Shown piece after piece: positions 1 through 49,168 of a stretch of DNA of 49,168 nt. This stretch comes from a virus. The number at the start of each line of letters is the position of its first letter. Position 1 is the first letter of the stretch. Made by a program: the position numbers and the translations under genes. The notes under the pieces were generated by a model. The model ran no database searches. It was not told the origin of the DNA and worked only from the letters and a program-made list of their open reading frames with translations. Location of the stretch: IMG/VR virus record IMGVR_UViG_3300030107_004118, positions 3,987-53,154 of that record; one strand, written 5' to 3'.

Positions 1-1
1 C

Positions 2-739
2 CTAGCAGTTGATCCAGATCAAAAGCTTACGTGGTGGTATGATTTCAATAGATCTCCACAAAATATAATAGAGAACTTCATATTCAAATCAGCAAGACAG
101 CATAACCTATTTCATAGTTATGTTGGTGCTGAGTGGTGGATAAGAGAACATACAACCATCGAAAGTGATTGGAGATTCCATGTAGATATTGATTTAGATA
201 GACGAGAGAAATGTAATGAAGTACATACAGCACCATTCTCTAGTGTAACATACTTATGTGATAGTGGTCAACCAACTGTATTAGTAGACCATTATAATGA
301 CTGGACTAATACAGACGGACATATTACTGGTGATAATAATTGGACATTCTGGGCTGCACCTAAGTTAGGTAAGCACATCAATTGGTCTATACCATACTTT
401 CATGGAGTACCAGCAAACTTTGGATCTTTAATAGATGAGACTAGAATCACACTCATGTATAATGTATGGAGATGGAAACCATTTGAACCTGCATGTGTAG
501 AATATAATCTACCATATGAAATATCACAAGGTGAAGCTTATATAACCGCAAAAAAAGATACTGAATTACCTTGGCTAGAACCACACGGTTATTTCAACTG
601 TGAACTAGAAGGTTATCCAATATCTATGCAATATCATGGTTACTATCAACAACACAAGAGTTGGATGGTAACTCAATTAGCACCAAATAATATTGATACT
701 ACCCCACGTTTTCCCACGCAAGAGCACCAGACTCATTAA
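2..739 (+). CDS. 2OG-Fe(II) oxygenase-like protein, 5' end outside the window
   Basis: The open frame runs from the window edge to a TAA stop and shows 245 residues; the true start lies upstream. In the visible part, an HVD triad (about H60 and D62), a distal histidine in YFHGV (about H134) and an arginine in the following strand (about R148, TRITLMYNVW) fit the 2-oxoglutarate/Fe(II) dioxygenase double-stranded beta-helix: two His and one Asp bind iron and Arg holds 2-oxoglutarate. The substrate cannot be read from the sequence. It is the only plus-strand gene in this part of the window, and its last 41 bases overlap the end of the convergent gene at 699-1064. The family call is an inference from the motif pattern. 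Confidence 0.7.
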   Translation, partial: LAVDPDQKLTWWYDFNRSPQNIIENFIFKSARQHNLFHSYVGAEWWIREHTTIESDWRFHVDIDLDRREKCNEVHTAPFSSVTYLCDSGQPTVLVDHYNDWTNTDGHITGDNNWTFWAAPKLGKHINWSIPYFHGVPANFGSLIDETRITLMYNVWRWKPFEPACVEYNLPYEISQGEAYITAKKDTELPWLEPHGYFNCELEGYPISMQYHGYYQQHKSWMVTQLAPNNIDTTPRFPTQEHQTH

Positions 740-1064
740 AGATACAAGCATAAACATAATGGTCTGCGTCAGGACAATTACTAGCTATAGGAAACCAATC
801 CTCTGCATTTGATTGTGCTGTAGTTATACTACTGTATCTTAGAGTACCATAAGTACTATTCTTAAATTCTGATAACAGTGGATCAGACATGAATCCTTCA
901 TACCATGTCCAGATGGTATTAATCTTAGCTGTATCACCTGCAGCTTCTAATAGTCTTATCTTTGAAGCATCATACCATAGTACTGGTAATCCTATTGCTT
1001 TAGAATAATCGCTGAGTGTGTTTTGTAGTGCTTTATAGTCCATAGGAGTTATGTTAATCATCAT
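699..1064 (-). CDS. Hypothetical protein, 121 residues
   Basis: This is a small acidic, aromatic-rich protein that I do not recognise. It has no signal peptide, membrane segment or metal-binding pattern. It is the last gene of the minus-strand adhesin block. Its start overlaps the end of the upstream PKHD-type oxygenase by 11 bases, which argues for translational coupling. Its 3' end overlaps the convergent plus-strand oxygenase by 41 bases. It begins with two adjacent ATG codons, so the start may be one codon later. Position suggests an accessory to the tail-fibre or oxygenase genes, but nothing in the sequence proves it. Confidence 0.6.
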   Translation of the reverse strand: MMINITPMDYKALQNTLSDYSKAIGLPVLWYDASKIRLLEAAGDTAKINTIWTWYEGFMSDPLLSEFKNSTYGTLRYSSITTAQSNAEDWFPIASNCPDADHYVYACIFNESGALAWENVG

Positions 1065-1731
1065 AAGTTGATGAGTACTGTCTTATTAATTTATATCTTA
1101 TCTGGTTAAAGTATGTAGTAGGGTCAATATCATGTGTCCATTTATTACTATCAATAGAAGTTAAACAATAGTATTGTAGATCCTGATAATCATATAACAA
1201 CTCACGAATGAATACATCTTGTATTAGAGTTTGTAACCATGTAACACATACTCTTCTTTCTCCTTTAGTCACAGGTGTTACCTTGTGCCATAAATTTGGA
1301 TCAAATAATATACATTCACCTTTGTTAAGTCTATAACTATATGTTTCAGATCCAAATCTAACCTGAAGATCACCACCATCGTATTCATCAGGACTATTGA
1401 TTGCTGTTATCATCACATAATCTGATCTCAGATTCCTATTCATAATAGGCAGATCATTATGAAAATCATAGTGACCTCCATCACTCTCAGTATACTTAAC
1501 AAACATTGGTCCTGTTGTTCTCTTCACACAGAGAGCTGATATAAAAGAAGACTTCCATAAATTGTCTTCCCATAACTCAATAGGACTATCATCATCCTTT
1601 AATTGTTGAGTTCTCTTTATTTTTCTGTTATCAGTACCAGTATTACTACCGTCTATAAATTCACCTTCATCAAAATATTTTTGGATATTATCACAAACGG
1701 CTGGATCCAGCCACATCATTTTACGAATCAT
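1054..1731 (-). CDS. PKHD-type 2OG-Fe(II) hydroxylase
   Basis: The 225-residue protein has the prolyl/lysyl-hydroxylase-like signature: H91 and D93 in FHNDL, the strand motif EYDGGDL (about 116-122), distal H149 in LWHKVTPV, and R159/R160 as the 2-oxoglutarate anchor. PKHD-type enzymes of this size are known from bacteria (the YbiX group) and T4-like cyanophages; they hydroxylate side chains, but the phage substrate is unknown. It lies immediately downstream of a tail-fibre-assembly-like gene and collar-fibre genes, so a virion fibre is a plausible substrate (inference). It ends 11 bases inside the next gene. Confidence 0.85.
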   Translation of the reverse strand: MIRKMMWLDPAVCDNIQKYFDEGEFIDGSNTGTDNRKIKRTQQLKDDDSPIELWEDNLWKSSFISALCVKRTTGPMFVKYTESDGGHYDFHNDLPIMNRNLRSDYVMITAINSPDEYDGGDLQVRFGSETYSYRLNKGECILFDPNLWHKVTPVTKGERRVCVTWLQTLIQDVFIRELLYDYQDLQYYCLTSIDSNKWTHDIDPTTYFNQIRYKLIRQYSSTYDD

Positions 1732-1733
1732 AT

Positions 1734-2609
1734 TTACAAACCTGCAGCAGCTTTAGCTTCATCTAATTTTTTCTGATCTTCTTCTATCTGAGCAATTAAT
1801 ATCTCGACAGGATCAGTCAAGTGTGATATAGATGGTACATTAAAATGTGGTGCAGGTCTTGAGAACTTCAACGCTAAATTAACATACTCATGCATTATAT
1901 AATCCATAGAATCCATATCAGCAGTAGTACTTGATGCATCTGGTGGGAATTGAATGTACTGTTCATCAGTTGCTAGATACCCAACACCAGCATTATGAGG
2001 TTGGTAATGCTTTTTGTAGATAGCTGGATCAATAGGAATATTAATCTTAGCTAGCACATGTATACCACTCTCAAATGCATCAGGCAATTCTCTAACCTTT
2101 GCTCTATAAGTTTTCCACTGTACTTTCTCTTCAGCAGTAACAGGTGCATCTTCAAGCATTGTCCAATCAGATGTATGTAAGAAGAAATCTCTCCATGCTT
2201 TTATTCTTGTTAAGCTTAACCCACTCTCTCTTTCAATTATTCTATTAAACTTCTGATCTATATCATCTATCTGTACTGATAGTATAGCATCAAATGCTTC
2301 TTTTATCTTATCAACAAAATCCTTTGCTGTTGTTAAGTTTGGTTCATCAAATACATAATCCTTCCAGAAATACTCACCAGTAGTATGATTACGAACATAC
2401 TTACTCTTGTTGCAAGTATATGATTCAGTTGGATTATCAAAGTACTTAAATGTCTGTAACCTATCCTTATCAGTACTCCATAAAGGATCTAAGATAGGAG
2501 CAATATAAGTAGTCCAATCAATATCTGATATTGTTTTGGTTGTAATACCACGAGTTATTACTCTGTTAGTACCACTAATAATTAATGAGTTATTATTGAG
2601 CGTAGACAT
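1734..2609 (-). CDS. Tail-fibre-assembly-like protein with XkdW-type segment
   Basis: This 291-residue protein contains, at about residues 130-180, the pattern of phage tail-fibre assembly proteins: RIKAWRDFFLHTSDWTMLED, then a short linker, W..YR..VRELPD. The SDW...DAP....W..YR..+R+.P consensus is a hallmark of XkdW/gp38-like chaperones or fibre-tip proteins. The N-terminal part (repeated I/T stretches, then WTTYIAPILDPLW) is not recognised. It sits directly after an oxygenase and three collar-domain fibre genes, which supports a role in fibre folding or as a fibre-associated protein. There is no signal peptide. The remaining domains are unknown. Confidence 0.6.
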   Translation of the reverse strand: MSTLNNNSLIISGTNRVITRGITTKTISDIDWTTYIAPILDPLWSTDKDRLQTFKYFDNPTESYTCNKSKYVRNHTTGEYFWKDYVFDEPNLTTAKDFVDKIKEAFDAILSVQIDDIDQKFNRIIERESGLSLTRIKAWRDFFLHTSDWTMLEDAPVTAEEKVQWKTYRAKVRELPDAFESGIHVLAKINIPIDPAIYKKHYQPHNAGVGYLATDEQYIQFPPDASSTTADMDSMDYIMHEYVNLALKFSRPAPHFNVPSISHLTDPVEILIAQIEEDQKKLDEAKAAAGL

Positions 2610-2614
2610 TTTTA

Positions 2615-3316
2615 TTATACGGGTTGTTGATAGAACCAGCCTGTTACAATATATTTAGTTCCTTTGAGAACCAAATTACCTCTATGAGTGTGTGTATAAC
2701 CAGCAGGCCATATTACTATTGTTCCTGTGGTAGGTTTAATCCTTCTCTTTTGATAGAAGAACTCAGTCTCACCACCATCAAAATCTTCATTAAGATATAT
2801 CATCCATGTAGCAGTTCTATTTGCTTCATTGTATGATCCATCTTCATGATGAAATACATGGTAACCACCTCCCTCTGGAGTCTGTTGCATCTTAACATGC
2901 CAAGACGTTAAAGGAACTGACCCCAGTGAATCATATACTGTACAATAATGGTTTAATGTAGACTGTAAGTATTGATTGACTTGAGCTGAAAGAGTACCAC
3001 TTAAACAATCTAACATACATCCAAGATCATTACGACCTAATGTTCTTGTCTTGAACTGAGAGTTACCAGGCATAGCATGTGCTTCACCTGAATATGGATC
3101 GGTAAGAGGCATGTCTCTCTCATTATTAGTGATGAGTGCTTGCTGTTGCCAAGTGTGGAAGAAATTAATAAGATCGTTACAAAAAGCAGAGGGAACAAAG
3201 TTCTCCCATACTCCTATGAAATCATCAAACTGTCCTTTATCTCCCATTAAGGTCATGGGTACTATAGGTGTAACCATCTCACAATAGTTAGATGCACCCG
3301 ATGATGTTATCGCCAT
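2615..3316 (-). CDS. 2OG-Fe(II) oxygenase, prolyl 4-hydroxylase-like
   Basis: The 233-residue protein carries a metal site in HVFHHEDGS (H156/H157 with E158/D159), the strand motif DFDGGETEF (about 178-186), and a distal THTHRG (H209/H211) followed by KGTKYIVTGW, where lysine rather than arginine may hold the co-substrate. This is the classic C-terminal prolyl 4-hydroxylase layout. Which adjacent His and acidic residue bind iron is ambiguous. It lies between the tail-fibre-assembly-like gene and the collar-fibre genes, the same context as the PKHD enzyme downstream, and is spaced only a few bases from each neighbour. Confidence 0.85.
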   Translation of the reverse strand: MAITSSGASNYCEMVTPIVPMTLMGDKGQFDDFIGVWENFVPSAFCNDLINFFHTWQQQALITNNERDMPLTDPYSGEAHAMPGNSQFKTRTLGRNDLGCMLDCLSGTLSAQVNQYLQSTLNHYCTVYDSLGSVPLTSWHVKMQQTPEGGGYHVFHHEDGSYNEANRTATWMIYLNEDFDGGETEFFYQKRRIKPTTGTIVIWPAGYTHTHRGNLVLKGTKYIVTGWFYQQPV

Positions 3317-3324
3317 AATTTAAT

Positions 3325-5772
3325 TTACCAAGCTTTAATAAGATATTTTACTCTAAAGTATTTTAGCACAAGTGGAATAGGTGTGCGTGGAACAATACCA
3401 GCAGATACTGTTATTTGTTCAGCACCAGTCATTGTAAGTGTACCATCATTTACAGTCATTGCAGCTGCTGATGGTGTAACTGATAATGTTTTATCAATAA
3501 AGAATGATACTGCTTGACCATTTTCATTGTTTACATTTTCATTGACTTTGTTTTTACCATATACATTGGAATATGCATCACTGGTACCTGGATCAACGGA
3601 ATCTTGAGGTGTTTTATCACCAGCATCAGTTGCAGGGTATGCCCTTCCAGGTCCCCACATGATTCGTACTCCTCCATCTCCTCCATTACCTGCAGTAGCT
3701 GTAGTGTCTGTACTAATAGCAGTATTATAACATGCTCCGCCTCCTCCGCCAACATCTCCACCATCAGTACCATTAAAATGTGTATATGTTGACGTAGATC
3801 CAACAGCATCTTGCGAGGTTGCGAACACAGTTCCAAGTCCACCACTAGCACTACTCAATTGCCATGCTATACCACCTGGATTATCATCAATTGAACTTCC
3901 AGCAGTACCAGTATTTGTTAGATTCCACGAAAATCTATATGTACCAGCAGCAACAGTACCAAGATCTATATTAGTATCAGCAGTACCATCTTGTATTGGA
4001 CTGGTATTTTTCTTTACTCCATCCCAATAGACATCAGCAACATCATCAGCTTGAACCCTTATCCATAACTGTGTAGCACCAGTAAGAGTAACTAAACGCT
4101 GTCCAAATTGATTCTGATTTAGATATGGATCTGGAAGATGCTCATTTCCTGGTATAGGTCTACCCTTAGAAATACCATACTGCTGCATAAATGTAGACCA
4201 ATAAGTATTGGTTGCATTTGTTGGATGCATTAATACCCAGTTATTATTATTCTGATAAGGTGCAGTTGAGTTTCCACCAGCAGTACCACCAGAACCACCT
4301 TGTCCACCATTCATAACACCACCTTCAGTGTTTTGGTCAATTGGACTACCTTGAACACCATTAGCTCCTTGTCCTTTTAATCCTACTCCACCACCTCCAC
4401 ATCCACCAGAGGGGAAATTTTGATGTGATCCAGCACCACCACCTCCACCTGATCCATCACCAGATACAATAGGTCCAGTACCACCAGAGGTATTACCTCC
4501 ACCACCATCTCCAGAATATCCACCTGCACCACCGCCACCGCCGTATGTGGTACATTCACCTCCATTACCACCACCATCTCCAACAAAATCACCACCATTC
4601 CTAGATGTATATGAAGATCCTCCTTTACCTCCACCACCACCTTTACAAGTAGCAGCAGATATAAAATAACTATCATTACCTTCAGGCCATGTTGATGGAT
4701 ATTCTACATCTGTACCTTGACCACCAGCACCTACGACTACTGTGTAACTAGAGCCTGGTGCCACTACTATATTATTCTTATATCCTAGGCCCCCACCGCC
4801 TCCTCCTACCATTATTCCAGTACCACCAGCACCACCACCAACACATACAACACATATAGACGTTACACCAGCTGGTGCTGTCCAACTATGAGTACCTGGA
4901 TCTGTAAATTCTACTTGACCAATAGCATCTGTTTGAGTTCCACTAGTAAATTCATGTGCATATGTTGGAGATATATCATAAGAATACTGTGCTAATGTAC
5001 CTGCTCCAGGATCTATACCTCTTCTTGGTCTATATTCACAGAAATAATGTGAGTGTTCAGCAGCATATCCTCTATCTTCAGGAACCCACTGTTGAATTGG
5101 AGATCTATTGGTAACATAGTTTGGAGATCTATTATCATCCATAGCAAGACCCTTTTCATATGTCTGTGGTCCTGCTTCACTACCTAAAACTGTATGAGTA
5201 TGTGGTGGTGGTCCACTTAATGTGTGTGGTTGTAAAGGTCCAATCTTTATAACTGCCTGACCAGACAATGTTCCTTTAACAAATCCTGTTACAGAACTAT
5301 ATCCAGTTACACGAACTGTCCCAAACCCATACTCCTCAAGTTGCCTAGCTCTGCTAATATACCATTCACCACCAGTCATACCCACTTCCATAGTAGATAA
5401 GTCTGGTGTCTGTGATCCAGCTCCATCAATACCATCAGGACCATTAACTCTCTTCATCCTCATGTCTGGTAACTTAAATGTACCAGTGAGTTGAGTGTTA
5501 TCACCCCAATCTCTGAGGTCAACTAAAGTAGGAGCAGTTCCACCATACTTATTCTGTAATGCATCATACAATAAAGGGAAGTCAGCAATATTTAATTGTC
5601 TTCCATCACAATACAACCAACCAGGATATTGGTGCTCAACCTTTGATGCATTGGTAGAATCTCCATCATCATGTGCACCTACAAAGACAGACATGATAGC
5701 TCCAACAGGAGCACCATAGTCGTTACTCATGTCTGAATAATGATTTTTAAAGGATCCTCTTTCTCTAGGCAT
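3325..5772 (-). CDS. Tail-collar fibre protein with glycine-rich and PA14-like regions
   Basis: The 815-residue protein starts with a phage tail-collar domain (about 16-105: GAIMSVFVG, YPGWLYCDGRQL, then FKLPDMR), as in short tail fibres. HxH pairs follow (PHTHTV, EHSHYF), like the iron-binding histidines of T4 gp12/gp37. From about 290 a glycine-rich stretch begins with the HSWTAPAGVTSICVVCVGGG pattern common in cyanophage structural proteins and runs to about 510. A beta-rich segment near 560-660 (LWIRVQADDVADVYWDG) resembles a carbohydrate-binding PA14-like fold (weak). The C-terminus ends YLIKAW, like the two neighbouring collar genes. It is probably a receptor-binding fibre of the virion. 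Confidence 0.85.
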   Translation of the reverse strand: MPRERGSFKNHYSDMSNDYGAPVGAIMSVFVGAHDDGDSTNASKVEHQYPGWLYCDGRQLNIADFPLLYDALQNKYGGTAPTLVDLRDWGDNTQLTGTFKLPDMRMKRVNGPDGIDGAGSQTPDLSTMEVGMTGGEWYISRARQLEEYGFGTVRVTGYSSVTGFVKGTLSGQAVIKIGPLQPHTLSGPPPHTHTVLGSEAGPQTYEKGLAMDDNRSPNYVTNRSPIQQWVPEDRGYAAEHSHYFCEYRPRRGIDPGAGTLAQYSYDISPTYAHEFTSGTQTDAIGQVEFTDPGTHSWTAPAGVTSICVVCVGGGAGGTGIMVGGGGGGLGYKNNIVVAPGSSYTVVVGAGGQGTDVEYPSTWPEGNDSYFISAATCKGGGGGKGGSSYTSRNGGDFVGDGGGNGGECTTYGGGGGAGGYSGDGGGGNTSGGTGPIVSGDGSGGGGGAGSHQNFPSGGCGGGGVGLKGQGANGVQGSPIDQNTEGGVMNGGQGGSGGTAGGNSTAPYQNNNNWVLMHPTNATNTYWSTFMQQYGISKGRPIPGNEHLPDPYLNQNQFGQRLVTLTGATQLWIRVQADDVADVYWDGVKKNTSPIQDGTADTNIDLGTVAAGTYRFSWNLTNTGTAGSSIDDNPGGIAWQLSSASGGLGTVFATSQDAVGSTSTYTHFNGTDGGDVGGGGGACYNTAISTDTTATAGNGGDGGVRIMWGPGRAYPATDAGDKTPQDSVDPGTSDAYSNVYGKNKVNENVNNENGQAVSFFIDKTLSVTPSAAAMTVNDGTLTMTGAEQITVSAGIVPRTPIPLVLKYFRVKYLIKAW

Positions 5773-5773
5773 G

Positions 5774-7030
5774 TTAATACTTTATTAGAAATTCCATAAC
5801 AATGTATGGTGAAACAATATCATCAAACTTATTTACACCAGAAGTACTTATGTTAACAGATGCTTCAAGACCATCTGGTCTCATAGTAGTAACTGCAGTA
5901 GTACAAGTATAATCAGTATCACCTATCTCTCTATCAATAATATGAGAGTGTTGTGTAGCATCAAGTGTGTCTGATCCTGGGGGAACTCCACAGGTTTCTT
6001 CGACATTCCTCGCAGTAGGATATACTGGATCTGCTACCTTATCATTAACAGTATCATATGGTCTTTGTAAACCAACATTTATACCAGGTGTAGGTGCAGT
6101 GTTAGGCCATGATGTTGCTGTAACTACATCACTACCAGATATTGTTTTATCTGGAGTCCAATTACTAGCAGCAATATTTTGAGGTGGATTAGCTGTTGAC
6201 ATCGGGGGTATTAGAGTTAAATTAGCACCATTCTCATGAGAATACCCTAAAAAATGATTTTTGAAAGATGCACAGTTACCACCATTACAAACACCTGGTC
6301 CACTTTTACCATATGTACTACCTAGAACATTCTGCCAATAATGTCTAGCAACTTCATTACACAGTCCACCATAGGTCTCACCAGATTCAGCAGTAAGGTT
6401 AACATCAGCCGCCGACAAATAATATGGTGTAGATCTATTAGGAAACTCAGCACTCTCTTTCACTGCGACTCTAGTACCACCAGAAAAATGCCCATGTGAT
6501 CCTATAGCACCTGCAGGTACTGATGTAGTCTCAGTAGTAGTTGGAAGTGTCCAACCTATTGAACCAATCATATCAAAAGTCTGTGGTGGTATTGTAAATG
6601 CACCATTAAATCCTATGTTAGCAGTGTTACCAACATTAGAAAACATTTCAACACCAACACCTGCTTTCTGTATAGTTGTTGCATTTTCTCCAGTACCAAC
6701 AACCTTATTAATATTTCTATATGATCCTACGTTAGATGATGAAGCAGCTTCTATATGTTTTGATCCTAAATCAGGAACCTGAAACTGAGTTTCAGCAAGA
6801 GCTTGATCAGATTTTTTATACAATGATGTTTCACCAACTCCAAGGATCCTTGCAAGCTCTGGGTAATCTCTCTCATCGTAAACAGAACCATCACATCTCA
6901 AGTAACCTGCTGGTAACTTGTCTATAATCTGTGCGAAATTAGGATCATTATCAGGGATACTAACACCCCAGTTAATAATAGTACCAGGTGCATTACCTAA
7001 CTTAGATCTCTCTTTCTGTAGAAACTTCAT
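5774..7030 (-). CDS. Tail-collar domain fibre protein, 418 residues
   Basis: The N-terminal 80 residues form a tail-collar domain (GTIINWGVSIP, then LPAGYLRCDGSVYDERDYPELARILG and FQVPDLG). HxH motifs occur in GSHGHF and in TQHSHII, in keeping with metal-coordinated trimeric fibre tips. The protein ends with IVMEFLIKY, matching the C-terminal pattern of its two neighbours. Its ATG overlaps the stop of the upstream collar gene by one base (TAATG). It is the middle of three tandem collar-domain paralogues, probably short tail fibres or adhesin subunits. The level of divergence suggests an old duplication or exchange of tips. Confidence 0.85.
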   Translation of the reverse strand: MKFLQKERSKLGNAPGTIINWGVSIPDNDPNFAQIIDKLPAGYLRCDGSVYDERDYPELARILGVGETSLYKKSDQALAETQFQVPDLGSKHIEAASSSNVGSYRNINKVVGTGENATTIQKAGVGVEMFSNVGNTANIGFNGAFTIPPQTFDMIGSIGWTLPTTTETTSVPAGAIGSHGHFSGGTRVAVKESAEFPNRSTPYYLSAADVNLTAESGETYGGLCNEVARHYWQNVLGSTYGKSGPGVCNGGNCASFKNHFLGYSHENGANLTLIPPMSTANPPQNIAASNWTPDKTISGSDVVTATSWPNTAPTPGINVGLQRPYDTVNDKVADPVYPTARNVEETCGVPPGSDTLDATQHSHIIDREIGDTDYTCTTAVTTMRPDGLEASVNISTSGVNKFDDIVSPYIVMEFLIKY

Positions 7031-8592
7031 TAATATGCCCTAATAAGATACATCATACTAATTGCTGGAGTCTTTACATCCACATTAATATTTAGTGCGG
7101 ATGGTAGATTCTGTGGTGCAACTGATGTAGGTTGACCAGACAATGTACTATCAATTTGTATATCATTAACAGCTACAATCGTAGGTGGTTTAAGGAAACC
7201 AGCATTCATTGTAAGCTGGAATGAATAGTGAGTATGAGACTGCTGATTTGAATGATATTCAAGAGCATGATTCAAAGCAACTGGAAATGTTTTAGATGTT
7301 CCTTCATCAGCAGGATTGAATAAATTATTAGCAATATTATCTCCTTCACCCTGATAAGCATACCAGTTCTTACTATTCATATTCGATTCCCTTTCATTAC
7401 AGTTATATGTTGAGTTAACATTACTGTAAGTAGCACCTAAAGGTCTAGGCATAGGACCAGTCCATACTGGTTGTGGGTTGTATGTACCAACACCACCAGT
7501 ATTATTAGGATTGAGTCGTGGTCTACTCATATCAACTATAGTTTGATTTGCAATAAATCTTGTTACCAAAGCAACTCCTTGATTACCACCAACAGTATCA
7601 GGACTACCATCACTAGGTGGTTCTGATGAGACCAACGTCTTTTGCTTAGAATTACCTTCTACATTAGTAATAACCTTTGGACACTGAAAGCTTTCAAAAA
7701 ATCCACCATCATCAAGAACGTATCTATATCCAGTACCTTGGTTACCAATAACAGTAGGATTACCATGTGTATGAGGTGGCATATGATCCTTACTTAACTT
7801 TCTAGGTAAGCTATGGAATGTCTTAAAATAATTTGGTGGGTTTACTGAGAAATTTCTAATCTGTCCAGTTAAACTACTAGAATCTGTAATAGTGAAATTT
7901 ATATCAGAGTTAGCATTATATGATGTACCTGGACTAACACCAGATCCATCACCTTCAATTAATTTATTAGTATTAGTTCCTGTTGGTGTTAAGACATCTG
8001 GTACTGATGGTAGAGTCCAATCTACCTTTAATATTAAGGGGTCTGTTCCTGAAGGAAGTGAGGTAGCAGGTATAGTTATTGAATCACCAGCAGTATATCC
8101 ACCACCAGCATCAACTATCTTAGTTACTCCAGCTCTACCTTGAGCATCTACATCAATAGTTACTTGACAACCAGTTCCACCACTAGGAGAACTTAAAGTA
8201 AAATTATATGTTGAGGCAGTTCTTCCCTCATCTACTTCACCGTTAGTAATAGTCATACCACCAACAGCACCACTCTGATATGTCTGGCCAGCCTGCAATG
8301 CAGCAACACTAACATAATCTTCTTCGTAGTCTGCTAATAATCTAGTATTTAACTGAGGTAAAGCAAACGTATCTCCAGTTATATAATTTGGATATGTCCT
8401 ATTATTAAGACCATTGGTAGGTCCATAAGTATTACCCAAAATAGAAGCCAATACTGGAAAATTCATAGCTTCTAATACTTGACCATTACAAGCTAACCAT
8501 CCTTTTGGTATTGTACCTTGATCTCCCGACCAAGGAAGGATCGTGCCTATTGCCGATCCTCTCATCTTTTTCTCTGCTTCGTACTGTTTCAT
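7030..8592 (-). CDS. Tail-collar domain fibre protein, 520 residues
   Basis: The protein opens with a tail-collar domain (GTILPWSGDQG, IPKGWLACNGQVLEAMNFPV, then FALPQLN) over about 95 residues. A beta-rich middle section (about 105-200) contains a VTKIVDAGGGYTAGDSITIP element, a repeat type common in phage structural proteins. HxH motifs appear in MPPHTHG and QQSHTHY. The C-terminal ISMMYLIRAY resembles the ends of the other two collar proteins. It is the first of the three collar genes, 3 bases after the giant fibre gene, and shares a one-base TAATG junction with the next gene. The likely role is adsorption. Confidence 0.85.
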   Translation of the reverse strand: MKQYEAEKKMRGSAIGTILPWSGDQGTIPKGWLACNGQVLEAMNFPVLASILGNTYGPTNGLNNRTYPNYITGDTFALPQLNTRLLADYEEDYVSVAALQAGQTYQSGAVGGMTITNGEVDEGRTASTYNFTLSSPSGGTGCQVTIDVDAQGRAGVTKIVDAGGGYTAGDSITIPATSLPSGTDPLILKVDWTLPSVPDVLTPTGTNTNKLIEGDGSGVSPGTSYNANSDINFTITDSSSLTGQIRNFSVNPPNYFKTFHSLPRKLSKDHMPPHTHGNPTVIGNQGTGYRYVLDDGGFFESFQCPKVITNVEGNSKQKTLVSSEPPSDGSPDTVGGNQGVALVTRFIANQTIVDMSRPRLNPNNTGGVGTYNPQPVWTGPMPRPLGATYSNVNSTYNCNERESNMNSKNWYAYQGEGDNIANNLFNPADEGTSKTFPVALNHALEYHSNQQSHTHYSFQLTMNAGFLKPPTIVAVNDIQIDSTLSGQPTSVAPQNLPSALNINVDVKTPAISMMYLIRAY

Positions 8593-8595
8593 TGA

Positions 8596-11500
8596 TTATA
8601 ACTCCACGAGCCACCATCCTCTGTAATTGGATGGTATAGTTCCTGTTTCTGTTCCATCTTTTGCTCCAGCGAATACGAACCCAAATCCAGCATTTCTAGT
8701 CTGGACAATCATTTCACCACCACCATATGCACTAGCAAGACCACCAGCAAGTGTTCCAGTAGCATCACCTTGCATTTGTACACCAACTGGTGCACGAACG
8801 ATTAATGATGTAGAGTATGATAGATTACCTCCTAGGTCAATCATTCTAATCATATCACCAGTTTCTGCATCATCTGGTAACGTAAATATTGCTGTAGCAG
8901 CAATAGCAACAAAGTAATTCTTACCAGTTTCAAGTGTTGCGTCAGAAGATTTGAACTCCCAGTTAAGTCCACCATTCTTACCCCAGTATCTATTAACACC
9001 AAATGCATCAATAGCAGCATCCTGACGTATTCTGAATAGTCTATCACTAGCGTTACCAAGACCATTAATTTCTAATGCCTTAGTATTATCTGCTGATGTA
9101 CGTGCCTGAGAAAGACTGTTAATAGTAACTTGACCACCATTAACTGTTAGATCACCAGTACCGATTGCAGATCCAGCAACACCAATGCGTGTATCACCAG
9201 TCTGTGCATCTACATGCAACTTAGCAGTAGAAGCATCACCGAATTGAATTCCAGTAGTACCACTGAATACAGAGAAGTCATCATCTATTTGTAAGTGACC
9301 AGAGATCTCAAGATTACCAGTATCTACCTGCAAGTAAGCAGACATCTTCGCATCGTCAGAAGAACCTACTGTACCATCATTCTGTACTCTTAAGTTACCA
9401 GCTATCCACTGATTACCTCCCTTATCTATGATTGCTTTAGGAGCAGCCTCAGTACCAATACCAACGACTGTGAACTTACCATCACTATCGATAGTTAGTC
9501 TAGTATTAGAAGTTGGTTGACCATTAATAATCCTAAACTGATTATCAGTAGAATTAGTTGATGCATCACCTGTTAGATTAATACTAAAGTCTTGAGTACC
9601 AAGTATAGTAGAATCTACACCACCAAAGACAGAATCAATTACGAAACGATCTTGCTGTGCACCATTATTAACACTAAACTTCTCAGCATTAGTATCATTA
9701 ACAGCAGTAATCCTAACAAATTCACCAGTACATGTAGGTGTATTAGCACCATTTAATCTTAGGTAATCACCAACCTTAAACTGTCCACCAAACTCAGCAA
9801 GTGATACAAGATCAGCACTAAAGTTGAGGATAGCAGATCCAATACTACCTGATATTGGAACAGCACCACCACCAGGAGAAAGAGATAGATTAAATCTCGT
9901 CTTATTATTACCAGTATCATTAACTGCGTTTACAATGAAGTAAGTGTCTGTAGTAGTAACTCCTATAATACTACCAACATTGCTGAACTTAACTGCGTCA
10001 CCTGTTCCTAAGTCATTAAGAGGAACTTCAAGTGTATCCGCATTGTTTACAAGATTAGATAAAGTAGGAGTTGTAGAAGTCTGTGGTACTCTACCAATTA
10101 GGTGAGTAGCAGCATTAGATCTCTCAAGCTTGTATATAACAGCATTATCTGCATGTATTGCTACAGTTGTGCAATCTATACCTCTATTAACTGGAACTAT
10201 CCTTGTATTAGCATCAGGACCAGGTGAGACAACCTCAACCAATTCTGTTCCTATGATAAGGATATCACCAATTGCTATTCCTCTGACGTTATTAACTGGT
10301 AGTCTATTATATTCAGCATCACCTGAATTAGCTGTCCATTGAGTTGTACCAGTACCAGTATCAACTAAGGTATTCTGTAATGTAATACCAGTAGATGTTC
10401 CAGGAGTACCACCAACCTGTACAGGTGATCCACCTTCAGATGTAGCAACCTGGAATGAACTACCAGTACTATTAATAACCCAGTATGGTGTACTTGTACT
10501 AATACCACCACCAGAAAGACCAGTAATATCAGTAAATCTAACTACATTACCATTTAAGAAATAGTTCTCATTTACAGAAATAACTCCATTAGCTGCAACA
10601 CTAGTAATAACTTGGAAACTATCAATATCTTCAACATATTTGTAGAAGTCAACATTGAGGTTTTGTAAACTACCAGGAGCATGAGCTATCTGTGCTGTAT
10701 TGAGTTGTTGTCTATCAACTGTAACAGTTCCACTGTTAGATCCACCATGCATGGTTACATCACCATACATGTCTGTATCACCATTAACTTGTAAAGAGTT
10801 TCTAACCTCTGTAGTACCAGCAACACCACCGATAGCAAACTGTGATGCTCTAGTTGCAAAGTTTACAATAGAACCAGCACCAGCTCTAGTGAATAGATTG
10901 ATAGTCTGTGAATTAGACTGTAGATCACCACCATTAACATCTAAGTCACCATCAAGTATGGTCTGAGCATTCTTAATTGTGAATGTAGAGTTAGCAGTAT
11001 TACTAAACGCACCACCAAATGTAAGTACTGACTTATTTGTAGCACCATCAGCAACAGTACCAACATTGACTGTTGAATCAGTAGATGATGTGTGTATATT
11101 TAATGTTGTATCAGTAGATGATGTACCAACATTGATTGTCTGAGCTGCTGTTGCATCCTCAAAGAGGTTTACAGTAGTCGCAAGACCACCAACATTTAAT
11201 GTGGTTGCATTAGTATCAAGGACATTAAAGGTTGTTGCATTAGTAGTAATACTTCCACCATCAATGTTTACATTACCATCTATGTCTGCGTTAGCAATAT
11301 CATTACCAACACTTACTAAGTGTAATGCATTTGTTTCACCAGATCCTACCTTGATAGTAACTGTAGAATCTAAATCATCATCAGTTGCATTAATACCAAC
11401 TCTTGTTTCTAGAGTAGAAACTCTAAGTGTTGCTAAGTTATCTGATACTATTGAATCTCCACCAACTATCAATGCATCCTTGAGACCAGTCTCAGTCTTA

Positions 11501-14500
11501 GTTGTAGTTGCTTCAGTAGTATAGCTATTGATCGCCTTACCACTAATGAATGTATTACCAACAACATCCAAGTTTGCTCTTGGTTCTTGCTGATTGTAAA
11601 CTGTACCACTAGCAGTGTATGTTAGGAATCCATGCTCATGAGCATTATGAGCAGTACGAGCAATGGTGTTAATACCAAGCTTGTACTTACCAATTGTGCC
11701 TGTTTCAGTTCTAATTGCTTCAGAACCTATTACACCAGTCTCTTTCCAATTCTCATCAGATCTTTCAAGAATAACACTTGACTCAGTAGCCCAAGTAAAT
11801 GTAGTTGTAGGGATGGAATTGTTAACAACAAACTCACAGAACCCATCATCTGCACCTGTTTGATCTGCCTTGGTAATTATCCACTTACCGTTAACACGTG
11901 GATCGGAGAACCCTTTAATAAGGATTGTCTTACCTACACCAATATTAATACCATTATCACCATTAGTAAATGCACCAGACCAATGAAGTTGAACAGTATT
12001 ACTACCGTTAGCCAAAAGCTGAAGAACAGATGTGTTTGGTATTATTGAGTAGTAGTTAGCATATATCCAAGCAAGAGAACCACTCTGCTCAATTGACTTA
12101 CCCTTATAAAGAATATCACCTGCTTGTGCATTAGCATCTACATCAGAAGAATTGTAATATCTTACAAACTGCTCAGGACTAAATGTTGTTGACTGATCAG
12201 GTGTTCTGTTGCTAGGCTCATTCTCACTAAATGAGAAGTTTGTACGTATACTATACTCTTGACCTGGGAATAATCCTGTACCTCGACCTTTTATGTGATA
12301 AACAGCCGTGGAAATTTTATTCCTACTAAGGGTCATATCACCCTTATTTCTATCAGACCAATTACCCCTAGTTAATGTATTATCTTCTCCACCACCATCA
12401 CTTCTTGGGTTAGAAAGAATGGTAAGAGCAGGTGATTCAGTTGGTGGTTGAGTACTAATAATTACTCTGTTATTAAAGTAACCAATACCTTCAACAGTAA
12501 TCTTATCCTTAAATGTAACAGGAGTATCAAATGATGTTACCAGTGTAGTGATAATATCTGTATCATCTTCAGATGACTCAAGTTGAGCTTTCTCTAGGAA
12601 TGTCTCTTCACCAGTGATAGCATCAATCTTCTTGTTACCAATGTATAGGTCACCATTACTGTTAAGACCAGTGTAGAATACAATACCACCATCCTCACGT
12701 TTTGCCTGTGAGTAGTAGTCTTGGAACTCAGAAAGTATAACTTCCTGTCTTGCTGGTAAACCAGATGAATAGTTACCTGGACCAAAACCAAGGTATTCAA
12801 ACGTATGGTTACCAGATCTAGCAATAGATGGTCTTCTTAGTTCAATGTATACCTTCTGATCATGAACAGATTCAGTATCACCAGCAATAGGAATCTGTCT
12901 CTGTTCTGAACCAGCAGTAGCATTACCTGTAACAGCTTGGAGTGTATTACCAGCGTTAGCATAGGTGTATCCACTAAAGTATCCTGACTGAGTTAGATCT
13001 TCAATTGCTTCCTTAGTCATTGACCTCTTATAGTCATTGACCCAGACAAGACCATGTGTATAGTTGTCTGCGAAACTATTAGCAGCAGGTGGATCAGTAA
13101 TTAATGAATCCTTAGTACCATTGTTGTCTATAACCTGATACCATAGAGGATCATTCTTATAGTCTAGTGGATATAGTGAGGAGATAGGCTGAGAGAACTT
13201 AAAGTTCTGGAAGTTAGCACCTACACCAGCACCACGAGGTAGAGGTGAAATGTTACCACGTACAGCAGTTAGATAGTAGATACCATCTTGCTGTCCAGCA
13301 ACACGTTCCTGAATAATATCAGAGTCAAAGATATAGAATGTATCATCAATGTCTTTAACATCTTCAACAGAAACAATCTTATAGGTATTACCAACTGTAT
13401 CATTCAATGTATCACCAGGTGTAACTGTGAATACATTAGAATCACCAACAACATAAAGGTTATTACCTTTACTATCTCTACCACCATTAACATCTGCCTG
13501 TTGATCAGCATAAACAGCACCTTGCTGGAATCTTGTGGCAGTTAATGGATTGTATGTTGGTCTAGCACTTACATCCTTAAGGATGATATAATGCTTAGTA
13601 TCAGCACCTACAACTACCGAGAAGTATGCATGTAGATAACCAAATCCACTGCTACCACCAGTCCACTCTACTATGTTAGTAGGAGCAGATGCAGTCTTAC
13701 TTGTAGCAAATGCACCTGCTTGTGGAGCATTAATCTCTACAGTATGGAATACTGTATTCTTTAAGTTTGGTGCGTTAGTATCGTCAACTGTATGGTCAAA
13801 TACAGTAAGCTCTAGTTTCTTAGAACCTACTGGACCTATCTGCCTAGCAGAACGAATACTGAATCGAATATAGTTATCAGTATTAACAATGCGAGGATGG
13901 TTATCTGGATCATATATGTTCTTAGCGGTTAATGTACCAGCCTGCACTGCTGCATCAAAGTCAACCTTGGACATACCAAGTGTCTCAGTTGAGTTAGCAG
14001 ACTGTGGGTTACGGAAATCAGCGATATCAGGAGATCCACCAACTTTTTCAAGTACTATATTCTGTGGAAGTAGATTACGCTTAGTATCAGTACGGATCTT
14101 CATTACAAATCCGTTGTTTGGTTGCCTTACAGAACCAGGATATTCTTTTGGTTGTACATATCTTAAACGATAGATACGATCATTAGCAACACGATCATCC
14201 TTAAGACGAGTGTAGTAAGAATCTGTTGTCTGTGTCTGACCTGAAGAAGGATCATAATCACTCTCTTGAATCCTAGTGATTATATTATCATCAAGACTAG
14301 TCTCATCCTTAAGATTCAAGTACCACAATCCATCAGGTATTGGTGGAACTCTAGATGCAGCAGTATCAACAAACGTAGGATCAAATCTCATTGGTGATGT
14401 ACGCTTGTTAGCGAAGACATACCAATATTGATCTGGATTATTAACTAAAACTACCTCTGGTGCACCAGCTATAGCATCCTGTGCAGTAGCAAATATCTTA

Positions 14501-17500
14501 AATGTATCTTCTGTTTCATACCTTACATAATACTCTTGGGTAGGAGATACCAGAGCTCCACCACCACCAGAAAGTGTAGGTAATGTAGGAGCAGTACCAC
14601 CATCAGATCCTTCTTTTCTAAAGAAGACTTTCTGTAACTCAGTAGAAGGTATACCATTTGTTGGCTTATCAAATACATGAGCAACCTCTGTCTTGAATAT
14701 AGTACCACTTGATCCATCAAAGGTAACTTTATATTCATGTAGATCATATGCTGAATCTAATACGTACTGTTCGATTAGAATCTCAACATCCTCATCAAGA
14801 GATTCTGTCTCAGGTGAGTAGATGTAAATACCAGCGGCTGCTGCCTCTGCTGACTCAGCAAGCATTAACTTAGTTTGGTCACCACCATCAAATATACCAC
14901 TGTAAACAGCACCATCATTGTAGTTGAATGGTTGTGTGTTACGACCTGGAGCAATTACATAATATTTTCTATTTGGTTGGAACCCAAGTGGTAGACGAAC
15001 GTCTCTCTCATCTGGAGTCTTACCTGCTTTAGCACGAGCAACCAGTCTTACTGGTGTTCCAGTCTCAAACTTATGTGGGTTAGTACCACCAGCATCAACA
15101 GTGAATAGAGTTGCACGTTGAGCAAACTGATCACTAGATGTAGATGGATTTAACCTTGCAATAGAATTTTGTGATGGAGATGTCTTAGTTGTAGCAGCGA
15201 ACTGTCCAGCATTATTAGAGTATGCTGTAACACCATCAGTGGTAGCACTAACAAAGGTATGTGCATAAGCACCACCAACCTGTACACCAAACTGCTTACC
15301 ACGTACAAATGTATGTGCGTAGTTACCACCACTAGCAACAGAAGAACCAAGAGCAGACACAAACAAATGTGCTGTAGTGTTAGAAGAAGTACCAACATCT
15401 ACTGTAATTGTAGTACCTGTTGTTGCTAGTATAGGTAATGATGTATCACTTGCAGGGTCAGTTGTACGTGGATAAGTATGGTTACTACCATGACTATCCT
15501 CTCCACAAGTAAAGGTTAATGAGTTATCAGCAATCTTAACAGACTCACCAGCAAGTGTAATACCATCAGCAACAGCACTTACAAATGTATGTGGATAGTC
15601 ACCACCAGTCTCAACTGCAGCTCTTGTTATGCAATTTGCAGTAGCAGAAACAAATGTATGAGCAGTAGAGTTAGTAGATGGGATGCTAGTTAATACATTA
15701 ATAGTAAATCCATTCTGTGTAACTGAATCAATCTTAACCCACTTACCACTAATAGGATCACTAGGTCTAGGATATACATGGTTAGTACCATTATTATCCT
15801 CCATGCAAGTAAAGGTTAAACTATTATCTGCAATCTTGATGAAGTCACCTGCAGCAAATCCGTGATTAGCAAGAGTAAATGTTATTACACCTGTTTGTGG
15901 ATCATATCCAGCAGCAGTTGGAGTGTAACCAGTATTAGGTACAAATGTATGTGTTGTAGTATTTGTAGATGGTATAGTGGTTAGAACATTAACTGTAATT
16001 GTTGTTGCAGTTACAGCAGTAATGTTTACAGCAGTATCAGATGCTGGATCAGATGATCTTGGATATGAATGTTCACTACCACCACCATCTTGAGCACATG
16101 TAAATGTTAAGGAGTTTGAAGCTAACTTAATAGATGTACCAACAGTCAAACTATGACTACCGATAGTCATCTCCATATCACCTGTTGTTGGGTTGTAATC
16201 AACAGCAGTAGGAATGAAACCAACTAGAGGAGATGTACCAACATTAACATCAAATGTACTGTCTGTTACACCAACAACATTCATCCACTTCTTACTATAT
16301 GGATCTGTTGATCTAGGATATGATTTCTGTGCTGTATTACCATCCATACCACAGCTCATTATCAAGGAATCATCTGCAATTCTTACTCTATCTCCTAGAG
16401 AGAATCCATGATTAGCAACAGTAGTTGTTAAGATACCAGTTACAGGATTGTATGAAGCATCTGTAGCTGTGTGAGTACTTGGTCCACTAAGAGTGTGACT
16501 ACCAATAGTAAGAGTCATCTCACCAGTGGTAGGAGTATAAGTAGCAGCAGTTGGTGTGAAAGTAATCTCTGGTGTTGCACCAACAGCAACAGTTATCTTA
16601 CCAGTCTGTTTCTTAACAGCACCAGCAGATGCTGATACAAAGTTATGAATAGATGTATCTGGTGAAGGTGATACATTAATCAAGAATGTATCATTAGTAG
16701 CAGTAGTAATCTCTAACCACTCTGTTGAAGCTTCGTCAGTTGCTCTAGGATATGTGTGATTACTTGCGTTGTTGTCCTTAGCACATGTAAATGTTAATGA
16801 ATCATTTACAAGCTTAACCATACTACCAACTCTAGTAACAGAGTTGCTACCAGCAGAAACAAACCTATGCTCAGATGTATCAGAAGAAATTCCAATCTGA
16901 ACATCAAATGTATTACCTGTTATATTCTGTATAGGTAGTTTCTTACCTGCAGCAGGGTCAGTTGCTCTAGGATAACTATGATTGGTAGCATGACTATCCT
17001 TAGCACATGTAAATGTAATAGAGTTGTTAGCAAGGATAACACTAGTACCAGCAGCAAACTGATGATTAGCAACAGTAAGAGTTAATATACCTGTAGCTGG
17101 ATCAAAACCAGCATTAGTTGGTGTATGTGTGCTACGTGCTTTAAATCCATGACCAGCAACAGTAAGTACAAGCTCACCGTTTACTGGATTATAATCTGCA
17201 GCAGTCGGTGTATGATCTGTCTCCTCTACATCAGTAACTTCAACCTTAGTGTTGTATACTGGATCAGATGTTCTAGGATATGAGTGCTCAGTTTGGTTAC
17301 CATCTTGTGTACAAGTAAATACTAAAGCATCTTTCTCTAACTGTAATGTATTTCCTTGAGATATATTATGAGCACCAAGACTTAATACTAGATTACCAGT
17401 AGCAGGGTCATATGTAGCATCACTAACATTATGTCCTACAAGCGGTGTTGTACCAACATTGATAGTAACAGTATCAGCAGTTATATTAGTGATATCTCTG

Positions 17501-20500
17501 ATAGCATTCTTATATGCTGGATCTCCTACACGTGGATAAGCATGGTTTGATCCATGATTGTCCATACCACAACTGAATGTTAATCCATTCTGATTAATAC
17601 CAATTTTATTCTGAGCAGATAAACCATGATTAGCCATGGTCAAAGTCAAATCACCAGTAGCACCATCATATGTTGCACCACTAGGTGTATATGTTCCTAA
17701 TGCTTGAGATGTAATTCCAGCAGTATCAATACCATACTCTATTATCTGGAATAGAGTAGCCATTGCTGAAATAACATCAGCACAATATACTGCATTAACA
17801 GGACTAGGATCAGTTGTAATTGATGTATCTTTTGTCTGATTGTAAGATGTAACAACACCTGCTCTAGGACTATAAGTTACATTCTGAATAATTGAATTAG
17901 CAATCTCTTTTGCTTTTCTGAAAGTATAGATTGATTGCTCTTCTTCTCCAGCAAGATCAGCACCTACAACATATAGATTAGCAGCATCCCAAACCTTATT
18001 GTTTGATCCAAACTTAATGTTATATGCAACTGCCTCGATAACATCTACAACGTCATCGTAGCAATTAACATTACCACCTGGAACTGTGTGTTGAGGATAC
18101 TCAATATTCATATCCTTAACTGCTACATCAGCAATGTATTCCTTGTTAGCAAGTAACAAGTCATGTGCATCAGCAAAACGATCACCAACTGGGTTAATAC
18201 CTTGGTTAATGATTGTCTTGATGTTATTCATCAAGGTTGCTATAGCCTGTGCAGTATCATTACACTGAGGGTATACTGTATCCTGAGTAAGATTTGTATC
18301 TACATCACCTTCTATAGATGAGTATACACCTTTACGAACACCATTCTGATCTTCTAATGAGAACCATAGGTTAGCAGATGAATTAGATCCAGTAGCATTT
18401 GTAGCAGCACCATCGAAAGGTGTACTTCTTTGTCCAGCAACAACACTACCAAGCTCAATAGTTGTTGGGTTAACAATACTCTTGATGTAGGTATCAGTAG
18501 GAATATTTGCTGTTGTTAAAGTATTAGGATCAGCAGTTGTATTATTAGCATTAACTCCTGTATATTCCTGAACCTTCATACCAATAACAAGTCCAACAGT
18601 TGTAGGAACTGTTACTAAGGAAGAGTTATTAGAAATAGAACATCCTGTCTGTAAGAATGTCCAGTTACGAATAGATGCAATAGCAAGATCACGAGCATAC
18701 TCAAAACCTTCAATAGTTTCAAACTTCTCGTTATCAATGTAGTTTAATTCACCAGCACTGAAGTATGACTCAGCAGCCTGAATAGTATTGATGTTACCAC
18801 CAAGACGTAAATCAGATATAACAGCATCAAGAACTAATCCAACGTCTCTCTGACACTTACTGATAATGATATTCTTACTGAGAAGAGCTGGATACTTCTT
18901 AGTGATGAATCCATAAGTCTCTTCTTGGATGAGTTCTTTATTCTCCTCTATTCTGTTAGCAGCATCTTGTGACTTATTATCTACAACTACTGTAGTAGGA
19001 TTAAGGATCTGTAACGATGATGGATAGAAATTATAACCAGAAGGTGATAATGTAGCATTATAGATTGCATCAGGTACAGGAGATTTACCAGAAGCAGCAG
19101 AATATGGATCTAACTCAACATATATCTTCTCATTACTCTTAGCACCTATTCTATATCCATTAAGAGTAGCAGCAGGACGCTTCTTAGGATCTGTAACATT
19201 ATCACTACCACCAAAGTAAAGTCTTGTATTAGTATCACGTGATGCCTGTACATCCCACGTATAGTAATCAACTCTATCTTCGTTAGCAGTTGAATCAATT
19301 AATTTTTCTGGTGGTATGATAGAATCAATGTATCCACCTTTGTCCTGTGCAAAGGAATATCCTTTATGTCCCTTAGCATGGAGTGATGTATTACCGAAGT
19401 TACTGTTAGAGTTGGTGATACTCATATCACCACCACTTTCCATTAGGAAGTGATCAGCAAAACCAACAGCGAAGATACTAACACACTGAATGAATGCATC
19501 ATTGATTGCCTTAATGTGGCAGTTTCTCCAATCATCCTTCCAATATGCATCACCCTTAGTGTGATAAGGTACTGTTGCAAATGCATCAGAAAGAGATGCT
19601 TGGTTCCAAGTATTTGTAAACTTATCGTAACGGATGAATGCTCTATCGTCTTTCTGTAGAGATACACCAGTATACTGAGCACAGACCATAGACTTGAAGC
19701 CTGTGACCTTACTACCATCTGCTAATAGACCACAGATACCCCATGTAGACCTGATAGACAGGTTAAACATGTATGGAGAAGCAGATTCAACTGAGTCTAC
19801 TTCTGCCTGTACATAAGCACCATTAGAGAGACCATTAGCAGTAGAATATGTTTGATTATTCTGTAAGTTTAAAGATGTTACAGTACCAGGTAGAGTAAAG
19901 CTAAACCTTCTTCTATTAAGTGGGTCTATACTAGCAACATTAAATGTTCCATTCAATGCTTCATCTAAACCATTATTTTGTACAGCAAAGAACTGGTTCT
20001 TAATATAACCATGAGCAATCTTTGTTGTTACATTAACAGTAATCTCACCTTGTGGAGTCGAATCAACTACCTGTAATGATTCAATAGATCTTAAGTCAGA
20101 TAGAGGACCAACAATACGAGTCTCACTTACATTACCACTAAACTCATTCTGATCATCAATAGTAGGTTGATACTGTGCAAAAGATTGAGCAACCTTCTTA
20201 TAGTAAAGTTCTAGTTCAGGTTTCTCAGCATATTGGAATACAGTAATCTTGTGGTGTGAGTACTCAGGTATAGCAAGGTTAGCATTATCATTCTTACGAT
20301 AATAAACCTTACCAACACCATCAGTAGTATCAAATAAAGGAGACTTAGTAGTAACGTCTCCATCCTTGATTGTAAACTGCCAGATGTAAGCACCACCAGT
20401 TACATTGAAGATAGAAGTTCTACCTTGCTCTTTATCAGCAGGATCAGGCACATATAAAGGACGTATATGTGTTCTACGAAGATCATAACCAATTAAAGAA

Positions 20501-20904
20501 CAGCCACGAGGAACAATACAACCACCCTCAGTACCATTAAACTTGTATAGGACGTTATCAGGATTAGACAGATCCACAACCGAAGAATCTGTCCAAGCAT
20601 TAGTATACTGATCAAATCCAAAAACAGGAGTTCCAGATGTTGAAACTAATCCAGGTCTATTATCAATATAGTGGTCACCAGGCATAAGCATGATGGTGAA
20701 CTCATCAAATCGATCATTATCGATTCCAGGAGCATAAGAATATCTTGCTACCTCGATAAATGCCCTTTGAATGGTTACAAATGGGCGGTTTGGTGAATTA
20801 CCTCTATTGTCTAATTCATCAGAAGCATTGAAATCATCTGGTGAGACATACAAATATCTACCAGTTTTACTGGAGATTAAGTTATCTAATCTTGTTAATG
20901 GCAT
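8596..20904 (-). CDS. Giant tail-fibre/virion structural protein, 4,102 residues
   Basis: One uninterrupted reading frame of 12.3 kb takes a quarter of the window. The N-terminus (RPFVTIQRAFIEVARYSYAP and PGDHYIDNRPG, about 35-90) resembles the head of large cyanophage fibre proteins with beta-helix character. Residues about 1,070-1,900 hold tandem repeats with a TC..D....H.YPR..DP core (separate entry). Residues about 3,130-3,390 have short beta-strand repeats such as ATTLNVGG and TINVGTSSTD, typical of fibre shafts. There is no signal peptide, peptidase or membrane segment. It precedes the three collar proteins, so it probably forms the long fibre that carries or contacts them. The exact role is inferred from context. 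Confidence 0.85.
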   Translation of the reverse strand: MPLTRLDNLISSKTGRYLYVSPDDFNASDELDNRGNSPNRPFVTIQRAFIEVARYSYAPGIDNDRFDEFTIMLMPGDHYIDNRPGLVSTSGTPVFGFDQYTNAWTDSSVVDLSNPDNVLYKFNGTEGGCIVPRGCSLIGYDLRRTHIRPLYVPDPADKEQGRTSIFNVTGGAYIWQFTIKDGDVTTKSPLFDTTDGVGKVYYRKNDNANLAIPEYSHHKITVFQYAEKPELELYYKKVAQSFAQYQPTIDDQNEFSGNVSETRIVGPLSDLRSIESLQVVDSTPQGEITVNVTTKIAHGYIKNQFFAVQNNGLDEALNGTFNVASIDPLNRRRFSFTLPGTVTSLNLQNNQTYSTANGLSNGAYVQAEVDSVESASPYMFNLSIRSTWGICGLLADGSKVTGFKSMVCAQYTGVSLQKDDRAFIRYDKFTNTWNQASLSDAFATVPYHTKGDAYWKDDWRNCHIKAINDAFIQCVSIFAVGFADHFLMESGGDMSITNSNSNFGNTSLHAKGHKGYSFAQDKGGYIDSIIPPEKLIDSTANEDRVDYYTWDVQASRDTNTRLYFGGSDNVTDPKKRPAATLNGYRIGAKSNEKIYVELDPYSAASGKSPVPDAIYNATLSPSGYNFYPSSLQILNPTTVVVDNKSQDAANRIEENKELIQEETYGFITKKYPALLSKNIIISKCQRDVGLVLDAVISDLRLGGNINTIQAAESYFSAGELNYIDNEKFETIEGFEYARDLAIASIRNWTFLQTGCSISNNSSLVTVPTTVGLVIGMKVQEYTGVNANNTTADPNTLTTANIPTDTYIKSIVNPTTIELGSVVAGQRSTPFDGAATNATGSNSSANLWFSLEDQNGVRKGVYSSIEGDVDTNLTQDTVYPQCNDTAQAIATLMNNIKTIINQGINPVGDRFADAHDLLLANKEYIADVAVKDMNIEYPQHTVPGGNVNCYDDVVDVIEAVAYNIKFGSNNKVWDAANLYVVGADLAGEEEQSIYTFRKAKEIANSIIQNVTYSPRAGVVTSYNQTKDTSITTDPSPVNAVYCADVISAMATLFQIIEYGIDTAGITSQALGTYTPSGATYDGATGDLTLTMANHGLSAQNKIGINQNGLTFSCGMDNHGSNHAYPRVGDPAYKNAIRDITNITADTVTINVGTTPLVGHNVSDATYDPATGNLVLSLGAHNISQGNTLQLEKDALVFTCTQDGNQTEHSYPRTSDPVYNTKVEVTDVEETDHTPTAADYNPVNGELVLTVAGHGFKARSTHTPTNAGFDPATGILTLTVANHQFAAGTSVILANNSITFTCAKDSHATNHSYPRATDPAAGKKLPIQNITGNTFDVQIGISSDTSEHRFVSAGSNSVTRVGSMVKLVNDSLTFTCAKDNNASNHTYPRATDEASTEWLEITTATNDTFLINVSPSPDTSIHNFVSASAGAVKKQTGKITVAVGATPEITFTPTAATYTPTTGEMTLTIGSHTLSGPSTHTATDASYNPVTGILTTTVANHGFSLGDRVRIADDSLIMSCGMDGNTAQKSYPRSTDPYSKKWMNVVGVTDSTFDVNVGTSPLVGFIPTAVDYNPTTGDMEMTIGSHSLTVGTSIKLASNSLTFTCAQDGGGSEHSYPRSSDPASDTAVNITAVTATTITVNVLTTIPSTNTTTHTFVPNTGYTPTAAGYDPQTGVITFTLANHGFAAGDFIKIADNSLTFTCMEDNNGTNHVYPRPSDPISGKWVKIDSVTQNGFTINVLTSIPSTNSTAHTFVSATANCITRAAVETGGDYPHTFVSAVADGITLAGESVKIADNSLTFTCGEDSHGSNHTYPRTTDPASDTSLPILATTGTTITVDVGTSSNTTAHLFVSALGSSVASGGNYAHTFVRGKQFGVQVGGAYAHTFVSATTDGVTAYSNNAGQFAATTKTSPSQNSIARLNPSTSSDQFAQRATLFTVDAGGTNPHKFETGTPVRLVARAKAGKTPDERDVRLPLGFQPNRKYYVIAPGRNTQPFNYNDGAVYSGIFDGGDQTKLMLAESAEAAAAGIYIYSPETESLDEDVEILIEQYVLDSAYDLHEYKVTFDGSSGTIFKTEVAHVFDKPTNGIPSTELQKVFFRKEGSDGGTAPTLPTLSGGGGALVSPTQEYYVRYETEDTFKIFATAQDAIAGAPEVVLVNNPDQYWYVFANKRTSPMRFDPTFVDTAASRVPPIPDGLWYLNLKDETSLDDNIITRIQESDYDPSSGQTQTTDSYYTRLKDDRVANDRIYRLRYVQPKEYPGSVRQPNNGFVMKIRTDTKRNLLPQNIVLEKVGGSPDIADFRNPQSANSTETLGMSKVDFDAAVQAGTLTAKNIYDPDNHPRIVNTDNYIRFSIRSARQIGPVGSKKLELTVFDHTVDDTNAPNLKNTVFHTVEINAPQAGAFATSKTASAPTNIVEWTGGSSGFGYLHAYFSVVVGADTKHYIILKDVSARPTYNPLTATRFQQGAVYADQQADVNGGRDSKGNNLYVVGDSNVFTVTPGDTLNDTVGNTYKIVSVEDVKDIDDTFYIFDSDIIQERVAGQQDGIYYLTAVRGNISPLPRGAGVGANFQNFKFSQPISSLYPLDYKNDPLWYQVIDNNGTKDSLITDPPAANSFADNYTHGLVWVNDYKRSMTKEAIEDLTQSGYFSGYTYANAGNTLQAVTGNATAGSEQRQIPIAGDTESVHDQKVYIELRRPSIARSGNHTFEYLGFGPGNYSSGLPARQEVILSEFQDYYSQAKREDGGIVFYTGLNSNGDLYIGNKKIDAITGEETFLEKAQLESSEDDTDIITTLVTSFDTPVTFKDKITVEGIGYFNNRVIISTQPPTESPALTILSNPRSDGGGEDNTLTRGNWSDRNKGDMTLSRNKISTAVYHIKGRGTGLFPGQEYSIRTNFSFSENEPSNRTPDQSTTFSPEQFVRYYNSSDVDANAQAGDILYKGKSIEQSGSLAWIYANYYSIIPNTSVLQLLANGSNTVQLHWSGAFTNGDNGINIGVGKTILIKGFSDPRVNGKWIITKADQTGADDGFCEFVVNNSIPTTTFTWATESSVILERSDENWKETGVIGSEAIRTETGTIGKYKLGINTIARTAHNAHEHGFLTYTASGTVYNQQEPRANLDVVGNTFISGKAINSYTTEATTTKTETGLKDALIVGGDSIVSDNLATLRVSTLETRVGINATDDDLDSTVTIKVGSGETNALHLVSVGNDIANADIDGNVNIDGGSITTNATTFNVLDTNATTLNVGGLATTVNLFEDATAAQTINVGTSSTDTTLNIHTSSTDSTVNVGTVADGATNKSVLTFGGAFSNTANSTFTIKNAQTILDGDLDVNGGDLQSNSQTINLFTRAGAGSIVNFATRASQFAIGGVAGTTEVRNSLQVNGDTDMYGDVTMHGGSNSGTVTVDRQQLNTAQIAHAPGSLQNLNVDFYKYVEDIDSFQVITSVAANGVISVNENYFLNGNVVRFTDITGLSGGGISTSTPYWVINSTGSSFQVATSEGGSPVQVGGTPGTSTGITLQNTLVDTGTGTTQWTANSGDAEYNRLPVNNVRGIAIGDILIIGTELVEVVSPGPDANTRIVPVNRGIDCTTVAIHADNAVIYKLERSNAATHLIGRVPQTSTTPTLSNLVNNADTLEVPLNDLGTGDAVKFSNVGSIIGVTTTDTYFIVNAVNDTGNNKTRFNLSLSPGGGAVPISGSIGSAILNFSADLVSLAEFGGQFKVGDYLRLNGANTPTCTGEFVRITAVNDTNAEKFSVNNGAQQDRFVIDSVFGGVDSTILGTQDFSINLTGDASTNSTDNQFRIINGQPTSNTRLTIDSDGKFTVVGIGTEAAPKAIIDKGGNQWIAGNLRVQNDGTVGSSDDAKMSAYLQVDTGNLEISGHLQIDDDFSVFSGTTGIQFGDASTAKLHVDAQTGDTRIGVAGSAIGTGDLTVNGGQVTINSLSQARTSADNTKALEINGLGNASDRLFRIRQDAAIDAFGVNRYWGKNGGLNWEFKSSDATLETGKNYFVAIAATAIFTLPDDAETGDMIRMIDLGGNLSYSTSLIVRAPVGVQMQGDATGTLAGGLASAYGGGEMIVQTRNAGFGFVFAGAKDGTETGTIPSNYRGWWLVEL
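15210..17700 (-). repeat. Tandem protein repeats in the giant fibre gene
   Basis: In the translated minus strand, about 830 residues repeat a beta-rich unit of roughly 75-140 residues. Each unit reads approximately P-T-x-A-x-Y-x-P-x-T-G, then L-T-x-x-x-x-x-H-x-[FL], then [FS]-[TS]-C-x-x-D, then H-x-YPR-x-x-D-P, then a short T-[IF]-x-[VI]-N-V strand and AHTFVSA. I count eight copies of the TC..D....H.YPR core, near 17,560, 17,260, 16,960, 16,730, 16,300, 16,050, 15,750 and 15,450. One copy has YPRATDE and one has KSYPR instead of HxYPR. The repeats diverge clearly at DNA level, so they are old or under diversifying exchange. Confidence 0.8.
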
Positions 20905-20945
20905 AGTCCTTGGATTACCAATTGGTTGTTATAGCTGTCCTTGGG

Positions 20946-21077
20946 TTATTTATCAGAGTTATTCTCTCTCATTTCAGCATGAAGACGTTCAAGAGCTTTA
21001 GTTGCTTCAGGAGTTTCTTCCCACTCCCATGTCTCCTCACGTCCTTTCTTGTCAGTTTTAGTGAATTGCTTTTTCAT
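20946..21077 (-). CDS. Small charged protein, 43 residues
   Basis: An ATG at 21077 opens 43 codons ending in TAA. The product is lysine- and glutamate-rich with a WEWEETPEATKALERLHAEM helix-forming centre and no membrane segment. It fills the only gap between the giant fibre gene and the oxygenase at 21096. A CTAAATA late-promoter-like box lies 20 bases upstream of the ATG, so it may be the first gene of the late fibre transcript. The coding look (strong helix periodicity, no stops, clean fit between neighbours) supports it. I do not recognise the family. Confidence 0.6.
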   Translation of the reverse strand: MKKQFTKTDKKGREETWEWEETPEATKALERLHAEMRENNSDK

Positions 21078-21095
21078 AGTATTATTGCACCCAAT

Positions 21096-21671
21096 CTATT
21101 TAGATGGTGTAAAGTAGTTAAAGTTTATCACACACTTAAATCTTGCGTCAAGTTGACTAACACCTCTGTGTTTTAATGATGATGGAAAAGTAATAAATCT
21201 GTTAGCACGACACTCTACTTTAGAACCATCTTCAAATTCGGTATACCCATCACATGTATTCATATAAAAGATACCTGTGGTCATACTATCACAATCATTA
21301 TCAGTATGAAACTCACTATAATAACGGTCAACACCACTTACTTCATTACTAACCTTTTTGGACTCATCCATCCATACATTAAGTCCCACCTTTAAAGGTT
21401 CAAGATTAGCTTTAATTCTGTAGATACCAATAAGACTCAATCTGGACAATATTGGTAGCATTAAAGGAAATTTTTCAGATCTTGTAAATATACGAGCATC
21501 ACTATTCGTCTCATAAAAAACATGAGTGAACTGATAATTGTTAAAATCATCTTCTTCTACCTCTTTTACCTTCTGCTCATTATAATACCAAGGTATACCA
21601 CCAAAAAAGACTTGCTCTCTAAGTTGACCAAACTCTACATTAGTTAAGAAATTATCATGTAAATTTATCAT
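21096..21671 (-). CDS. 2OG-Fe(II) oxygenase-like protein, 191 residues
   Basis: Motifs in order are FHTDND (H122 and D124 as metal ligands), GIFYMNTCDGYTEF (the strand before the core), LKHRG (distal H168) and an arginine at R177 in DARFKCVINF. This is the 2-oxoglutarate/Fe(II) oxygenase order, and the length fits small phage members. The N-terminal half (WYYNEQ, THVFYETNSDARIF) resembles the substrate-lid region of phage oxygenases. It is the last of three oxygenase genes joined by 4-base ATGA overlaps (21668-21671 and 22255-22258), indicating coupled translation. The substrate is unknown. Confidence 0.8.
   Translation of the reverse strand: MINLHDNFLTNVEFGQLREQVFFGGIPWYYNEQKVKEVEEDDFNNYQFTHVFYETNSDARIFTRSEKFPLMLPILSRLSLIGIYRIKANLEPLKVGLNVWMDESKKVSNEVSGVDRYYSEFHTDNDCDSMTTGIFYMNTCDGYTEFEDGSKVECRANRFITFPSSLKHRGVSQLDARFKCVINFNYFTPSK
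21097..21103 (-). promoter_or_regulatory. Late-promoter-like CTAAATA box
   Basis: The minus strand reads CTAAATA about 20 bases before the ATG at 21077, inside the last codons of the oxygenase gene. T4-type late promoters are TATAAATA; the same CTAAATA variant recurs in front of several units in this window. It would start a transcript carrying the 43-residue gene, the giant fibre and the collar genes. Confidence 0.5.
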
Positions 21672-22258
21672 TGGTGTAAATATGCAGATATAATGTACTT
21701 TTTACCTTTATTGGGAGTTACTCCTCTATGGATGCAATTCCATGTGGATGGAAACATAACCAGTTTACCAGTAGAAGGTACAATCTTCCTACCACTAATG
21801 AATTCGGTCTCCCCACCGTCAACATCATTCAAATAAAATAACATAGCGATCATTCTAGGAGATTTTCTATCTATCACAAAATCATCATGCCAATGAAAAT
21901 ATCCACCTGGTTCATATGCCTTCACATTATAACCATGATCATCAAACTTTGCATTATAAAATGGATTAGGGGTCGGATCAAGCTTATTGAAAATTTCAAA
22001 GCAATGATCTATGTAGTTCTGTATATTCTCACTAACACTCTTAGAAATTATATCATCCAAATCTTTCCAATCTTCCAGATCTGTTATATACAAGTCTATA
22101 GAAGTCTTTAAACTGTTTTTAACTATTCTACTACTATTATCAGAATTACCTATAAGACCAAGAGCTTTACGATCATCACCTTCAAATTTTTCTATTATTT
22201 GTTCACATACTTCCTTACTTAAAGCAGTTTCATTAACATAGATAAAATCCTCCATCAT
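21668..22258 (-). CDS. Prolyl 4-hydroxylase-like 2OG-Fe(II) oxygenase, 196 residues
   Basis: This is a textbook member: YFHWHDDF supplies H124 and D126, FYLNDVDGGETEF is the conserved strand before the core, MFPSTWNCIHRGVTP gives the distal H177, and KKYIISAYLH supplies the basic co-substrate residue. The N-terminal half (residues 1-110) is helical and begins DFIYVNETALSKEVCEQIIE, the usual opening of these enzymes. It is the middle gene of the three-oxygenase cluster, overlapping both neighbours by four bases. It probably hydroxylates a protein; the target is not visible. Confidence 0.9.
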   Translation of the reverse strand: MMEDFIYVNETALSKEVCEQIIEKFEGDDRKALGLIGNSDNSSRIVKNSLKTSIDLYITDLEDWKDLDDIISKSVSENIQNYIDHCFEIFNKLDPTPNPFYNAKFDDHGYNVKAYEPGGYFHWHDDFVIDRKSPRMIAMLFYLNDVDGGETEFISGRKIVPSTGKLVMFPSTWNCIHRGVTPNKGKKYIISAYLHQ

Positions 22259-22806
22259 CTCATCATATCCATTGCTTCTCTGTCCATTTCAAGATTCATA
22301 GAAAGAACAATTCTATTAGTGTTTGTAGGAAGTACCTGATGTTTTACTATACCAGGAAATATAACAAGAGCACCATTCTTAGGTACTATAGATTTACCAC
22401 AAAACTTAAGAGGAGAAGATCCTTCTTCACAATCAACAAAATAAACAGCAGCAAAAACTGATGGCCAATGATCATGTTCTGCAGTATGATTCCCCTTCTC
22501 ATACATCATAGCCCACATATTATAAACCATATAAGGTTCTGGTGGTTTATGACCAAAATAATCTTCTGATATAAAAGAACATGCACTACTAGTAAACATA
22601 CACAAATCATCAAAATAATTTGTCTCTTTATGTAAACTATAACTAGAATGCCATCCTGTATTCTGTTTCATCAGATCATGATTCTGAGGATTCTCTTCCC
22701 TTATCTTCAGAATAGATTCTTTAAATTGTTTGTTCTGCTGAATATCAGGATACATCACATACCAAAAAGGTATGTCTTGTCCTGATATAAAATCTTTTTT
22801 CAGCAT
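22255..22806 (-). CDS. Putative 2OG-Fe(II) oxygenase of the PF13759 type
   Basis: The 183-residue protein differs from its two neighbours. It has the HTAEHDHWPSVFAAVYFVDC pattern (metal ligands around H111 to H113), GALVIFPGIVKHQV with distal H156, and R165 followed by IVLSMNLE. This fits the putative 2OG-Fe(II) oxygenase family of small, often phage or marine bacterial, proteins. It is the first gene of the oxygenase cluster and starts 24 bases after the tmRNA terminator. No clear ribosome-binding site precedes the ATG. The reaction and substrate are unknown. Confidence 0.8.
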   Translation of the reverse strand: MLKKDFISGQDIPFWYVMYPDIQQNKQFKESILKIREENPQNHDLMKQNTGWHSSYSLHKETNYFDDLCMFTSSACSFISEDYFGHKPPEPYMVYNMWAMMYEKGNHTAEHDHWPSVFAAVYFVDCEEGSSPLKFCGKSIVPKNGALVIFPGIVKHQVLPTNTNRIVLSMNLEMDREAMDMMR

Positions 22807-22829
22807 TTTTTACCAGAAAAAAATTTACG

Positions 22830-22851
22830 AAAAAGGGGGAATCTCACCCCC
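22830..22851 (-). terminator. Rho-independent terminator of the tmRNA unit
   Basis: On the minus strand a five-base GGGGG/CCCCC stem with a seven-base loop (TGAGATT) is followed by TTTTT. It lies directly after the 3' end of the tmRNA coding piece and ends 24 bases before the next ATG. Confidence 0.85.
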
Positions 22852-23105
22852 AATTAGTCATTTGGGTAACAAGGCTGACTTAACCCCGATCACTCCTTAA
22901 ACAGTCGCTAGTTCAGCGATGCGAGTGAATGCTACGATGTTATTCGCAGCAGGTGTATCTGTTTTAGCAGATGTTGTGTGCTTATCCAAGCAGGTTTCAG
23001 TCCCGATCCTTATACCCTGTCGAAGCCATGGCATCCCCTAGCTATGGAGATGAGGGGAGTCGAACCCCTGTCCAGAATGTAGGTGTCGTCACCTATCCTC
23101 AAAAG
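22852..23105 (-). ncRNA. ssrA: Permuted two-piece tmRNA
   Basis: Read on the minus strand, the acceptor piece comes first. It ends with a T arm (AGGGG, TTCGACT, CCCCT) and the acceptor strand CATCTCC plus discriminator A at 23045. Six bases later, at 23038, the coding piece starts GGGGATG, which pairs with CATCTCC over seven bases (one G-U), followed by the tmRNA signature GGCTTCGACAGGG. This 3'-piece-before-5'-piece order is the permuted arrangement known from cyanobacteria. The tag frame is at 22897-22947: GCG resume codon, ANNIVAFTRIAELATV, TAA within a TCGCT/AGCGA hairpin. The 5' end of the acceptor piece (near 23105) and the 3' end of the coding piece are estimates. No CCA is encoded. 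tmRNA rescues stalled ribosomes together with SmpB, which is not in the window. Confidence 0.92.
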
Positions 23106-23109
23106 AGGA

Positions 23110-23181
23110 TGCCATCAGAGGGATTTGAACCCCCGACCTTGGCTTTACAAAAGCCCTGCACTACCACTGTGCTATGATGGC
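23110..23181 (-). tRNA. tRNA-Thr (anticodon UGU)
   Basis: The minus strand folds as a standard tRNA. The acceptor GCCATCA pairs with TGATGGC; the D arm is GCAC-AGTGGTA-GTGC; the anticodon arm GGGCT-TTTGTAA-AGCCA reads TGT at the anticodon (the outermost anticodon-stem pair is a mismatch); the T arm is GGGGG-TTCAAAT-CCCTC. The discriminator is A, and CCA is not encoded. It lies about 5 bases upstream of the tmRNA acceptor piece and is probably co-transcribed with it. Its anticodon reads ACA, a codon favoured in AT-rich phage genes. Confidence 0.95.
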
Positions 23182-23183
23182 AA

Positions 23184-23270
23184 TCAATGAGGGTCGTATC
23201 TATTAATGACTGAGTATACTATGATCAAACAAATAAGTCCGATACAAATTACAGGTAATACAAGATGCAT
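23184..23270 (-). CDS. Small hydrophobic peptide, 28 residues
   Basis: An ATG at 23270 opens 28 codons ending in TGA, two bases before the tRNA-Thr. The product is almost entirely one membrane helix (LVLPVICIGLICLIIVYSVI) with a short polar tail NRYDPH on the C-terminal side. It starts 13 bases after the stop of the CpeT-like gene. The fit between two mapped genes and the clear helix support a real gene, but such a short frame could be chance. Small single-helix peptides are common in cyanophages and thylakoid complexes; no family is recognised. Confidence 0.45.
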   Translation of the reverse strand: MHLVLPVICIGLICLIIVYSVINRYDPH

Positions 23271-23283
23271 TTAAGTCTTTCGT

Positions 23284-23817
23284 CTATGGTTGTAGTATAT
23301 CATGCCTTCGATAAAATTTCAAGTGCCCCCACTTAGCACCCCAGACCTGTTGATCTGTCTCTAAGTCGAAACCCTTATCGAGAACCCAATAAGAATCGTC
23401 AGTCAATTCTATTTCATTAAGAAGATATGTCTCTTTACCCTTGTACATGACTGTACAGTCTGAGCTTGCTGTCTTACCGTGATAGACAACACCAGACCTT
23501 ACGAATTTAATATCACACCCCAATCTCCTCTGCAGAGGAGCTTCTTTTAGTTTATTTAGATTTGAACACAGAACATATTGTCTAGGATCATCTATGGAAT
23601 AATTCTGAACAATATAACCGTCATCAACTGTAATAACTTTTAAGATGAACTGTCTGTATGGATCTTTAGGACAATAATCATAACACTGCTCACCATAAAA
23701 TATCCCATCGCTTAACTTAACGTGGGATATATTAATATGAGCATAACGACTTGGATCCTTCATTGCTTGATGCTGGTTACCAAAGTGACCAACTAAGCAA
23801 TCTTCAAAGCTTTTCAT
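23284..23817 (-). CDS. cpeT: CpeT-like phycobilin lyase family protein
   Basis: The 177-residue protein follows the CpeT/CpcT pattern in order: HFGNQHQAMKDPSRYAHINI near the N-terminus, FYGEQCYDYCPKDPYRQFIL, IVQNYSIDDPRQY, LGCDIKF..SG.VYHGKT, KGKETYLLNEIEL, and the C-terminal LDKGFDLETDQQVWGAKWG. Host CpeT proteins act in phycoerythrin bilin attachment, and CpeT genes are known cyanophage accessory genes. The ATG at 23817 is preferred over an upstream TTG at 23832. The start overlaps the preceding gene by 14 bases. With heme oxygenase elsewhere in the window it points to phage control of bilin metabolism. Confidence 0.88.
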   Translation of the reverse strand: MKSFEDCLVGHFGNQHQAMKDPSRYAHINISHVKLSDGIFYGEQCYDYCPKDPYRQFILKVITVDDGYIVQNYSIDDPRQYVLCSNLNKLKEAPLQRRLGCDIKFVRSGVVYHGKTASSDCTVMYKGKETYLLNEIELTDDSYWVLDKGFDLETDQQVWGAKWGHLKFYRRHDILQP

Positions 23818-24085
23818 CAGGCATAGTTTCAACTGTGATCACAGGTACATCAAATAACAAAGGATGTATCTCTTCTTCTAGTAAATATTCTGAATTCTTT
23901 AAGATCTGTTCTTGAGTGAACTCTGGGTTCAGAGCACACTCAAATAATATCCATCTATCTTCTCGCTGGTCTCTGGTTAGTGGATCATATGTAAAGGGAG
24001 TATTCTCTATGAAATACATCTTTACTGGTGTTCCATCTAACCAGCAGTGTTTTATATTAACCCTGTAACCAGCGAACGCCATCAC
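23804..24085 (-). CDS. Hypothetical protein, 93 residues
   Basis: This small acidic protein begins FAGYRVNIKHCWLDGTPVKMYF and ends in EEEIHPLLFDVPVITVETMP. I see no known motif, signal or membrane helix. Two adjacent ATG codons are possible starts. It overlaps the CpeT-like gene by 14 bases, which suggests coupled expression with it. The function is unknown. Confidence 0.6.
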   Translation of the reverse strand: MMAFAGYRVNIKHCWLDGTPVKMYFIENTPFTYDPLTRDQREDRWILFECALNPEFTQEQILKNSEYLLEEEIHPLLFDVPVITVETMPDEKL

Positions 24086-24112
24086 TTAAATTCATCTAAT
24101 CTATGTAGACGA

Positions 24113-25183
24113 TCAAGGAATTAATTTCTTAGTAATACCTTTACCTATCTCTGTACCATATAACTGTGGTAAGAATCCCTTCCATTCATATGGTTCTAGA
24201 TCTCTTTGCTGCATTAAAAATGATGCATACTTAAGAATAAGTTTCTCAAACTTTTCCAACTCAATCTTCGCATTAGCACGTTGTTCGATTACTTCTTCTT
24301 GAGTCTCACAACCTTTAGTATAACCTACAAATTCAGTAGTCTCAAACCCTTTACCAGTATAAGTTAAATCAAAATCTTCTTTACAATTTGGATCAGTATC
24401 TGCAATTACTTTTTCCATATGTTGAATGAAAACATCCTTAATATAATCAGGATGATTACATCCAACAACTAATGGATTCTGCAACACTGTTCTATTGTAA
24501 GAATAGTCTTCATCATAGAACTTATAAGCTTCCTTTCTTGCCTTAGATCCAGTAGAAATATGCTTGATGTTTGCTACTTCAGACTCACAATAAATCTGAG
24601 CAGCAATCTGGTCTACTTGCTTACTATTAAAATAATGATCACAACTGTTGATCCAATCTATAACATCAGACAAAGCAGTGATATGGTTCAATTCCATCCA
24701 TTGAGTACCAGCAGTGATAAAATCTTGCTTTGATGATTCATCTGATCTTGCTTTATTATTAGCACTCAACTGCACTATTACTTTAATCCCAAAAATTTCT
24801 GCTTCAGTAAGATCTCCATCAAGATCATAGATCCATGCAGGTGCTGTCCACACACCCAACTCCTCTGTAAGCTTTTCAGATCTGTTAAATCCATCCCACA
24901 GCTTTAACTCACCATTAATCCTTACAATTATCAATGGTCTTTCACTAGGATCCCAACCTACATGCAAATCATTCTTCTTTAACTGTGGACCAGCAGCACG
25001 AGCAGTATTGCCTTCTGGGTCAATATCTACCTCATTTAAGTCTACAATTGCAAACCTATCGTAAGATAAATGAGTAAATTCTGGAGCTGCAGCACAAAGT
25101 TCTCTGAAGACGCTGTTAGCTAGTAGTTCATCCCATCCCTCATCAACAAAGGGTATAAGGTTTCTTATGTTCATCGTTACCAT
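24113..25183 (-). CDS. ParB/sulfiredoxin-fold-like protein, 356 residues
   Basis: Residues about 80-125 read PLIIVRINGELKLWDGFNRS, then EKLTEELG and APAWIYDL. This is the ParB-type layout, in which a strand leads to D-G-x-x-R and then an helix ending in ELG. Proteins with this fold are nucleotide-hydrolysing or DNA-associated. The rest (RSDESSKQDF, several helices with WMELNHIT, WKGFLPQLYGTE) is not recognised. A CTAAATA box lies 28 bases upstream of the ATG. The N-terminal MVTMN has two possible starts. It could act in DNA handling or host takeover; the family assignment is moderate. Confidence 0.5.
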   Translation of the reverse strand: MVTMNIRNLIPFVDEGWDELLANSVFRELCAAAPEFTHLSYDRFAIVDLNEVDIDPEGNTARAAGPQLKKNDLHVGWDPSERPLIIVRINGELKLWDGFNRSEKLTEELGVWTAPAWIYDLDGDLTEAEIFGIKVIVQLSANNKARSDESSKQDFITAGTQWMELNHITALSDVIDWINSCDHYFNSKQVDQIAAQIYCESEVANIKHISTGSKARKEAYKFYDEDYSYNRTVLQNPLVVGCNHPDYIKDVFIQHMEKVIADTDPNCKEDFDLTYTGKGFETTEFVGYTKGCETQEEVIEQRANAKIELEKFEKLILKYASFLMQQRDLEPYEWKGFLPQLYGTEIGKGITKKLIP

Positions 25184-25210
25184 TTTTTTCTTTAATCAAT
25201 TCGGTATTTT

Positions 25211-25217
25211 TATTTAG
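25211..25217 (-). promoter_or_regulatory. Late-promoter-like CTAAATA box
   Basis: The minus strand reads CTAAATAAAAATACC about 28 bases upstream of the ParB-like gene's ATG. It is downstream of the terminator at 25269-25296, so the ParB-like, unknown and CpeT-like genes form their own unit. Confidence 0.5.
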
Positions 25218-25268
25218 GAATTTACTTAAAGAAAATGGATATATGTTAAGAAACCGAAATATTGCCAA

Positions 25269-25296
25269 TAAAAAAGAGACCCCGAAGGGTCTCTTT
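25269..25296 (-). terminator. Rho-independent terminator after the secreted protein gene
   Basis: A perfect ten-base stem (AAAGAGACCC/GGGTCTCTTT) with a four-base TTCG loop on the minus strand runs into TTTTTT. It begins 23 bases after the stop codon at 25319. The stem is symmetric, but only the minus strand carries genes here. Confidence 0.92.
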
Positions 25297-25318
25297 GATC
25301 CATCTCGAACTCTACTAT

Positions 25319-25714
25319 TTAGAATACGAACTTAGCACCAAGCTTAGCACCCCAGTTGCGAACTGTGTCGCCTGAAGCATCTTCGCCATCAGTAGCACCA
25401 GAGATCTCTGCATAGATTCCTAGATCTTCAGAGATTCCATAAGAACCACCAACTTTACCAGAGATTTCTGTCTCTGTGTTGTCGCCAACTTCAGTATGGT
25501 TCAATGAAGGACCACCTTGTACGTAGTATGCGATCTTACCTTCTGCACCAGCAGTTCCTTCGTATCCAAGATGGATATCGGTAGCTGTAGATGAATAATC
25601 TCCATCAGGATATGAAAGGTTTGACTCAACATTCACGTATGGACCAGCAAAAGCTGCACCAGCGAGAAGGAATGGAGATGCTGCAACAGCAGCGATTGTT
25701 GATTTGATAGACAT
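25319..25714 (-). CDS. Secreted beta-barrel-like outer-membrane protein, 131 residues
   Basis: A clear signal peptide (MSIKSTIAAVAASPFLL, cut after AGAAFA near residue 23) precedes alternating beta strands: YVNVESNLSY, TDIHLGYEGT, GKIAYYVQGG, EISGKVGGSYG, LGIYAEISG, NWGAKLGAKFVF. The terminal phenylalanine and aromatic strand ends are typical of outer-membrane barrels. Similar small proteins occur in marine cyanobacteria and their phages. It is a single-gene unit with its own sigma70-like and late promoters, a structured leader and a strong terminator. It may alter the host envelope during infection (inference). Confidence 0.75.
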   Translation of the reverse strand: MSIKSTIAAVAASPFLLAGAAFAGPYVNVESNLSYPDGDYSSTATDIHLGYEGTAGAEGKIAYYVQGGPSLNHTEVGDNTETEISGKVGGSYGISEDLGIYAEISGATDGEDASGDTVRNWGAKLGAKFVF

Positions 25715-25744
25715 GTTTGTTTTTTAAGTGTCTCGCAAGGATAC

Positions 25745-25806
25745 AAAAAGACCCTGCGGATGATAGATTCCCCCGACATGGGGATCTTATTACATCAGCA
25801 CAGGGT
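25745..25806 (-). promoter_or_regulatory. Structured mRNA leader, possible attenuator
   Basis: In the minus-strand leader, ACCCTG and CAGGGT pair across about 50 bases; inside are GATG/CATC pairing and a strong hairpin GATCCCC-ATGT-CGGGGGAATC. The outer stem is followed by CTTTTT, so the whole resembles a terminator ahead of the gene, 30 bases before the ATG at 25714. It could stop transcription early or respond to a ligand. No known riboswitch class is recognised. Confidence 0.5.
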
Positions 25807-25839
25807 TACGATTCTTTCGAGTCCTGAGTTATGTAAAGT

Positions 25840-25877
25840 TATTTATACATAATACAATCTTATTGGTGTGCGGTCAA
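25840..25877 (-). promoter_or_regulatory. Tandem sigma70-like and late promoters
   Basis: On the minus strand, TTGACC (25872-25877), 17 bases, and TATTAT (25849-25854) form a good sigma70 promoter. Immediately downstream, TATAAATA (25840-25847) is an exact T4-type late-promoter core. The secreted-protein gene could thus be expressed early by host polymerase and again late. The leader would be about 125 bases long. Confidence 0.7.
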
Positions 25878-25896
25878 CCCCCCTTGTGACAGTTTG

Positions 25897-26067
25897 TTAA
25901 CAGTCACATAGATTAGGGTGTTCTCCTGTAGCACAATACGTTTCAGGCATTGCTACTTCCTCACAAGTGTATGATCCTGCTGTTCCTGGAGTACTCCAAT
26001 CAATAGATCCCATACCTGCATTAGTACATCCTACTAACAATGGTGCTAGTATTAATAATTTCTTCAT
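25897..26067 (-). CDS. Small lipoprotein, 56 residues
   Basis: The N-terminus MKKLLILAPLLVGCTNAG has a short basic start, a hydrophobic core and a lipobox LVGC (lipid cysteine C14), so the mature protein of about 43 residues should be lipid-anchored. It carries five further cysteines (pattern TCEEV, YCATG, LCDC), perhaps two disulfides. The start overlaps the stop of the preceding 35-residue gene as ATGA, with a GAGGAGG ribosome-binding site very close to the ATG. It ends the tail-core operon. It could be an outer spanin-like or exclusion protein, but there is no partner gene to prove this. Confidence 0.75.
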   Translation of the reverse strand: MKKLLILAPLLVGCTNAGMGSIDWSTPGTAGSYTCEEVAMPETYCATGEHPNLCDC

Positions 26068-26171
26068 TCCTCCTCATTAAGTTGATCTACCCAATCGTCA
26101 TCGGGTGTGAATAGTATTGGACCTTCAGCAATACGTTCCTGAAGTTCTTCTAGGAGATCGTCATCATCCAT
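26064..26171 (-). CDS. Small acidic protein, 35 residues
   Basis: An ATG sharing one base with the stop of the gp5 beta-helix gene (TAATG) opens 35 codons. The product is very acidic (MDDDDLLEELQERIAEG, then FTPDDDWVDQLNEEE) and has no membrane segment. Its coupled position between two real genes supports translation. The function is unknown. Confidence 0.6.
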   Translation of the reverse strand: MDDDDLLEELQERIAEGPILFTPDDDWVDQLNEEE

Positions 26172-27325
26172 TATGCATTAATATTGATAACACCAGATGA
26201 GAATAGGGTCATCGCACCTTGAGATGTTAAGTTCAAAGTAGACTGACTACTCAATTGAGTAGCACCTAAACCCATCATATTAAATGTACCATCGGATTTT
26301 ATTAGAGAGTTCACAGTAACAAGCTGACTCCAATCCTTAGTAACTGTGGTCATTAAATCACCACTATAAGTTTCAGTAGCCGTAGTACCATTCTGAGTAA
26401 AGATATGATTACCAGTAATAGTCTGGGTGTTATTACCACCTATGGTCTCTGTGTAGTTTTTACCCACAGTCAAGTCCATCTTACCCTCAGTAAACTCCAT
26501 CTTAGCATCACCTGTCTTTGCTGTCAACTTAAATGAGTGTGGTGCAGGAGTATTAGGCCACTTACCAACACCACCAACATCTACATGCAATCTACCACCA
26601 ACATCAAGTTTCATAGAATCTGTTGATCGTATGTCTATCACTCCCCTAGAGTTGAAGTGCATCGTACCTTTCAGATGATTCTGATGAAGCTCATAGTTAC
26701 TCTCTAATTCATGCTTCCAAGGACCACTTGATTTGATAGCAGCAGTAGCATTGTTCATAGCAAAGTTACCACAGTTCATCTCAAGATTACCTGCACCTTT
26801 ACCAGCTTCAATACTAACCTTCTCACCTGCTAAATGCAATTCCTGATCAGCACTTATCTTAACATTCTTACCATGTATGTTGACAGTATTACCTGTTGAT
26901 TCTATATTAAGCTCTCCACCTATCTTAAGTGATAATGGTTTCTCTTCATTTAATAGATTCTCTATTTCTATCAGAAGTCTACCACCTACCTTAAGCACCA
27001 TATTTCCTTGTGATCTTAATATAATCTGACCACCTTGCTCATCCTCACCTACCTTAGCAGATCCTATAAAAACATTACCAGTCTCATCCATGTATATGGA
27101 CTGACCATTATCAGTTGCTACAAGATAAGTTGCTCTATTCTCATCATTAAGATGCCTCAACTCCTTAGTACCAAGGAGTCTGGTCTTAGCCATTAATGCT
27201 GGATTAGTAGCAGAAGATGGTGCAGTATCTGGTGGTACTGTATACTTACCACCAGTACCATCAGGTAATTCCTGATCTTGTACGTCCTTATCGTATTGTT
27301 CTACTGCCTGTTGTGTTTCACTCAT
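26171..27325 (-). CDS. Baseplate hub needle, gp5 C-terminal beta-helix-like
   Basis: The 384-residue protein is made of short beta-strand repeats with regular V/I-G spacing: NMVLKVGGRLLIEIEN, LSLKIGGELNIES, NTVNIHGKNVKISADQEL, MKLDVGGRLHVDVGG, MDLTVGKNYTETIGGNN. This is the triple-stranded beta-helix of T4 gp5C/VgrG spikes. The ATG at 27325 overlaps the stop of the 951-residue gene as ATGA. Together the two genes seem to be one gp5 cut in two, the first bearing the OB fold. No PAAR-like tip domain is evident. It would form the membrane-piercing needle. Confidence 0.75.
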   Translation of the reverse strand: MSETQQAVEQYDKDVQDQELPDGTGGKYTVPPDTAPSSATNPALMAKTRLLGTKELRHLNDENRATYLVATDNGQSIYMDETGNVFIGSAKVGEDEQGGQIILRSQGNMVLKVGGRLLIEIENLLNEEKPLSLKIGGELNIESTGNTVNIHGKNVKISADQELHLAGEKVSIEAGKGAGNLEMNCGNFAMNNATAAIKSSGPWKHELESNYELHQNHLKGTMHFNSRGVIDIRSTDSMKLDVGGRLHVDVGGVGKWPNTPAPHSFKLTAKTGDAKMEFTEGKMDLTVGKNYTETIGGNNTQTITGNHIFTQNGTTATETYSGDLMTTVTKDWSQLVTVNSLIKSDGTFNMMGLGATQLSSQSTLNLTSQGAMTLFSSGVININA

Positions 27326-30177
27326 GTCGGACAATCCACATATCTACCAGTACCGATCTTCGCATATCCTAACATAGATCTTGTATCACTGTCAAGACAA
27401 CTCATACTTGCTAAAGCTTTAGCACCAAACCCATTTCCACCTATAATCTCAATCTTAGGTGGTGTATCATATACTGCTGTTCTATCTATCACCTCAAAAC
27501 CAATAACAAATCCTTTATCATTAATTTTAGCAACAGCAACTGTTGAATCTCCATCAACATAAACAGTAGGAACACTAGTATAACCTGTACCAGGTCTTAT
27601 AAGAGTTATAGAATCCACAACACAAGAAACTGTATCTGGTTTATAAGGAACATAATTAGTTCCTCTCTGTGTTATTCTAATCTCAGTAACACGACCTTCA
27701 CTATCCAATAAAGGAATACCAATAGCACCATACCCTTGTCCAGTAATTGCTATAGCAGGTGGAAGTATGTATGGATCTCCTGGATCATCTATAGGTATCT
27801 CAATGATCTTACCACCATCATCCACAATAGGTTCTGAAAGTGTAGGTGGTTTGAATCCAGGATCCTCTTCAGGATCTTTCTCAGGTGGTGTAAACTCTGC
27901 TTCTTGTGCTAATATATGAACATGAGATACAGCACCAGTACCATTAATACTCATAGTGAGTAACTCTCTACCTTCAATAGTACTGTCTTGTGCAATACCA
28001 ACAATAATAATAGCTTTGTTATCATAAACCTCAAATGTACTAAAGAAATTACCGCCAACAATATCTTCTTTGGTTATATTAGGACCAAATAATGTCCATC
28101 CCAATATAGTTCCATTAGGAATACCAGCAGATGATACAGTATACGTTATAAATTCTCCTTCCTTATACTCAAGCTTATCAGAAGTGATAGCAATACTTAC
28201 TTCATCGTCAATCAGTACATCAGGTGGCTCTGTATATGGTATTGTAGGATTATCTGGATCTGTTTCACCACCAATGATAGGTGGAATCACTTCAGGTCTA
28301 GTTCCTGGTCCAATAACACCAGGTACATATGGATCAGGATCATCTGGTGGTGGTACTGGTGCTAAACCTATAGTAACTGTAGCTTTCTGATTTATAAATT
28401 CTGCTTCACCCACACCAGTAGAATAATCTATCGTTATAGTAAAATCTTCTGGTGTATCGTTTTCATTATCCATATATGTCAATACACGAATAACTCTTTC
28501 CAATTGATTAGGTCCAAATCCAAGAACACCCTCTACTCTTTGATAATCATCACCTTCAGTAGCAGTACCATCTGCTGACTTATAAGCAATAGAACTAGAA
28601 GCTTGAGTATAACCAGTTCTTTTTACAGTAACCTCTGCTGTCTGCCCTTCAATAACATTAACATCAAATATCTCATACTCAACCTTTCTTTCATTTGTTC
28701 TAGGATCACTATCACCAGGTGGTAATGTACCTGCACCTATATTAGGGTTAGTAGGAGTACCATAAATCAATTCATTCTTACCACCACCAGGAGTAATCTT
28801 AGGAGTACCACCGTATATGATACCACCAGTTATATCAGGTGGAGCAAAAGTTCTAGCATCATCACAAACACTCTGACCATAATCAAGTGGTCCATCCTCT
28901 AGTTTTTCAATAAGTTCATCTAAGTTATCCTTCTTGTCTTTCTTCTTAGGTCTAGTGGAATATGTATCCTCATCACCACACTTAGAATCAAGACCACCAC
29001 ATGAGATACCAAGTATAGACATAATCTTAAACAAAGCCCTCCCAACTACATTCAGAGCACTCCCTGCTATTTTAAGAATCGACTGCAGAGGTCCAAGTAC
29101 ACTGTTAAGTAATCTATTAACAAAAGACATGATCTTGTTAAGGATCGCATTAACAAAAATATCAATCTGACATGTTGCTGCTCTGAATACTTTCATCAAG
29201 TAGTTAAAGATCAACTTAGTAACAAAGTCGATCAACCTTTCAAATATATCCTCAATAGAGCATCCAATCTTAGCAAGCATACCTTGCAACCACATCTGCA
29301 CAGATTCCATGATACCTTGGAAGGGTGCTGTTATCATCTTAACAAGAGCTTCAACACCCTTCTTAAGTGCAGCAATTATCTCACCACGAATCCTTGCTAG
29401 AGAAGCTTTAATAACTCTAAGAATTTTGTTAATATATCCTTGTGCTTTGTTTTTATAACCAACAAGCTCTCCGTTGACCTTATTAATTAAATAATCACCT
29501 ATATTACCACCACTGTCCTGAACCATTCTAAACAGTTCACCCATGATATACTTAATCTCTGATTTAGTCTCTCCACCACACTCTGCCTGTGCTATAGCAA
29601 CAGTAACATTAGAACCATATGGATTTACAGGTGAGTTCTCCTTCTGATGCATAAGATCAGAAGCAGCATATGTTCCTGGATCTCCACCAGCAACTTGACC
29701 AGAAGCTAAGTTCTTATTATTCTCAGCATAATTAACTGCTAGATGTGTATAAGGATTAGTATCTGGATGCCTTTTAGATGTGAATGCTAAACATTTTCCA
29801 GCATCTTCAGACGTTAACTCCTCTGGTGCTGTGGATGCAGCATTAGGTGTCTGACCTAGTGAAGCTAATATTATAGGTTTTTGCTTATCAATATCAGTCC
29901 AGACACCAAATACCCAATCAGCAGGTTCTAAGTTAACAGTAGCACCCTTTCTACCACCAACACCATATGGTGTAGTAAGAGGTAGAGTAGCATGTGCCCA
30001 AGGTAAATCTTCAGTTTTTACACTATCACATGAATGAGTATGAACGCCAAGGATCCTCACCTTAAAACGATTAGACGCTTTAATGGTATCAATCTGCTCT
30101 ACTTGGCCTATCCACCAACTAGCACCATCCTCTCCAATTCTATGGAGAGGCATTCGAGATTGAAAAGCAGGATCCAT
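27322..30177 (-). CDS. Baseplate hub protein, gp5-like OB-fold N-terminus with Calx-beta domain
   Basis: Residues 1-110 match the gp5 OB-fold (WWIGQVEQID, NRFKVRILGVHTH, LPWAHATLPLTTP, ADWVFGVWTD, PIILASLGQ). Residues about 210-400 are amphipathic and hydrophobic helices. Residues about 495-605 form a Calx-beta domain (VIEGQTAEVTVKRTG, GTATEGDDYQ, DFTITID), and about 655-760 a second Ig-like part. The C-terminal 150 residues repeat GYGAIGIP and PGTGYTSVPTVYVDG elements. The T4 gp5 lysozyme domain is missing; a hydrolase instead sits in the tape-measure-like protein. Four-base ATGA overlap with the next gene. Confidence 0.8.
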   Translation of the reverse strand: MDPAFQSRMPLHRIGEDGASWWIGQVEQIDTIKASNRFKVRILGVHTHSCDSVKTEDLPWAHATLPLTTPYGVGGRKGATVNLEPADWVFGVWTDIDKQKPIILASLGQTPNAASTAPEELTSEDAGKCLAFTSKRHPDTNPYTHLAVNYAENNKNLASGQVAGGDPGTYAASDLMHQKENSPVNPYGSNVTVAIAQAECGGETKSEIKYIMGELFRMVQDSGGNIGDYLINKVNGELVGYKNKAQGYINKILRVIKASLARIRGEIIAALKKGVEALVKMITAPFQGIMESVQMWLQGMLAKIGCSIEDIFERLIDFVTKLIFNYLMKVFRAATCQIDIFVNAILNKIMSFVNRLLNSVLGPLQSILKIAGSALNVVGRALFKIMSILGISCGGLDSKCGDEDTYSTRPKKKDKKDNLDELIEKLEDGPLDYGQSVCDDARTFAPPDITGGIIYGGTPKITPGGGKNELIYGTPTNPNIGAGTLPPGDSDPRTNERKVEYEIFDVNVIEGQTAEVTVKRTGYTQASSSIAYKSADGTATEGDDYQRVEGVLGFGPNQLERVIRVLTYMDNENDTPEDFTITIDYSTGVGEAEFINQKATVTIGLAPVPPPDDPDPYVPGVIGPGTRPEVIPPIIGGETDPDNPTIPYTEPPDVLIDDEVSIAITSDKLEYKEGEFITYTVSSAGIPNGTILGWTLFGPNITKEDIVGGNFFSTFEVYDNKAIIIVGIAQDSTIEGRELLTMSINGTGAVSHVHILAQEAEFTPPEKDPEEDPGFKPPTLSEPIVDDGGKIIEIPIDDPGDPYILPPAIAITGQGYGAIGIPLLDSEGRVTEIRITQRGTNYVPYKPDTVSCVVDSITLIRPGTGYTSVPTVYVDGDSTVAVAKINDKGFVIGFEVIDRTAVYDTPPKIEIIGGNGFGAKALASMSCLDSDTRSMLGYAKIGTGRYVDCPT

Positions 30178-30187
30178 AGGTTATACC

Positions 30188-30415
30188 TTAATCATCATAA
30201 ACTAAGCACTCAGGCTCATCAGGATGCATTTCACAGAACAGTTCAATAGTGTTAGGATCGTGATGATCTCCACTATTAATCTCTTCGATATGATGCTCAC
30301 GATAAGTTTCTAACTCATGGAGCTCCTCTGTAACATGCCTACGAGCTGCAGGACTGGTTGTTGGGTCATCTAAAATGTCCCTGTCTTTTTGAATATGTTC
30401 TTCTATAGTTTTCAT
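30188..30415 (-). CDS. cp12: CP12-like protein
   Basis: The 75-residue protein ends CEMHPDEPECLVYDD: two cysteines (C61 and C70) eight residues apart and the VYDD tail, the conserved C-terminal loop that CP12 uses to bind GAPDH. An EEL segment at about 30-32 (TEELHELETYREHH) matches the acidic helix, although the full host AWDAVEEL motif is absent. CP12 forms a redox-controlled complex with GAPDH and phosphoribulokinase and inhibits the Calvin cycle; phage versions are thought to favour pentose phosphate flux. It sits between the gp5-like and gp27-like genes, so it is likely expressed with the late virion genes. Confidence 0.78.
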   Translation of the reverse strand: MKTIEEHIQKDRDILDDPTTSPAARRHVTEELHELETYREHHIEEINSGDHHDPNTIELFCEMHPDEPECLVYDD

Positions 30416-30426
30416 AGTTGTTTATC

Positions 30427-31827
30427 CTAAGATAATAGAACTTCGTTATTTTGCAATTGTTGAGCTCCAAAGGAGTCTCTTTTCAATTTTAACACAGTAG
30501 TTACCTCCTGTGTTCTTTGATCAAAGAATCGGGATAAACTATAAATGAGATAGAATCCACTGTTAGATTCATCCATCGGTTCATCTAATTTTTGATCCTC
30601 TGATACTGACGAAGGTAGAATCACGTTGATAATTTCCCCCACACACAAATCGATATTTCCTGGGACATCAATTCGTAATCCTTGTGTATTTAGCATAAAA
30701 TTACGAGAAATGTTCTGTACTATATTATGCTTACTATAATCCCAGTAGTTATTATCATTCTTATAATCAGGATCATCTGGGTCTGCTGTGTCTGTACCAG
30801 TGTAATATTTCTCGTGGTCAACTATAGTTGATAAAATTCTAGTTGGTTGACCAGAAAGCTTTTCTTGCATAGGATTTAACTTAGTCTGACTACCTAGATG
30901 AGATTGATTATCCCACTCCTTACTTAAGCTATAAGTATATACCTCAAACTTACCAGAAGATATATCATAGGTCTGTAACTGTGAGGAATATGTTCCTAAA
31001 CGTAGTGCATGAATTAGATTTATCTCACTCTCAAAATTAACATTTATAATGGAATCCTCATTAACACCATCATTTGCACTATCAACAAATGATCTTACCT
31101 TTCCACCACCACCAAACTTTCCTTTAGTATCACAGAGAGAATCAATTGATCTGAAATGATATCCCTTTCGATTCTCAAAGAACACATATCCAGCACTACC
31201 TCCCACTTCTTTACCATCAGATTTTTCAGTTATACCTCCAGCTGTCAAGACACCCATATTATTTGCTTTATTAACATTAGAATTCATAAGAGAAACAGAA
31301 CCATTACAAAGAGAATTAATTATCGAGAATGGTGACTTACCATTAGGATGTATTTTTGTATTATTCTGACAAGGAGTTGTAAAGACATCCTTCTCTGTTT
31401 TAATAACACTATCATCACCTGTTAAGATCTTCTTTACTATTACATCAGGACGACCTTCCATTGTCTTAGAAACCTTTCTAGCTTCATTAGTAAGAGCTTC
31501 TGCTGATATCAATCCAATATTATATGTCTGTATTTTATTAGATACAGATCTATCACCAACCATATAGACCATCAGAATATAATGATACTCTGTCTCATCT
31601 GGTCCAGCAACACTCATATGAACTTCTTCACCACCAACTATCTTATTGATTACACTTTCACCAGAGTCTAATATTCTAATATTAGCACTTACATATGGAT
31701 CAGCGATAGATTCATAATAGTTTATAGATTGAACACCAGGAATCAAGTTCCAATTCTTACCAGAATTATCAATTAGATCTAATTTCGTAAAATGATACGA
31801 AAATGCTGAGTTATTATTATCCATCAT
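30427..31827 (-). CDS. Baseplate hub subunit gp27-like
   Basis: The 466-residue protein begins with the gp27 pattern (FTKLDLIDNSGKNWNLIPGV, INYYESIADPYVSANIRILD) and ends in a beta-rich part (SKFDQ-like LSRFFDQRTQEVTTVLKLKRD). Such proteins form the trimeric torus of the baseplate hub, joining tube and gp5 needle. In the operon it lies between the tape-measure-like gene and CP12/gp5. It overlaps the preceding stop at ATGATG, and two adjacent ATG codons are possible starts. Confidence 0.8.
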   Translation of the reverse strand: MMDNNNSAFSYHFTKLDLIDNSGKNWNLIPGVQSINYYESIADPYVSANIRILDSGESVINKIVGGEEVHMSVAGPDETEYHYILMVYMVGDRSVSNKIQTYNIGLISAEALTNEARKVSKTMEGRPDVIVKKILTGDDSVIKTEKDVFTTPCQNNTKIHPNGKSPFSIINSLCNGSVSLMNSNVNKANNMGVLTAGGITEKSDGKEVGGSAGYVFFENRKGYHFRSIDSLCDTKGKFGGGGKVRSFVDSANDGVNEDSIINVNFESEINLIHALRLGTYSSQLQTYDISSGKFEVYTYSLSKEWDNQSHLGSQTKLNPMQEKLSGQPTRILSTIVDHEKYYTGTDTADPDDPDYKNDNNYWDYSKHNIVQNISRNFMLNTQGLRIDVPGNIDLCVGEIINVILPSSVSEDQKLDEPMDESNSGFYLIYSLSRFFDQRTQEVTTVLKLKRDSFGAQQLQNNEVLLS

Positions 31828-34196
31828 GCATTAAGACTCTGAAGACTATTGATGGCATAGTTACTTAATACTTTATTCTCTGTAGACAACTGTGCGAAGT
31901 TCATATTAGTAGCACCTTCATTAGATCCAGCATTATTATTATTAGAACCACTAGGAGATGGAATGAATACAAATGTAGGACTATTTGATGTCTCACTACT
32001 AAGACCAGCAACCTGTTGATTTAACTTATTACTCAATCCCTTTGCTCCTTCTATACCCTCACCAGGCATATATTGCTGCCAATTAACTGGTTTCCATCCT
32101 TCTGGTTTTACAGAATCACCAGAAGTTTGCCATCCATAATGGAAGAAATTACCATCCTTATCAAACATAGGATCTTCTGATGCAACTCTATTACCCAATT
32201 CAGACTGTCCTTTAAAGTCAGTTCTTCCTTTCAAGACTCTAAGTGCTTCCATAAGCTTTGCCTGTCCTTCTTCACTCTGTAAAAGAGATTGAATCTCAGG
32301 ACTATCCACCATAGTTCCCTTCTCAAATGCTTCGTATTGTCCAGGTGCTTTAATAATCTCTTCTATACTCCCATCACCTCTTGCCTTTCTATTAAGTATA
32401 GATGCAGCAACACCATAGATATCATCTGTACCTTGAGCAGCCTCACCACTAATAGCATAAGCTAACCACTTATAGTCATCCTCAGTTAAACCTTTCAATT
32501 GTCCAGTGGTAGTACTATTGCTTGTCTGGAAGAAGTTCTGTCCATTAACTTTAGAGACATTGTTAGTATCACCCAAAACTCCAGTCAAATCTGTTGATGC
32601 TACTTCTACTCCTTGACTACCCAGAATGTTCTCTGTTGAAAAAGCATTAGAATTAGAACTAAGGTTTTCATCTCCATTAACCTCCGTATTATTAATTTCT
32701 TCGTTATTATTTGTTTCACCACCCTCTACGGTAACACCATCAACATCAATGCCTTTATTCTTCAATTTATCAAGAATCATTTCGTTCATTCTTATTTTCT
32801 CATCACCGATTTGAAGTGGAGACTTAGCACCCATACTAACAACAGCCTCAAGTATTCCCCAAAGTTGTTGTAATCTGAATAAAGGATTCTTCTTCCAATC
32901 TTCTTCTTTAAGAATCTCCTCCTTTAATCTTAGAATCTCTGCTTTTTGACCTTCAATGTCTTTTCTTGATATACCATGTGCTATGGAAGAAGCTTCCCAG
33001 TTTGCTAATGCATCATTAATCTTTCCAGTAATCATCCCTGTAACAATACCCACAACACCACCTTTAAACATATTCTTCCAATTGATGGTCCTAGGGTTAA
33101 GGAAGGTCTTAATATTAAACTTAGGTTTAACAGGTTGAGCAGTTACTTGCTTAACAATGCTGGTAGCAGCATCATCTGCAGTACCTGCACCTGCAGTTAC
33201 TACATCATCTACAATACCTGTTCCTCCACCTAAGTTTGTATTTGCAGATTTTATGCTCTTCGATATATTCTTACCACTTCCTGAGTTATCAAGAACAATT
33301 TCTTCAAGTACCTCTTTTTGAACAGTACTCTTACTACTACCTATATCTACTTTCTGAAGATTGGATTGCTTTAATTGCAGATTTTTATTTTTTAAGTTCT
33401 TTGATAGTAGATCATCTTCAACATTAATCTTTTTTAAATTATCAATAGATCTATTAGGGGTTACACTTTTACCAGATTGATTAACTATATCATCAGCAGC
33501 AGCAACATTTTTTTTCTTGAACATGTTACCAAAGAAGTTCTTAGTACCTTTCCATGCAGCACCCAACTTCAATCCCTTGAATACACCAACAAACTTAGTC
33601 ATTGCACCTGCAAGAGCTGTCTTAAGAGCTGCAGGTATTGCAGCTTTAAGTGCAGGGATAGCTGTTGCTAAACCTGCAACAATTTGTACAATATCAGAAA
33701 GCTTACTTAGAATACCATCACCACCTCCCTTCTTTTCTATAGCACTACGATATCCCTGAGTACCAGAAAGGAATTCTTCCTCTTCCATCCTCTCTTCTTG
33801 TCTCAGTCTCTTAGAATCCGCTAAAATATCTGTCTTAAGATCTATAAACGATCCAAGTAAAGTATTTTGTTGCTCTAATAAAGCAGTCTGCTTTTTATTC
33901 TCAGTAACTACTTCAACATCAATTGCAGTACCATCATCATAACTAACTGGATCATAAGCATCTACTGGGCTAGCACTAGTGGAAAACATGGATGTTATAC
34001 CATTAATCCCACTTACTATAAAATCATCTACAGCCTGAACAGAATCCTGAACAAACTTAAGATTCGCAGGATCAATAGGATTCTCACTACCACCAGACTT
34101 AGCTCTCTTCCGCAGCTTCTTATACTCCGAAATAAGAGTATCAGCAAGACTCTTATCGGTTGTAGTTTTTTGATATCCTTGGGTTCCTGAAGCCAT
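31824..34196 (-). CDS. Tape-measure-like tail protein with C-terminal SleB-type hydrolase
   Basis: The 790-residue protein has a polar N-terminus, a hydrophobic alanine-rich segment at about 160-210 (IVQIVAGLATAIPALKAAIP, then KTALAGAMTKFVGVFKGL), long polar and helical regions, and a domain at about 565-700 starting DDYKWLAYAISGEAAQGTDD with ASILNRK. This matches the SleB/hydrolase-2 cell-wall hydrolase pattern, with the GEA glutamate as probable catalyst. The order tube protein, frameshifting chaperone, this gene equals the lambda-type tape-measure position, so it may be the gp29 counterpart. A cell-wall hydrolase here would replace the missing gp5 lysozyme. Its ATG shares one base with the gp51-like stop. 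Confidence 0.75.
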   Translation of the reverse strand: MASGTQGYQKTTTDKSLADTLISEYKKLRKRAKSGGSENPIDPANLKFVQDSVQAVDDFIVSGINGITSMFSTSASPVDAYDPVSYDDGTAIDVEVVTENKKQTALLEQQNTLLGSFIDLKTDILADSKRLRQEERMEEEEFLSGTQGYRSAIEKKGGGDGILSKLSDIVQIVAGLATAIPALKAAIPAALKTALAGAMTKFVGVFKGLKLGAAWKGTKNFFGNMFKKKNVAAADDIVNQSGKSVTPNRSIDNLKKINVEDDLLSKNLKNKNLQLKQSNLQKVDIGSSKSTVQKEVLEEIVLDNSGSGKNISKSIKSANTNLGGGTGIVDDVVTAGAGTADDAATSIVKQVTAQPVKPKFNIKTFLNPRTINWKNMFKGGVVGIVTGMITGKINDALANWEASSIAHGISRKDIEGQKAEILRLKEEILKEEDWKKNPLFRLQQLWGILEAVVSMGAKSPLQIGDEKIRMNEMILDKLKNKGIDVDGVTVEGGETNNNEEINNTEVNGDENLSSNSNAFSTENILGSQGVEVASTDLTGVLGDTNNVSKVNGQNFFQTSNSTTTGQLKGLTEDDYKWLAYAISGEAAQGTDDIYGVAASILNRKARGDGSIEEIIKAPGQYEAFEKGTMVDSPEIQSLLQSEEGQAKLMEALRVLKGRTDFKGQSELGNRVASEDPMFDKDGNFFHYGWQTSGDSVKPEGWKPVNWQQYMPGEGIEGAKGLSNKLNQQVAGLSSETSNSPTFVFIPSPSGSNNNNAGSNEGATNMNFAQLSTENKVLSNYAINSLQSLNA

Positions 34197-34378
34197 TATC
34201 GTTGTGCTTGCTGTTTTTGTTTAAGTTCCTCAAGATATTGGGTAAGGAGTGCAAGATATACTACTCTTTCCCAAGGCATCATATTATCTAGTTCTGTCAA
34301 ACTATATTTATGGTGCTGCATTAGAGCGAAATTAGTTTGATAATACTCCTCCAGATTAGTATGGAAGAGTGCTATGCG
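34196..34378 (-). CDS. gp51-like extension reached by -1 frameshift from gp26
   Basis: In the frame -1 to gp26, 60 codons (first residues RIALFHTNLEEYYQTNF, later KYSLTELDNMMPWERVVYLA) are open from the slippery site to the TAA at 34196-34198. No ATG, GTG or TTG precedes the gp51-like core; the first ATG is at its codon 20. Read through the slip, gp26 (234 residues up to FF) would continue into this domain, giving about 294 residues. The TYSLTEL..M.PWER region resembles the baseplate hub assembly catalyst of T4-like phages. It ends as TAATG with the tape-measure-like gene. I present it as the second half of a fused product, not as an independent gene. Confidence 0.8.
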   Translation of the reverse strand, partial: RIALFHTNLEEYYQTNFALMQHHKYSLTELDNMMPWERVVYLALLTQYLEELKQKQQAQR

Positions 34379-34384
34379 AAAAAA
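34345..34384 (-). promoter_or_regulatory. -1 programmed ribosomal frameshift signal
   Basis: On the minus strand the last gp26 codons are AGT TTT TTC GCA TAG. The heptamer T TTT TTC (34378-34384) is an X XXY YYZ slippery site in the right frame. A seven-base spacer (GCATAGC) follows, then a nine-base stem with one G-U pair (ACTCTTCCA/TGGAGGAGT) and an eight-base loop (34345-34370). This matches the usual spacing for -1 frameshift stimulators. It moves the ribosome past the gp26 stop into the gp51-like frame. Confidence 0.8.
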
Positions 34385-35079
34385 CTCTGCAGCCCCTCTA
34401 AGGTATATGTAGACGACTTCTTAGTATTTGGATTAACAACATCAAACTTATGTTGAAGCTTAGGCATTGTTTCAAAGAACTTAGACACCTTATTGAACTG
34501 TCTTTGAGTAAGACTCTCAATAAATTCCTTAAGTTCCTTCGTTGTACAATCAGAAGATTCAGTAACATCTTCACCATCAAAAATCTGATCTATACACCCA
34601 ACAATAATGTCTAGACCATCCATATCAGTCTCACCTCTAACCCCAAACTCAATGAAATGATCTAACTTAGGGTATTTCATAATAACACCCACATTCTTAT
34701 TGATCATAACTTTTTCAGTATGACCCTTTGGCTTAAAAACCTTAACATCATTAATGTTGATGGTATGTTGTACTTTAGTCTTATTATCATCAAGACATAC
34801 CACATTAACCGTGATTTCTTCCCCTACGGAAGCAGCACGAATCTTAAGGAATACATATTCCAGATCAAAACTAGGTAAATCTTCAATTTTTATACGAGAT
34901 GTAACACATGAATTAATTACATCAACAACTGCTTGTGTTATCTGTTTATCATCCCCTGAGTCCATAGCAATAAGAAGGACTTTCTCTTCTTTAACAAGAA
35001 ATGGACGGTATTTAATCTTTTTTCCGTTTGACGGTAATTCGAGCTCATAGGTAGGAGCAACAACCTTTGGTAAAGCCAT
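34372..35079 (-). CDS. gp26-like baseplate hub/tail assembly protein
   Basis: The 235-residue protein has the T4 gp26 family pattern: YELELPSNGKKIKYRPFLVK, EEKVLLIAM, VINSCV, LPSFDLEYVFLKIRA and FETMPKL..KFDVVNPNT. Its counterpart in T4 is needed for hub assembly but is not a major baseplate component. The last codons hold the slippery heptamer of a -1 frameshift signal, so the protein is probably made in a short form (235 residues) and a long form fused to the gp51-like domain. It lies between the tube-like gene and the tape-measure-like gene. A CTAAATA box lies about 16 bases upstream. Confidence 0.85.
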   Translation of the reverse strand: MALPKVVAPTYELELPSNGKKIKYRPFLVKEEKVLLIAMDSGDDKQITQAVVDVINSCVTSRIKIEDLPSFDLEYVFLKIRAASVGEEITVNVVCLDDNKTKVQHTININDVKVFKPKGHTEKVMINKNVGVIMKYPKLDHFIEFGVRGETDMDGLDIIVGCIDQIFDGEDVTESSDCTTKELKEFIESLTQRQFNKVSKFFETMPKLQHKFDVVNPNTKKSSTYTLEGLQSFFA

Positions 35080-35094
35080 AATGTAGTTTTCTTT

Positions 35095-35101
35095 TATTTA
35101 G
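35095..35101 (-). promoter_or_regulatory. Late-promoter-like CTAAATA box before gp26
   Basis: The minus strand reads CTAAATA in the short gap between the tube-like gene and gp26, 16 bases before the ATG at 35079. It could give gp26 and downstream genes extra late transcription. Confidence 0.45.
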
Positions 35102-35107
35102 TAGTGT

Positions 35108-35890
35108 TTATTGACCTCTTAATTTCCCATTTTCATCTGTAAGACCAAATAAACCAAATTGAGGATCATCAAAATCATGAGTTGAGGTAACATTATTCCA
35201 ACCCCAATCAGCAATATCATTATAGATCACATGATGCTTAGTGTAATGGAATGTTGCTGTAGCTTTAGTTATCTGAGAAGCACCAAATGATAATGGTATA
35301 GACTCAACCGTGTATGGATAAGCATCGTGAAGTACATGAACTTCAGAAACCCTTTCAGTTGCTGAATCATATCCTCTCTCTACCTTTGCTATCCTAACAG
35401 TACAAGTATAATCATCTGGATATCTAAGTCTAGTAGTTCTATATCTACTCTTCCACTCAGCACTCATTATTTTACCAAAGCTAGCACCAGTAGTTCCTGG
35501 TGCATATCCATCCTTATCAACAGGATCTTCTTTACCAGGTTCATATTCCGCAAATATATACTGCCACCAAGCATTAACAAACTTAAATGGTTCCATATTA
35601 GCATCACACATCCATCCTAATTGAACATCAGTGTAAAGCTTAGTGTGAGCATATGATATAGATCCTTCTCCTAGAAGTCTCCCTTGTAACTGTCCAGTCG
35701 CTGCTTGTGAAGGTGGTAATTGAGCTTCATCACAAAATCCTTCGTATATATCAGCATTAGTTAAAACACTATCAATATAATCTTTCAATTTACCACTCAT
35801 ATCAAATTTTACAGCGAATCCATTGGACATCGCCATACCACCTTTCTTGGCTATCTGTTTGACATATCTTGGTATTGAGGTGTTAGGCAC
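35108..35890 (-). CDS. Tail-tube-fold protein, probably gp54 tube initiator
   Basis: The 260-residue protein starts with GTG at 35890 (MPNTSIPRYV) and has a second possible start at MAMSNGF. The pattern YEGFCDEAQLPPSQAATGQL, ISYAHTKLYTDVQLGWMCDA, KFVNAWWQYIF and ATATFHYTKH is the T4 gp19/gp54 tail-tube fold. The main tube gene gp19 normally lies with the sheath gene, which is not in this window. In this baseplate-gene context the initiator gp54, which seeds the tube on the hub, is the better guess. It opens the minus-strand tail-core operon and is divergent from gp4. Confidence 0.75.
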   Translation of the reverse strand: MPNTSIPRYVKQIAKKGGMAMSNGFAVKFDMSGKLKDYIDSVLTNADIYEGFCDEAQLPPSQAATGQLQGRLLGEGSISYAHTKLYTDVQLGWMCDANMEPFKFVNAWWQYIFAEYEPGKEDPVDKDGYAPGTTGASFGKIMSAEWKSRYRTTRLRYPDDYTCTVRIAKVERGYDSATERVSEVHVLHDAYPYTVESIPLSFGASQITKATATFHYTKHHVIYNDIADWGWNNVTSTHDFDDPQFGLFGLTDENGKLRGQ

Positions 35891-35891
35891 T

Positions 35892-35922
35892 CTAAATATT
35901 TAAGTGTATACATTTTATTTAG
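35892..35922. promoter_or_regulatory. Divergent pair of late-promoter-like boxes
   Basis: CTAAATA occurs on the plus strand at 35892-35898 and on the minus strand at 35916-35922. Each sits 26 bases from the start codon it serves: ATG at 35924 for gp4 (plus) and GTG at 35890 for the tube-like gene (minus). The boxes face across a 33-base gap and each overlaps or abuts the leader of the opposite unit. Confidence 0.65.
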
Positions 35923-35923
35923 G

Positions 35924-36349
35924 ATGGCTTATTCGGGTAAGTATAAACCGAAGAATCCTAAGAAGTATAAAGGAAACCCAACAAAGATCATATACAGATC
36001 AAATTGGGAGAAAAAATTTATGCATTTTTGTGATTCTACAGACTCAATTATTGAATGGGGCAGTGAGGAAGTAATTATTCCTTACCGTTGCCCCACTGAT
36101 GGTAGGATCCATAGGTACTACCCAGACTTTTACATCAAAACTGCTAAGAAACAGAAATACATAATAGAGATCAAACCAAAGAAGCAAGTTAGAGGTCCAG
36201 AAAAAAATCCTAAGCGAAAAACTACTGCTTGGAAGAAATCTGTTCTAGTCTTTATGAAGAATAAAGCAAAGTGGAATGCTGCGGAAGATTGGTGTGATGA
36301 TAGAAGTATGAAATTCAAAATCCTAACGGAAGATCAACTACATGTCTAA
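35924..36349 (+). CDS. Head completion nuclease gp4-like
   Basis: The 141-residue protein has PD-(D/E)XK nuclease residues: WGSEEVIIPY, RYYPDFYI (D68) and YIIEIKPKKQ (E82, K84). It is rich in lysine (YKPKNPKKYKGNP and GPEKNPKRKTTAWKK), in keeping with DNA binding. T4 gp4 is needed to complete filled heads and has this size. It is the first gene of the plus-strand baseplate unit, preceded by a CTAAATA box, and overlaps the next gene by eight bases. Confidence 0.85.
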   Translation: MAYSGKYKPKNPKKYKGNPTKIIYRSNWEKKFMHFCDSTDSIIEWGSEEVIIPYRCPTDGRIHRYYPDFYIKTAKKQKYIIEIKPKKQVRGPEKNPKRKTTAWKKSVLVFMKNKAKWNAAEDWCDDRSMKFKILTEDQLHV

Positions 36350-36980
36350 ACAAACAATATTTGAACAAATCAAAGAAAAAGCAAGTAGTAAGGAACAAAC
36401 TTCCGCATGGTACAGGAAGCAGGTTCGTCTTATTGCTAAGAACTATACTGACGTTGAAAAGTTGATAAGAGAAGATAAGCAAGAAAGCTTAACAGAAGAT
36501 AATTTCCAAGATACTAACCGAGTTCGTAATAATGTAAGGGAAGGTCACCTATATCTCTTCGAGTATAAAGCAACTAAAAAGTACCTACCATACTACGATC
36601 AGTTCCCATTAGTGTATGTTACTAAGAGGTCATCTTCCAATGATTTCTTTGGTACAAACCTACATTATATCAATCCAAAGTATAGATACACTGTAATAAA
36701 GAACTTAATTGAGAACGACACACTCAACGTACCTAAGATAACCTTCCATAAATACTTAGATAGTAATGTTCTAGGTAGATTCTTAGACCTCGGTAAAGAC
36801 GAATGGTATACGGCAATATACTTGCCTATTGATAATTTTATACGTGATAAAAACGGACGTAAGCTTCCTGTAAGGAAAGATACCGTCTGGAATAAAACCT
36901 ACGAGAACCGAAGATACAGAATCAAAACTAAAAGGTCGATTGAAGATTATAGTGATGAACCAACTATTCTAATACCATAA
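36342..36980 (+). CDS. Conserved-looking phage protein of unknown function, 212 residues
   Basis: The protein shows a basic helical N-terminus (SAWYRKQVRLIAKNYTDVEK), a conserved-looking core (YYDQFPLVYVTKRSSSNDFF, then GTNLHYINPKYRYTVIKNL) and a basic C-terminus (ENRRYRIKTKRS). The YDxFPLV...F.GxNLHY..P..R type of motif recurs, as I recall, in myovirus proteins of tail or neck regions. There is no signal, membrane segment or enzyme motif. It lies between gp4 and gp48, abuts gp48 without a gap, and so is probably a virion or assembly protein. Not identified further. Confidence 0.7.
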   Translation: MSKQTIFEQIKEKASSKEQTSAWYRKQVRLIAKNYTDVEKLIREDKQESLTEDNFQDTNRVRNNVREGHLYLFEYKATKKYLPYYDQFPLVYVTKRSSSNDFFGTNLHYINPKYRYTVIKNLIENDTLNVPKITFHKYLDSNVLGRFLDLGKDEWYTAIYLPIDNFIRDKNGRKLPVRKDTVWNKTYENRRYRIKTKRSIEDYSDEPTILIP

Positions 36981-38057
36981 ATGTCTGAGACCCAACTAAG
37001 ATACCCACGAGAATTAAAAGTAACAGATAACACAGATTATCTGTCATTTGGATTCTACAAATACTATCCAGCTTTCAGAAAAAGGGGTATAAGAAGTGAT
37101 AGAATCGATTATTACAACGGAACTGTTGGTGCAACAGGAAACGAAAATGAAGGTACTGCAAGCTTCTGGAGTGCAGATGATGCAACAAGAAAAGAACAGA
37201 AATTAAATAGTCCAGCTGGTAATTTTGGTCAAAAAGATGGACCAGAAATATTAATATACATGCCACCTGATATTAGTACATCATTTGCTGCTGACTGGGG
37301 TGGTAAAGAAATGGGCAATGCTGCTGCTGGAATAATGAAAGCATCTTCAAATATACAAGCTGGTGATATGGCTGGTTTAACAGATAGTGTTCTTTCTGGT
37401 ATGTTAAATGTAGGTGCATTATCTCAATCAGTTGCAGCACGTATTACTAAATCAATAGCATCAATGTCTGGAACTAGTATGACAATGAATGATGTTCTAG
37501 CAGGTACTACAGGAACCATATTAAACCCAAATGTAGAAGTATTATTTGGTGGTCCTAAACTACGTAATGTTAGTTTTGCATTTAAAATGGCTGCTAGAAA
37601 CTTAGAAGAAGCAAAGACTATTCATGCTATTTGTACAGCATTTAAAAAGAATTCATTACCTGGTTATGGTGCTACAAATAGACTACAAGATTCAATTGCT
37701 GCTGGATTTACAGCTGTTGCTACTGGACTTCCTGATGATAAATCAGACAATATGGGAAAACATGTTAACTTTATAGAAGTACCAAACTTGGTTATGCTGA
37801 AATATATGAAAGGTAATACAATGCATCCATACCTTTCTCAATACAAATCATGTGCTCTAACTAATGTAGATATTAATTATACACCTGATGGGGTATATTC
37901 AACAACTATTGATGCTTATCCAACAGCAGTTGAACTTAGAATAGGTCTTGTAGAAACAAAACTTGTATATAATCAGGAGATAGGTGCACAAACTGATCAA
38001 ACTGCTCAAGGTGAGACTGCAAATAAAGAAAACATAGGAAGAACCTGGAGTTACTAA
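36981..38057 (+). CDS. Baseplate tail-tube cap gp48-like
   Basis: The 358-residue protein begins with LRYPRELKVTDNTDYLSFGF, has an alanine- and glycine-rich middle (GKEMGNAAAGIMKA) and carries the signature NPNVEVLFGGPKLRNVSFAF, KMAARNLEEAKTIHAI, and SLPGYG. These fit T4 gp48, which caps the baseplate and starts the tube. It directly abuts the genes on both sides (gap 0) within the plus-strand unit. It is thought to bind the gp54-like protein encoded on the opposite strand nearby. Confidence 0.8.
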   Translation: MSETQLRYPRELKVTDNTDYLSFGFYKYYPAFRKRGIRSDRIDYYNGTVGATGNENEGTASFWSADDATRKEQKLNSPAGNFGQKDGPEILIYMPPDISTSFAADWGGKEMGNAAAGIMKASSNIQAGDMAGLTDSVLSGMLNVGALSQSVAARITKSIASMSGTSMTMNDVLAGTTGTILNPNVEVLFGGPKLRNVSFAFKMAARNLEEAKTIHAICTAFKKNSLPGYGATNRLQDSIAAGFTAVATGLPDDKSDNMGKHVNFIEVPNLVMLKYMKGNTMHPYLSQYKSCALTNVDINYTPDGVYSTTIDAYPTAVELRIGLVETKLVYNQEIGAQTDQTAQGETANKENIGRTWSY

Positions 38058-38723
38058 ATGTATTTTGCTACTCAACCAAAAATAGAATACGACTTAAAAC
38101 CACAAAGCTTTCCATTTTCAAGCTCGGATTTTACCATTGCTAATAACTTCTTTAGAAGGGTATCTATGAATGAAGATGCTTTTGGTTATATCGCATATTT
38201 TAGGAAATACGCTATTCCTGATGATGTGAGGATAGAAACTCTAGCAGAAGGGATTTATGGAGCTCCTTGGTATGATTGGATTATTGCTATATCCAATAAT
38301 ATAACAAATGTCCATACTGACTGGCCTTTATCAGAAAATGCTCTACGAGTCTGGGCAGAAGAAACGTATGGAAACGACATATACAGTAATATCAGATATT
38401 ACGAAATTAGCGAAGATGTTAAAAATGACGCAGGAACGATATTTTTGAAAAAAGGGCAAAAAGTCGATAAAACCTTCTATGACGGTAATTTCCAATATAA
38501 CTCCCAAGACGTATATAACACAACTATCACTGTTGCTGGAAATACCATATCTAGAGGTATTTCGGTATTTGAAGATGAAACCAGAATAAATGAAAGTAAA
38601 AGAGAAATCTACATACTCAAAAGTAAGTATTTACAAGATTTCGTTCAAGACTTAAAAAAGCAGAGCACCTACAATAAGTGCTCTGCTTACGTTAATAACA
38701 AATTAAAAAGGACTCTAGTCTAG
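38058..38723 (+). CDS. Baseplate wedge protein gp53-like
   Basis: The 221-residue protein contains FGYIAYFRKYAIPDDVRIET, LAEGIYGAPWYDWIIAISNN and NVHTDWPLSENALR, the T4 gp53 pattern. In T4, gp53 joins adjacent baseplate wedges around the hub, and it carries a LysM-like fold at its C-terminus. It ends the plus-strand unit. Its last codons contain a perfect nine-base inverted repeat that acts as terminator for the opposite strand. Confidence 0.85.
   Translation: MYFATQPKIEYDLKPQSFPFSSSDFTIANNFFRRVSMNEDAFGYIAYFRKYAIPDDVRIETLAEGIYGAPWYDWIIAISNNITNVHTDWPLSENALRVWAEETYGNDIYSNIRYYEISEDVKNDAGTIFLKKGQKVDKTFYDGNFQYNSQDVYNTTITVAGNTISRGISVFEDETRINESKREIYILKSKYLQDFVQDLKKQSTYNKCSAYVNNKLKRTLV
38654..38686 (-). 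terminator. Minus-strand terminator embedded in gp53
   Basis: On the minus strand GCAGAGCAC/GTGCTCTGC (nine perfect base pairs, nine-base loop) is followed by TTTTTT. It ends the gp32 unit about 110 bases after the stop of the 49-residue gene while lying inside the coding region of the convergent gp53 gene. Confidence 0.8.
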
Positions 38724-38761
38724 CTCGACTTTTTTGGTCATTTTTTGTCGGGATTTTTTTT
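38724..38761 (+). terminator. Probable terminator of the plus-strand baseplate unit
   Basis: Right after the gp53 stop, CTCGAC pairs with GTCGGG (one G-U) across a 17-base loop, followed by A and eight T. The stem is short, but the T run is strong and the position fits. A second small inverted repeat (TCGGGA/TCCCGA) overlaps the T run. Confidence 0.55.
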
Positions 38762-38798
38762 CCCGAATTGCCAGATCTAGAAATCCATTTTCGCCACC

Positions 38799-38948
38799 TT
38801 AGAAGGCTTTGGGATGTGTTACCACATCCCCATGAATTTCACCTATATCATCGATATGGGCGTGATCAACTTCGATATGAAGTTTCTTATCATACGCATC
38901 AGCTATTCTCTCAAGAGCATTAGCGATACGAACTAATTCATCACTCAC
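38799..38948 (-). CDS. Small protein following gp32, 49 residues
   Basis: A GTG at 38948, directly after the gp32 stop, opens 49 codons. The N-terminal half is a helix (SDELVRIANALERIADAYDK) and the second half is acidic and histidine-rich (HIEVDHAHIDDIGEIHGDVV). The zero-gap junction with gp32 and the terminator behind it support a real, coupled gene. The histidines could bind metal. I do not recognise the family. Confidence 0.7.
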   Translation of the reverse strand: MSDELVRIANALERIADAYDKKLHIEVDHAHIDDIGEIHGDVVTHPKAF

Positions 38949-39830
38949 TTAGTCTTCCTCTGCTAAACTTGCAAAGTAACTAAGTGCGTCATCATCACTT
39001 GTCTCCTTCTTGTTGAACTTAGGTGCAGAAGATGCTGCTACCTTCTCAACAGGTACTGGTTCAAACTCTTCCTCTTGTTGTCTCTGTACCACAGCAGGTG
39101 AACTGTTGAGAACTGTATTTAAACGAGTCTCTAGTTCCTCATATGTTTTGAACTGATCTTCAGCAGTGAATGCTGCTAAACTGTGTTCTTGTTTGTATGT
39201 TGCTTCTAGTTCAGCATCATCAGAGCTTAAAGCACTAACAGCATCGAACTCGGAACTATCATAGTTCCAGAAACCAGCAACAGTCTTGATCTTTAACTTA
39301 AAGTTTGCTCCTTCCCAGAAGTCAAACACATTTACAGGAGTCTCGTCTTGAAACTCTGGCTGCATTGCAGCCATTACCTTGTCGAAAATCTTCTTACCGA
39401 ACTTGTACAAGAATACCTTACCTTCATTTTCAGGGTTCTTAGGATCTTTAACAACGACAATGTTCGTGTAGTAAGTAAGCTTACGCTTCTGCTTACGAGC
39501 AATGTCCTTGTCTGATTCGTGACCACTATTCCACAACTTACGATTAACTTCACCAACAGGGTCTTTTTTGTTTTGTGTCGTTAAACTGTTTTCGATGTAC
39601 CAACCGCCAGGTCCTTGGAAAGCATGTGAATATAACTTTGCCCAAGGAAGGTCTTCACCTTCTGGGGGTGGGAGAAATCTGATAACAGCGTAACCATTAC
39701 CTGTATTATCTAACTCTGGTCTCCAGAACCTCTCGTCTTTACCGCCACCTGTTTGAGTGGACTTCTCTATCTCTTTCTGGAGAAAATCAAAATTTGCTTG
39801 AGATTTTCGTTTTAGATCTGCGAACGTCAT
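38949..39830 (-). CDS. Single-stranded DNA-binding protein gp32
   Basis: The 293-residue protein has the T4-type gp32 layout: N-terminal basic region (DLKRKSQANFDFLQKEI), core with RFWRPELDNTGNGYAVIRFL, PPEGEDLPWAKLYSHAF, YIENSLTT, KLTYYTNIVVVKDP, KVFLYKFGKKIFDKV, and an acidic tail (DDDALSYFASLAEED). It protects ssDNA and organises replication, repair and recombination. The cysteines of the T4 zinc-binding loop are absent here. It has its own promoter and a structured leader of about 235 bases, similar in principle to the autogenous control of T4 gene 32. Confidence 0.93.
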   Translation of the reverse strand: MTFADLKRKSQANFDFLQKEIEKSTQTGGGKDERFWRPELDNTGNGYAVIRFLPPPEGEDLPWAKLYSHAFQGPGGWYIENSLTTQNKKDPVGEVNRKLWNSGHESDKDIARKQKRKLTYYTNIVVVKDPKNPENEGKVFLYKFGKKIFDKVMAAMQPEFQDETPVNVFDFWEGANFKLKIKTVAGFWNYDSSEFDAVSALSSDDAELEATYKQEHSLAAFTAEDQFKTYEELETRLNTVLNSSPAVVQRQQEEEFEPVPVEKVAASSAPKFNKKETSDDDALSYFASLAEED

Positions 39831-40066
39831 ACGGATTTTTTTAGATTTAATTGGATTTTGTTTTTGGGGTGGGAGATAGGAATAATGTATACCTACAAGT
39901 ACAGGGCATTTCTACATAAGTAAATTTTTACTGTACTGCACGAGTCCTGTCTGGTTAAACAGTTCTGTTGTTCCCAACAGCGAGCACCACCTCTGACTCA
40001 TCACCTTAACTAGACCATTGCCAGCAAGTTTGTTCAGTCACTCCCGTATCAGGTAGCGAACCCGAT
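39831..40066 (-). promoter_or_regulatory. Structured 5' leader of gp32
   Basis: About 235 untranslated bases separate the promoter from the ATG. On the minus strand I see a hairpin at the very 5' side (TATC-G-GGT, loop TCGCT, ACC-T-GATA), a CTGTT/AACAG hairpin, and a GTACAG/CTGTAC long-range stem near the 3' half. T4 gp32 represses its own translation through a leader pseudoknot. A similar function is an inference; no pseudoknot was resolved. Confidence 0.5.
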
Positions 40067-40070
40067 ATAC

Positions 40071-40101
40071 TATTTATACCATAAAAAAGGGGGTTAGTCA
40101 A
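40071..40101 (-). promoter_or_regulatory. gp32 promoter: TATAAATA with an overlapping sigma70 -35
   Basis: On the minus strand TTGACT (40096-40101), a 17-base spacer and TATAAA (40073-40078) form a sigma70-like promoter. The -10 is part of TATAAATA (40071-40078), the T4-type late core. The -35 lies inside the loop of the terminator of the upstream gene. Confidence 0.75.
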
Positions 40102-40105
40102 CCCC
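40083..40105 (-). terminator. Terminator at the end of the DUF1825-like gene
   Basis: The minus strand GGGGTT/AACCCC stem with a GACT loop runs into CTTTTTT. The stop codon of the gene (TAA at 40094-40096) is inside the hairpin, and the gp32 -35 box is in its loop. Confidence 0.85.
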
Positions 40106-40447
40106 TTTTTCTTTCTTTTGTTGTTCTTTCACCATAATATCAATTCGATCTCGTAACTGCTTAAACATCTCAGGTACAGTAAGATCTTTATCAACACCCA
40201 TAAGAAGAACACCTTGCTTCATGTTCTCGATAACTGCTTTAGCATCTTCATCATCACTCAACTTCATCCTGTTATACATGATCTCTTGCATCTCAAGAAG
40301 TCTTTCAAGTATAACTAAGTACTCATCCTTCTTCTCTTTACTAAGGACAGGAAAGCTTATAGCATACTTCATAAGAAGTTGCTGCAACTCCATCATTTCT
40401 TGGATCTCTCCTCTAACTAATTCTGATTTAAAAAATTCGGAAGTCAT
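40094..40447 (-). CDS. DUF1825-like protein, 117 residues
   Basis: The N-terminus FFKSELVRGEIQEMMELQQL and the segment LERLLEMQEIMYNRMKLSDDEDAKAVIENM match the cyanobacterial DUF1825 pattern (FF.SE.V..E...., LLEkQ...y.R..LSDDp.A). Its role is unknown; it is all-helical, and similar genes lie near gp32 and gp33 in cyanophages. It overlaps the end of gp33 by four bases. The rest is a lysine-rich tail (KEQQKKEKGVD). Confidence 0.75.
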   Translation of the reverse strand: MTSEFFKSELVRGEIQEMMELQQLLMKYAISFPVLSKEKKDEYLVILERLLEMQEIMYNRMKLSDDEDAKAVIENMKQGVLLMGVDKDLTVPEMFKQLRDRIDIMVKEQQKKEKGVD

Positions 40448-40665
40448 ACTAGCATTAATTTGGCTCTGGATGTACGTTTAATAAAGTTCAGTTTCTGTGC
40501 ATCAAACTTAAGTTTCTCTTTCAATGGTTTGGAAATGAGTTTAGGAACTGTCTCCAATTCAATCTCATTTTGATCACAGTAGTGAATGATAGCATCAATA
40601 TAGTTCATATCTATATTATCAAAAACTATTCTTTCAACTTCCTGCGAAAACTTAGCCGCAGTCAT
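40444..40665 (-). CDS. Late-transcription co-activator gp33-like
   Basis: The 73-residue protein contains TAAKFSQEVERIVFDNIDMN, YIDAIIHYCDQNEIELETVP, LISKPLKEKLKFDAQKLN and FIKRTSRAKL, the cyanophage gp33 pattern. T4 gp33 bridges RNA polymerase and the sliding clamp with sigma-like gp55 for late transcription. The ATG at 40665 (MTAAKF) is chosen because AGAGGA lies seven bases upstream; an earlier in-frame ATG would overlap the nuclease gene by 29 bases. It explains the late promoters seen in the window. Confidence 0.88.
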   Translation of the reverse strand: MTAAKFSQEVERIVFDNIDMNYIDAIIHYCDQNEIELETVPKLISKPLKEKLKFDAQKLNFIKRTSRAKLMLV

Positions 40666-40669
40666 AAAT

Positions 40670-41371
40670 TTATCCTCTAATAGTTTGCTTTTTTCCATGT
40701 GTATTATTGTATTCGTCTATGTATTTGAGAAGAGTAGTTAAGTACTCCCTCTTTAAAGGACGAACTTCAACTTGTGTGTCTCCGTTTTCGCAAGCAACTA
40801 TAGTTACTAACTGCTTAACATTAAGATCATATCTTTCCTTGAGCATACATGCATATGCACACTCTTGAACGAAATAATCATAAAGATACTCTACCTTCTT
40901 TGGTTCAGCAGATGTTTTAAAATCTATAATTGATAGTTCCCCATCAAATTCTGCTATACAATCAACACGCCCTGCTAATTTTAATGTATCAGAATACAGA
41001 GCAGCTTCTTGTAAGTATATTTTATTTATGCGGTCTAAGCTTGCCCTAGAATGATGGAACATCACTACAGGTAGCGGAAACTTTTTATAATCATCAAGGT
41101 CTAAAACATTATTAATGTAGTCCTCGACTATGGAGTGGTACTTAGTACCACGACTTGTAGATCTCTTAGATATAGCGTTAGCTTTATCCTCACCTACACG
41201 CTTCCTCCACTTCATTATACCTTTCATCTTAGCAGGGTTACTACCTATTACAGTAGTGACAGAAGCATACTTTTCACCTTCTGGTGTAAGATACACTCTC
41301 TTACCAGAATCCTCATCAGTCTTTGCCTCCATCTCAATAGGAGTTATGTCTTCTAGATGTATGAAAGTCAT
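40670..41371 (-). CDS. PD-(D/E)XK (RecB-type) exonuclease-like protein
   Basis: The 233-residue protein has RecB-family nuclease motifs: GTKYHSIVEDY (H79), LAGRVDCIAEFDGELSIIDF (D137, D150) with K152 in FKTS. An N-terminal part (YLTPEGEKYASVTTVIG) precedes. A nuclease of this type is common near gp33 and gp32 in cyanophages and likely processes DNA ends. It overlaps the upstream oxygenase by four bases (ATGA). Confidence 0.82.
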   Translation of the reverse strand: MTFIHLEDITPIEMEAKTDEDSGKRVYLTPEGEKYASVTTVIGSNPAKMKGIMKWRKRVGEDKANAISKRSTSRGTKYHSIVEDYINNVLDLDDYKKFPLPVVMFHHSRASLDRINKIYLQEAALYSDTLKLAGRVDCIAEFDGELSIIDFKTSAEPKKVEYLYDYFVQECAYACMLKERYDLNVKQLVTIVACENGDTQVEVRPLKREYLTTLLKYIDEYNNTHGKKQTIRG

Positions 41372-42000
41372 TTGATTTCTATGTTAGCGGAAGATAAGTA
41401 TGGAACATATTTCATATCACCTTCTTTAGGTCTTGTATTAATACTACCATAAGGCATAGAGTTGAATGATAGTGACCATCTTTCAATTGGATCTTCATTA
41501 AGTGCTGCATGTTCCAACCACCAAGGAAATATAACTAATGTACCAGGTTTAGTATCAACATCAGAGAACTTAGAGTCATCAGAAAGAGGCATGATAGACT
41601 CATATAATCTAAACTGCACAGGATCTTTAAAAGATAATCTACCCCTATCATTAATAAAAAAGACACCACTAAAAGCACTCATAGGATGTCTATGCCAAGA
41701 TAATATAGAATTAGTTCTATACCTATTAATCCAAGAAGTTGTAACCTTAAGACCATCACACTCTAAGTTATGATATTCTTTCACCTCAGATAAACAATCA
41801 TTTATGAATTCTGATAGCTCAGGAAACAAACTCAATGCATTAGAATCTGACTGTGATACATCATAAAATTGAGATCCATTCAAAACAAAAGAACCACCAA
41901 GCTCTTTTTGATTTACTATAGATGTCTCTAAAATTTTATGTACATCACCATCCCATTCAAATGTAAATATTTTTGTTGGAAAGATTTCTAAAGTATTCAT
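41368..42000 (-). CDS. Putative 2OG-Fe(II) oxygenase, 210 residues
   Basis: The N-terminus MNTLEIFPTKIFTFEW is typical of the PF13759 group (..FPT.I...). Motifs are SILSWHRHPMSAFSGVFFIN (H103, H105), KPGTLVIFPWWLEHAALNED (H164) and ERWSLSFNSMP (R174). The ligand spacing is the WHxH version rather than the FHxD version. It is translationally coupled to both phoH and the nuclease by ATGA junctions, placing it in the replication block and not among fibre genes. The substrate is unknown. Confidence 0.8.
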   Translation of the reverse strand: MNTLEIFPTKIFTFEWDGDVHKILETSIVNQKELGGSFVLNGSQFYDVSQSDSNALSLFPELSEFINDCLSEVKEYHNLECDGLKVTTSWINRYRTNSILSWHRHPMSAFSGVFFINDRGRLSFKDPVQFRLYESIMPLSDDSKFSDVDTKPGTLVIFPWWLEHAALNEDPIERWSLSFNSMPYGSINTRPKEGDMKYVPYLSSANIEIK

Positions 42001-42740
42001 TCGTTCTGTCCAGTATTAATCTTACTGATGAGGTAAGACTTAACTAGACCTGACCTAATGATATCCTCAACACCAAACTCAACAGAAGAAAACTCATCCA
42101 TTGCCTCAAGGATACGTTGGAAATCTAAGATACCATTCTTCTCATTCTGTCTTACTAGATCAGTCTGGAAGACATCACCAGCAAATATAATCCTAGAGTC
42201 TTGTCCTACCCTAGTGATTATACTATCTAACTCATGGAAGTTCAAGTTCTGTGACTCATCAACCAATACAATAGCATTGTCTAGTGTAGTACCACGTATG
42301 AATGAGGTAGACCAGAAAGATATAGTCTCTTGGTGCTTGAGGTTTTCATACAGCATATCAAATGCATTATCATCAGGCATCTTAAACATATGCCTAACCA
42401 TATTCTTGTATGGTATCTGATATAGTAATGCCTTATCATCATGGTCACCAGGTAGGAAACCAATCTCTCTTGTAGATACTAATGACCTAACAATATATAA
42501 TTTCTGATATGGATTGTTGTCTGATAGTATGTCCTTGAGTGCAAGATACAATGCAATGAATGTCTTACCTGTACCAGCACACCCATAGGTGAATAGGTTC
42601 TTACCCTTATCCCACTCATCAAACATCACCATCTGATTCTCAGTCAGTGGTGTGATATCAAGAAGGAAGTTCTGATTAATAGGTTTCTTTCTCTTCGCTG
42701 TCCTCTTAGTAGGTTGTCCGTTAGCTTTAGTAGTAGCCAT
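41997..42740 (-). CDS. phoH: PhoH-like ATPase
   Basis: The 247-residue protein has the PhoH core: a Walker A motif GCAGTGKT (53-60), LYIVRSLVSTREIGFLPGD, a Walker B-like AIVLVDESQNLNFHELDS, and SRIIFAGDVFQTDLV. A basic N-terminus (TKRTAKRKKPINQN) precedes. Cyanophage phoH genes are a widespread marker; their role in phosphate stress or RNA metabolism is unresolved. The ATG at 42740 shares one base with the preceding stop (TAATG); an upstream TTG is less likely. Confidence 0.92.
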   Translation of the reverse strand: MATTKANGQPTKRTAKRKKPINQNFLLDITPLTENQMVMFDEWDKGKNLFTYGCAGTGKTFIALYLALKDILSDNNPYQKLYIVRSLVSTREIGFLPGDHDDKALLYQIPYKNMVRHMFKMPDDNAFDMLYENLKHQETISFWSTSFIRGTTLDNAIVLVDESQNLNFHELDSIITRVGQDSRIIFAGDVFQTDLVRQNEKNGILDFQRILEAMDEFSSVEFGVEDIIRSGLVKSYLISKINTGQNE

Positions 42741-42985
42741 TACCAACCCCTCACTCGTGACTTAGGTTGCTTCTGCACCTTGTTCTTCATAATATCTGCC
42801 CATCCTGGATGTGTCTTGGTCATTTTATCACGCCAGTCTCCCACCTCACCAACACCAGCACAACCTTGAGACCAGTCTTTATCCCAGTCAGGATTGTCCT
42901 TTCTCCATTGCTCATACTCTTTCATGGTCATGGAGAGTTCTTTAGTCTCTCCTGTCTCTTTATGTTTAAGTGGGTAGGTTGGCAT
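42740..42985 (-). CDS. Small FmdB-like protein without zinc cysteines, 81 residues
   Basis: The opening MPTYPLKHKETGETKELSMT resembles FmdB-type regulatory proteins (MPTY....), but the usual CxxC zinc-ribbon pairs are missing; only one cysteine occurs. The rest (YEQWRKDNPDWDKDW, GWADIMKNK) is tryptophan- and lysine-rich. Similar proteins are usual between phoH and other genes in T4-like cyanophages, as I recall. It is joined to heme oxygenase and phoH by one-base overlaps (TAATG). Confidence 0.7.
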   Translation of the reverse strand: MPTYPLKHKETGETKELSMTMKEYEQWRKDNPDWDKDWSQGCAGVGEVGDWRDKMTKTHPGWADIMKNKVQKQPKSRVRGW

Positions 42986-43680
42986 TAATTATTTCCTCCT
43001 TTAAGTTTAGACTTTACAAAGTTACATGCTAGGTTTAAGAATGATTTACTAGCATCTCCTTGTAACTCATCAAACATATACATGTTGAGTCTGAATGCAT
43101 AGTTAGCTTCACTGATTAAAGTATTGATATCACTCTCACTAAACTCGATGCTATCTAAAACTGCTTTGTAATTAGTTTTAAATGCTTTAGCATCTTCTAT
43201 CCTAGGGAAATCATAGAAGTGTAGTCCTTCACCTTTAGGTGGTTGTAAAGCATTCTGTGCTATACCCTTAAGGATTTGACCACCAGATAGATCACCAATG
43301 TATCTAGTATAATGATGAGCAATTAATAGGTAGGGATCCTTCTCTGCTATCTCATTAAGTCTGTAGCAATATGTATTACATGCTTCAGAAGGTGTCTGTT
43401 GTTCCCTCCACATAGGACCATAATAATATCTAAGATCCTGTTGTAGTGCAGCAGTACGAAACAAATCTACATTAAACTGTTGCAATACCATTGCCCTAGG
43501 GTCAGTAGTCTTTACAACTAACTGCTCCATTGTATCATAAACATACCAGAAGTCAGTTATAAGCTTACGATATTCTTCAGGATCTAAAACACCCTTAAGA
43601 AATTGAGATACAAATTTAGTATTCTCTGCTGCGTTATGAGACTTCTTAGTTCCTTCCTTTAATCTAGTAGTAAAACTCAC
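42985..43680 (-). CDS. ho1: Heme oxygenase (biliverdin-forming)
   Basis: The 231-residue enzyme has the proximal heme ligand in TKKSHNAAEN (H15), the distal helix motif YTRYIGDLSGGQILKGIAQ, and FYDFPRIEDAKAFKTNY. It opens heme to biliverdin, the first step of phycobilin synthesis, using ferredoxin. Cyanophages often carry ho1 with pcyA or pebS; neither partner is in this window, but a CpeT-like gene is. Its start overlaps the end of the upstream gene by four bases and its stop shares one base with the next ATG. Confidence 0.95.
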   Translation of the reverse strand: MSFTTRLKEGTKKSHNAAENTKFVSQFLKGVLDPEEYRKLITDFWYVYDTMEQLVVKTTDPRAMVLQQFNVDLFRTAALQQDLRYYYGPMWREQQTPSEACNTYCYRLNEIAEKDPYLLIAHHYTRYIGDLSGGQILKGIAQNALQPPKGEGLHFYDFPRIEDAKAFKTNYKAVLDSIEFSESDINTLISEANYAFRLNMYMFDELQGDASKSFLNLACNFVKSKLKGGNN

Positions 43681-44072
43681 TTCTTAATCCTCCGAGGTAC
43701 TTTGATTGTCCATGCTGATGATACTAAATCAACCATTTCAAATTCTTTTCTTGACTTCTCTCTTTGTTTTGCTGCCTTTTCATATTCTTGAATCTCTTTC
43801 TCACGTCCTGGTTCAGGTGATATCTGTCCGTAATGAGGATCCCATATCTCTGGGTGCTCATGGTTCTCAAAGAACTCCAGTATAGCCTGATCAATCATAC
43901 CATACATGGTATCCCAAGTCAACGTCCTTCTTAGTGTCTCTGCTAAGAACTCTGCCTGATTAACAGACATCTCTTGCTTGAGGTGCTCACCTCTTGCCCA
44001 CACCAATTCGTTAAGGTCAATGGTTATCTGTACACGATTGTGTACACCTGAGTCAGTATTATATGGTTCCAT
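43677..44072 (-). CDS. Hypothetical protein, 131 residues, paralogue of the next upstream gene
   Basis: Residues 10-75 (VQITIDLNELVWARGEHLKQ, DTMYGMIDQAILEFFEN) resemble in order the neighbouring protein at 44072-44335 (YEIRINLNELIEKRI, HPVYHQIDEHIMRYV). The C-terminal half (PEPGREKEIQEYEKAAKQRE, KVPRRIKK) is charged and helical. I do not know the family. It shares a one-base TAATG junction with its paralogue and a four-base overlap with heme oxygenase. Confidence 0.65.
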   Translation of the reverse strand: MEPYNTDSGVHNRVQITIDLNELVWARGEHLKQEMSVNQAEFLAETLRRTLTWDTMYGMIDQAILEFFENHEHPEIWDPHYGQISPEPGREKEIQEYEKAAKQREKSRKEFEMVDLVSSAWTIKVPRRIKK

Positions 44073-44335
44073 TAGTCGTCAAGGTCAGGTAGTTTCTTTT
44101 CAACCCAGTGATCTGAGTTATCAATACCAGCAGCAGTAACATACCTCATGATATGCTCATCAATCTGATGATAGACTGGATGTAGATCCAAGTCCATGTT
44201 AATGTCGTGTGCTATCTGTGAGATCTGATCTGCTGAGAAGCAATGATCAGGATGTAATAGATCACAACATGGTATTCTCTTTTCGATTAGTTCATTAAGA
44301 TTGATTCTAATCTCGTAGTCTCTGTATACAGGCAT
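44072..44335 (-). CDS. Hypothetical protein, 87 residues, paralogue of its neighbour
   Basis: The start at 44335 (MPVYRDYEIRINLNEL) is chosen because the ATG shares one base with the thyX stop (TGATG); an in-frame ATG 60 bases upstream would run into thyX. The product shows a strand I.I.LNEL, four cysteine or histidine residues in PCCDLLHPDHCF and a helix VYHQIDEHIMRYV. The CC...H..HC cluster could bind zinc, but no family is recognised. Confidence 0.65.
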   Translation of the reverse strand: MPVYRDYEIRINLNELIEKRIPCCDLLHPDHCFSADQISQIAHDINMDLDLHPVYHQIDEHIMRYVTAAGIDNSDHWVEKKLPDLDD

Positions 44336-44973
44336 CAATTCCACTCCAATGCTTCGGAACAAATAGGAAATTCTTTCTTGAATATATCTCTGCACATCTC
44401 AGCAATTTCCATGTGTTCTTTCTGAGTACCATGTGCGGAACGTAAATCTATGTAGTGCACCCATGAACGTACACTACCAGTCATATACAGACGTGTTGGT
44501 GTAGCAAGTGGTAGGACAAACCTAGCACACTCTTTTGCTATACCTGCATCAAGCATCTCTTTGTAGAGATTCATACCATCCACAAAGTGTCTCTGCATTT
44601 TGATTTCAAAATCCTGTTGCATTAAAGGATCTACATCATCAATACTATTCTGTCTATTCTTTGTATCTTGACGGCGTAATGCTGGTAAAGGAATACTATC
44701 TCCCAACAAACTACTATCAGCATACCGTTGTGAGAACTCTTGGTATGTGAATGATCTGTGTCTTAATATCTGTGCAGCAAGACCACGTGTAGTCTCAATC
44801 TCCACAGTCATGTGTGCTTGTTCAAAAACCGACCAGTGACCATGCTTTATGCAATACTTTAGCAATCCAGCCACGTTTGGGTTGTCCTGATTGTTCGGGT
44901 TGCTGACTCTCGCCACGTACCCCATCGTCTCCTCCGCTTTGGGAGTCACTGATGTTAGTTTCACCTGTTGCAT
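44335..44973 (-). CDS. thyX: Flavin-dependent thymidylate synthase ThyX
   Basis: The 212-residue enzyme carries the ThyX motif RHRSFTYQEFSQRY (71-84) and the C-terminal region ECARFVLPLATPTRLYMTGS with SWVHYIDLRSAHGTQKE. It makes dTMP from dUMP with FAD, NADPH and methylene-tetrahydrofolate, replacing or boosting the host enzyme for phage DNA. The N-terminus MQQVKLTSVTPKAEETMGYV fits family starts. An overlapping gene runs out of frame through its first 50 codons. Confidence 0.95.
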   Translation of the reverse strand: MQQVKLTSVTPKAEETMGYVARVSNPNNQDNPNVAGLLKYCIKHGHWSVFEQAHMTVEIETTRGLAAQILRHRSFTYQEFSQRYADSSLLGDSIPLPALRRQDTKNRQNSIDDVDPLMQQDFEIKMQRHFVDGMNLYKEMLDAGIAKECARFVLPLATPTRLYMTGSVRSWVHYIDLRSAHGTQKEHMEIAEMCRDIFKKEFPICSEALEWN

Positions 44974-45109
44974 TCTTTTTATAAATCTTACGAACTAGTT
45001 TGGCGTACTTTATATCCTCCTTAGTATACCACTCTGGATGCTTTTTTGCAAGCTTTAATATTCTCTTCGCAGTTTTCCTCTTGTCCTTCCTCTGACTCTC
45101 TTCCACCAT
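44822..45109 (-). CDS. Small basic protein overlapping thyX, 95 residues
   Basis: The first 45 residues (MVEESQRKDKRKTAKRILKL, AKKHPEWYTKEDIKYAKLVR) form a strongly basic helical domain that looks like a real gene. From codon 46 the frame runs through the first 152 bases of thyX, giving a low-complexity stretch (SDSQSGGDDGVRGESQQPEQ) and a final amphipathic helix (GWIAKVLHKAWSLVGF). A late-promoter-like ATAAATA lies 23 bases upstream. The helical part may bind nucleic acid (inference). The overlap with thyX is unusually long for this genome. Confidence 0.6.
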   Translation of the reverse strand: MVEESQRKDKRKTAKRILKLAKKHPEWYTKEDIKYAKLVRKIYKKNATGETNISDSQSGGDDGVRGESQQPEQSGQPKRGWIAKVLHKAWSLVGF

Positions 45110-45131
45110 ATATCATGCAGACGTTACTAAG

Positions 45132-45138
45132 TATTTAT
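45132..45138 (-). promoter_or_regulatory. Late-promoter-like ATAAATA box
   Basis: The minus strand reads GCATAAATAC, a T4-type late core with one changed base, 23 bases before the ATG of the small basic gene at 45109 and just after the terminator at 45155-45185. It may drive the thyX, heme oxygenase and phoH unit late. Confidence 0.55.
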
Positions 45139-45154
45139 GCTCGACTTTTTACAC

Positions 45155-45185
45155 AAAAAAATCTGGGAAAAAAATTTCCCAGATT
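45155..45185 (-). terminator. Terminator after the DUF4278-like gene
   Basis: The minus strand has an eleven-base stem (AATCTGGGAAA/TTTCCCAGATT) with a TTTT loop, followed by a run of T. It ends the unit begun at the promoter of the riboswitch-peptide gene. Confidence 0.9.
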
Positions 45186-45211
45186 CCTGTAAACCAAAAG
45201 TGAATTTTGAT

Positions 45212-45331
45212 TTATGCAGCGACAGCTTTGCTGTGCTTTACACCACGATAAATCATGTCTGATTTAGCAGGTGCTGCTGCTTTACGTGTATCAGTGTCGT
45301 ACTTGACACCACGGTAAGTGACTTGTGCCAT
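45212..45331 (-). CDS. DUF4278-like small protein, 39 residues
   Basis: The product holds two copies of the DUF4278 motif: TYRGVKYDTD near the start and IYRGVKHSK near the end. Members of this cyanobacterial family are small and of unknown function. The start at 45331 (MAQVTYRG) is set by an AGAGGA ribosome-binding site about eight bases upstream; the longer frame has no such site and overlaps the gene before it. It follows the riboswitch-controlled peptide gene and ends at a strong terminator. Confidence 0.7.
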   Translation of the reverse strand: MAQVTYRGVKYDTDTRKAAAPAKSDMIYRGVKHSKAVAA

Positions 45332-45371
45332 TGGCTTGTCCTCTGGATAGGGTGGATAAAACCCCGTTCCT

Positions 45372-45548
45372 TCAGTCGGCATTTGCGTCCCAATCACATC
45401 CAGGTTCGGTAGCATCTTGGACAGTCTGAACAATCTCAGTGTCTGCGGTGTTACCGTACTCGCTTCTTACATCGTTTATAATATCTCGTGCTTCACCACA
45501 GGTCAAGAGACCTACAGAAGCAAAGAGTAAACTAGGTAAAAAATTCAT
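45372..45548 (-). CDS. Riboswitch-controlled small secreted peptide, 58 residues
   Basis: An ATG at 45548 opens 58 codons (TGA at 45372). The N-terminus MNFLPSLLFASVGLLTCGEA is a signal peptide, with a cysteine that could be a weak lipobox (LLTC). The mature part is acidic (RDIINDVRSEYGNTADTEIV) with a second cysteine near the C-terminus (EPGCDWDANAD). It sits directly behind a glutamine-II-type riboswitch, the arrangement known as downstream-peptide. The likely regulation is by cellular glutamine, a nitrogen signal. Function unknown. Confidence 0.75.
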   Translation of the reverse strand: MNFLPSLLFASVGLLTCGEARDIINDVRSEYGNTADTEIVQTVQDATEPGCDWDANAD

Positions 45549-45553
45549 GGGAT

Positions 45554-45604
45554 GAACGATCCGTTCCGTGTCGGCTTACTTGCGACCCTTTTGGGTTGAA
45601 CGAT
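45554..45604 (-). promoter_or_regulatory. Glutamine-II (downstream-peptide) riboswitch-like element
   Basis: On the minus strand CGTTC (45598-45602), a short hairpin ACCC-AAAA-GGGT, a conserved-looking GTCGCAAGTAAGCCGACAC and GGAACG (45562-45567) reproduce the P1 and core layout of the downstream-peptide RNA. CGTTC is repeated at 45554-45558, so GGAACG may pair with it instead, forming a GGAACG-GAT-CGTTC hairpin five bases before the ATG. The small peptide gene behind it is the usual partner. The class is recognised from memory of the consensus. Confidence 0.7.
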
Positions 45605-45611
45605 TGTGTTA

Positions 45612-45640
45612 ATACTAACACAGGTATAGTATATAGTCAA
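45612..45640 (-). promoter_or_regulatory. Sigma70-like promoter of the riboswitch-peptide unit
   Basis: On the minus strand TTGACT (45635-45640), 17 bases, and TAGTAT (45612-45617) form a good sigma70 promoter. The predicted start lies just before the riboswitch. A CTAAATA box further upstream (45675-45681) may add late transcription. Confidence 0.72.
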
Positions 45641-45677
45641 GCGAAACCGTGTAACTTGCTACAATTTAATATTTTAT

Positions 45678-46280
45678 TTAGATTATGTCTCCAGTAGTCT
45701 TGCTGGTAACATGATCTTCTCTTACATAACTCTGCGAGAATTTAGAATTTCCGTGGTGAAGGAGTACGTTACCAGAGATGGTAGTACCTGTGTTACCAGG
45801 AACAACATGATGTGCTAACCAACTAGGAAACAAAACCATATCACCTGGCCCCAAGTGAATTGGATCATAAGTCAAAGGAGAATCATATGAAGAACCAACG
45901 ATAGGAGAATGATTCTGAATCAATTCTGCAGAAGGATTCATGAATACAGTCTTCGCACTCTGTACAGTTTCATAGATTACAAAACTCCACTGAGTCTTAG
46001 GATGTATATGATAACCTTGATAGGTATGTTTCTCATATTTATTCCTCCAAACATTCTCAAACCTCATCATCTCAAACTTATCTCTAAGTGTGTTCAATGG
46101 TTCTGATATGATTCCAGTAAGATATTCTAATGTACTACGTGGTATCTGTTTCTGTGTTTGAGAAGTTGTAAAAATTCCACTCTCCCATGAAGGTCTAAAT
46201 TCTGACTCTGGTATCACTACCTTATCAAGATCTACCTTAAGCTCAAAGAAAGGTATTGCAAAAATATCTTTACGTTTCAT
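45678..46280 (-). CDS. Putative 2OG-Fe(II) oxygenase, 200 residues
   Basis: The N-terminus (DIFAIPFFELKVDLDKVV) and the motifs YHIHPKTQWSFVIYET, LGPGDMVLFPSWLAHHVVPG (distal HH) and ISGNVLLHHG follow the PF13759-type oxygenase plan. The metal pair is read from the HIHP segment, a histidine pair in place of HxD. The C-terminal basic co-substrate residue is not clear. It overlaps the neighbouring hypothetical gene by four bases. Its 3' end carries a CTAAATA box for the unit downstream. Confidence 0.75.
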   Translation of the reverse strand: MKRKDIFAIPFFELKVDLDKVVIPESEFRPSWESGIFTTSQTQKQIPRSTLEYLTGIISEPLNTLRDKFEMMRFENVWRNKYEKHTYQGYHIHPKTQWSFVIYETVQSAKTVFMNPSAELIQNHSPIVGSSYDSPLTYDPIHLGPGDMVLFPSWLAHHVVPGNTGTTISGNVLLHHGNSKFSQSYVREDHVTSKTTGDII

Positions 46281-46585
46281 GCTGATGCTGTTGGTGGTGG
46301 TTTAGGTTTCCCTTTCTTCTTAGTTGGTGGAGTTGCTGCAGTCTTAGAAGTATTATTCCATTGTGATGGACTCAACCTACCTTCTGTCTGTGTAAACTTC
46401 TTAAATCCTTTCTTGTACTTATCATAGTAATGATCAAAAAGATCCACTGCTTTAGTAGAGATAGCAATATCATAACACAAAAGATTATCCTTATCAGTAT
46501 ACTCTACAAGGTATGCTGTGTAAGGAAGGTTTCTATCTAGTGCAGTCTTTGGATCACATTTTTCTTTAAGTACCGTGACACTCAC
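46277..46585 (-). CDS. Hypothetical protein, 102 residues
   Basis: The N-terminal two-thirds (PYTAYLVEYTDKDNLLCYDI, AISTKAVDLFDHYYDKYKKG) are compact and mixed in structure; the tail is low-complexity and basic (TPPTKKKGKPKPPPTASA). The pattern is common among small cyanophage proteins, but no function is known. It overlaps both neighbours by four bases, so it belongs to the same transcription unit as the oxygenase and the DUF6433-like gene. Confidence 0.65.
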   Translation of the reverse strand: MSVTVLKEKCDPKTALDRNLPYTAYLVEYTDKDNLLCYDIAISTKAVDLFDHYYDKYKKGFKKFTQTEGRLSPSQWNNTSKTAATPPTKKKGKPKPPPTASA

Positions 46586-47013
46586 GATCTATTACCCCAC
46601 ACAATAGCAGGGAATGCTGCTTCAACAGTTGCTTTAGTAATCTTATACCTCTTGCCTATCTTCTTGTCTTTCGCTAGACAGAGAACCTCTGCCTCACCCT
46701 TGTGAAGTCCTTCAAGTAAACCAATGAACATTGATTCTCTTTTAGTACGAGAGATATTAGACCCACCCTTAAAGAAATGATAGAGGATCCTCTGCTCTTT
46801 CTCTAGTAGAGTATGTTCTGTACCTGCTGGTGCTTCATTAGGTGTGTAAGGTACATCACCTTCAGGCATCAAAGAAATAATACTATCATCATAGTTAATG
46901 ATCAGAATAGATCTGAGTGCCTGAGTATTATATTCTTGGAGTAGTGCAATCTTCTCCTTCTTTGTCTTCGCATTGGATACTTTCTGCAGTACCTCATTCA
47001 TCATCAGTTTCAT
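46582..47013 (-). CDS. DUF6433-like protein, 143 residues
   Basis: The protein shows SNAKTKKEKIALLQEYNTQA, LRSILIINYDDSI, LMPEGDVPYTPNEAPAGTEH and MFIGLLEGLHKGEAEVLCLA, DKKIGKRYKITKATVEAAFP, the pattern of the T4-like cyanophage DUF6433 family. Its function is unknown. Several start codons are possible (ATG at 47013, 47004 or 47001); the last, MNEVLQ, would give the smallest overlap (8 bases) with the upstream membrane protein. Confidence 0.75.
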   Translation of the reverse strand: MKLMMNEVLQKVSNAKTKKEKIALLQEYNTQALRSILIINYDDSIISLMPEGDVPYTPNEAPAGTEHTLLEKEQRILYHFFKGGSNISRTKRESMFIGLLEGLHKGEAEVLCLAKDKKIGKRYKITKATVEAAFPAIVWGNRS

Positions 47014-47233
47014 CTAGTTCATCTCCATGTTCTATAAATTTTACGGTTAAGAGTTCTTCGTTGATCCATTGACCATCGCTGTTATAACATTCTGGATGTG
47101 CATACTGTACTTCATCACGTGACCACATATAATCATGGGTAAAGTCCTTAGCAATCCATCCGACTACAACACCAACACATAAGAATAAGAATGATATCGT
47201 TGCCGAAAGATATATCAGGGTTGAGGTTTCCAT
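46994..47233 (-). CDS. Small membrane protein, 79 residues
   Basis: One transmembrane helix (TLIYLSATISFLFLCVGVVV) is followed by a soluble part with the pattern HPECYNSDGQWINEELLTVK and an acidic tail (HGDELDETDDE). Cyanophages often encode this type with a short N-terminal helix and the DGxxxNEELL..+F element. It precedes the DUF6433-like gene and overlaps it by about 20 bases. Function unknown. Confidence 0.7.
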   Translation of the reverse strand: METSTLIYLSATISFLFLCVGVVVGWIAKDFTHDYMWSRDEVQYAHPECYNSDGQWINEELLTVKFIEHGDELDETDDE

Positions 47234-47245
47234 TGGTCAGCTCCA

Positions 47246-47416
47246 CTATAGTTTGTCTGCCCTCTCCCACCTCAATTCTAATATGAATCTAAGTCTTCGC
47301 TTAAGGAAGAAGAAGGATGTATCTGTTCCCAATCGTTTAATGATTGGGGAAGGTTCAGGACGCTTCCTCCTTAGCATAAGTTCCGTTCCTTTATTTATCT
47401 CTGTAGTTTTACTCAT
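47246..47416 (-). CDS. Small basic protein, 56 residues
   Basis: The start at 47416 (MSKTTEINKGTELML) overlaps the glutaredoxin stop as ATGA, whereas the longer frame would extend into that gene. The product is strongly basic (LRRKRPEPSPIIKRLG, FFFLKRRLRFILELRWER), which suggests nucleic-acid or membrane-surface binding (inference). The family is not recognised. It lies 12 bases upstream of the membrane protein at 46994-47233. Confidence 0.6.
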   Translation of the reverse strand: MSKTTEINKGTELMLRRKRPEPSPIIKRLGTDTSFFFLKRRLRFILELRWERADKL

Positions 47417-47718
47417 TGTATAAAAGGAGTACCGTACATCTTTGTAGGAGTGTCCCACTTCTTAGATTTCGGTGTCTTTGAAGAGACTAATTTATTTTCC
47501 ACAAGAAACTTAGCTGTATCAACTAGACTCTTGTATTCTATACCATCAATGACTGTAAATGGATATCCTATAGCACCAGGATGTTTTTCAAGGAACTCAT
47601 CCCTTGTAATATCCTCACCAACCTTAACCTTTTTAAAGTCAAGGTTAGCTCTCCTGAATAGTTCTTTTATCTGAGAACAATAGTGACACCCATCTACAGT
47701 ATAAATTGTTATATCCAT
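47413..47718 (-). CDS. nrdC: Glutaredoxin
   Basis: The 101-residue protein opens with strand MDITIYTVDGCHYC and the active-site C11-H-Y-C14, followed by GYPFTVIDG (the cis-proline loop) and a C-terminal basic tail. Like T4 NrdC, it probably reduces ribonucleotide reductase and other disulfides in the infected cell. A strong sigma70-like promoter lies 20-50 bases upstream. It leads a minus-strand unit with small genes. Confidence 0.9.
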   Translation of the reverse strand: MDITIYTVDGCHYCSQIKELFRRANLDFKKVKVGEDITRDEFLEKHPGAIGYPFTVIDGIEYKSLVDTAKFLVENKLVSSKTPKSKKWDTPTKMYGTPFIQ

Positions 47719-47738
47719 AGACCTACGTTATTCAATTA

Positions 47739-47767
47739 AGTATACCACTCTATCTATTGGAAGTCAA
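47739..47767 (-). promoter_or_regulatory. Sigma70-like promoter before the glutaredoxin gene
   Basis: On the minus strand TTGACT (47762-47767), a 17-base spacer and TATACT (47739-47744) form a near-ideal sigma70 promoter. The -35 overlaps the stop of the membrane protein gene. The 5' leader is about 14 bases. Confidence 0.8.
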
Positions 47768-48111
47768 CCTTGCCATATCATATCAGGCATTGGTTGTTGA
47801 CCTGGTCTGTTAGTTATCAACAGTATAGCATACCCAACGAACCAAATGATATTAAAGAGCCAAGCTTGTCTCCAAAGATACTTTCTAATTCCCATAGCAA
47901 CAAAGACATTTCTTACATCTGTAGGACTATCTTCATCACCTCTTGCTCTTAAGATCTGTTCTATCACCACAGCAACCAGTGTACCTATCACCAAAGGATA
48001 GAATACGAAGTTTGCAAAAGACATTATCGATATTAAAAAAATCATGCTAGAAAATAAAGATTTGTTAGTAGATAACCAAGGGAGCTCCAGACTAGGAGAC
48101 GAATTAACCAT
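47764..48111 (-). CDS. Membrane protein downstream of psbA, 115 residues (start uncertain)
   Basis: Two helices are visible: FANFVFYPLVIGTLVAVVIE and AWLFNIIWFVGYAILLITNR, separated by a charged loop (LRARGDEDSPTDVRNVFVAM). The first 22 residues (to SLFSS) are not membrane-like, so translation may start at ATG 48045 or 48024 (MSFANFVF); no clear ribosome-binding site decides this. The function is unknown. It follows the psbA terminator. Confidence 0.6.
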   Translation of the reverse strand: MVNSSPSLELPWLSTNKSLFSSMIFLISIMSFANFVFYPLVIGTLVAVVIEQILRARGDEDSPTDVRNVFVAMGIRKYLWRQAWLFNIIWFVGYAILLITNRPGQQPMPDMIWQG

Positions 48112-48160
48112 GTAGTCATGGCCTACACTGCATTTATTTTATGTAGTAATAAATACTCAT

Positions 48161-48187
48161 AAAAAAGGAGGGGTGTTTGCCCCTCCT
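48161..48187 (-). terminator. Rho-independent terminator after psbA
   Basis: On the minus strand AGGAGGGG/CCCCTCCT (eight base pairs, six-base loop) is followed by TTTTTT. It lies 22 bases after the psbA stop, so psbA is separated from the next gene. Confidence 0.93.
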
Positions 48188-48208
48188 AACATGATCTATT
48201 GAGTTAGA

Positions 48209-49168
48209 TTACCCAACAGAAGGAGCAACGAGTGCGACTTCACTTGTTTCAGCAGATGCTAGGTCAAGTGGGAAGTTGTGAGCATTACGCTCATGCATTA
48301 CTTCCATACCTAAGTTTGCTCTGTTAAGAACATCACCCCAAGTAGGAACAACCTTACCAGATGCGTCTACGACAGACTGGTTGAAGTTGAAACCGTTAAG
48401 GTTAAACGCCATTGTACAGATACCCATAGAGGTTAACCATACACAGATCACAGGCCATGAGGCGAGGAAGAAGTGAAGTGAACGAGAGTTGTTGAATGAT
48501 GCATACTGGAAGATCAAACGACCAAAGTATCCATGAGCAGCAACGATGTTGTATGTCTCTTCTTCTTGTCCGAACTTGTATCCGTAGTTCTGTGAGTCAA
48601 GTCCAGTTGTCTCTCTGATTAGAGAAGATGTAACAAGTGAACCATGCATCGCAGAGAACAAAGCACCACCAAACATACCAGCAACTCCAGCCATGTGGAA
48701 TGGATGCATCAGTATGTTATGTTCTGCTTGGAACACGAACATGAAGTTGAACGTACCACTTATACCTAAAGGCATTCCATCAGAGAAAGAACCCTGACCA
48801 AATGGATAGACTAGGAACACAGCGAATGCTGCTGAAACTGGTGCAGAATATGCAACACAGATCCAAGGACGCATACCTAAACGGTATGATAGTTCCCACT
48901 GTCTTCCCATGTATGCAGAGATACCTATAAGGAAGTGGAAGATTACTAACTGGTATGGACCTCCATTATACAACCACTCATCAAGAGTAGCAGCTTCCCA
49001 GATAGGATAGAAGTGTAAACCAATAGCGTTTGAAGATGGAACAACTGCACCAGAGATGATGTTGTTTCCATACAAGAATGAACCTGCAACAGGTTCACGG
49101 ATTCCATCAATGTCCACAGGTGGAGCAGCGATGAAAGCGATGATGAAACAAGTTGTAGCAGCAAGTAA
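48209..49168 (-). CDS. psbA: Photosystem II D1 protein, N-terminus outside the window
   Basis: The frame is open to the window end; 319 of about 360 residues are visible. Residues include [12 protein letters not shown] (with Q at the position 130 site), Y161 in [12 protein letters not shown]170 in GSFSDGMP, E189/H190 in [11 protein letters not shown]198, and [13 protein letters not shown] near the C-terminus (H332/E333 and D342/A344 region). The end [16 protein letters not shown] is a short extension removed after Ala344 in hosts. Phage D1 replaces damaged host D1 to keep photosynthesis running. A terminator follows the stop codon. Confidence 0.97.

Follow-up and report, generated by a model that had tools for sequence, protein, structure and literature searches.

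The window analysed here is a 49,168-nucleotide stretch of viral DNA, and its largest gene encodes a 4,102-amino-acid protein that is, by its sequence, an ordinary new member of a known family of T4-like cyanophages (cluster GC734, or PHROG 4527, "short tail fiber"). The middle of the protein carries eight copies of a repeat with a cysteine that is never replaced in its divergent relatives. We place at about even chances the reading that this is a giant fibre-like protein in the virion of a marine T4-like cyanophage, whose eight repeats form an exchangeable, length-setting array of rigid small β-barrels with a buried Cys-Pro core.

Understanding of host-contact proteins is poor in T4-like cyanophages, which abound in the ocean. 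The repeat defines a modular barrel domain common to two giant virion proteins, and its cysteine poses a clean structural question. Because the number of copies in the fibre differs between near-identical viruses, the cassette also makes fibre length and host contact accessible to testing.

A giant member of a cyanophage fibre family

As the initial annotation had proposed, a single 12.3-kb frame encodes 4,102 residues. It is to be placed on the minus strand, where it runs from ATG to stop with zero internal stops. The gene and its neighbourhood are as follows.

8596..20904, minus strand: coding sequence of the T4-like cyanophage GC734/PHROG 4527 giant tail-fibre-like protein, 4,102 aa
8599..9078, minus strand: conserved C-terminal 160 residues, which define full-length orthologues
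7030..8592, minus strand: neighbouring short-tail-fibre gene, PHROG 4591, in the position of GC735
5774..7030, minus strand: neighbouring collar/virion structural gene, PHROG 4714/31602, in the position of GC736

The PHROG 4527 profile matches residues 92-3429 with 3334 bits. With residues 1-935 as a tblastn query, 458 phage records were matched, all of them named Synechococcus, Prochlorococcus, cyanophage or "Marine," and identity to cyanophage orthologues was 50-57% (tblastn). Bacterial genomes yielded one relative, on a 189-kb contig of a Prochlorococcus single-cell assembly, which we read as phage. Gene order is also the same as in S-CAM3, Syn1, ACG-2014e and S-PM2, where GC735 (short tail fibre) and then GC736 (collar) come after the GC734 orthologue; in the window, gp5/tail lysozyme and a tRNA region precede the fibre gene, and short tail fibre and collar genes follow it. 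Pfam gave no family above cutoff over all 4,102 residues, tail-fibre and collar domains included, and neither NCBIfam nor a PDB sequence search returned anything significant for the whole protein. Gene position and family name suggest that the protein is located in the virion as a fibre.

The initial annotation ranked this gene among the longest known in phages, which is overstated for this group. Fibre orthologues range from about 2,160 to 5,000 aa, and a repeat-bearing protein of phage P-RSM6 reaches 8,573 aa. The size of the window protein is not exceptional for its group.

The S-PM2 orthologue, S-PM2d218, is among the genes found mutated in an experiment on host-phage coexistence (PMC9910659). 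This mutation fits a role of the protein at the host interface and says nothing on the repeats themselves.

The 53-kb virus record that holds the window is probably part of a larger genome. A gp5-like baseplate hub/tail lysozyme gene (27322-30177, minus strand) encodes a product only ~35% identical to that of the nearest isolate; thus, the virus is distant from cultured cyanophages.

RNA elements elsewhere in the window

A cyanobacterial-type tmRNA with a permuted layout resides at 22836-23126 on the minus strand (Rfam RF01851, 136 bits; RF04321 also above threshold; ARAGORN, tmRNA*) and partially overlaps the end of a tRNA-Thr(TGT). DNA resembling much of this element is present in Sf-FS3, AG-345-P14, S-CAM1/3 and S-SSM7, either without annotation or labelled "hypothetical protein"; a phage-encoded tmRNA seems to have been overlooked in these genomes. 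A manA RNA motif (RF01745, 158.8 bits) is found at 39866-40067 on the minus strand, just upstream of the minus-strand ORF 38949-39830.

Eight copies of a Cys/YPR repeat

The regular expression C..D....[HK].YPR..D matches the protein eight times, always within residues 1112-1816, at successive spacings of 86, 102, 74, 144, 85, 97 and 100 aa. It had zero matches in 2,000 shuffled versions of the protein. The eight cores are as follows.

17521..17577, minus strand: repeat core 1, residues 1110-1128
17263..17319, minus strand: repeat core 2, residues 1196-1214
16957..17013, minus strand: repeat core 3, residues 1298-1316
16735..16791, minus strand: repeat core 4, residues 1372-1390
16303..16359, minus strand: repeat core 5, residues 1516-1534, with Lys replacing His
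16048..16104, minus strand: repeat core 6, residues 1601-1619
15757..15813, minus strand: repeat core 7, residues 1698-1716
15457..15513, minus strand: repeat core 8, residues 1798-1816

These matches confirm eight mid-protein repeats within the range of about residues 1,070-1,900 that was originally proposed. The proposed core, TC..D....H.YPR..DP, is present in all eight copies only in relaxed form: TC occurs in six (SC in the other two) and DP in seven (DE in copy 4). Similarly, Cys, Asp, His and Arg had been described as present in every copy; Cys is indeed strictly kept, but His is replaced by Lys in copy 5 (GNTAQKSYPR). Pairwise identity among the copies is 33-57% over 42 residues. Outside the repeat block, a sliding profile comparison revealed no additional Cys-bearing unit in the protein.

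Predicted fold of the repeat unit

One unit was modelled, and a second region of the protein was found to be of the same fold class.

15619..15933, minus strand: modelled repeat unit, residues 1658-1762, all-β, mean pLDDT 95.1
19795..20103, minus strand: motif-less β-barrel of the repeat's fold class, residues 268-370; phi92 endosialidase (4hiz) Z 9.7, E1 FCCH Z 9.3

When the predicted unit was compared with solved structures by Foldseek, no match had an E value below 1e-3. The top matches were phi92 and K1F-type endosialidases and the FCCH domain of E1, with the endosialidase barrel at E 5.3e-3 and TM 0.47. A second structural aligner matched the unit to residues 257-338 of 4hiz (Z 7.8, rmsd 2.2, 77 aligned) and to E1 (Z up to 7.6 over 74 residues); all Z values of the repeat unit are under 8, which the aligner's own notes call "middling," and the matches to solved folds are weak. 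When compared with predicted viral structures, the unit aligned with giant proteins of cyanophages (TM up to 0.98), among them the "baseplate wedge initiator" of S-SSM7.

Sequence profiles were compared with 56 aligned repeat units. PF12195 matches three of the 56 (best E 0.019) and PF16190 (E1_FCCH) two (best E 0.0038), in both cases below the gathering threshold, and the whole protein matches neither. These sub-threshold profiles and the structure comparison agree on fold class, without proving membership in PF12195 or PF16190. The model thus suggests that the repeat unit is a small β-barrel resembling the endosialidase β-barrel and E1 FCCH, elaborated by the Cys/YPR hairpin. The only match in a PDB profile search with the 56 units was to carbonic anhydrase (marginal E of 0.004 over 40 residues), and this was taken as chance.

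The motif-less barrel at residues 268-370, near the N-terminus, is closer to the endosialidase and E1 barrels than the repeats are. Its pLDDT is 75-92; the model of the N-terminal 650 residues, with a mean pLDDT of 49, is otherwise poor. A β-helix is suspected, from sequence, within these 650 residues.

The barrel variant lies outside the Pfam and NCBIfam models searched, and PHROGs already cluster proteins that contain the repeat. No publication describing the repeat was found in the open-access literature searched, which is not proof of absence.

That the nearest solved folds are endosialidase barrels raises the main alternative to a length-setting array, namely that the repeats are lectin-like barrels that bind host surface polysaccharide as a multivalent glycan-binding array. 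The β-barrel of K1F endosialidase carries a polysialic-acid (sialic-acid) binding site that is a hotspot of host discrimination (PMC12632334), and the mutation of S-PM2d218 during coexistence with a host points in the same direction. However, fold similarity does not show function, and most orthologues are without any copy. Moreover, the motif is unchanged between Synechococcus and Prochlorococcus phages, unlike a specificity pocket. We regard glycan binding as rather unlikely.

Conservation and couplings of the motif

Sequence collections were searched for relatives with a consensus query. A repeat profile was then built with its seven motif columns masked, which lessens circularity, although the training copies all contained Cys. 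On the collected loci this profile found 1,875 copies; 460 of them share less than 70% identity with one another.

Among these divergent copies, Cys is present in 460 of 460, Pro in 98%, Tyr and Arg each in 95%, Asp37 in 90% and Asp24 in 85%; the His position has His in 71% and Lys in 21%. In 440 of the 460, the core contains a single Cys. Cys is also present in 98 of 98 copies with Lys and in 69 of 69 copies that have a residue other than Asp at position 24. Because Cys stays in every residue class, its role is independent of the His-Asp pair.

Couplings between positions 18 and 31 and between 20 and 29 indicate an antiparallel hairpin, consistent with the predicted strands. In this register, Leu17, Phe19, Cys21, His30 and Tyr32 form a conserved face, and the opposite face is variable. 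Couplings and strand register together suggest that Cys presumably points into the barrel interior. His30 is coupled to Asp24, and the change from His to Lys accompanies loss of Asp24 (Fisher p 2e-10, uncorrected for relatedness, the Lys/non-Asp copies coming from 17 loci). Divergent copies show joint replacement of Arg34 and Asp37, by Glu-His or by Gln-His.

The initial annotation had contrasted these repeats with a generic β-spiral, and that contrast is well founded: the unit forms a domain of its own, in which one site is strictly kept. It had also named, as a contrary outcome, an ordinary described fibre domain lacking a conserved site; the barrel does resemble a described tailspike barrel, but the conserved site is present.

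Cys, Asp24 and His30 are close to the tip of one predicted hairpin, and Asp24 and His30 are coupled, an arrangement that could mean a metal site in each hairpin, as was initially hinted. The candidate ligands are not conserved together, however, with His being Lys in 21% of copies, Asp24 gone in about 15% and Cys never lost; copy 5 of the window protein itself has Lys. Because Cys persists when His or Asp is lost, a metal site formed by Cys, Asp and His is highly improbable.

The other original suggestion was an intersubunit lock. With one invariant Cys per unit and no intradomain partner in the single-Cys cores, disulfides between subunits or formed after lysis, or a crosslink of another kind, could toughen the fibre. 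A phage tail with a network of disulfides is known from phage Milano (PMC10811340). Against such a covalent lock, the coupling pattern suggests an inward Cys, on the conserved and presumably interior face, and the cysteines in each trimer layer, being odd in number, cannot all pair. The repeat is also present in gp7-like baseplate proteins. The T4 counterpart, gp7, is not a trimer, which argues weakly in the same direction. We consider such crosslinks unlikely.

Absolute invariance of a cysteine is nevertheless rare from packing alone, because one would sometimes expect Ala, Ser or Val in its place, and this counts against a merely buried Cys-Pro core. A long-shot reading is that the invariant Cys is chemically active and provides a covalent or redox lock in each bead, for example through a post-lysis crosslink in oxygenated seawater that would switch the fibre from flexible to rigid. 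If a Cys-centred lock were true, the repeat would be of a class without known counterpart.

An accessory cassette of variable copy number

Comparison of orthologues, at the level of sequence, shows that the repeat block is an accessory and copy-variable cassette.

15247..17778, minus strand: accessory repeat cassette, residues 1043-1886, absent from the about 80% identical orthologue L141

Both ends are present in 72 orthologues, the window protein among them. No copy is detectable in 55 of these, and the copy number of the remaining ones is 2, 3 or 8-11; 29 copies occur in a truncated homologue that is at least 6,287 aa long. Orthologue L141 is 82% identical over its first 650 residues and is missing residues 1043-1886. 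Apart from short realigned stretches, it lacks the repeat block and nothing else sizeable. Contigs L005 and L006 encode proteins with ~96% identity to the window protein plus a 214-aa insertion with additional copies. These extra copies are only about 40% identical to neighbouring copies; thus, the insertion is not a fresh tandem duplication, and the likelier origin is exchange or differential loss.

Accessory repeats of variable number, with one repeat type in two different giant proteins, could also reflect neutral or selfish proliferation, in which recombination spreads repeats among giant structural genes with no selected role here. However, Cys, Pro, Tyr, Arg and Asp are so strictly conserved across copies that purifying selection must act, at least on folding, and we hold this reading to be doubtful.

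If the repeats are instead a length-setting array, each bead would be an endosialidase-β-barrel/FCCH-like barrel with the motif on its β3-β4 hairpin. The hairpin would contribute an invariant Cys-Pro core that is buried, together with one Arg-Asp pair and one Asp-His (or Asp-Lys) pair, and these contacts may stiffen each bead with no need for a cofactor. Recombination that adds or removes beads between the conserved ends would then change the reach of the fibre, and fibre length may in turn matter for host contact.

Comparison with known systems

The window protein is homologous over nearly its full length to the GC734 members S-PM2d218, Syn1_032, S-CAM3 gp237 and ACG-2014e gp028, which likewise lie upstream of the short tail fibre (GC735) and collar (GC736) genes. 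They differ in the repeat cassette, with no copy in Syn1 or S-CAM3, two in ACG-2014e and eight in the window protein.

The endosialidase β-barrel (PF12195; 4hiz, 1v0e, 3ju4) and the repeat unit have a similar small-barrel arrangement (Z 6.9-7.8 over 76-80 residues), but identity is only 13-17% and the profile matches fall below the Pfam cutoff. The E1 FCCH domain (PF16190) is also alike in barrel arrangement (Z up to 7.6; best member E 0.0038), but it too is below the Pfam cutoff, and its enzyme context is inapplicable to the repeat.

The Cys/YPR repeat is found as well in gp7-like baseplate wedge initiators of cyanophages, such as PHM2_086 of P-HM2 and the 8,573-aa CPXG_00128 of P-RSM6, which have 6-18 copies. 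In P-RSM6, this open frame (73-25794 of locus L044) is in the gp7 position, contains 18 repeat units and is annotated only as a hypothetical protein. The gp7-like proteins differ from the fibre in their N-terminus and gene position, being encoded after gp6 and, in P-HM2, between gp6 and gp8.

Follow-up and report, generated by a model that had tools for sequence, protein, structure and literature searches.

A phage-borne permuted tmRNA with a probably relocated resume site and a changed tag end

The window analyzed here is a stretch of 49,168 nucleotides taken from a source record that is a 53-kb virus contig. It carries a permuted, two-piece tmRNA gene that spans roughly 22835-23109 in minus orientation, and ARAGORN (tmRNA*, 22806-23134, minus) and Rfam agree on it. 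The match to the cyanobacterial tmRNA family RF01851 (cyano_tmRNA) covers 22836-23126 on the minus strand with 136.2 bits (E 5.4e-37), exceeding the gathering score of 70, and a second Rfam family, RF04321, matches at the tmRNA with 68.6 bits. A preliminary description of this DNA had recognized a permuted two-piece tmRNA from its GGGGATG and CATCTCC ends, six bases apart, and had proposed a covariance model as a check; the RF01851 score, the ARAGORN call and the pairing of these ends at 7/7 positions bear it out. The extent given there, 22852-23105, has the correct locus but stops short of the closing hairpin and its run of T (22851-22830), and no strand was given; the gene lies on the minus strand. 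The features of the region are listed below, from upstream to downstream.

23294..23322, minus: promoter-like TTGAAA-17-TATACT with TG before the second hexamer, upstream of the tRNA-Thr
23107..23182, minus: tRNA-Thr (TGT), by ARAGORN; discriminator A at 23110 by its acceptor stem; CCA not encoded
23039..~23109, minus: acceptor piece of the permuted tmRNA, its 3' tRNA half, by Rfam and stem pairing
23095-23110, minus: hairpin of the acceptor piece, whose outermost A is the tRNA-Thr discriminator
23082-23093, minus: P2 strand in the acceptor piece
23053-23069, minus: T arm in the acceptor piece
23039-23052, minus: acceptor strand (23046-23052), discriminator A (23045) and intervening TAGCTA (23039-23044)
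22835..23038, minus: coding piece, from GGGGATG (23032-23038) to the hairpin and T-run, by Rfam and fold
22957..22972, minus: predicted resume hairpin AUCUG-CUAAAA-CAGAU, pairing -4 to +1 around the new resume codon
22948..22968, minus: phage-specific 21-nt in-frame insertion, AKTDTPA; borders ambiguous by one codon
22897..22968, minus: tag reading frame AKTDTPAANNIVAFTRIAELATV plus stop (GCT 22966-22968, TAA 22897-22899)
22931..22950, minus: second predicted hairpin GCUGCGAU/AUCGUAGC, where hosts pair the resume codon, by MFE and centroid folds
22890..22928, minus: P5-like hairpin that encloses the tag frame's 3' half together with the Val codon GTT (22900-22902) and the stop
22830..22851, minus: terminal hairpin GGGGG...CCCCC plus TTTTT, the last tmRNA helix, terminator-like

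The order of parts is that of a permuted tmRNA, with the acceptor piece followed by a short intervening sequence and then the coding piece. All seven pairs form between GGGGATG (23038-23032) and CATCTCC (23052-23046), G3·U70 included; the discriminator A (23045) and the 6-nt spacer TAGCTA (23044-23039) follow, ahead of GGGGATG, and CCA is absent from the tmRNA-encoded sequence at the acceptor end. A 7-bp acceptor stem with G3·U70 and a discriminator A constitutes alanine identity. All three elements are present in 78/78 parsed phage rows and 120/120 parsed host rows among the matches listed, where the window and L007 are a single locus that is counted once as a gene. The coding piece is more stable than its shuffles (MFE z-score -3.3), and four overlapping terminator-like calls fall at the end of the tmRNA, with one elsewhere in the stretch and 0.6 expected. 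The RNA resembles RF01851 in gene order, the G3·U70 acceptor stem, T arm, P2, P5 over the tag and the ANNIV core, but differs in a 21-nt insertion, a resume codon relocated under a hairpin, and a tag ending in ATV rather than AA. Judged from its sequence, it is probably a functional phage copy of the cyanobacterial type.

The neighboring genes are of T4-like and cyanophage type and encode a T4 baseplate protein, gp32, CpeT, a cyanophage OMP-like domain and baseplate hub proteins. The tRNA-Thr directly precedes the acceptor piece, with a spacer of 0, an arrangement shared with Sf-FS3; of the 127 related loci with upstream room, 65 have a tRNA-Thr immediately ahead of the tmRNA. The promoter-like site falls in the 3' end of a CpeT-like reading frame (23284-23832, minus), and the two such sites in the stretch are at chance level (1.7 expected from shuffles). 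No glutamine riboswitch matched in the window at the Rfam threshold. Immediately downstream of the tmRNA are two adjacent 2OG-Fe(II) oxygenase-like genes (21668-22258 and 22255-22806, both minus); Sf-FS3 also has oxygenase-type genes near its tmRNA, but on the upstream side. Elsewhere in the window, a manA RNA motif (Rfam RF01745, 158.8 bits; 39866-40067, minus) lies directly upstream of the gene for a gp32-like single-strand DNA-binding protein (38949-39830). A 4102-residue open reading frame occupies 8596-20904 (minus), and a part of it near 19311-19807 matches genes that other cyanophages have annotated as short tail fibre.

Similar tmRNA DNA was identified in Synechococcus phages Sf-FS3, S-CAM1, S-CAM3, S-SSM7 and S-SSM6a and in the marine virus AG-345-P14. 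Rfam confirmed the RF01851 family in five of these six named loci, and ARAGORN confirmed S-SSM6a. The comparison with host and phage tmRNA entries that the preliminary description had suggested thus finds the same RNA in named cyanophages and in many IMG/VR contigs. No tmRNA is annotated in the public stretches of named cyanophages that we inspected, and AG-345-P14 is without any annotation. Hypothetical proteins are annotated inside the tmRNAs of S-CAM1 (L003, 1474-1599), S-CAM3 (L004, 1459-1599), S-SSM7 (L005, 1504-1722) and S-SSM6a (L006, 1561-1722), and are probably spurious genes placed on an unannotated tmRNA.

For the wider comparison, a tag-blind pattern that asked for one T-arm type recovered 86 viral stretches, 10 of which gave no ARAGORN tag, and a viral scan with the host T arm recovered 5. 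Two further viral scans used tag codons, and their figures hold among the matches listed; because these scans recruited on tag patterns, figures for the tag-blind subset are given separately. ARAGORN on all phage and viral loci returned at least 142 permuted hits; an ANNIV-like tag was present in 136, and the six without one were dropped. The resulting phage set comprises at least 105 distinct genes and at least 44 distinct tags (counted from ANNIV), and some of its IMG/VR contigs may duplicate GenBank phages. The host set, at least 120 picocyanobacterial stretches found with one T-arm pattern, gave 118 hits and 113 distinct genes; the 80 host rows listed are mainly Prochlorococcus. One phage gene (L031) was left out of the tree and of the tag-fold, last-codon, resume-codon and spacing counts, so that 104 of 105 were used, and one host gene was left out of the last-codon and resume-codon counts (112 of 113 used). 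The tree has 128 rows and 213 columns with the tag columns removed, and was built by a quick method with SH-aLRT support only. It includes at most four genes per host tag (24 of 113) and a short row for L033. In this tree the sampled hosts form one clade, and the phage genes fall outside it. The searches also returned three very divergent viral tmRNAs (L317, L320 and L321), with tags ending in PSLV and without an N-terminal extension, and unrelated permuted tmRNAs with tags ending in LAA (ANDDVYALAA, ANDSAYRLAA) on viral contigs L107, L119, L121, L140, L155 and L164.

For the window, ARAGORN itself gives a tag, AKTDTPAANNIVAFTRIAELATV, that is longer than the one in the preliminary description, which began at ANNIV. 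A 21-nt in-frame insertion ahead of ANNIV is present in 95/104 phage genes among the matches listed, and in 52/58 genes of the tag-blind subset; extensions were selected by a rule (start at GCN, no in-frame stop, final Ala). An A occurs at -4 of the upstream GCN codon in 95/95 insertion-bearing phage genes, as it does at -4 of the resume codon in 9/9 insertion-free phage genes and in 112/112 host genes, all among the matches listed. In the same insertion genes, position -4 of the ANNIV codon is A in 1/95 and C or T in 93/95. We rejected ANNIV as the tag start on this comparison, and also a start one codon earlier, where A stands at -4 in only 31/95 (matches listed). Position -5 of the upstream codon is always C or T in the 95 insertion genes among the matches listed. 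The spacing between TTCGAC and the upstream codon was measurable in 75 of the 95 insertion genes (matches listed) and not in the other 20; it is 55-57 or 48-50 nt in 71 of these genes and 95 nt in the remaining 4. The spacing to the resume codon is 56-57 or 48-49 nt in the 9 insertion-free phage genes, and 57-59 nt in hosts among the matches listed.

These positions have counterparts in E. coli, as described in passages of two papers. A86, which corresponds to the -4 A, is nearly invariant and stacks on Tyr55 of SmpB; a pyrimidine there leaves no activity in a survival assay, and A86C with an altered tag resumes in the +1 frame (PMC2481249, PMC8363625). At the preceding base, U85C is tolerated and U85A is impaired (PMC2481249). 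The conserved -4 A and the matching spacing, together with the role of A86 in E. coli, make the upstream GCN very likely the resume codon. In the window, it is GCT 22968, not ANNIV, that combines a -4 A with an open, stop-terminated tag frame. Thus the window tag is very likely AKTDTPAANNIVAFTRIAELATV, of 23 residues, with resumption at GCT 22968-22966, 21 nt before ANNIV, and the earlier start is probably off by seven codons. The named cyanophages and AG-345-P14 have the same seven-codon extension. In four loci (L005, L016, L043 and L151) the tags reach 24 residues counted from ANNIV and have an extra in-frame, near-perfect hairpin of ~26 nt after the ANNIV codons.

The insertion folds as a stem around the new resume codon. 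Four to five base pairs are kept in 54/54 distinct regions, and 105 of 2000 shuffles have at least 4 bp at this hairpin. Stem variants are AGAU/AUCU, AUCU/AGAU and AGAC/GUC, and switches between them are few events. Covariation scored 0.338 in an alignment of 20 of the 54 regions, where five rows with a one-base longer loop were counted as broken; shuffled alignments gave 0.096 and slid ones at most 0.115. Only two pairs changed on both sides, which is not above shuffles (450/500 reach 2). The predicted pairing covers -4 to +1 in phages, whereas in hosts it covers the resume codon itself and leaves -5 to -1 open; in its predicted fold the window also retains a downstream hairpin at the ancestral place. 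As modeled, the phage hairpin pairs the bases that contact SmpB and could be a hindrance rather than a help. A helix at the resume site could block a ligand, according to a passage of PMC2481249, and a passage of PMC8363625 states that the E. coli hairpin U88-A100 may protect the resume codon. The idea of a hairpin-guarded resume codon is therefore not new.

The tag of the window ends GCG ACT GTT TAA, which gives ATV, as the preliminary description had read, and LATV as the last four residues. The C-terminus is thus hydrophobic and uncharged, as in ssrA-type tags, but lacks the Ala-Ala end. A C-terminal Ala-Ala is typical of these tags, although not strictly defining. The unusual end that had been pointed out is borne out, since host tags end in AA in 113/113 genes among the matches listed. 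Among the phage matches listed, the tag ends in AA in 28/105 genes (7/44 distinct tags) and in Val in 25/105 genes (13/44 distinct tags); the tag-blind subset has AA in 16/58 genes and Val in 18/58. Six distinct genes, that of the window included, share the exact end RIAELATV. The tags of the named cyanophages and AG-345-P14 end in ATA, VAA or VTA and that of the window in ATV; close relatives vary among ATA, VTA, VAA and VAV, so no single end is required. On the tree, terminal Val needs 7 changes, at least 5 of them forced by starred branches, a count that phage recombination could have inflated. The changed end is, on these sequences, a feature of the phage lineages. The last four residues are uncharged in 44/44 distinct phage tags, in which charged residues make up 37% of the middle positions (both among the matches listed). 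The uncharged end in all tags suggests that a degron is probably kept.

The final Val may instead have little to do with protein fate. It could be a by-product of the evolution of an RNA hairpin in a functional tmRNA, with little effect on tagged proteins, and we regard this, the leading alternative, as possible but doubtful. In the G[C/U]N codon that closes the tag, the first and second bases are usually paired, and a C-to-U change can leave a G·U pair; because the codon lies within the P5-like helix, Val can appear with no selection acting on the peptide. Consistent with this, 104/104 phage genes counted among the matches listed have G[C/T]N as their final codon, and of 43 folds predicted for distinct phage tags, 36, including that of the window, pair both the first and the second base of this codon. 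For the 13 Val tags, the predicted folds place the second-base U opposite G in 5 (that of the window included) and opposite A in 3, and leave this base unpaired in the remaining 5. In-frame hairpin insertions also enlarge tags elsewhere, e.g., in S-SSM7. Arguing the other way are the 5 Val tags with a predicted unpaired second base (L061, L159, L024, L091 and L318), and the hosts, which retain Ala in 113/113 genes (matches listed) although the second base is unpaired in 7/11 distinct-tag folds. In addition, published accounts of ssrA variants, in the passages available, report that a terminal Val affects turnover. Drift under RNA constraint could, on the predicted folds, be the source of Val in part of the phage family. 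The converse view, that the final A or V is due solely to selection on the peptide, was rejected as unproven, given that RNA pairing may limit the codon too.

We lean, with slightly better than even confidence, to ordinary trans-translation by the tmRNA of a T4-like cyanomyovirus with an attenuated, probably ClpXP-dependent tag. In this case, the tmRNA would be co-transcribed with the tRNA-Thr, and host tRNA-processing enzymes would cut the transcript into two pieces, after which a CCA tail would be added. Alanine would be loaded onto the tmRNA, and host SmpB would bring the charged RNA to ribosomes that had stalled on broken mRNA. We found no SmpB (PF01668) in 15 phage records, a set that includes L119 with its unrelated ALAA-type tmRNA, and no ClpP (PF00574) in 14 tmRNA-phage records, several of the records in each search being fragments; host factors would therefore be needed. 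Resumption at GCT 22968 would add the 23-residue tag. Its end, LATV in place of the host VAA, would still be a hydrophobic degron, but a weaker one, acted on more slowly and mainly by host ClpXP. Ribosomes would be kept cycling in infection, with a lowered proteolytic load.

The nearest published comparison is with the engineered ssrA variants AAV and ASV, which share a small residue and a C-terminal Val with the window tag and, in the passages available, show slower ClpXP-dependent degradation. These are laboratory variants of the E. coli tag, whereas ATV is natural, sits in another tag context and is likened to them by sequence. Degron strength in Synechocystis follows LVA > AAV > ASV (passage of PMC3446811, reporting Huang 2010), and in Salmonella AAV- and ASV-tagged eGFP, but not LVA-tagged, is insensitive on ClpXP deletion (passage of PMC11003136). 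ATV is nearest to ASV, so slower ClpXP-dependent turnover is predicted, and by this analogy virus-tagged proteins may be destroyed more slowly.

The preliminary description had proposed that the changed end alters the fate of tagged proteins, either by sparing phage products or by use of another protease. An altered fate is plausible given the slow degradation of the published AAV and ASV variants; for sparing or a protease switch we found no support. That the tag has ceased to mark proteins for proteolysis, so that rescued products are spared, is improbable. The departure from AA in 77/105 phage genes (matches listed) fits this idea, but a charged residue in the last four positions occurs in 0/44 distinct tags (matches listed), which fits a retained degron, and AAV and ASV variants remain degraded in bacteria in the passages available. 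Redirection of rescued proteins to another protease (host ClpC or FtsH, or a phage enzyme) is quite improbable. The sole point in its favor is that the C-terminus and the N-terminal extension are unlike the host tag. The ClpP search, the only protease search made, gave 0/14, some of those records being fragments, and in Salmonella AAV and ASV lean more on ClpXP than LVA does (passage of PMC11003136).

A decoy role, in which the RNA would titrate SmpB or charged tmRNA and thereby inhibit host trans-translation in the manner of the TLD-only form of mycobacteriophage DS6A, we consider highly improbable. A tRNA-like domain alone does inhibit tmRNA (Mao 2009, as cited in passages of PMC11915505 and PMC4131195), and the DS6A RNA is likewise a phage-borne derivative. 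The tag frame is absent there but kept here, and the coding piece, resume signal and open tag frame are preserved in the relatives examined despite several insertions.

Phage two-piece tmRNAs have already been published. In the Melnitz paper they account for 53 of 133 distinct phage tmRNAs, 50 of which came from samples of marine or aquatic origin, and AG-345-P14, a relative of the window, is named there (passages of PMC9004378). The same source considers riboswitch control and host transition, and suggests a role in maintaining the translation machinery or in recycling host proteins; the tag sequence and resume site are not discussed in those passages. In a survey from 2014, mycobacteriophages and phage G were the only phages listed (passage of PMC4131195). 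We found no description of the tag extension, relocated resume codon or Val end in cyanophages in the parts of the literature searched, within which the relocated resume codon and changed end are new.

As to why phages carry a tmRNA, the literature passages available offer suggestions only. Phage and host genes differ at both points that set the action of the tag, the resume site and the tag end. One tentative reading, which we hold less likely than its converse, is that the label was rebuilt twice, with a relocated resume codon that has a hairpin of its own, and with a recurrently evolved end containing Val or Thr that makes it a slow, ClpXP-only degron. If this is true, the phage would rescue ribosomes without the cost of rapidly destroying its own truncated products. 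The family supplies dozens of natural tag ends for the reading of degrons by cyanobacterial ClpXP.

Follow-up and report, generated by a model that had tools for sequence, protein, structure and literature searches.

The gp26 gene and the gp51-like open reading frame that overlaps its 3' end in the analysed stretch of DNA from a marine T4-like cyanophage very probably constitute a single tail assembly chaperone (TAC) gene, from which a short form (TAC-N) and a long form (TAC-NC) would be produced by -1 ribosomal frameshifting. The heptamer, the hairpin, the open -1 frame without a usable start, their conservation and the agreement of the domains with those of T4 gp51 are seen in the sequences, and from them we infer the occurrence of the slippage, its efficiency and the chaperone role. 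The stretch (hereafter the window) comprises 49,168 nucleotides and is part of the IMG/VR virus record IMGVR_UViG_3300030107_004118, which has a length of 53,154 bases and is possibly itself a fragment. Only one gp26-like place was detected in the entire record, and the T4-type arrangement, in which a separate full-length gene specifies the long form, was not found at the window locus; a long form at this locus would need frameshifting.

According to the proposed mechanism most ribosomes would terminate at the TAG codon of the gp26 frame and release TAC-N of 235 amino acids. A minority of the ribosomes would pause at a downstream hairpin with two phenylalanine tRNAs placed on UUU UUC, both tRNAs would slip back by one base onto UUU UUU, and the translation of 60 further codons in the -1 frame would then result in TAC-NC of 294 amino acids. 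By analogy to lambda G/GT, the tape measure protein specified by the following gene would be covered with many copies of TAC-N and few copies of TAC-NC, with the extra C-terminal domain of the latter recruiting tube subunits, after which both forms would leave.

Organisation of the gp26-gp51 locus

All features of the locus are located on the minus strand. The gp26 open reading frame (34372..35079), which represents the short form TAC-N, was assigned based on PF12322, phrog_150 and an AlphaFold2 model, and its 3' end reads CAG AGT TTT TTC GCA TAG. It contains the -1 slippery heptamer T TTT TTC (34378..34384) in the phase X XXY YYZ, as deduced from the sequence and from the relatives described below, with the two phenylalanine codons being the fourth and the third codon from the end of the open reading frame (TTT TTC GCA TAG). 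The heptamer is followed by the spacer GCATAGC of 7 nt (34371..34377), which holds the 0-frame stop codon TAG at 34374-34372, and by a putative stimulatory hairpin (34345..34370) formed by ACTCTTCCA and TGGAGGAGT. Its stem consists of 9 bp, two of which are G-U pairs, enclosing a loop of 8 nt, and the minimum free energy of a 35-nt piece was calculated to be about -12 kcal/mol.

Counted from the heptamer, the -1 frame comprises 62 open codons, 60 of them past the two phenylalanine codons, and ends at TAA (34198..34196). This gp51-like domain, referred to as TAC-C (34196..34384), has the translation FFRIALFHTNLEEYYQTNFALMQHHKYSLTELDNMMPWERVVYLALLTQYLEELKQKQQAQR and is related to phrog_634 and to the C-terminus of T4 gp51. 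The predicted fusion TAC-NC (34196..35079) would thus be composed of 234 plus 60 residues. The earliest ATG, GTG or TTG in the -1 frame of the window occurs at codon 22, within the conserved core of the domain. The initial annotation had described the in-frame heptamer four codons before the end of gp26, the seven-base spacer, the nine-pair stem-loop, the 60 open codons and a gp51-like domain devoid of its own start before the core, all of which were recovered at these positions. Its reading of gp26 and gp51 as one frameshifted gene is upheld by the invariant heptamer, the missing usable start, the downstream structure and the fusion of the same domain in T4 gp51, as outlined in the following.

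Conservation of the slippery heptamer and evidence of RNA structure downstream

The mere occurrence of TTTTTTC in the window is unremarkable (13 occurrences found versus 9.3 expected), and therefore the case rests on the comparison among relatives. Viral contigs and named phages were used for the heptamer counts, with 270 relatives possessing a complete -1 frame and 183 remaining in the dereplicated set; since these relatives share ancestry, the 183 do not represent independent events. An artificial frame break caused by a sequencing error, or a decayed gene, is refuted by the same frame relation and a complete -1 open reading frame in 270 separate records; nothing in favour of such an origin was encountered, and its probability is considered to be negligible.

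Of 274 relatives, 268 have an in-frame T TTT TTN within the last five codons of gp26. The six exceptions to the five-codon rule represent two near-identical types, and in the three that were inspected (L231, L211 and L185) the heptamer is found at the homologous position, and the 0-frame stop codon lies several codons further on. A wider scan of 19 codons revealed the heptamer in every relative. Within the dereplicated set the in-frame T TTT TTN is present in 183 of 183 relatives (166 TTTTTTC, 15 TTTTTTT, one TTTTTTG and one TTTTTTA). The codon preceding the heptamer is one of nine different codons in these relatives, the third base of which is always T even though synonymous codons with another third base exist for each of them. 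Furthermore, the first phenylalanine codon of the heptamer is TTT in all 183 cases, with TTT accounting for 66% of all phenylalanine codons in the same genes, and other phenylalanine pairs in these genes have the form T TTT TTY in only 1 of 187 cases. The identity of gp26 to the window protein is as low as 24-30% in some relatives; at such a distance, synonymous sites free of constraint are expected to be scrambled. Judged from these sequence comparisons, the position and phase of the heptamer in the relatives exceed what is expected by chance.

The region downstream of the heptamer was analysed by comparing its folding energy, expressed as z, with controls in which the protein was kept and the synonymous codons were resampled, including positional controls. 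The 48 nt past the heptamer have a mean z of -1.98 over the 183 relatives, or of -1.66 if the codon usage is taken from the C-domain alone, compared to means between -0.10 and -0.74 at the control positions (C-domain from 30 nt onwards and whole gp26 body). These values support the presence of a stimulatory structure at ribosomal spacing past the heptamer, an element that is common though not universal among frameshifted chaperone genes of the lambda G/GT type. A single stem conserved across the relatives is not supported by the alignments, the exact stem of the window being common to its nearest relatives and other lineages carrying different hairpins instead. When the window stem was projected onto the relatives 78.7% of the cells were paired, versus at most 58% when the stem was slid. 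Covariation of its pairs was weak in this comparison (the score was matched by 27 of 500 shuffles), and the RNAalifold consensus over the mixed lineages did not recover the window stem and picked a different weak structure. For these two reasons covariation was dropped as a proof of the window stem and the energy test based on synonymous codons was used instead. The expectation that heptamer and stem would reappear in aligned relatives was thus confirmed for the heptamer, and the exact stem turned out to be clade-specific.

Slippage of the RNA polymerase on the T6 run, resulting in mRNAs with an altered frame, would also act on a sequence of this type, and a run of T6-T7 is indeed always present. 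However, the run consists of just six T and is ended by C in 166 of the 183 relatives, and T6 is short for productive transcriptional slippage. Moreover, the heptamer is held in the ribosomal phase X XXY YYZ and the structured element is located downstream of it at ribosomal spacing, so that a transcriptional origin of the frame change appears highly improbable.

Start codons of gp51 and comparison with phage T4

Upstream of the heptamer, the open stretch of the -1 frame is free of ATG, GTG and TTG in 177 of the 183 relatives, and in 71 of them a -1 stop codon is located within four codons upstream of the heptamer. Between the heptamer and codon 16 there is no ATG in 77 relatives and none of ATG, GTG and TTG in 47. 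Leucine 11 of TAC-C shows almost no variation, and the core that follows it (N18, F19) is conserved. The second open reading frame therefore overlaps the first one in the -1 frame without a usable start of its own, as is characteristic of a frameshifted chaperone.

Many database records treat gp51 as a separate short gene, e.g. that of P-SSM2, where the annotated start is located 2 nt past the stop codon of gp26, and its translation from its own start would require coupling or reinitiation after this stop codon. In 79 of the 183 relatives the codons with index 4-6 past the heptamer include an in-frame ATG, which is compatible with such a start. The start is not conserved, however, as seen from the 77 relatives mentioned above, even though the residues in this region are conserved, and the public annotation is erratic in a corresponding manner: the annotated starts differ among P-SSM2, S-PM2, S-RSM4 and Syn9, and gp51 was left unannotated in ACG-2014e, S-WAM2, ACG-2014b and Sf-CH1b. 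A separate gene would also leave the invariant heptamer and the structure peak unexplained, and in T4 gp51 the same domain is fused to a gp26-like N-terminus. Taken together, a separately initiated gp51 seems very unlikely. Two observations that the initial annotation had named as speaking against a frameshifted gene, a conserved gp51 start and relatives without the heptamer, were not encountered.

The domain composition agrees with a single frameshifted gene. The window gp26 matches PF12322 (T4_baseplate; E 7.5e-71) and phrog_150 (E 1.1e-75), and its AlphaFold2 model has a mean pLDDT of 85. TAC-C matches phrog_634 (E 5e-27) and was modelled as all helical (mean pLDDT 83), and its profile matches the C-terminus of gp51 of T4 (E 2.2e-7) and of Providencia phage PSTCR6 (E 2e-13). 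No match to NCBIfam was obtained for gp26 or gp51, searching the PDB sequences with the profiles of TAC-N and TAC-C revealed nothing relevant, and a viral fold search with the TAC-C model returned little beyond annotated relatives.

In T4, gp26 consists of PF12322 alone over its full length (E 8.8e-64) and is homologous over its whole length to the profile of the cyanophage-type gp26 (E 7.5e-26). Residues 1-201 of T4 gp51 likewise match PF12322 (E 3.9e-52), and together with the match of its C-terminus this indicates that T4 gp51 is a second copy of gp26 to which the -1 frame domain of the cyanophages has been fused. The predicted TAC-NC thus matches full-length T4 gp51 in its domain layout. 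T4 obtains the two forms from two separate, divergently transcribed genes, whereas the window would employ one locus and its -1 frame; T4 gp26 has TTC TTT at the place of the heptamer and no frameshift is needed in T4. The gp51 of cyanophages and of marine vibriophage has been described as having about 20% of the length of its T4 counterpart, with the first approximately 200 residues missing (PMC3037559), which is presumably because the gp51-like open reading frame is the tail of the predicted frameshift fusion.

Proposed chaperone function, related systems and implications

The window gene order comprises a tail-tube-fold protein upstream (35108..35890 on the minus strand; PF23849 Phage_TTP_2, E 5e-51; phrog_45 tail tube, E 5.2e-28), TAC-N/TAC-C, and a downstream gene for a protein of 790 amino acids with a muralytic-like domain (31824..34196, minus strand), whose ATG overlaps the TAC-C stop codon (TAATG). 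Such an overlap of a tape-measure-like start with the TAC-C stop was found in 129 of the 153 relatives scored. Profile searches (PF and PHROG) with the 790-aa protein did not yield any match to a tape measure family, and in phage phiM12 weak tape measure matches were obtained for the second gene downstream of gp51. Based on its position and on phiM12 the 790-aa gene product is probably the tape measure protein. The initial annotation had compared the gene order to that of lambda V, G/GT and H, which holds for the tube-fold protein upstream; the downstream gene is tape-measure-like by position and overlap.

A chaperone role of gp26 and gp51, an identity reported earlier for T4-like phages, is supported by the T4 literature, the gene order and database annotation. 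T4 gp26 and gp51 have been listed as hub assembly chaperones, gp51 being required for assembly yet absent from the particle, and evidence of gp26 possibly being present in the hub has also been noted (PMC3004832). In the record of Acinetobacter phage Stupor both gp26 and gp51 are named tape measure protein assembly chaperone. The frameshift could be real and its products could nevertheless be parts of the baseplate hub or hub-specific factors rather than a tape measure chaperone of the G/GT type, as T4 genetics places both proteins in hub assembly, some studies place gp26 in the hub (PMC3004832), and the Pfam and PHROG names point in the same direction. However, both proteins are classed as chaperones in that source, which also gives gp51 as absent from the particle, and the two isoforms, the position before the tape-measure-like gene and the overlap with its start are traits of tail assembly chaperones. 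Hence, an exclusive hub role is regarded as improbable. Since the T4 hub contains the tape measure, the hub and the chaperone views are compatible.

The layout of the proposed frameshifted chaperone gene resembles two systems in which a -1 frameshift is established. Phage P2 E/E+E' uses T TTT TTG, which is of the same slip class and phase as the heptamer of the window, and likewise produces a short and a long form, with the tape measure gene T starting before the end of the long form; its proteins are far smaller (91 and 142 amino acids). Lambda shares with the window the order of tube gene, G/GT and tape measure and the -1 fusion, and GT overlaps H by 8 nt in a similar way as the TAC-C stop overlaps the next start, but its slip site is G GGA AAG, unlike T TTT TTC. 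Sequence comparison of the window proteins with lambda GT and P2 E/E' detected no similarity. The comparison with lambda G/GT made in the initial annotation is therefore valid for architecture and mechanism, and the link to lambda and P2 is one of layout. The structure of the HK97 tail assembly chaperone gp13/gp14 (PDB 2OB9) was the highest-probability fold match listed from the PDB for the gp26 model (0.57), a local match over 78 columns that lacks significance (E 0.94) and is suggestive only. As described in PMC12846349, the TAC genes of Vandenendeviridae and Andersonviridae, which are different families, have a conserved GTTTTT at the end of TAC-N and an open -1 frame.

A review from 2016 states that G-T frameshifting is conserved in long-tailed phages "except T4" (PMC5009743). 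According to the papers citing it (PMC10274946, PMC12846349), the study of Vladimirov et al. 2022 established which genes of T4-like phages encode TACs; PMC10274946 refers to it for short and long copies occurring as separate genes in some T4-like phages, and PMC12846349 for poly-T slippery sites in T4-like TAC-N genes. Going by these citing papers the principle has therefore been published already, and the same may be true of the cyanophage case. Our literature search, in which Vladimirov et al. 2022 was represented by its citing papers, did not reveal an explicit description of the cyanophage frameshift. The present analysis contributes a broad survey of the slippery site with its statistics, a test for RNA structure that includes positional controls, and an explanation of the "reduced" gp51.

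The tape-measure-like start overlaps a stop codon that is met only by frameshifted ribosomes, approximately 175 nt past the 0-frame stop, and no obvious Shine-Dalgarno sequence was recognised at this start. It is conceivable, though rather doubtful, that the frameshift also determines how much tape measure protein is made and that -1 frameshifting is ancestral in the T4-like group, the T4-type arrangement having arisen by duplication of gp26 and fusion. If this were true, translation of the tape measure protein would rely on terminating frameshifted ribosomes, and one slip would result in one TAC-NC and one tape measure protein, i.e. in a fixed ratio.

The frameshift layout was found in Kyanoviridae, in the Vibrio phage nt-1 group of Straboviridae, in phiM12, Mendera and Otagovirus, and in Pootjesviridae. 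A corrected annotation of these genes would allow proteomics searches to detect the junction peptide. The two genes of the T4 type and the predicted frameshift elsewhere would represent two routes to the same output of two isoforms, and may thus provide a clean system for asking how much weight the ratio of short to long form carries.

The tape-measure-like gene and its overlap with the predicted frameshift product

The gene following the gp51-like domain TAC-C (window 31824-34196, minus strand) encodes a putative tape measure protein of 790 aa, in which a hydrophobic stretch and a muralytic-like domain (residues about 562-713; phrog_12490, E 8e-42) were detected. Its length varies widely across the relatives. 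The stop codon of the predicted frameshift product overlaps the ATG of this gene in the sequence TAATG (window 34194-34198), and no obvious Shine-Dalgarno sequence was identified for this ATG. Both features hint that translation of the tape-measure-like gene may be coupled to the frameshifted ribosomes.

Variation at the junction in related phages

In six of the compared phage sequences (L211, L230, L231, L233, L245 and L185) the 0-frame stop is located farther 3' of the T6 heptamer, the in-frame T TTT TTN slip site, so that the short form gp26 carries a C-terminal extension.

In Vibrio phage K476 (L093 3600-3910) the 3' end of gp26 reads ACG CTT TTT GCG TAATGATGG. Since ATG codons in the -1 frame are positioned at the gp26 stop of this phage, reinitiation is a real alternative to frameshifting here.

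The same TAC-C-like domain was also observed 3' of gp26 in the -1 frame in Ackermannviridae of the Serratia phage 2050H1 type (L092 2941-3900, L286 and L287). Their gp26/TAC-C junction, CAG GTT TTC ATC TGA, contains neither the T6 heptamer nor an early ATG, which implies a different slip site or mechanism in these phages.

Further neighbouring and related proteins

The 951-aa product encoded at window 27322-30177 is, judged by its position, probably a baseplate or hub protein. Its residues 513-584 match the Calx-beta-containing model TIGR00845 with a score far below the curated cut-off.

T4 gp26 matches phrog_1140, the PHROG family of T4 gp28 (gene 28, L082 8349-8882), weakly (E 9e-4), and gp28 of phage Stupor is annotated as tape measure assembly chaperone. 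gp28 may represent a further relative.

Follow-up and report, generated by a model that had tools for sequence, protein, structure and literature searches.

A candidate nested glutamine riboswitch of marine cyanophages that appears to fold around a small protein gene

The locus described here appears to be a glutamine-sensing RNA switch of a marine cyanophage, folded around a small protein gene. It lies on the minus strand of the window, by which we mean the whole 49,168-nucleotide stretch analysed, itself part of a 53,154-base IMG/VR virus record whose gene content, recognized by eye, we take to be that of a T4-like cyanophage (psbA, heme oxygenase, ThyX, PhoH-like and tail-type genes). We propose, with a probability of roughly 0.78, that the locus forms one bipartite, nested glutamine riboswitch: an outer glutamine-I aptamer whose P3 helix is opened up to hold an inner, permuted copy, with an open reading frame (ORF) in the P2' loop of that copy. 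Judged from alignments of relatives, the nested pairing across the ORF is shown by covariation. Layouts with a gene in one aptamer loop, in both or in neither were found in hundreds of cyanophage sequences, and blast detected parts of the riboswitch block in 71 phage records.

Layout of the locus

The first-pass annotation, which gave no strand, had named a promoter, an aptamer, two copies of CGUUC and a GGAACG; all of these are present on the minus strand, as is the 58-codon ORF that it placed after the second CGUUC, which encodes a small conserved protein. What it had seen, however, amounts to no more than the 5' half of a larger RNA; the partner half, which it missed, lies about 160 nt further on, at 45392-45364.

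The sigma70-like promoter (TTGACT-N17-TAGTAT, 45612..45640, 9/12 consensus matches) stands directly 5' of the aptamer, with the predicted transcript start about 3 nt upstream of it. Seven promoter-like sites occur in the region compared with 1.4 expected, and among the matches listed 128 of the 197 distinct sequences upstream of relatives fit TTGACW-N16..18-TANNNT. The promoter is followed by the first CGUUC (45598..45602), the 5' strand of outer P1, which covariation assigns to a second GGAACG past the ORF, and by an A and the outer P2 hairpin ACCC-AAAA-GGGU (45585..45597), identified from P2 covariation and the layouts with a gene in this loop. The segment between this hairpin and the first GGAACG is CGCAAGUA. 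Here CGC and AAGUA (45577..45584) provide the ligand-site CG, the base g1 (45582), assigned by covariation to y at 45364, and the 5' strand of loop E; the 5' strand of P3, AGCCGACA, with a joining C (45568..45576) pairs with UGCCGACU at 45381-45374. Two A.C mismatches within P3 (45568-45576 with 45374-45382) are kept in most members, and one of them is an A-U pair in some. According to the element parse and the alignment, the first GGAACG (45562..45567), followed by x = G (45561), is one strand of inner P1'; the second CGUUC (45554..45558) is the other strand, across a 3-nt loop, GAU. The 5' strand of P2', UCCCA (45548..45552), ends with the A of the ORF start codon and pairs with UGGGA at 45392-45388.

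The P2' loop holds the ORF itself (ORF2; 45372..45548, 58 amino acids, PHROG 504). At its end lies GGGACGCAAAUGCCGACUGAAGGAACGG, the other half of the RNA, within which the ORF stop codon falls. This 3' half, UGGGA-CGC-AAAUGCCGACU-GAA-GGAACG-G (45364..45392), was assigned by covariation and the element parse and contains, in strand order, the 3' strand of P2', g2, the 3' strand of P3, the loop-E GAA, the second GGAACG and y. It also encodes the last residues of the peptide, W D A N A D, and the UGA stop (45374-45372), which is therefore read inside the outer aptamer. Further downstream are a gene for a 39-residue DUF4278-type protein (45212..45331), the likely regulated gene, and a terminator-like hairpin, AAUCUGGGAAA/UUUCCCAGAUU, followed by a run of U (45155..45185). 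The hairpin, taken as the end of the unit, was read directly in the sequence and was not flagged by a consensus scan.

Aptamer class and pairing across the ORF

Every feature that marks a glutamine-I aptamer at the sequence level is present in the outer fold. P1 (CGUUC with GGAACG) is invariant, its outer partner being fixed by the adjoining g1:y covariation; the loop-E strands are present around P3, AGUA in the 5' half and GAA (or AAA) before the second GGAACG; and all bases that contact glutamine in known structures (PMC6698751) are kept in the outer module. At the gathering threshold, Rfam gave no match at the 5' half in the window (45556-45606). A permissive scan of the same segment gave 32.9 bits with glutamine-I (cut-off 35, E 5.7e-5), with only the 5' half aligned, and 27.3 bits with glutamine-II (cut-off 33, E 2.2e-4). 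The initial annotation had named a glutamine-II aptamer and pointed to that covariance model, whose score thus falls under its cut-off; the glutamine-riboswitch type stands, but the loop-E motif AGUA/GAA, P3 and the Rfam ranking all point to glutamine-I. The glutamine-II reading was rejected for its weaker score and for its P2 helix, which is absent at full length, several P2 pairs being missing or broken in the alignment. With an ORF-free relative (L025, 8336-8422), the Rfam glutamine-I model scored 43.6 bits (cut-off 35) over the whole nest, and its alignment closes the outer pair across the nest.

Pairing across the ORF was followed at three bases: g1, the base after the first CG; x, the base after the proximal GGAACG; and y, the base after the distal GGAACG, which was absent from every search pattern. 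An IMG/VR aptamer scan gave at least 120 stretches, and among these the 5' halves from cyanophages have no loop-E GAA strand; GAA and a second GGAACG are found downstream, behind a short hairpin where there is no ORF and otherwise where the next ORF ends. Among the matches listed, g1 pairs with y in all 213 parsed elements (109 GC, 104 CG), and g1:x is C-G or G-C in 105 of 213. A looser parse, which covered more loci and made no demand on y, gave g1:y pairs in 306 of 306 distinct elements listed. Canonical glutamine-I aptamers from the same scan follow the g1:y rule within one compact aptamer (36/36 listed).

In alignment A2, which comprises 27 diverse ORF-bearing members with the ORF removed, 97.2% of cells were paired under the nested structure and no more than 46.6% when it was slid; 97 double-change cells were counted versus 28.6 in shuffles, and g1:y was GC in 14 members and CG in 13. 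P2', across ORF2, has at least 4 pairs in 46 of 47 distinct relatives (permuted mean 21.4, maximum 33; none of 5000 permutations as good), while P2, across a gene in the first loop (ORF1), is paired in 12 of 19 (permuted maximum 11). P3 also covaries across the ORF, its first pairs being AU, CG, GC or GU and its last pairs UA, GC or AU. When the two bases were mapped on an ORF2 protein tree, six changes were counted for g1 and six for y, a rough estimate of independent changes because only 2-3 of them fall on well supported branches.

The inner copy is nested in P3 and runs in circularly permuted order, GGAACG-(GAU)-CGUUC-A-P2'-CGC-AAA, with all glutamine-site base positions of the crystal structures present in that order. 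In an IMG/VR aptamer scan using a pattern without the second CGTTC, a second CGTTC followed within 24 nt in 81 of the 86 aptamers of cyanophage type listed, and four of the five without it look like chance matches; canonical glutamine-I aptamers from the same scan have one in only 2 of 36 listed. The second copy is far beyond chance. The inner long-range pair x:g2 is CG in 201, GC in 3 and broken in 9 of the 213 elements listed, and because it is nearly invariant the inner ligand site is less certain; ligand binding there is hypothetical, since the loop-E motif is absent on the inner side. The competing hairpin of the first-pass annotation is present, but it is more than a decoy: it belongs to the nested fold, is conserved there, and has a P2 and a long-range pair of its own. 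One element (L064) has an outer C:G and an inner G:C long-range pair; the inner pair is reversed relative to its relatives, which helps to tell the modules apart.

The original model held that a self-contained 5' aptamer, with the first CGUUC and first GGAACG as its P1, controls the 58-residue ORF through the competing hairpin, sequences at the ORF end being irrelevant. Its premise that GGAACG can pair with either CGUUC is borne out in every member; the 5' half alone approaches the glutamine-I cut-off, and in P-SSM2 reaches 35.1 bits; and the first GGAACG is transcribed first, such that its pairing with the first CGUUC may exist transiently. As the aptamer P1, however, this pairing is not supported, in that the long-range base fits the first GGAACG in about half of the elements listed and the second in every one, and the 5' half is without its loop-E GAA strand and P3 partner, both of which lie past the ORF. 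We consider this model quite unlikely. RNAfold calculations on the full 276-nt RNA of the window, with ligand, long-range pairs and ribosomes outside the model, gave a best structure of -73.3 kcal/mol that is not nested; the nested structure came to -64.3 kcal/mol, and a structure with the originally proposed P1 alone to -70.4 kcal/mol.

Glutamine riboswitches often occur in tandem (157 doublets and 4 triplets reported; PMC9481103), and true canonical tandems turned up in the same scan (L056, L077), so that two ordinary aptamers, each with its own P1, might flank or contain the ORF by chance. This arrangement is very improbable: the tandem assignment, g1:x with g2:y, is paired in 48% of cells in alignment A2, and among the 76 ORF-free members listed the nested energy is below the tandem one in all 76, the outer stem forms in 74 folds and the tandem in none. 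The Rfam model, as noted, itself closes the outer pair. The nested RNA could also be real but no longer sense glutamine, the kept scaffold serving translation coupling, mRNA stability or phage timing. An expression platform is not apparent in the subgroup to which the window belongs, as such a loss would allow; the retention of the glutamine-contact bases in the outer module, and of an intact adjoining g1:y pair in every member listed, makes it unlikely.

Loop genes, the downstream gene and proposed switching

The 213 parsed elements listed comprise 76 without an ORF, 88 with ORF2 only, 31 with both ORFs and 18 with ORF1 only; P-HM1 and P-SSM4 are examples carrying the additional ORF1 in the first P2 loop. 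ORF2 begins 4-6 nt past the second CGUUC in nearly all members. Among the matches listed, its stop codon begins 4 nt 5' of the second GGAACG in 114 of 119, and for 58 of 68 distinct members its start codon overlaps P2'. The two ORF families show pN/pS values of 0.36 (ORF2) and 0.38, indicative of purifying selection, and by this measure the ORF2 family is a real protein gene. Exactly two cysteines occur in each of the 114 distinct ORF2 proteins listed; together with the hydrophobic start, these invariant residues make secretion of the peptide plausible. Structure prediction for the peptide gave two helices (mean pLDDT 72, pTM 0.51), a result too weak for a structure search. ORF1 and ORF2 are distantly alike, each having a hydrophobic start, a Cys, a helical part and a second Cys, which suggests that a half-aptamer and its gene may have been duplicated as a cassette. 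Loop genes seem to come and go, as ORF1 switches between present and absent about 21 times along the ORF2 tree. Because the coding sequence lies inside the aptamer, the C-terminal codons of the peptide follow the RNA pairing, with Asn/Lys and Trp/Glu exchanges that go along with the helices, and for the same reason standard models miss the element.

The 39-residue downstream protein matched PHROG 5049 (E 3.6e-16) and scored 24.8 bits with PF14105 (cut-off 25.3, E 2.9e-5). DUF4278 is a domain shared with IF17, an inhibitor of glutamine synthetase in cyanobacteria. Among the matches listed, the next gene carries the YRG motif, and so counts as DUF4278, in 195 of 202 relatives, and a Shine-Dalgarno sequence precedes it in 203 of 208; in the upstream regions of relatives that were inspected, ORF1 has no Shine-Dalgarno sequence. 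Within the y=C subgroup, the downstream Shine-Dalgarno can be masked by the sequence that starts at y; when GGAACG and y are sequestered, this masking falls from 0.94 to 0.74. The y=G subgroup, to which the window belongs, shows no mask of this kind, and a mask common to the whole family was rejected, being confined to the y=C half. Known glutamine riboswitches turn expression on with their ligand and are associated with DUF4278 genes (PMC6316151, PMC6698751). On the basis of this precedent, the DUF4278 gene downstream and the Shine-Dalgarno data, we propose that glutamine-induced closure favours DUF4278 expression. The 58-residue peptide, which the first-pass annotation had taken as the regulated product, is unlikely to be the sole target, the DUF4278 gene further downstream being the likelier one.

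In the proposed nested riboswitch, the first CGUUC, the P2 hairpin, CGC and AGUA would close with GAA and the second GGAACG past the ORF to form the outer layer, with P3 joining the halves; the inner layer, within P3, would be the permuted copy of the glutamine site, its P2' loop filled by the 58-codon ORF. Glutamine would stabilize outer P1/P3 and g1:y as in known glutamine riboswitches, turning the DUF4278 gene on. Translation of ORF2 and closure of the aptamer would be opposed, because the closed P2' helix would hide the start codon in the loop and ribosomes translating ORF2 would unfold the RNA. The first GGAACG probably pairs with the first CGUUC and then with the second, freeing the first CGUUC for its distal partner; the mutually exclusive pairing noted initially would thus probably still matter, as a device for folding order. 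More tentatively, and as a reading that is less likely than not, we suggest that the RNA may bind two glutamines, at a standard and a permuted site sharing one P3, and switch reciprocally between the loop gene(s) at low glutamine and DUF4278 at high glutamine. If this were true, protein genes would be structural parts of a riboswitch sensor.

Comparison with known RNAs, and occurrence

Like the glutamine-I RNA (glnA motif, RF01739), the element has P1 CGUUC/GGAACG, P2 after CGUUCA, a CG[G/C] strand, AGUA and GAA, P3, a long-range pair and, as in cyanobacteria, DUF4278 downstream. It differs in that P3, rather than closing as a hairpin, surrounds a second module and a whole gene, with the P1 strands about 228 nt apart. 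With glutamine-II (Downstream-peptide, RF01704) it shares the ligand-site bases, a short peptide and DUF4278 downstream, and a picocyanobacterial setting; glutamine-II, however, forms a pseudoknot whose P2 helix is longer and encloses GGAACG. The present RNA can make just a few weak pairs there, and a peptide within the glutamine-II aptamer has not been described. Group I introns carry endonuclease genes in peripheral loops and so also place a protein gene in a loop of a folded RNA, but here there is no splicing or mobility gene, and the ligand-sensor-type RNA stays in the mRNA.

Glutamine riboswitches have been reported in cyanophages, and tandem glutamine riboswitches have been described (PMC9481103). 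Tandems likewise have two CGUUC/GGAACG sets per leader; the sets described here are instead interlocked, the outer 5' strand with the outer 3' strand, the inner set permuted and P3 shared. Phage S-CREM1 (OP535465; PMC9964418) has the same locus in ORF-free form, and its 99-base 'riboswitch glnA' annotation spans the whole nest; it was reported as an ordinary glnA RNA, with no mention of nesting, a permuted copy or genes in loops. Naturally circularly permuted RNAs, with core elements in rotated order as here, include the hammerhead, twister, tmRNA, group II introns and others, and the list contains no riboswitch aptamer (PMC10085705). The literature, as far as it was covered, contains no nested or naturally permuted riboswitch aptamer, and none with genes in aptamer loops.

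Riboswitch searches presume that an aptamer is one compact, non-coding stretch of leader. The present element would offer what looks like an aptamer circularly permuted in nature, a natural setting in which to test how a single RNA accommodates both translation and ligand sensing, and a direct handle on how cyanophages may read host nitrogen through DUF4278. A scan of genome contigs gave mostly chance matches among the matches listed, and occurrence in a host was rejected: the sole match to the nested signature in the host family (G001/L366) comes from a Prochlorococcus single-cell assembly but sits on a phage contig that carries phoH, thyX and tail-type genes, and the other 299 genomes of that family gave none.

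In many relatives, the -10 box of the riboswitch promoter lies at the middle of an inverted repeat (45606-45621 in the window) whose arms vary and which may be an operator or a 5' hairpin. It was found in 118 of 197 distinct upstream regions among the matches listed, compared with 41 when shuffled. Examples are AGGTC-TATAAT-GACCT, TGTGTTA-GTAT-TAACACA and GGTATG-CTAA-CATACC, the last of which fits the NtcA consensus GTAN8TAC. The window also contains many small ORFs (1054-3316, 21096-22806, 41368-42000 and 45678-46280) that by eye resemble 2OG-Fe(II) oxygenases or prolyl-hydroxylase-type proteins; one such ORF lies directly upstream of the riboswitch. An Rfam scan of the same phage record detected two further structured RNAs. 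A manA RNA (39866-40067, minus strand, 158.8 bits) lies upstream of an ORF at 38949-39830, which from its appearance we take to resemble a T4 gp32-type single-stranded DNA-binding protein. The other is a cyanobacterial-type tmRNA (22836-23126, minus strand, 136 bits); phages with a tmRNA and a glutamine riboswitch together have been called rare (PMC9004378).
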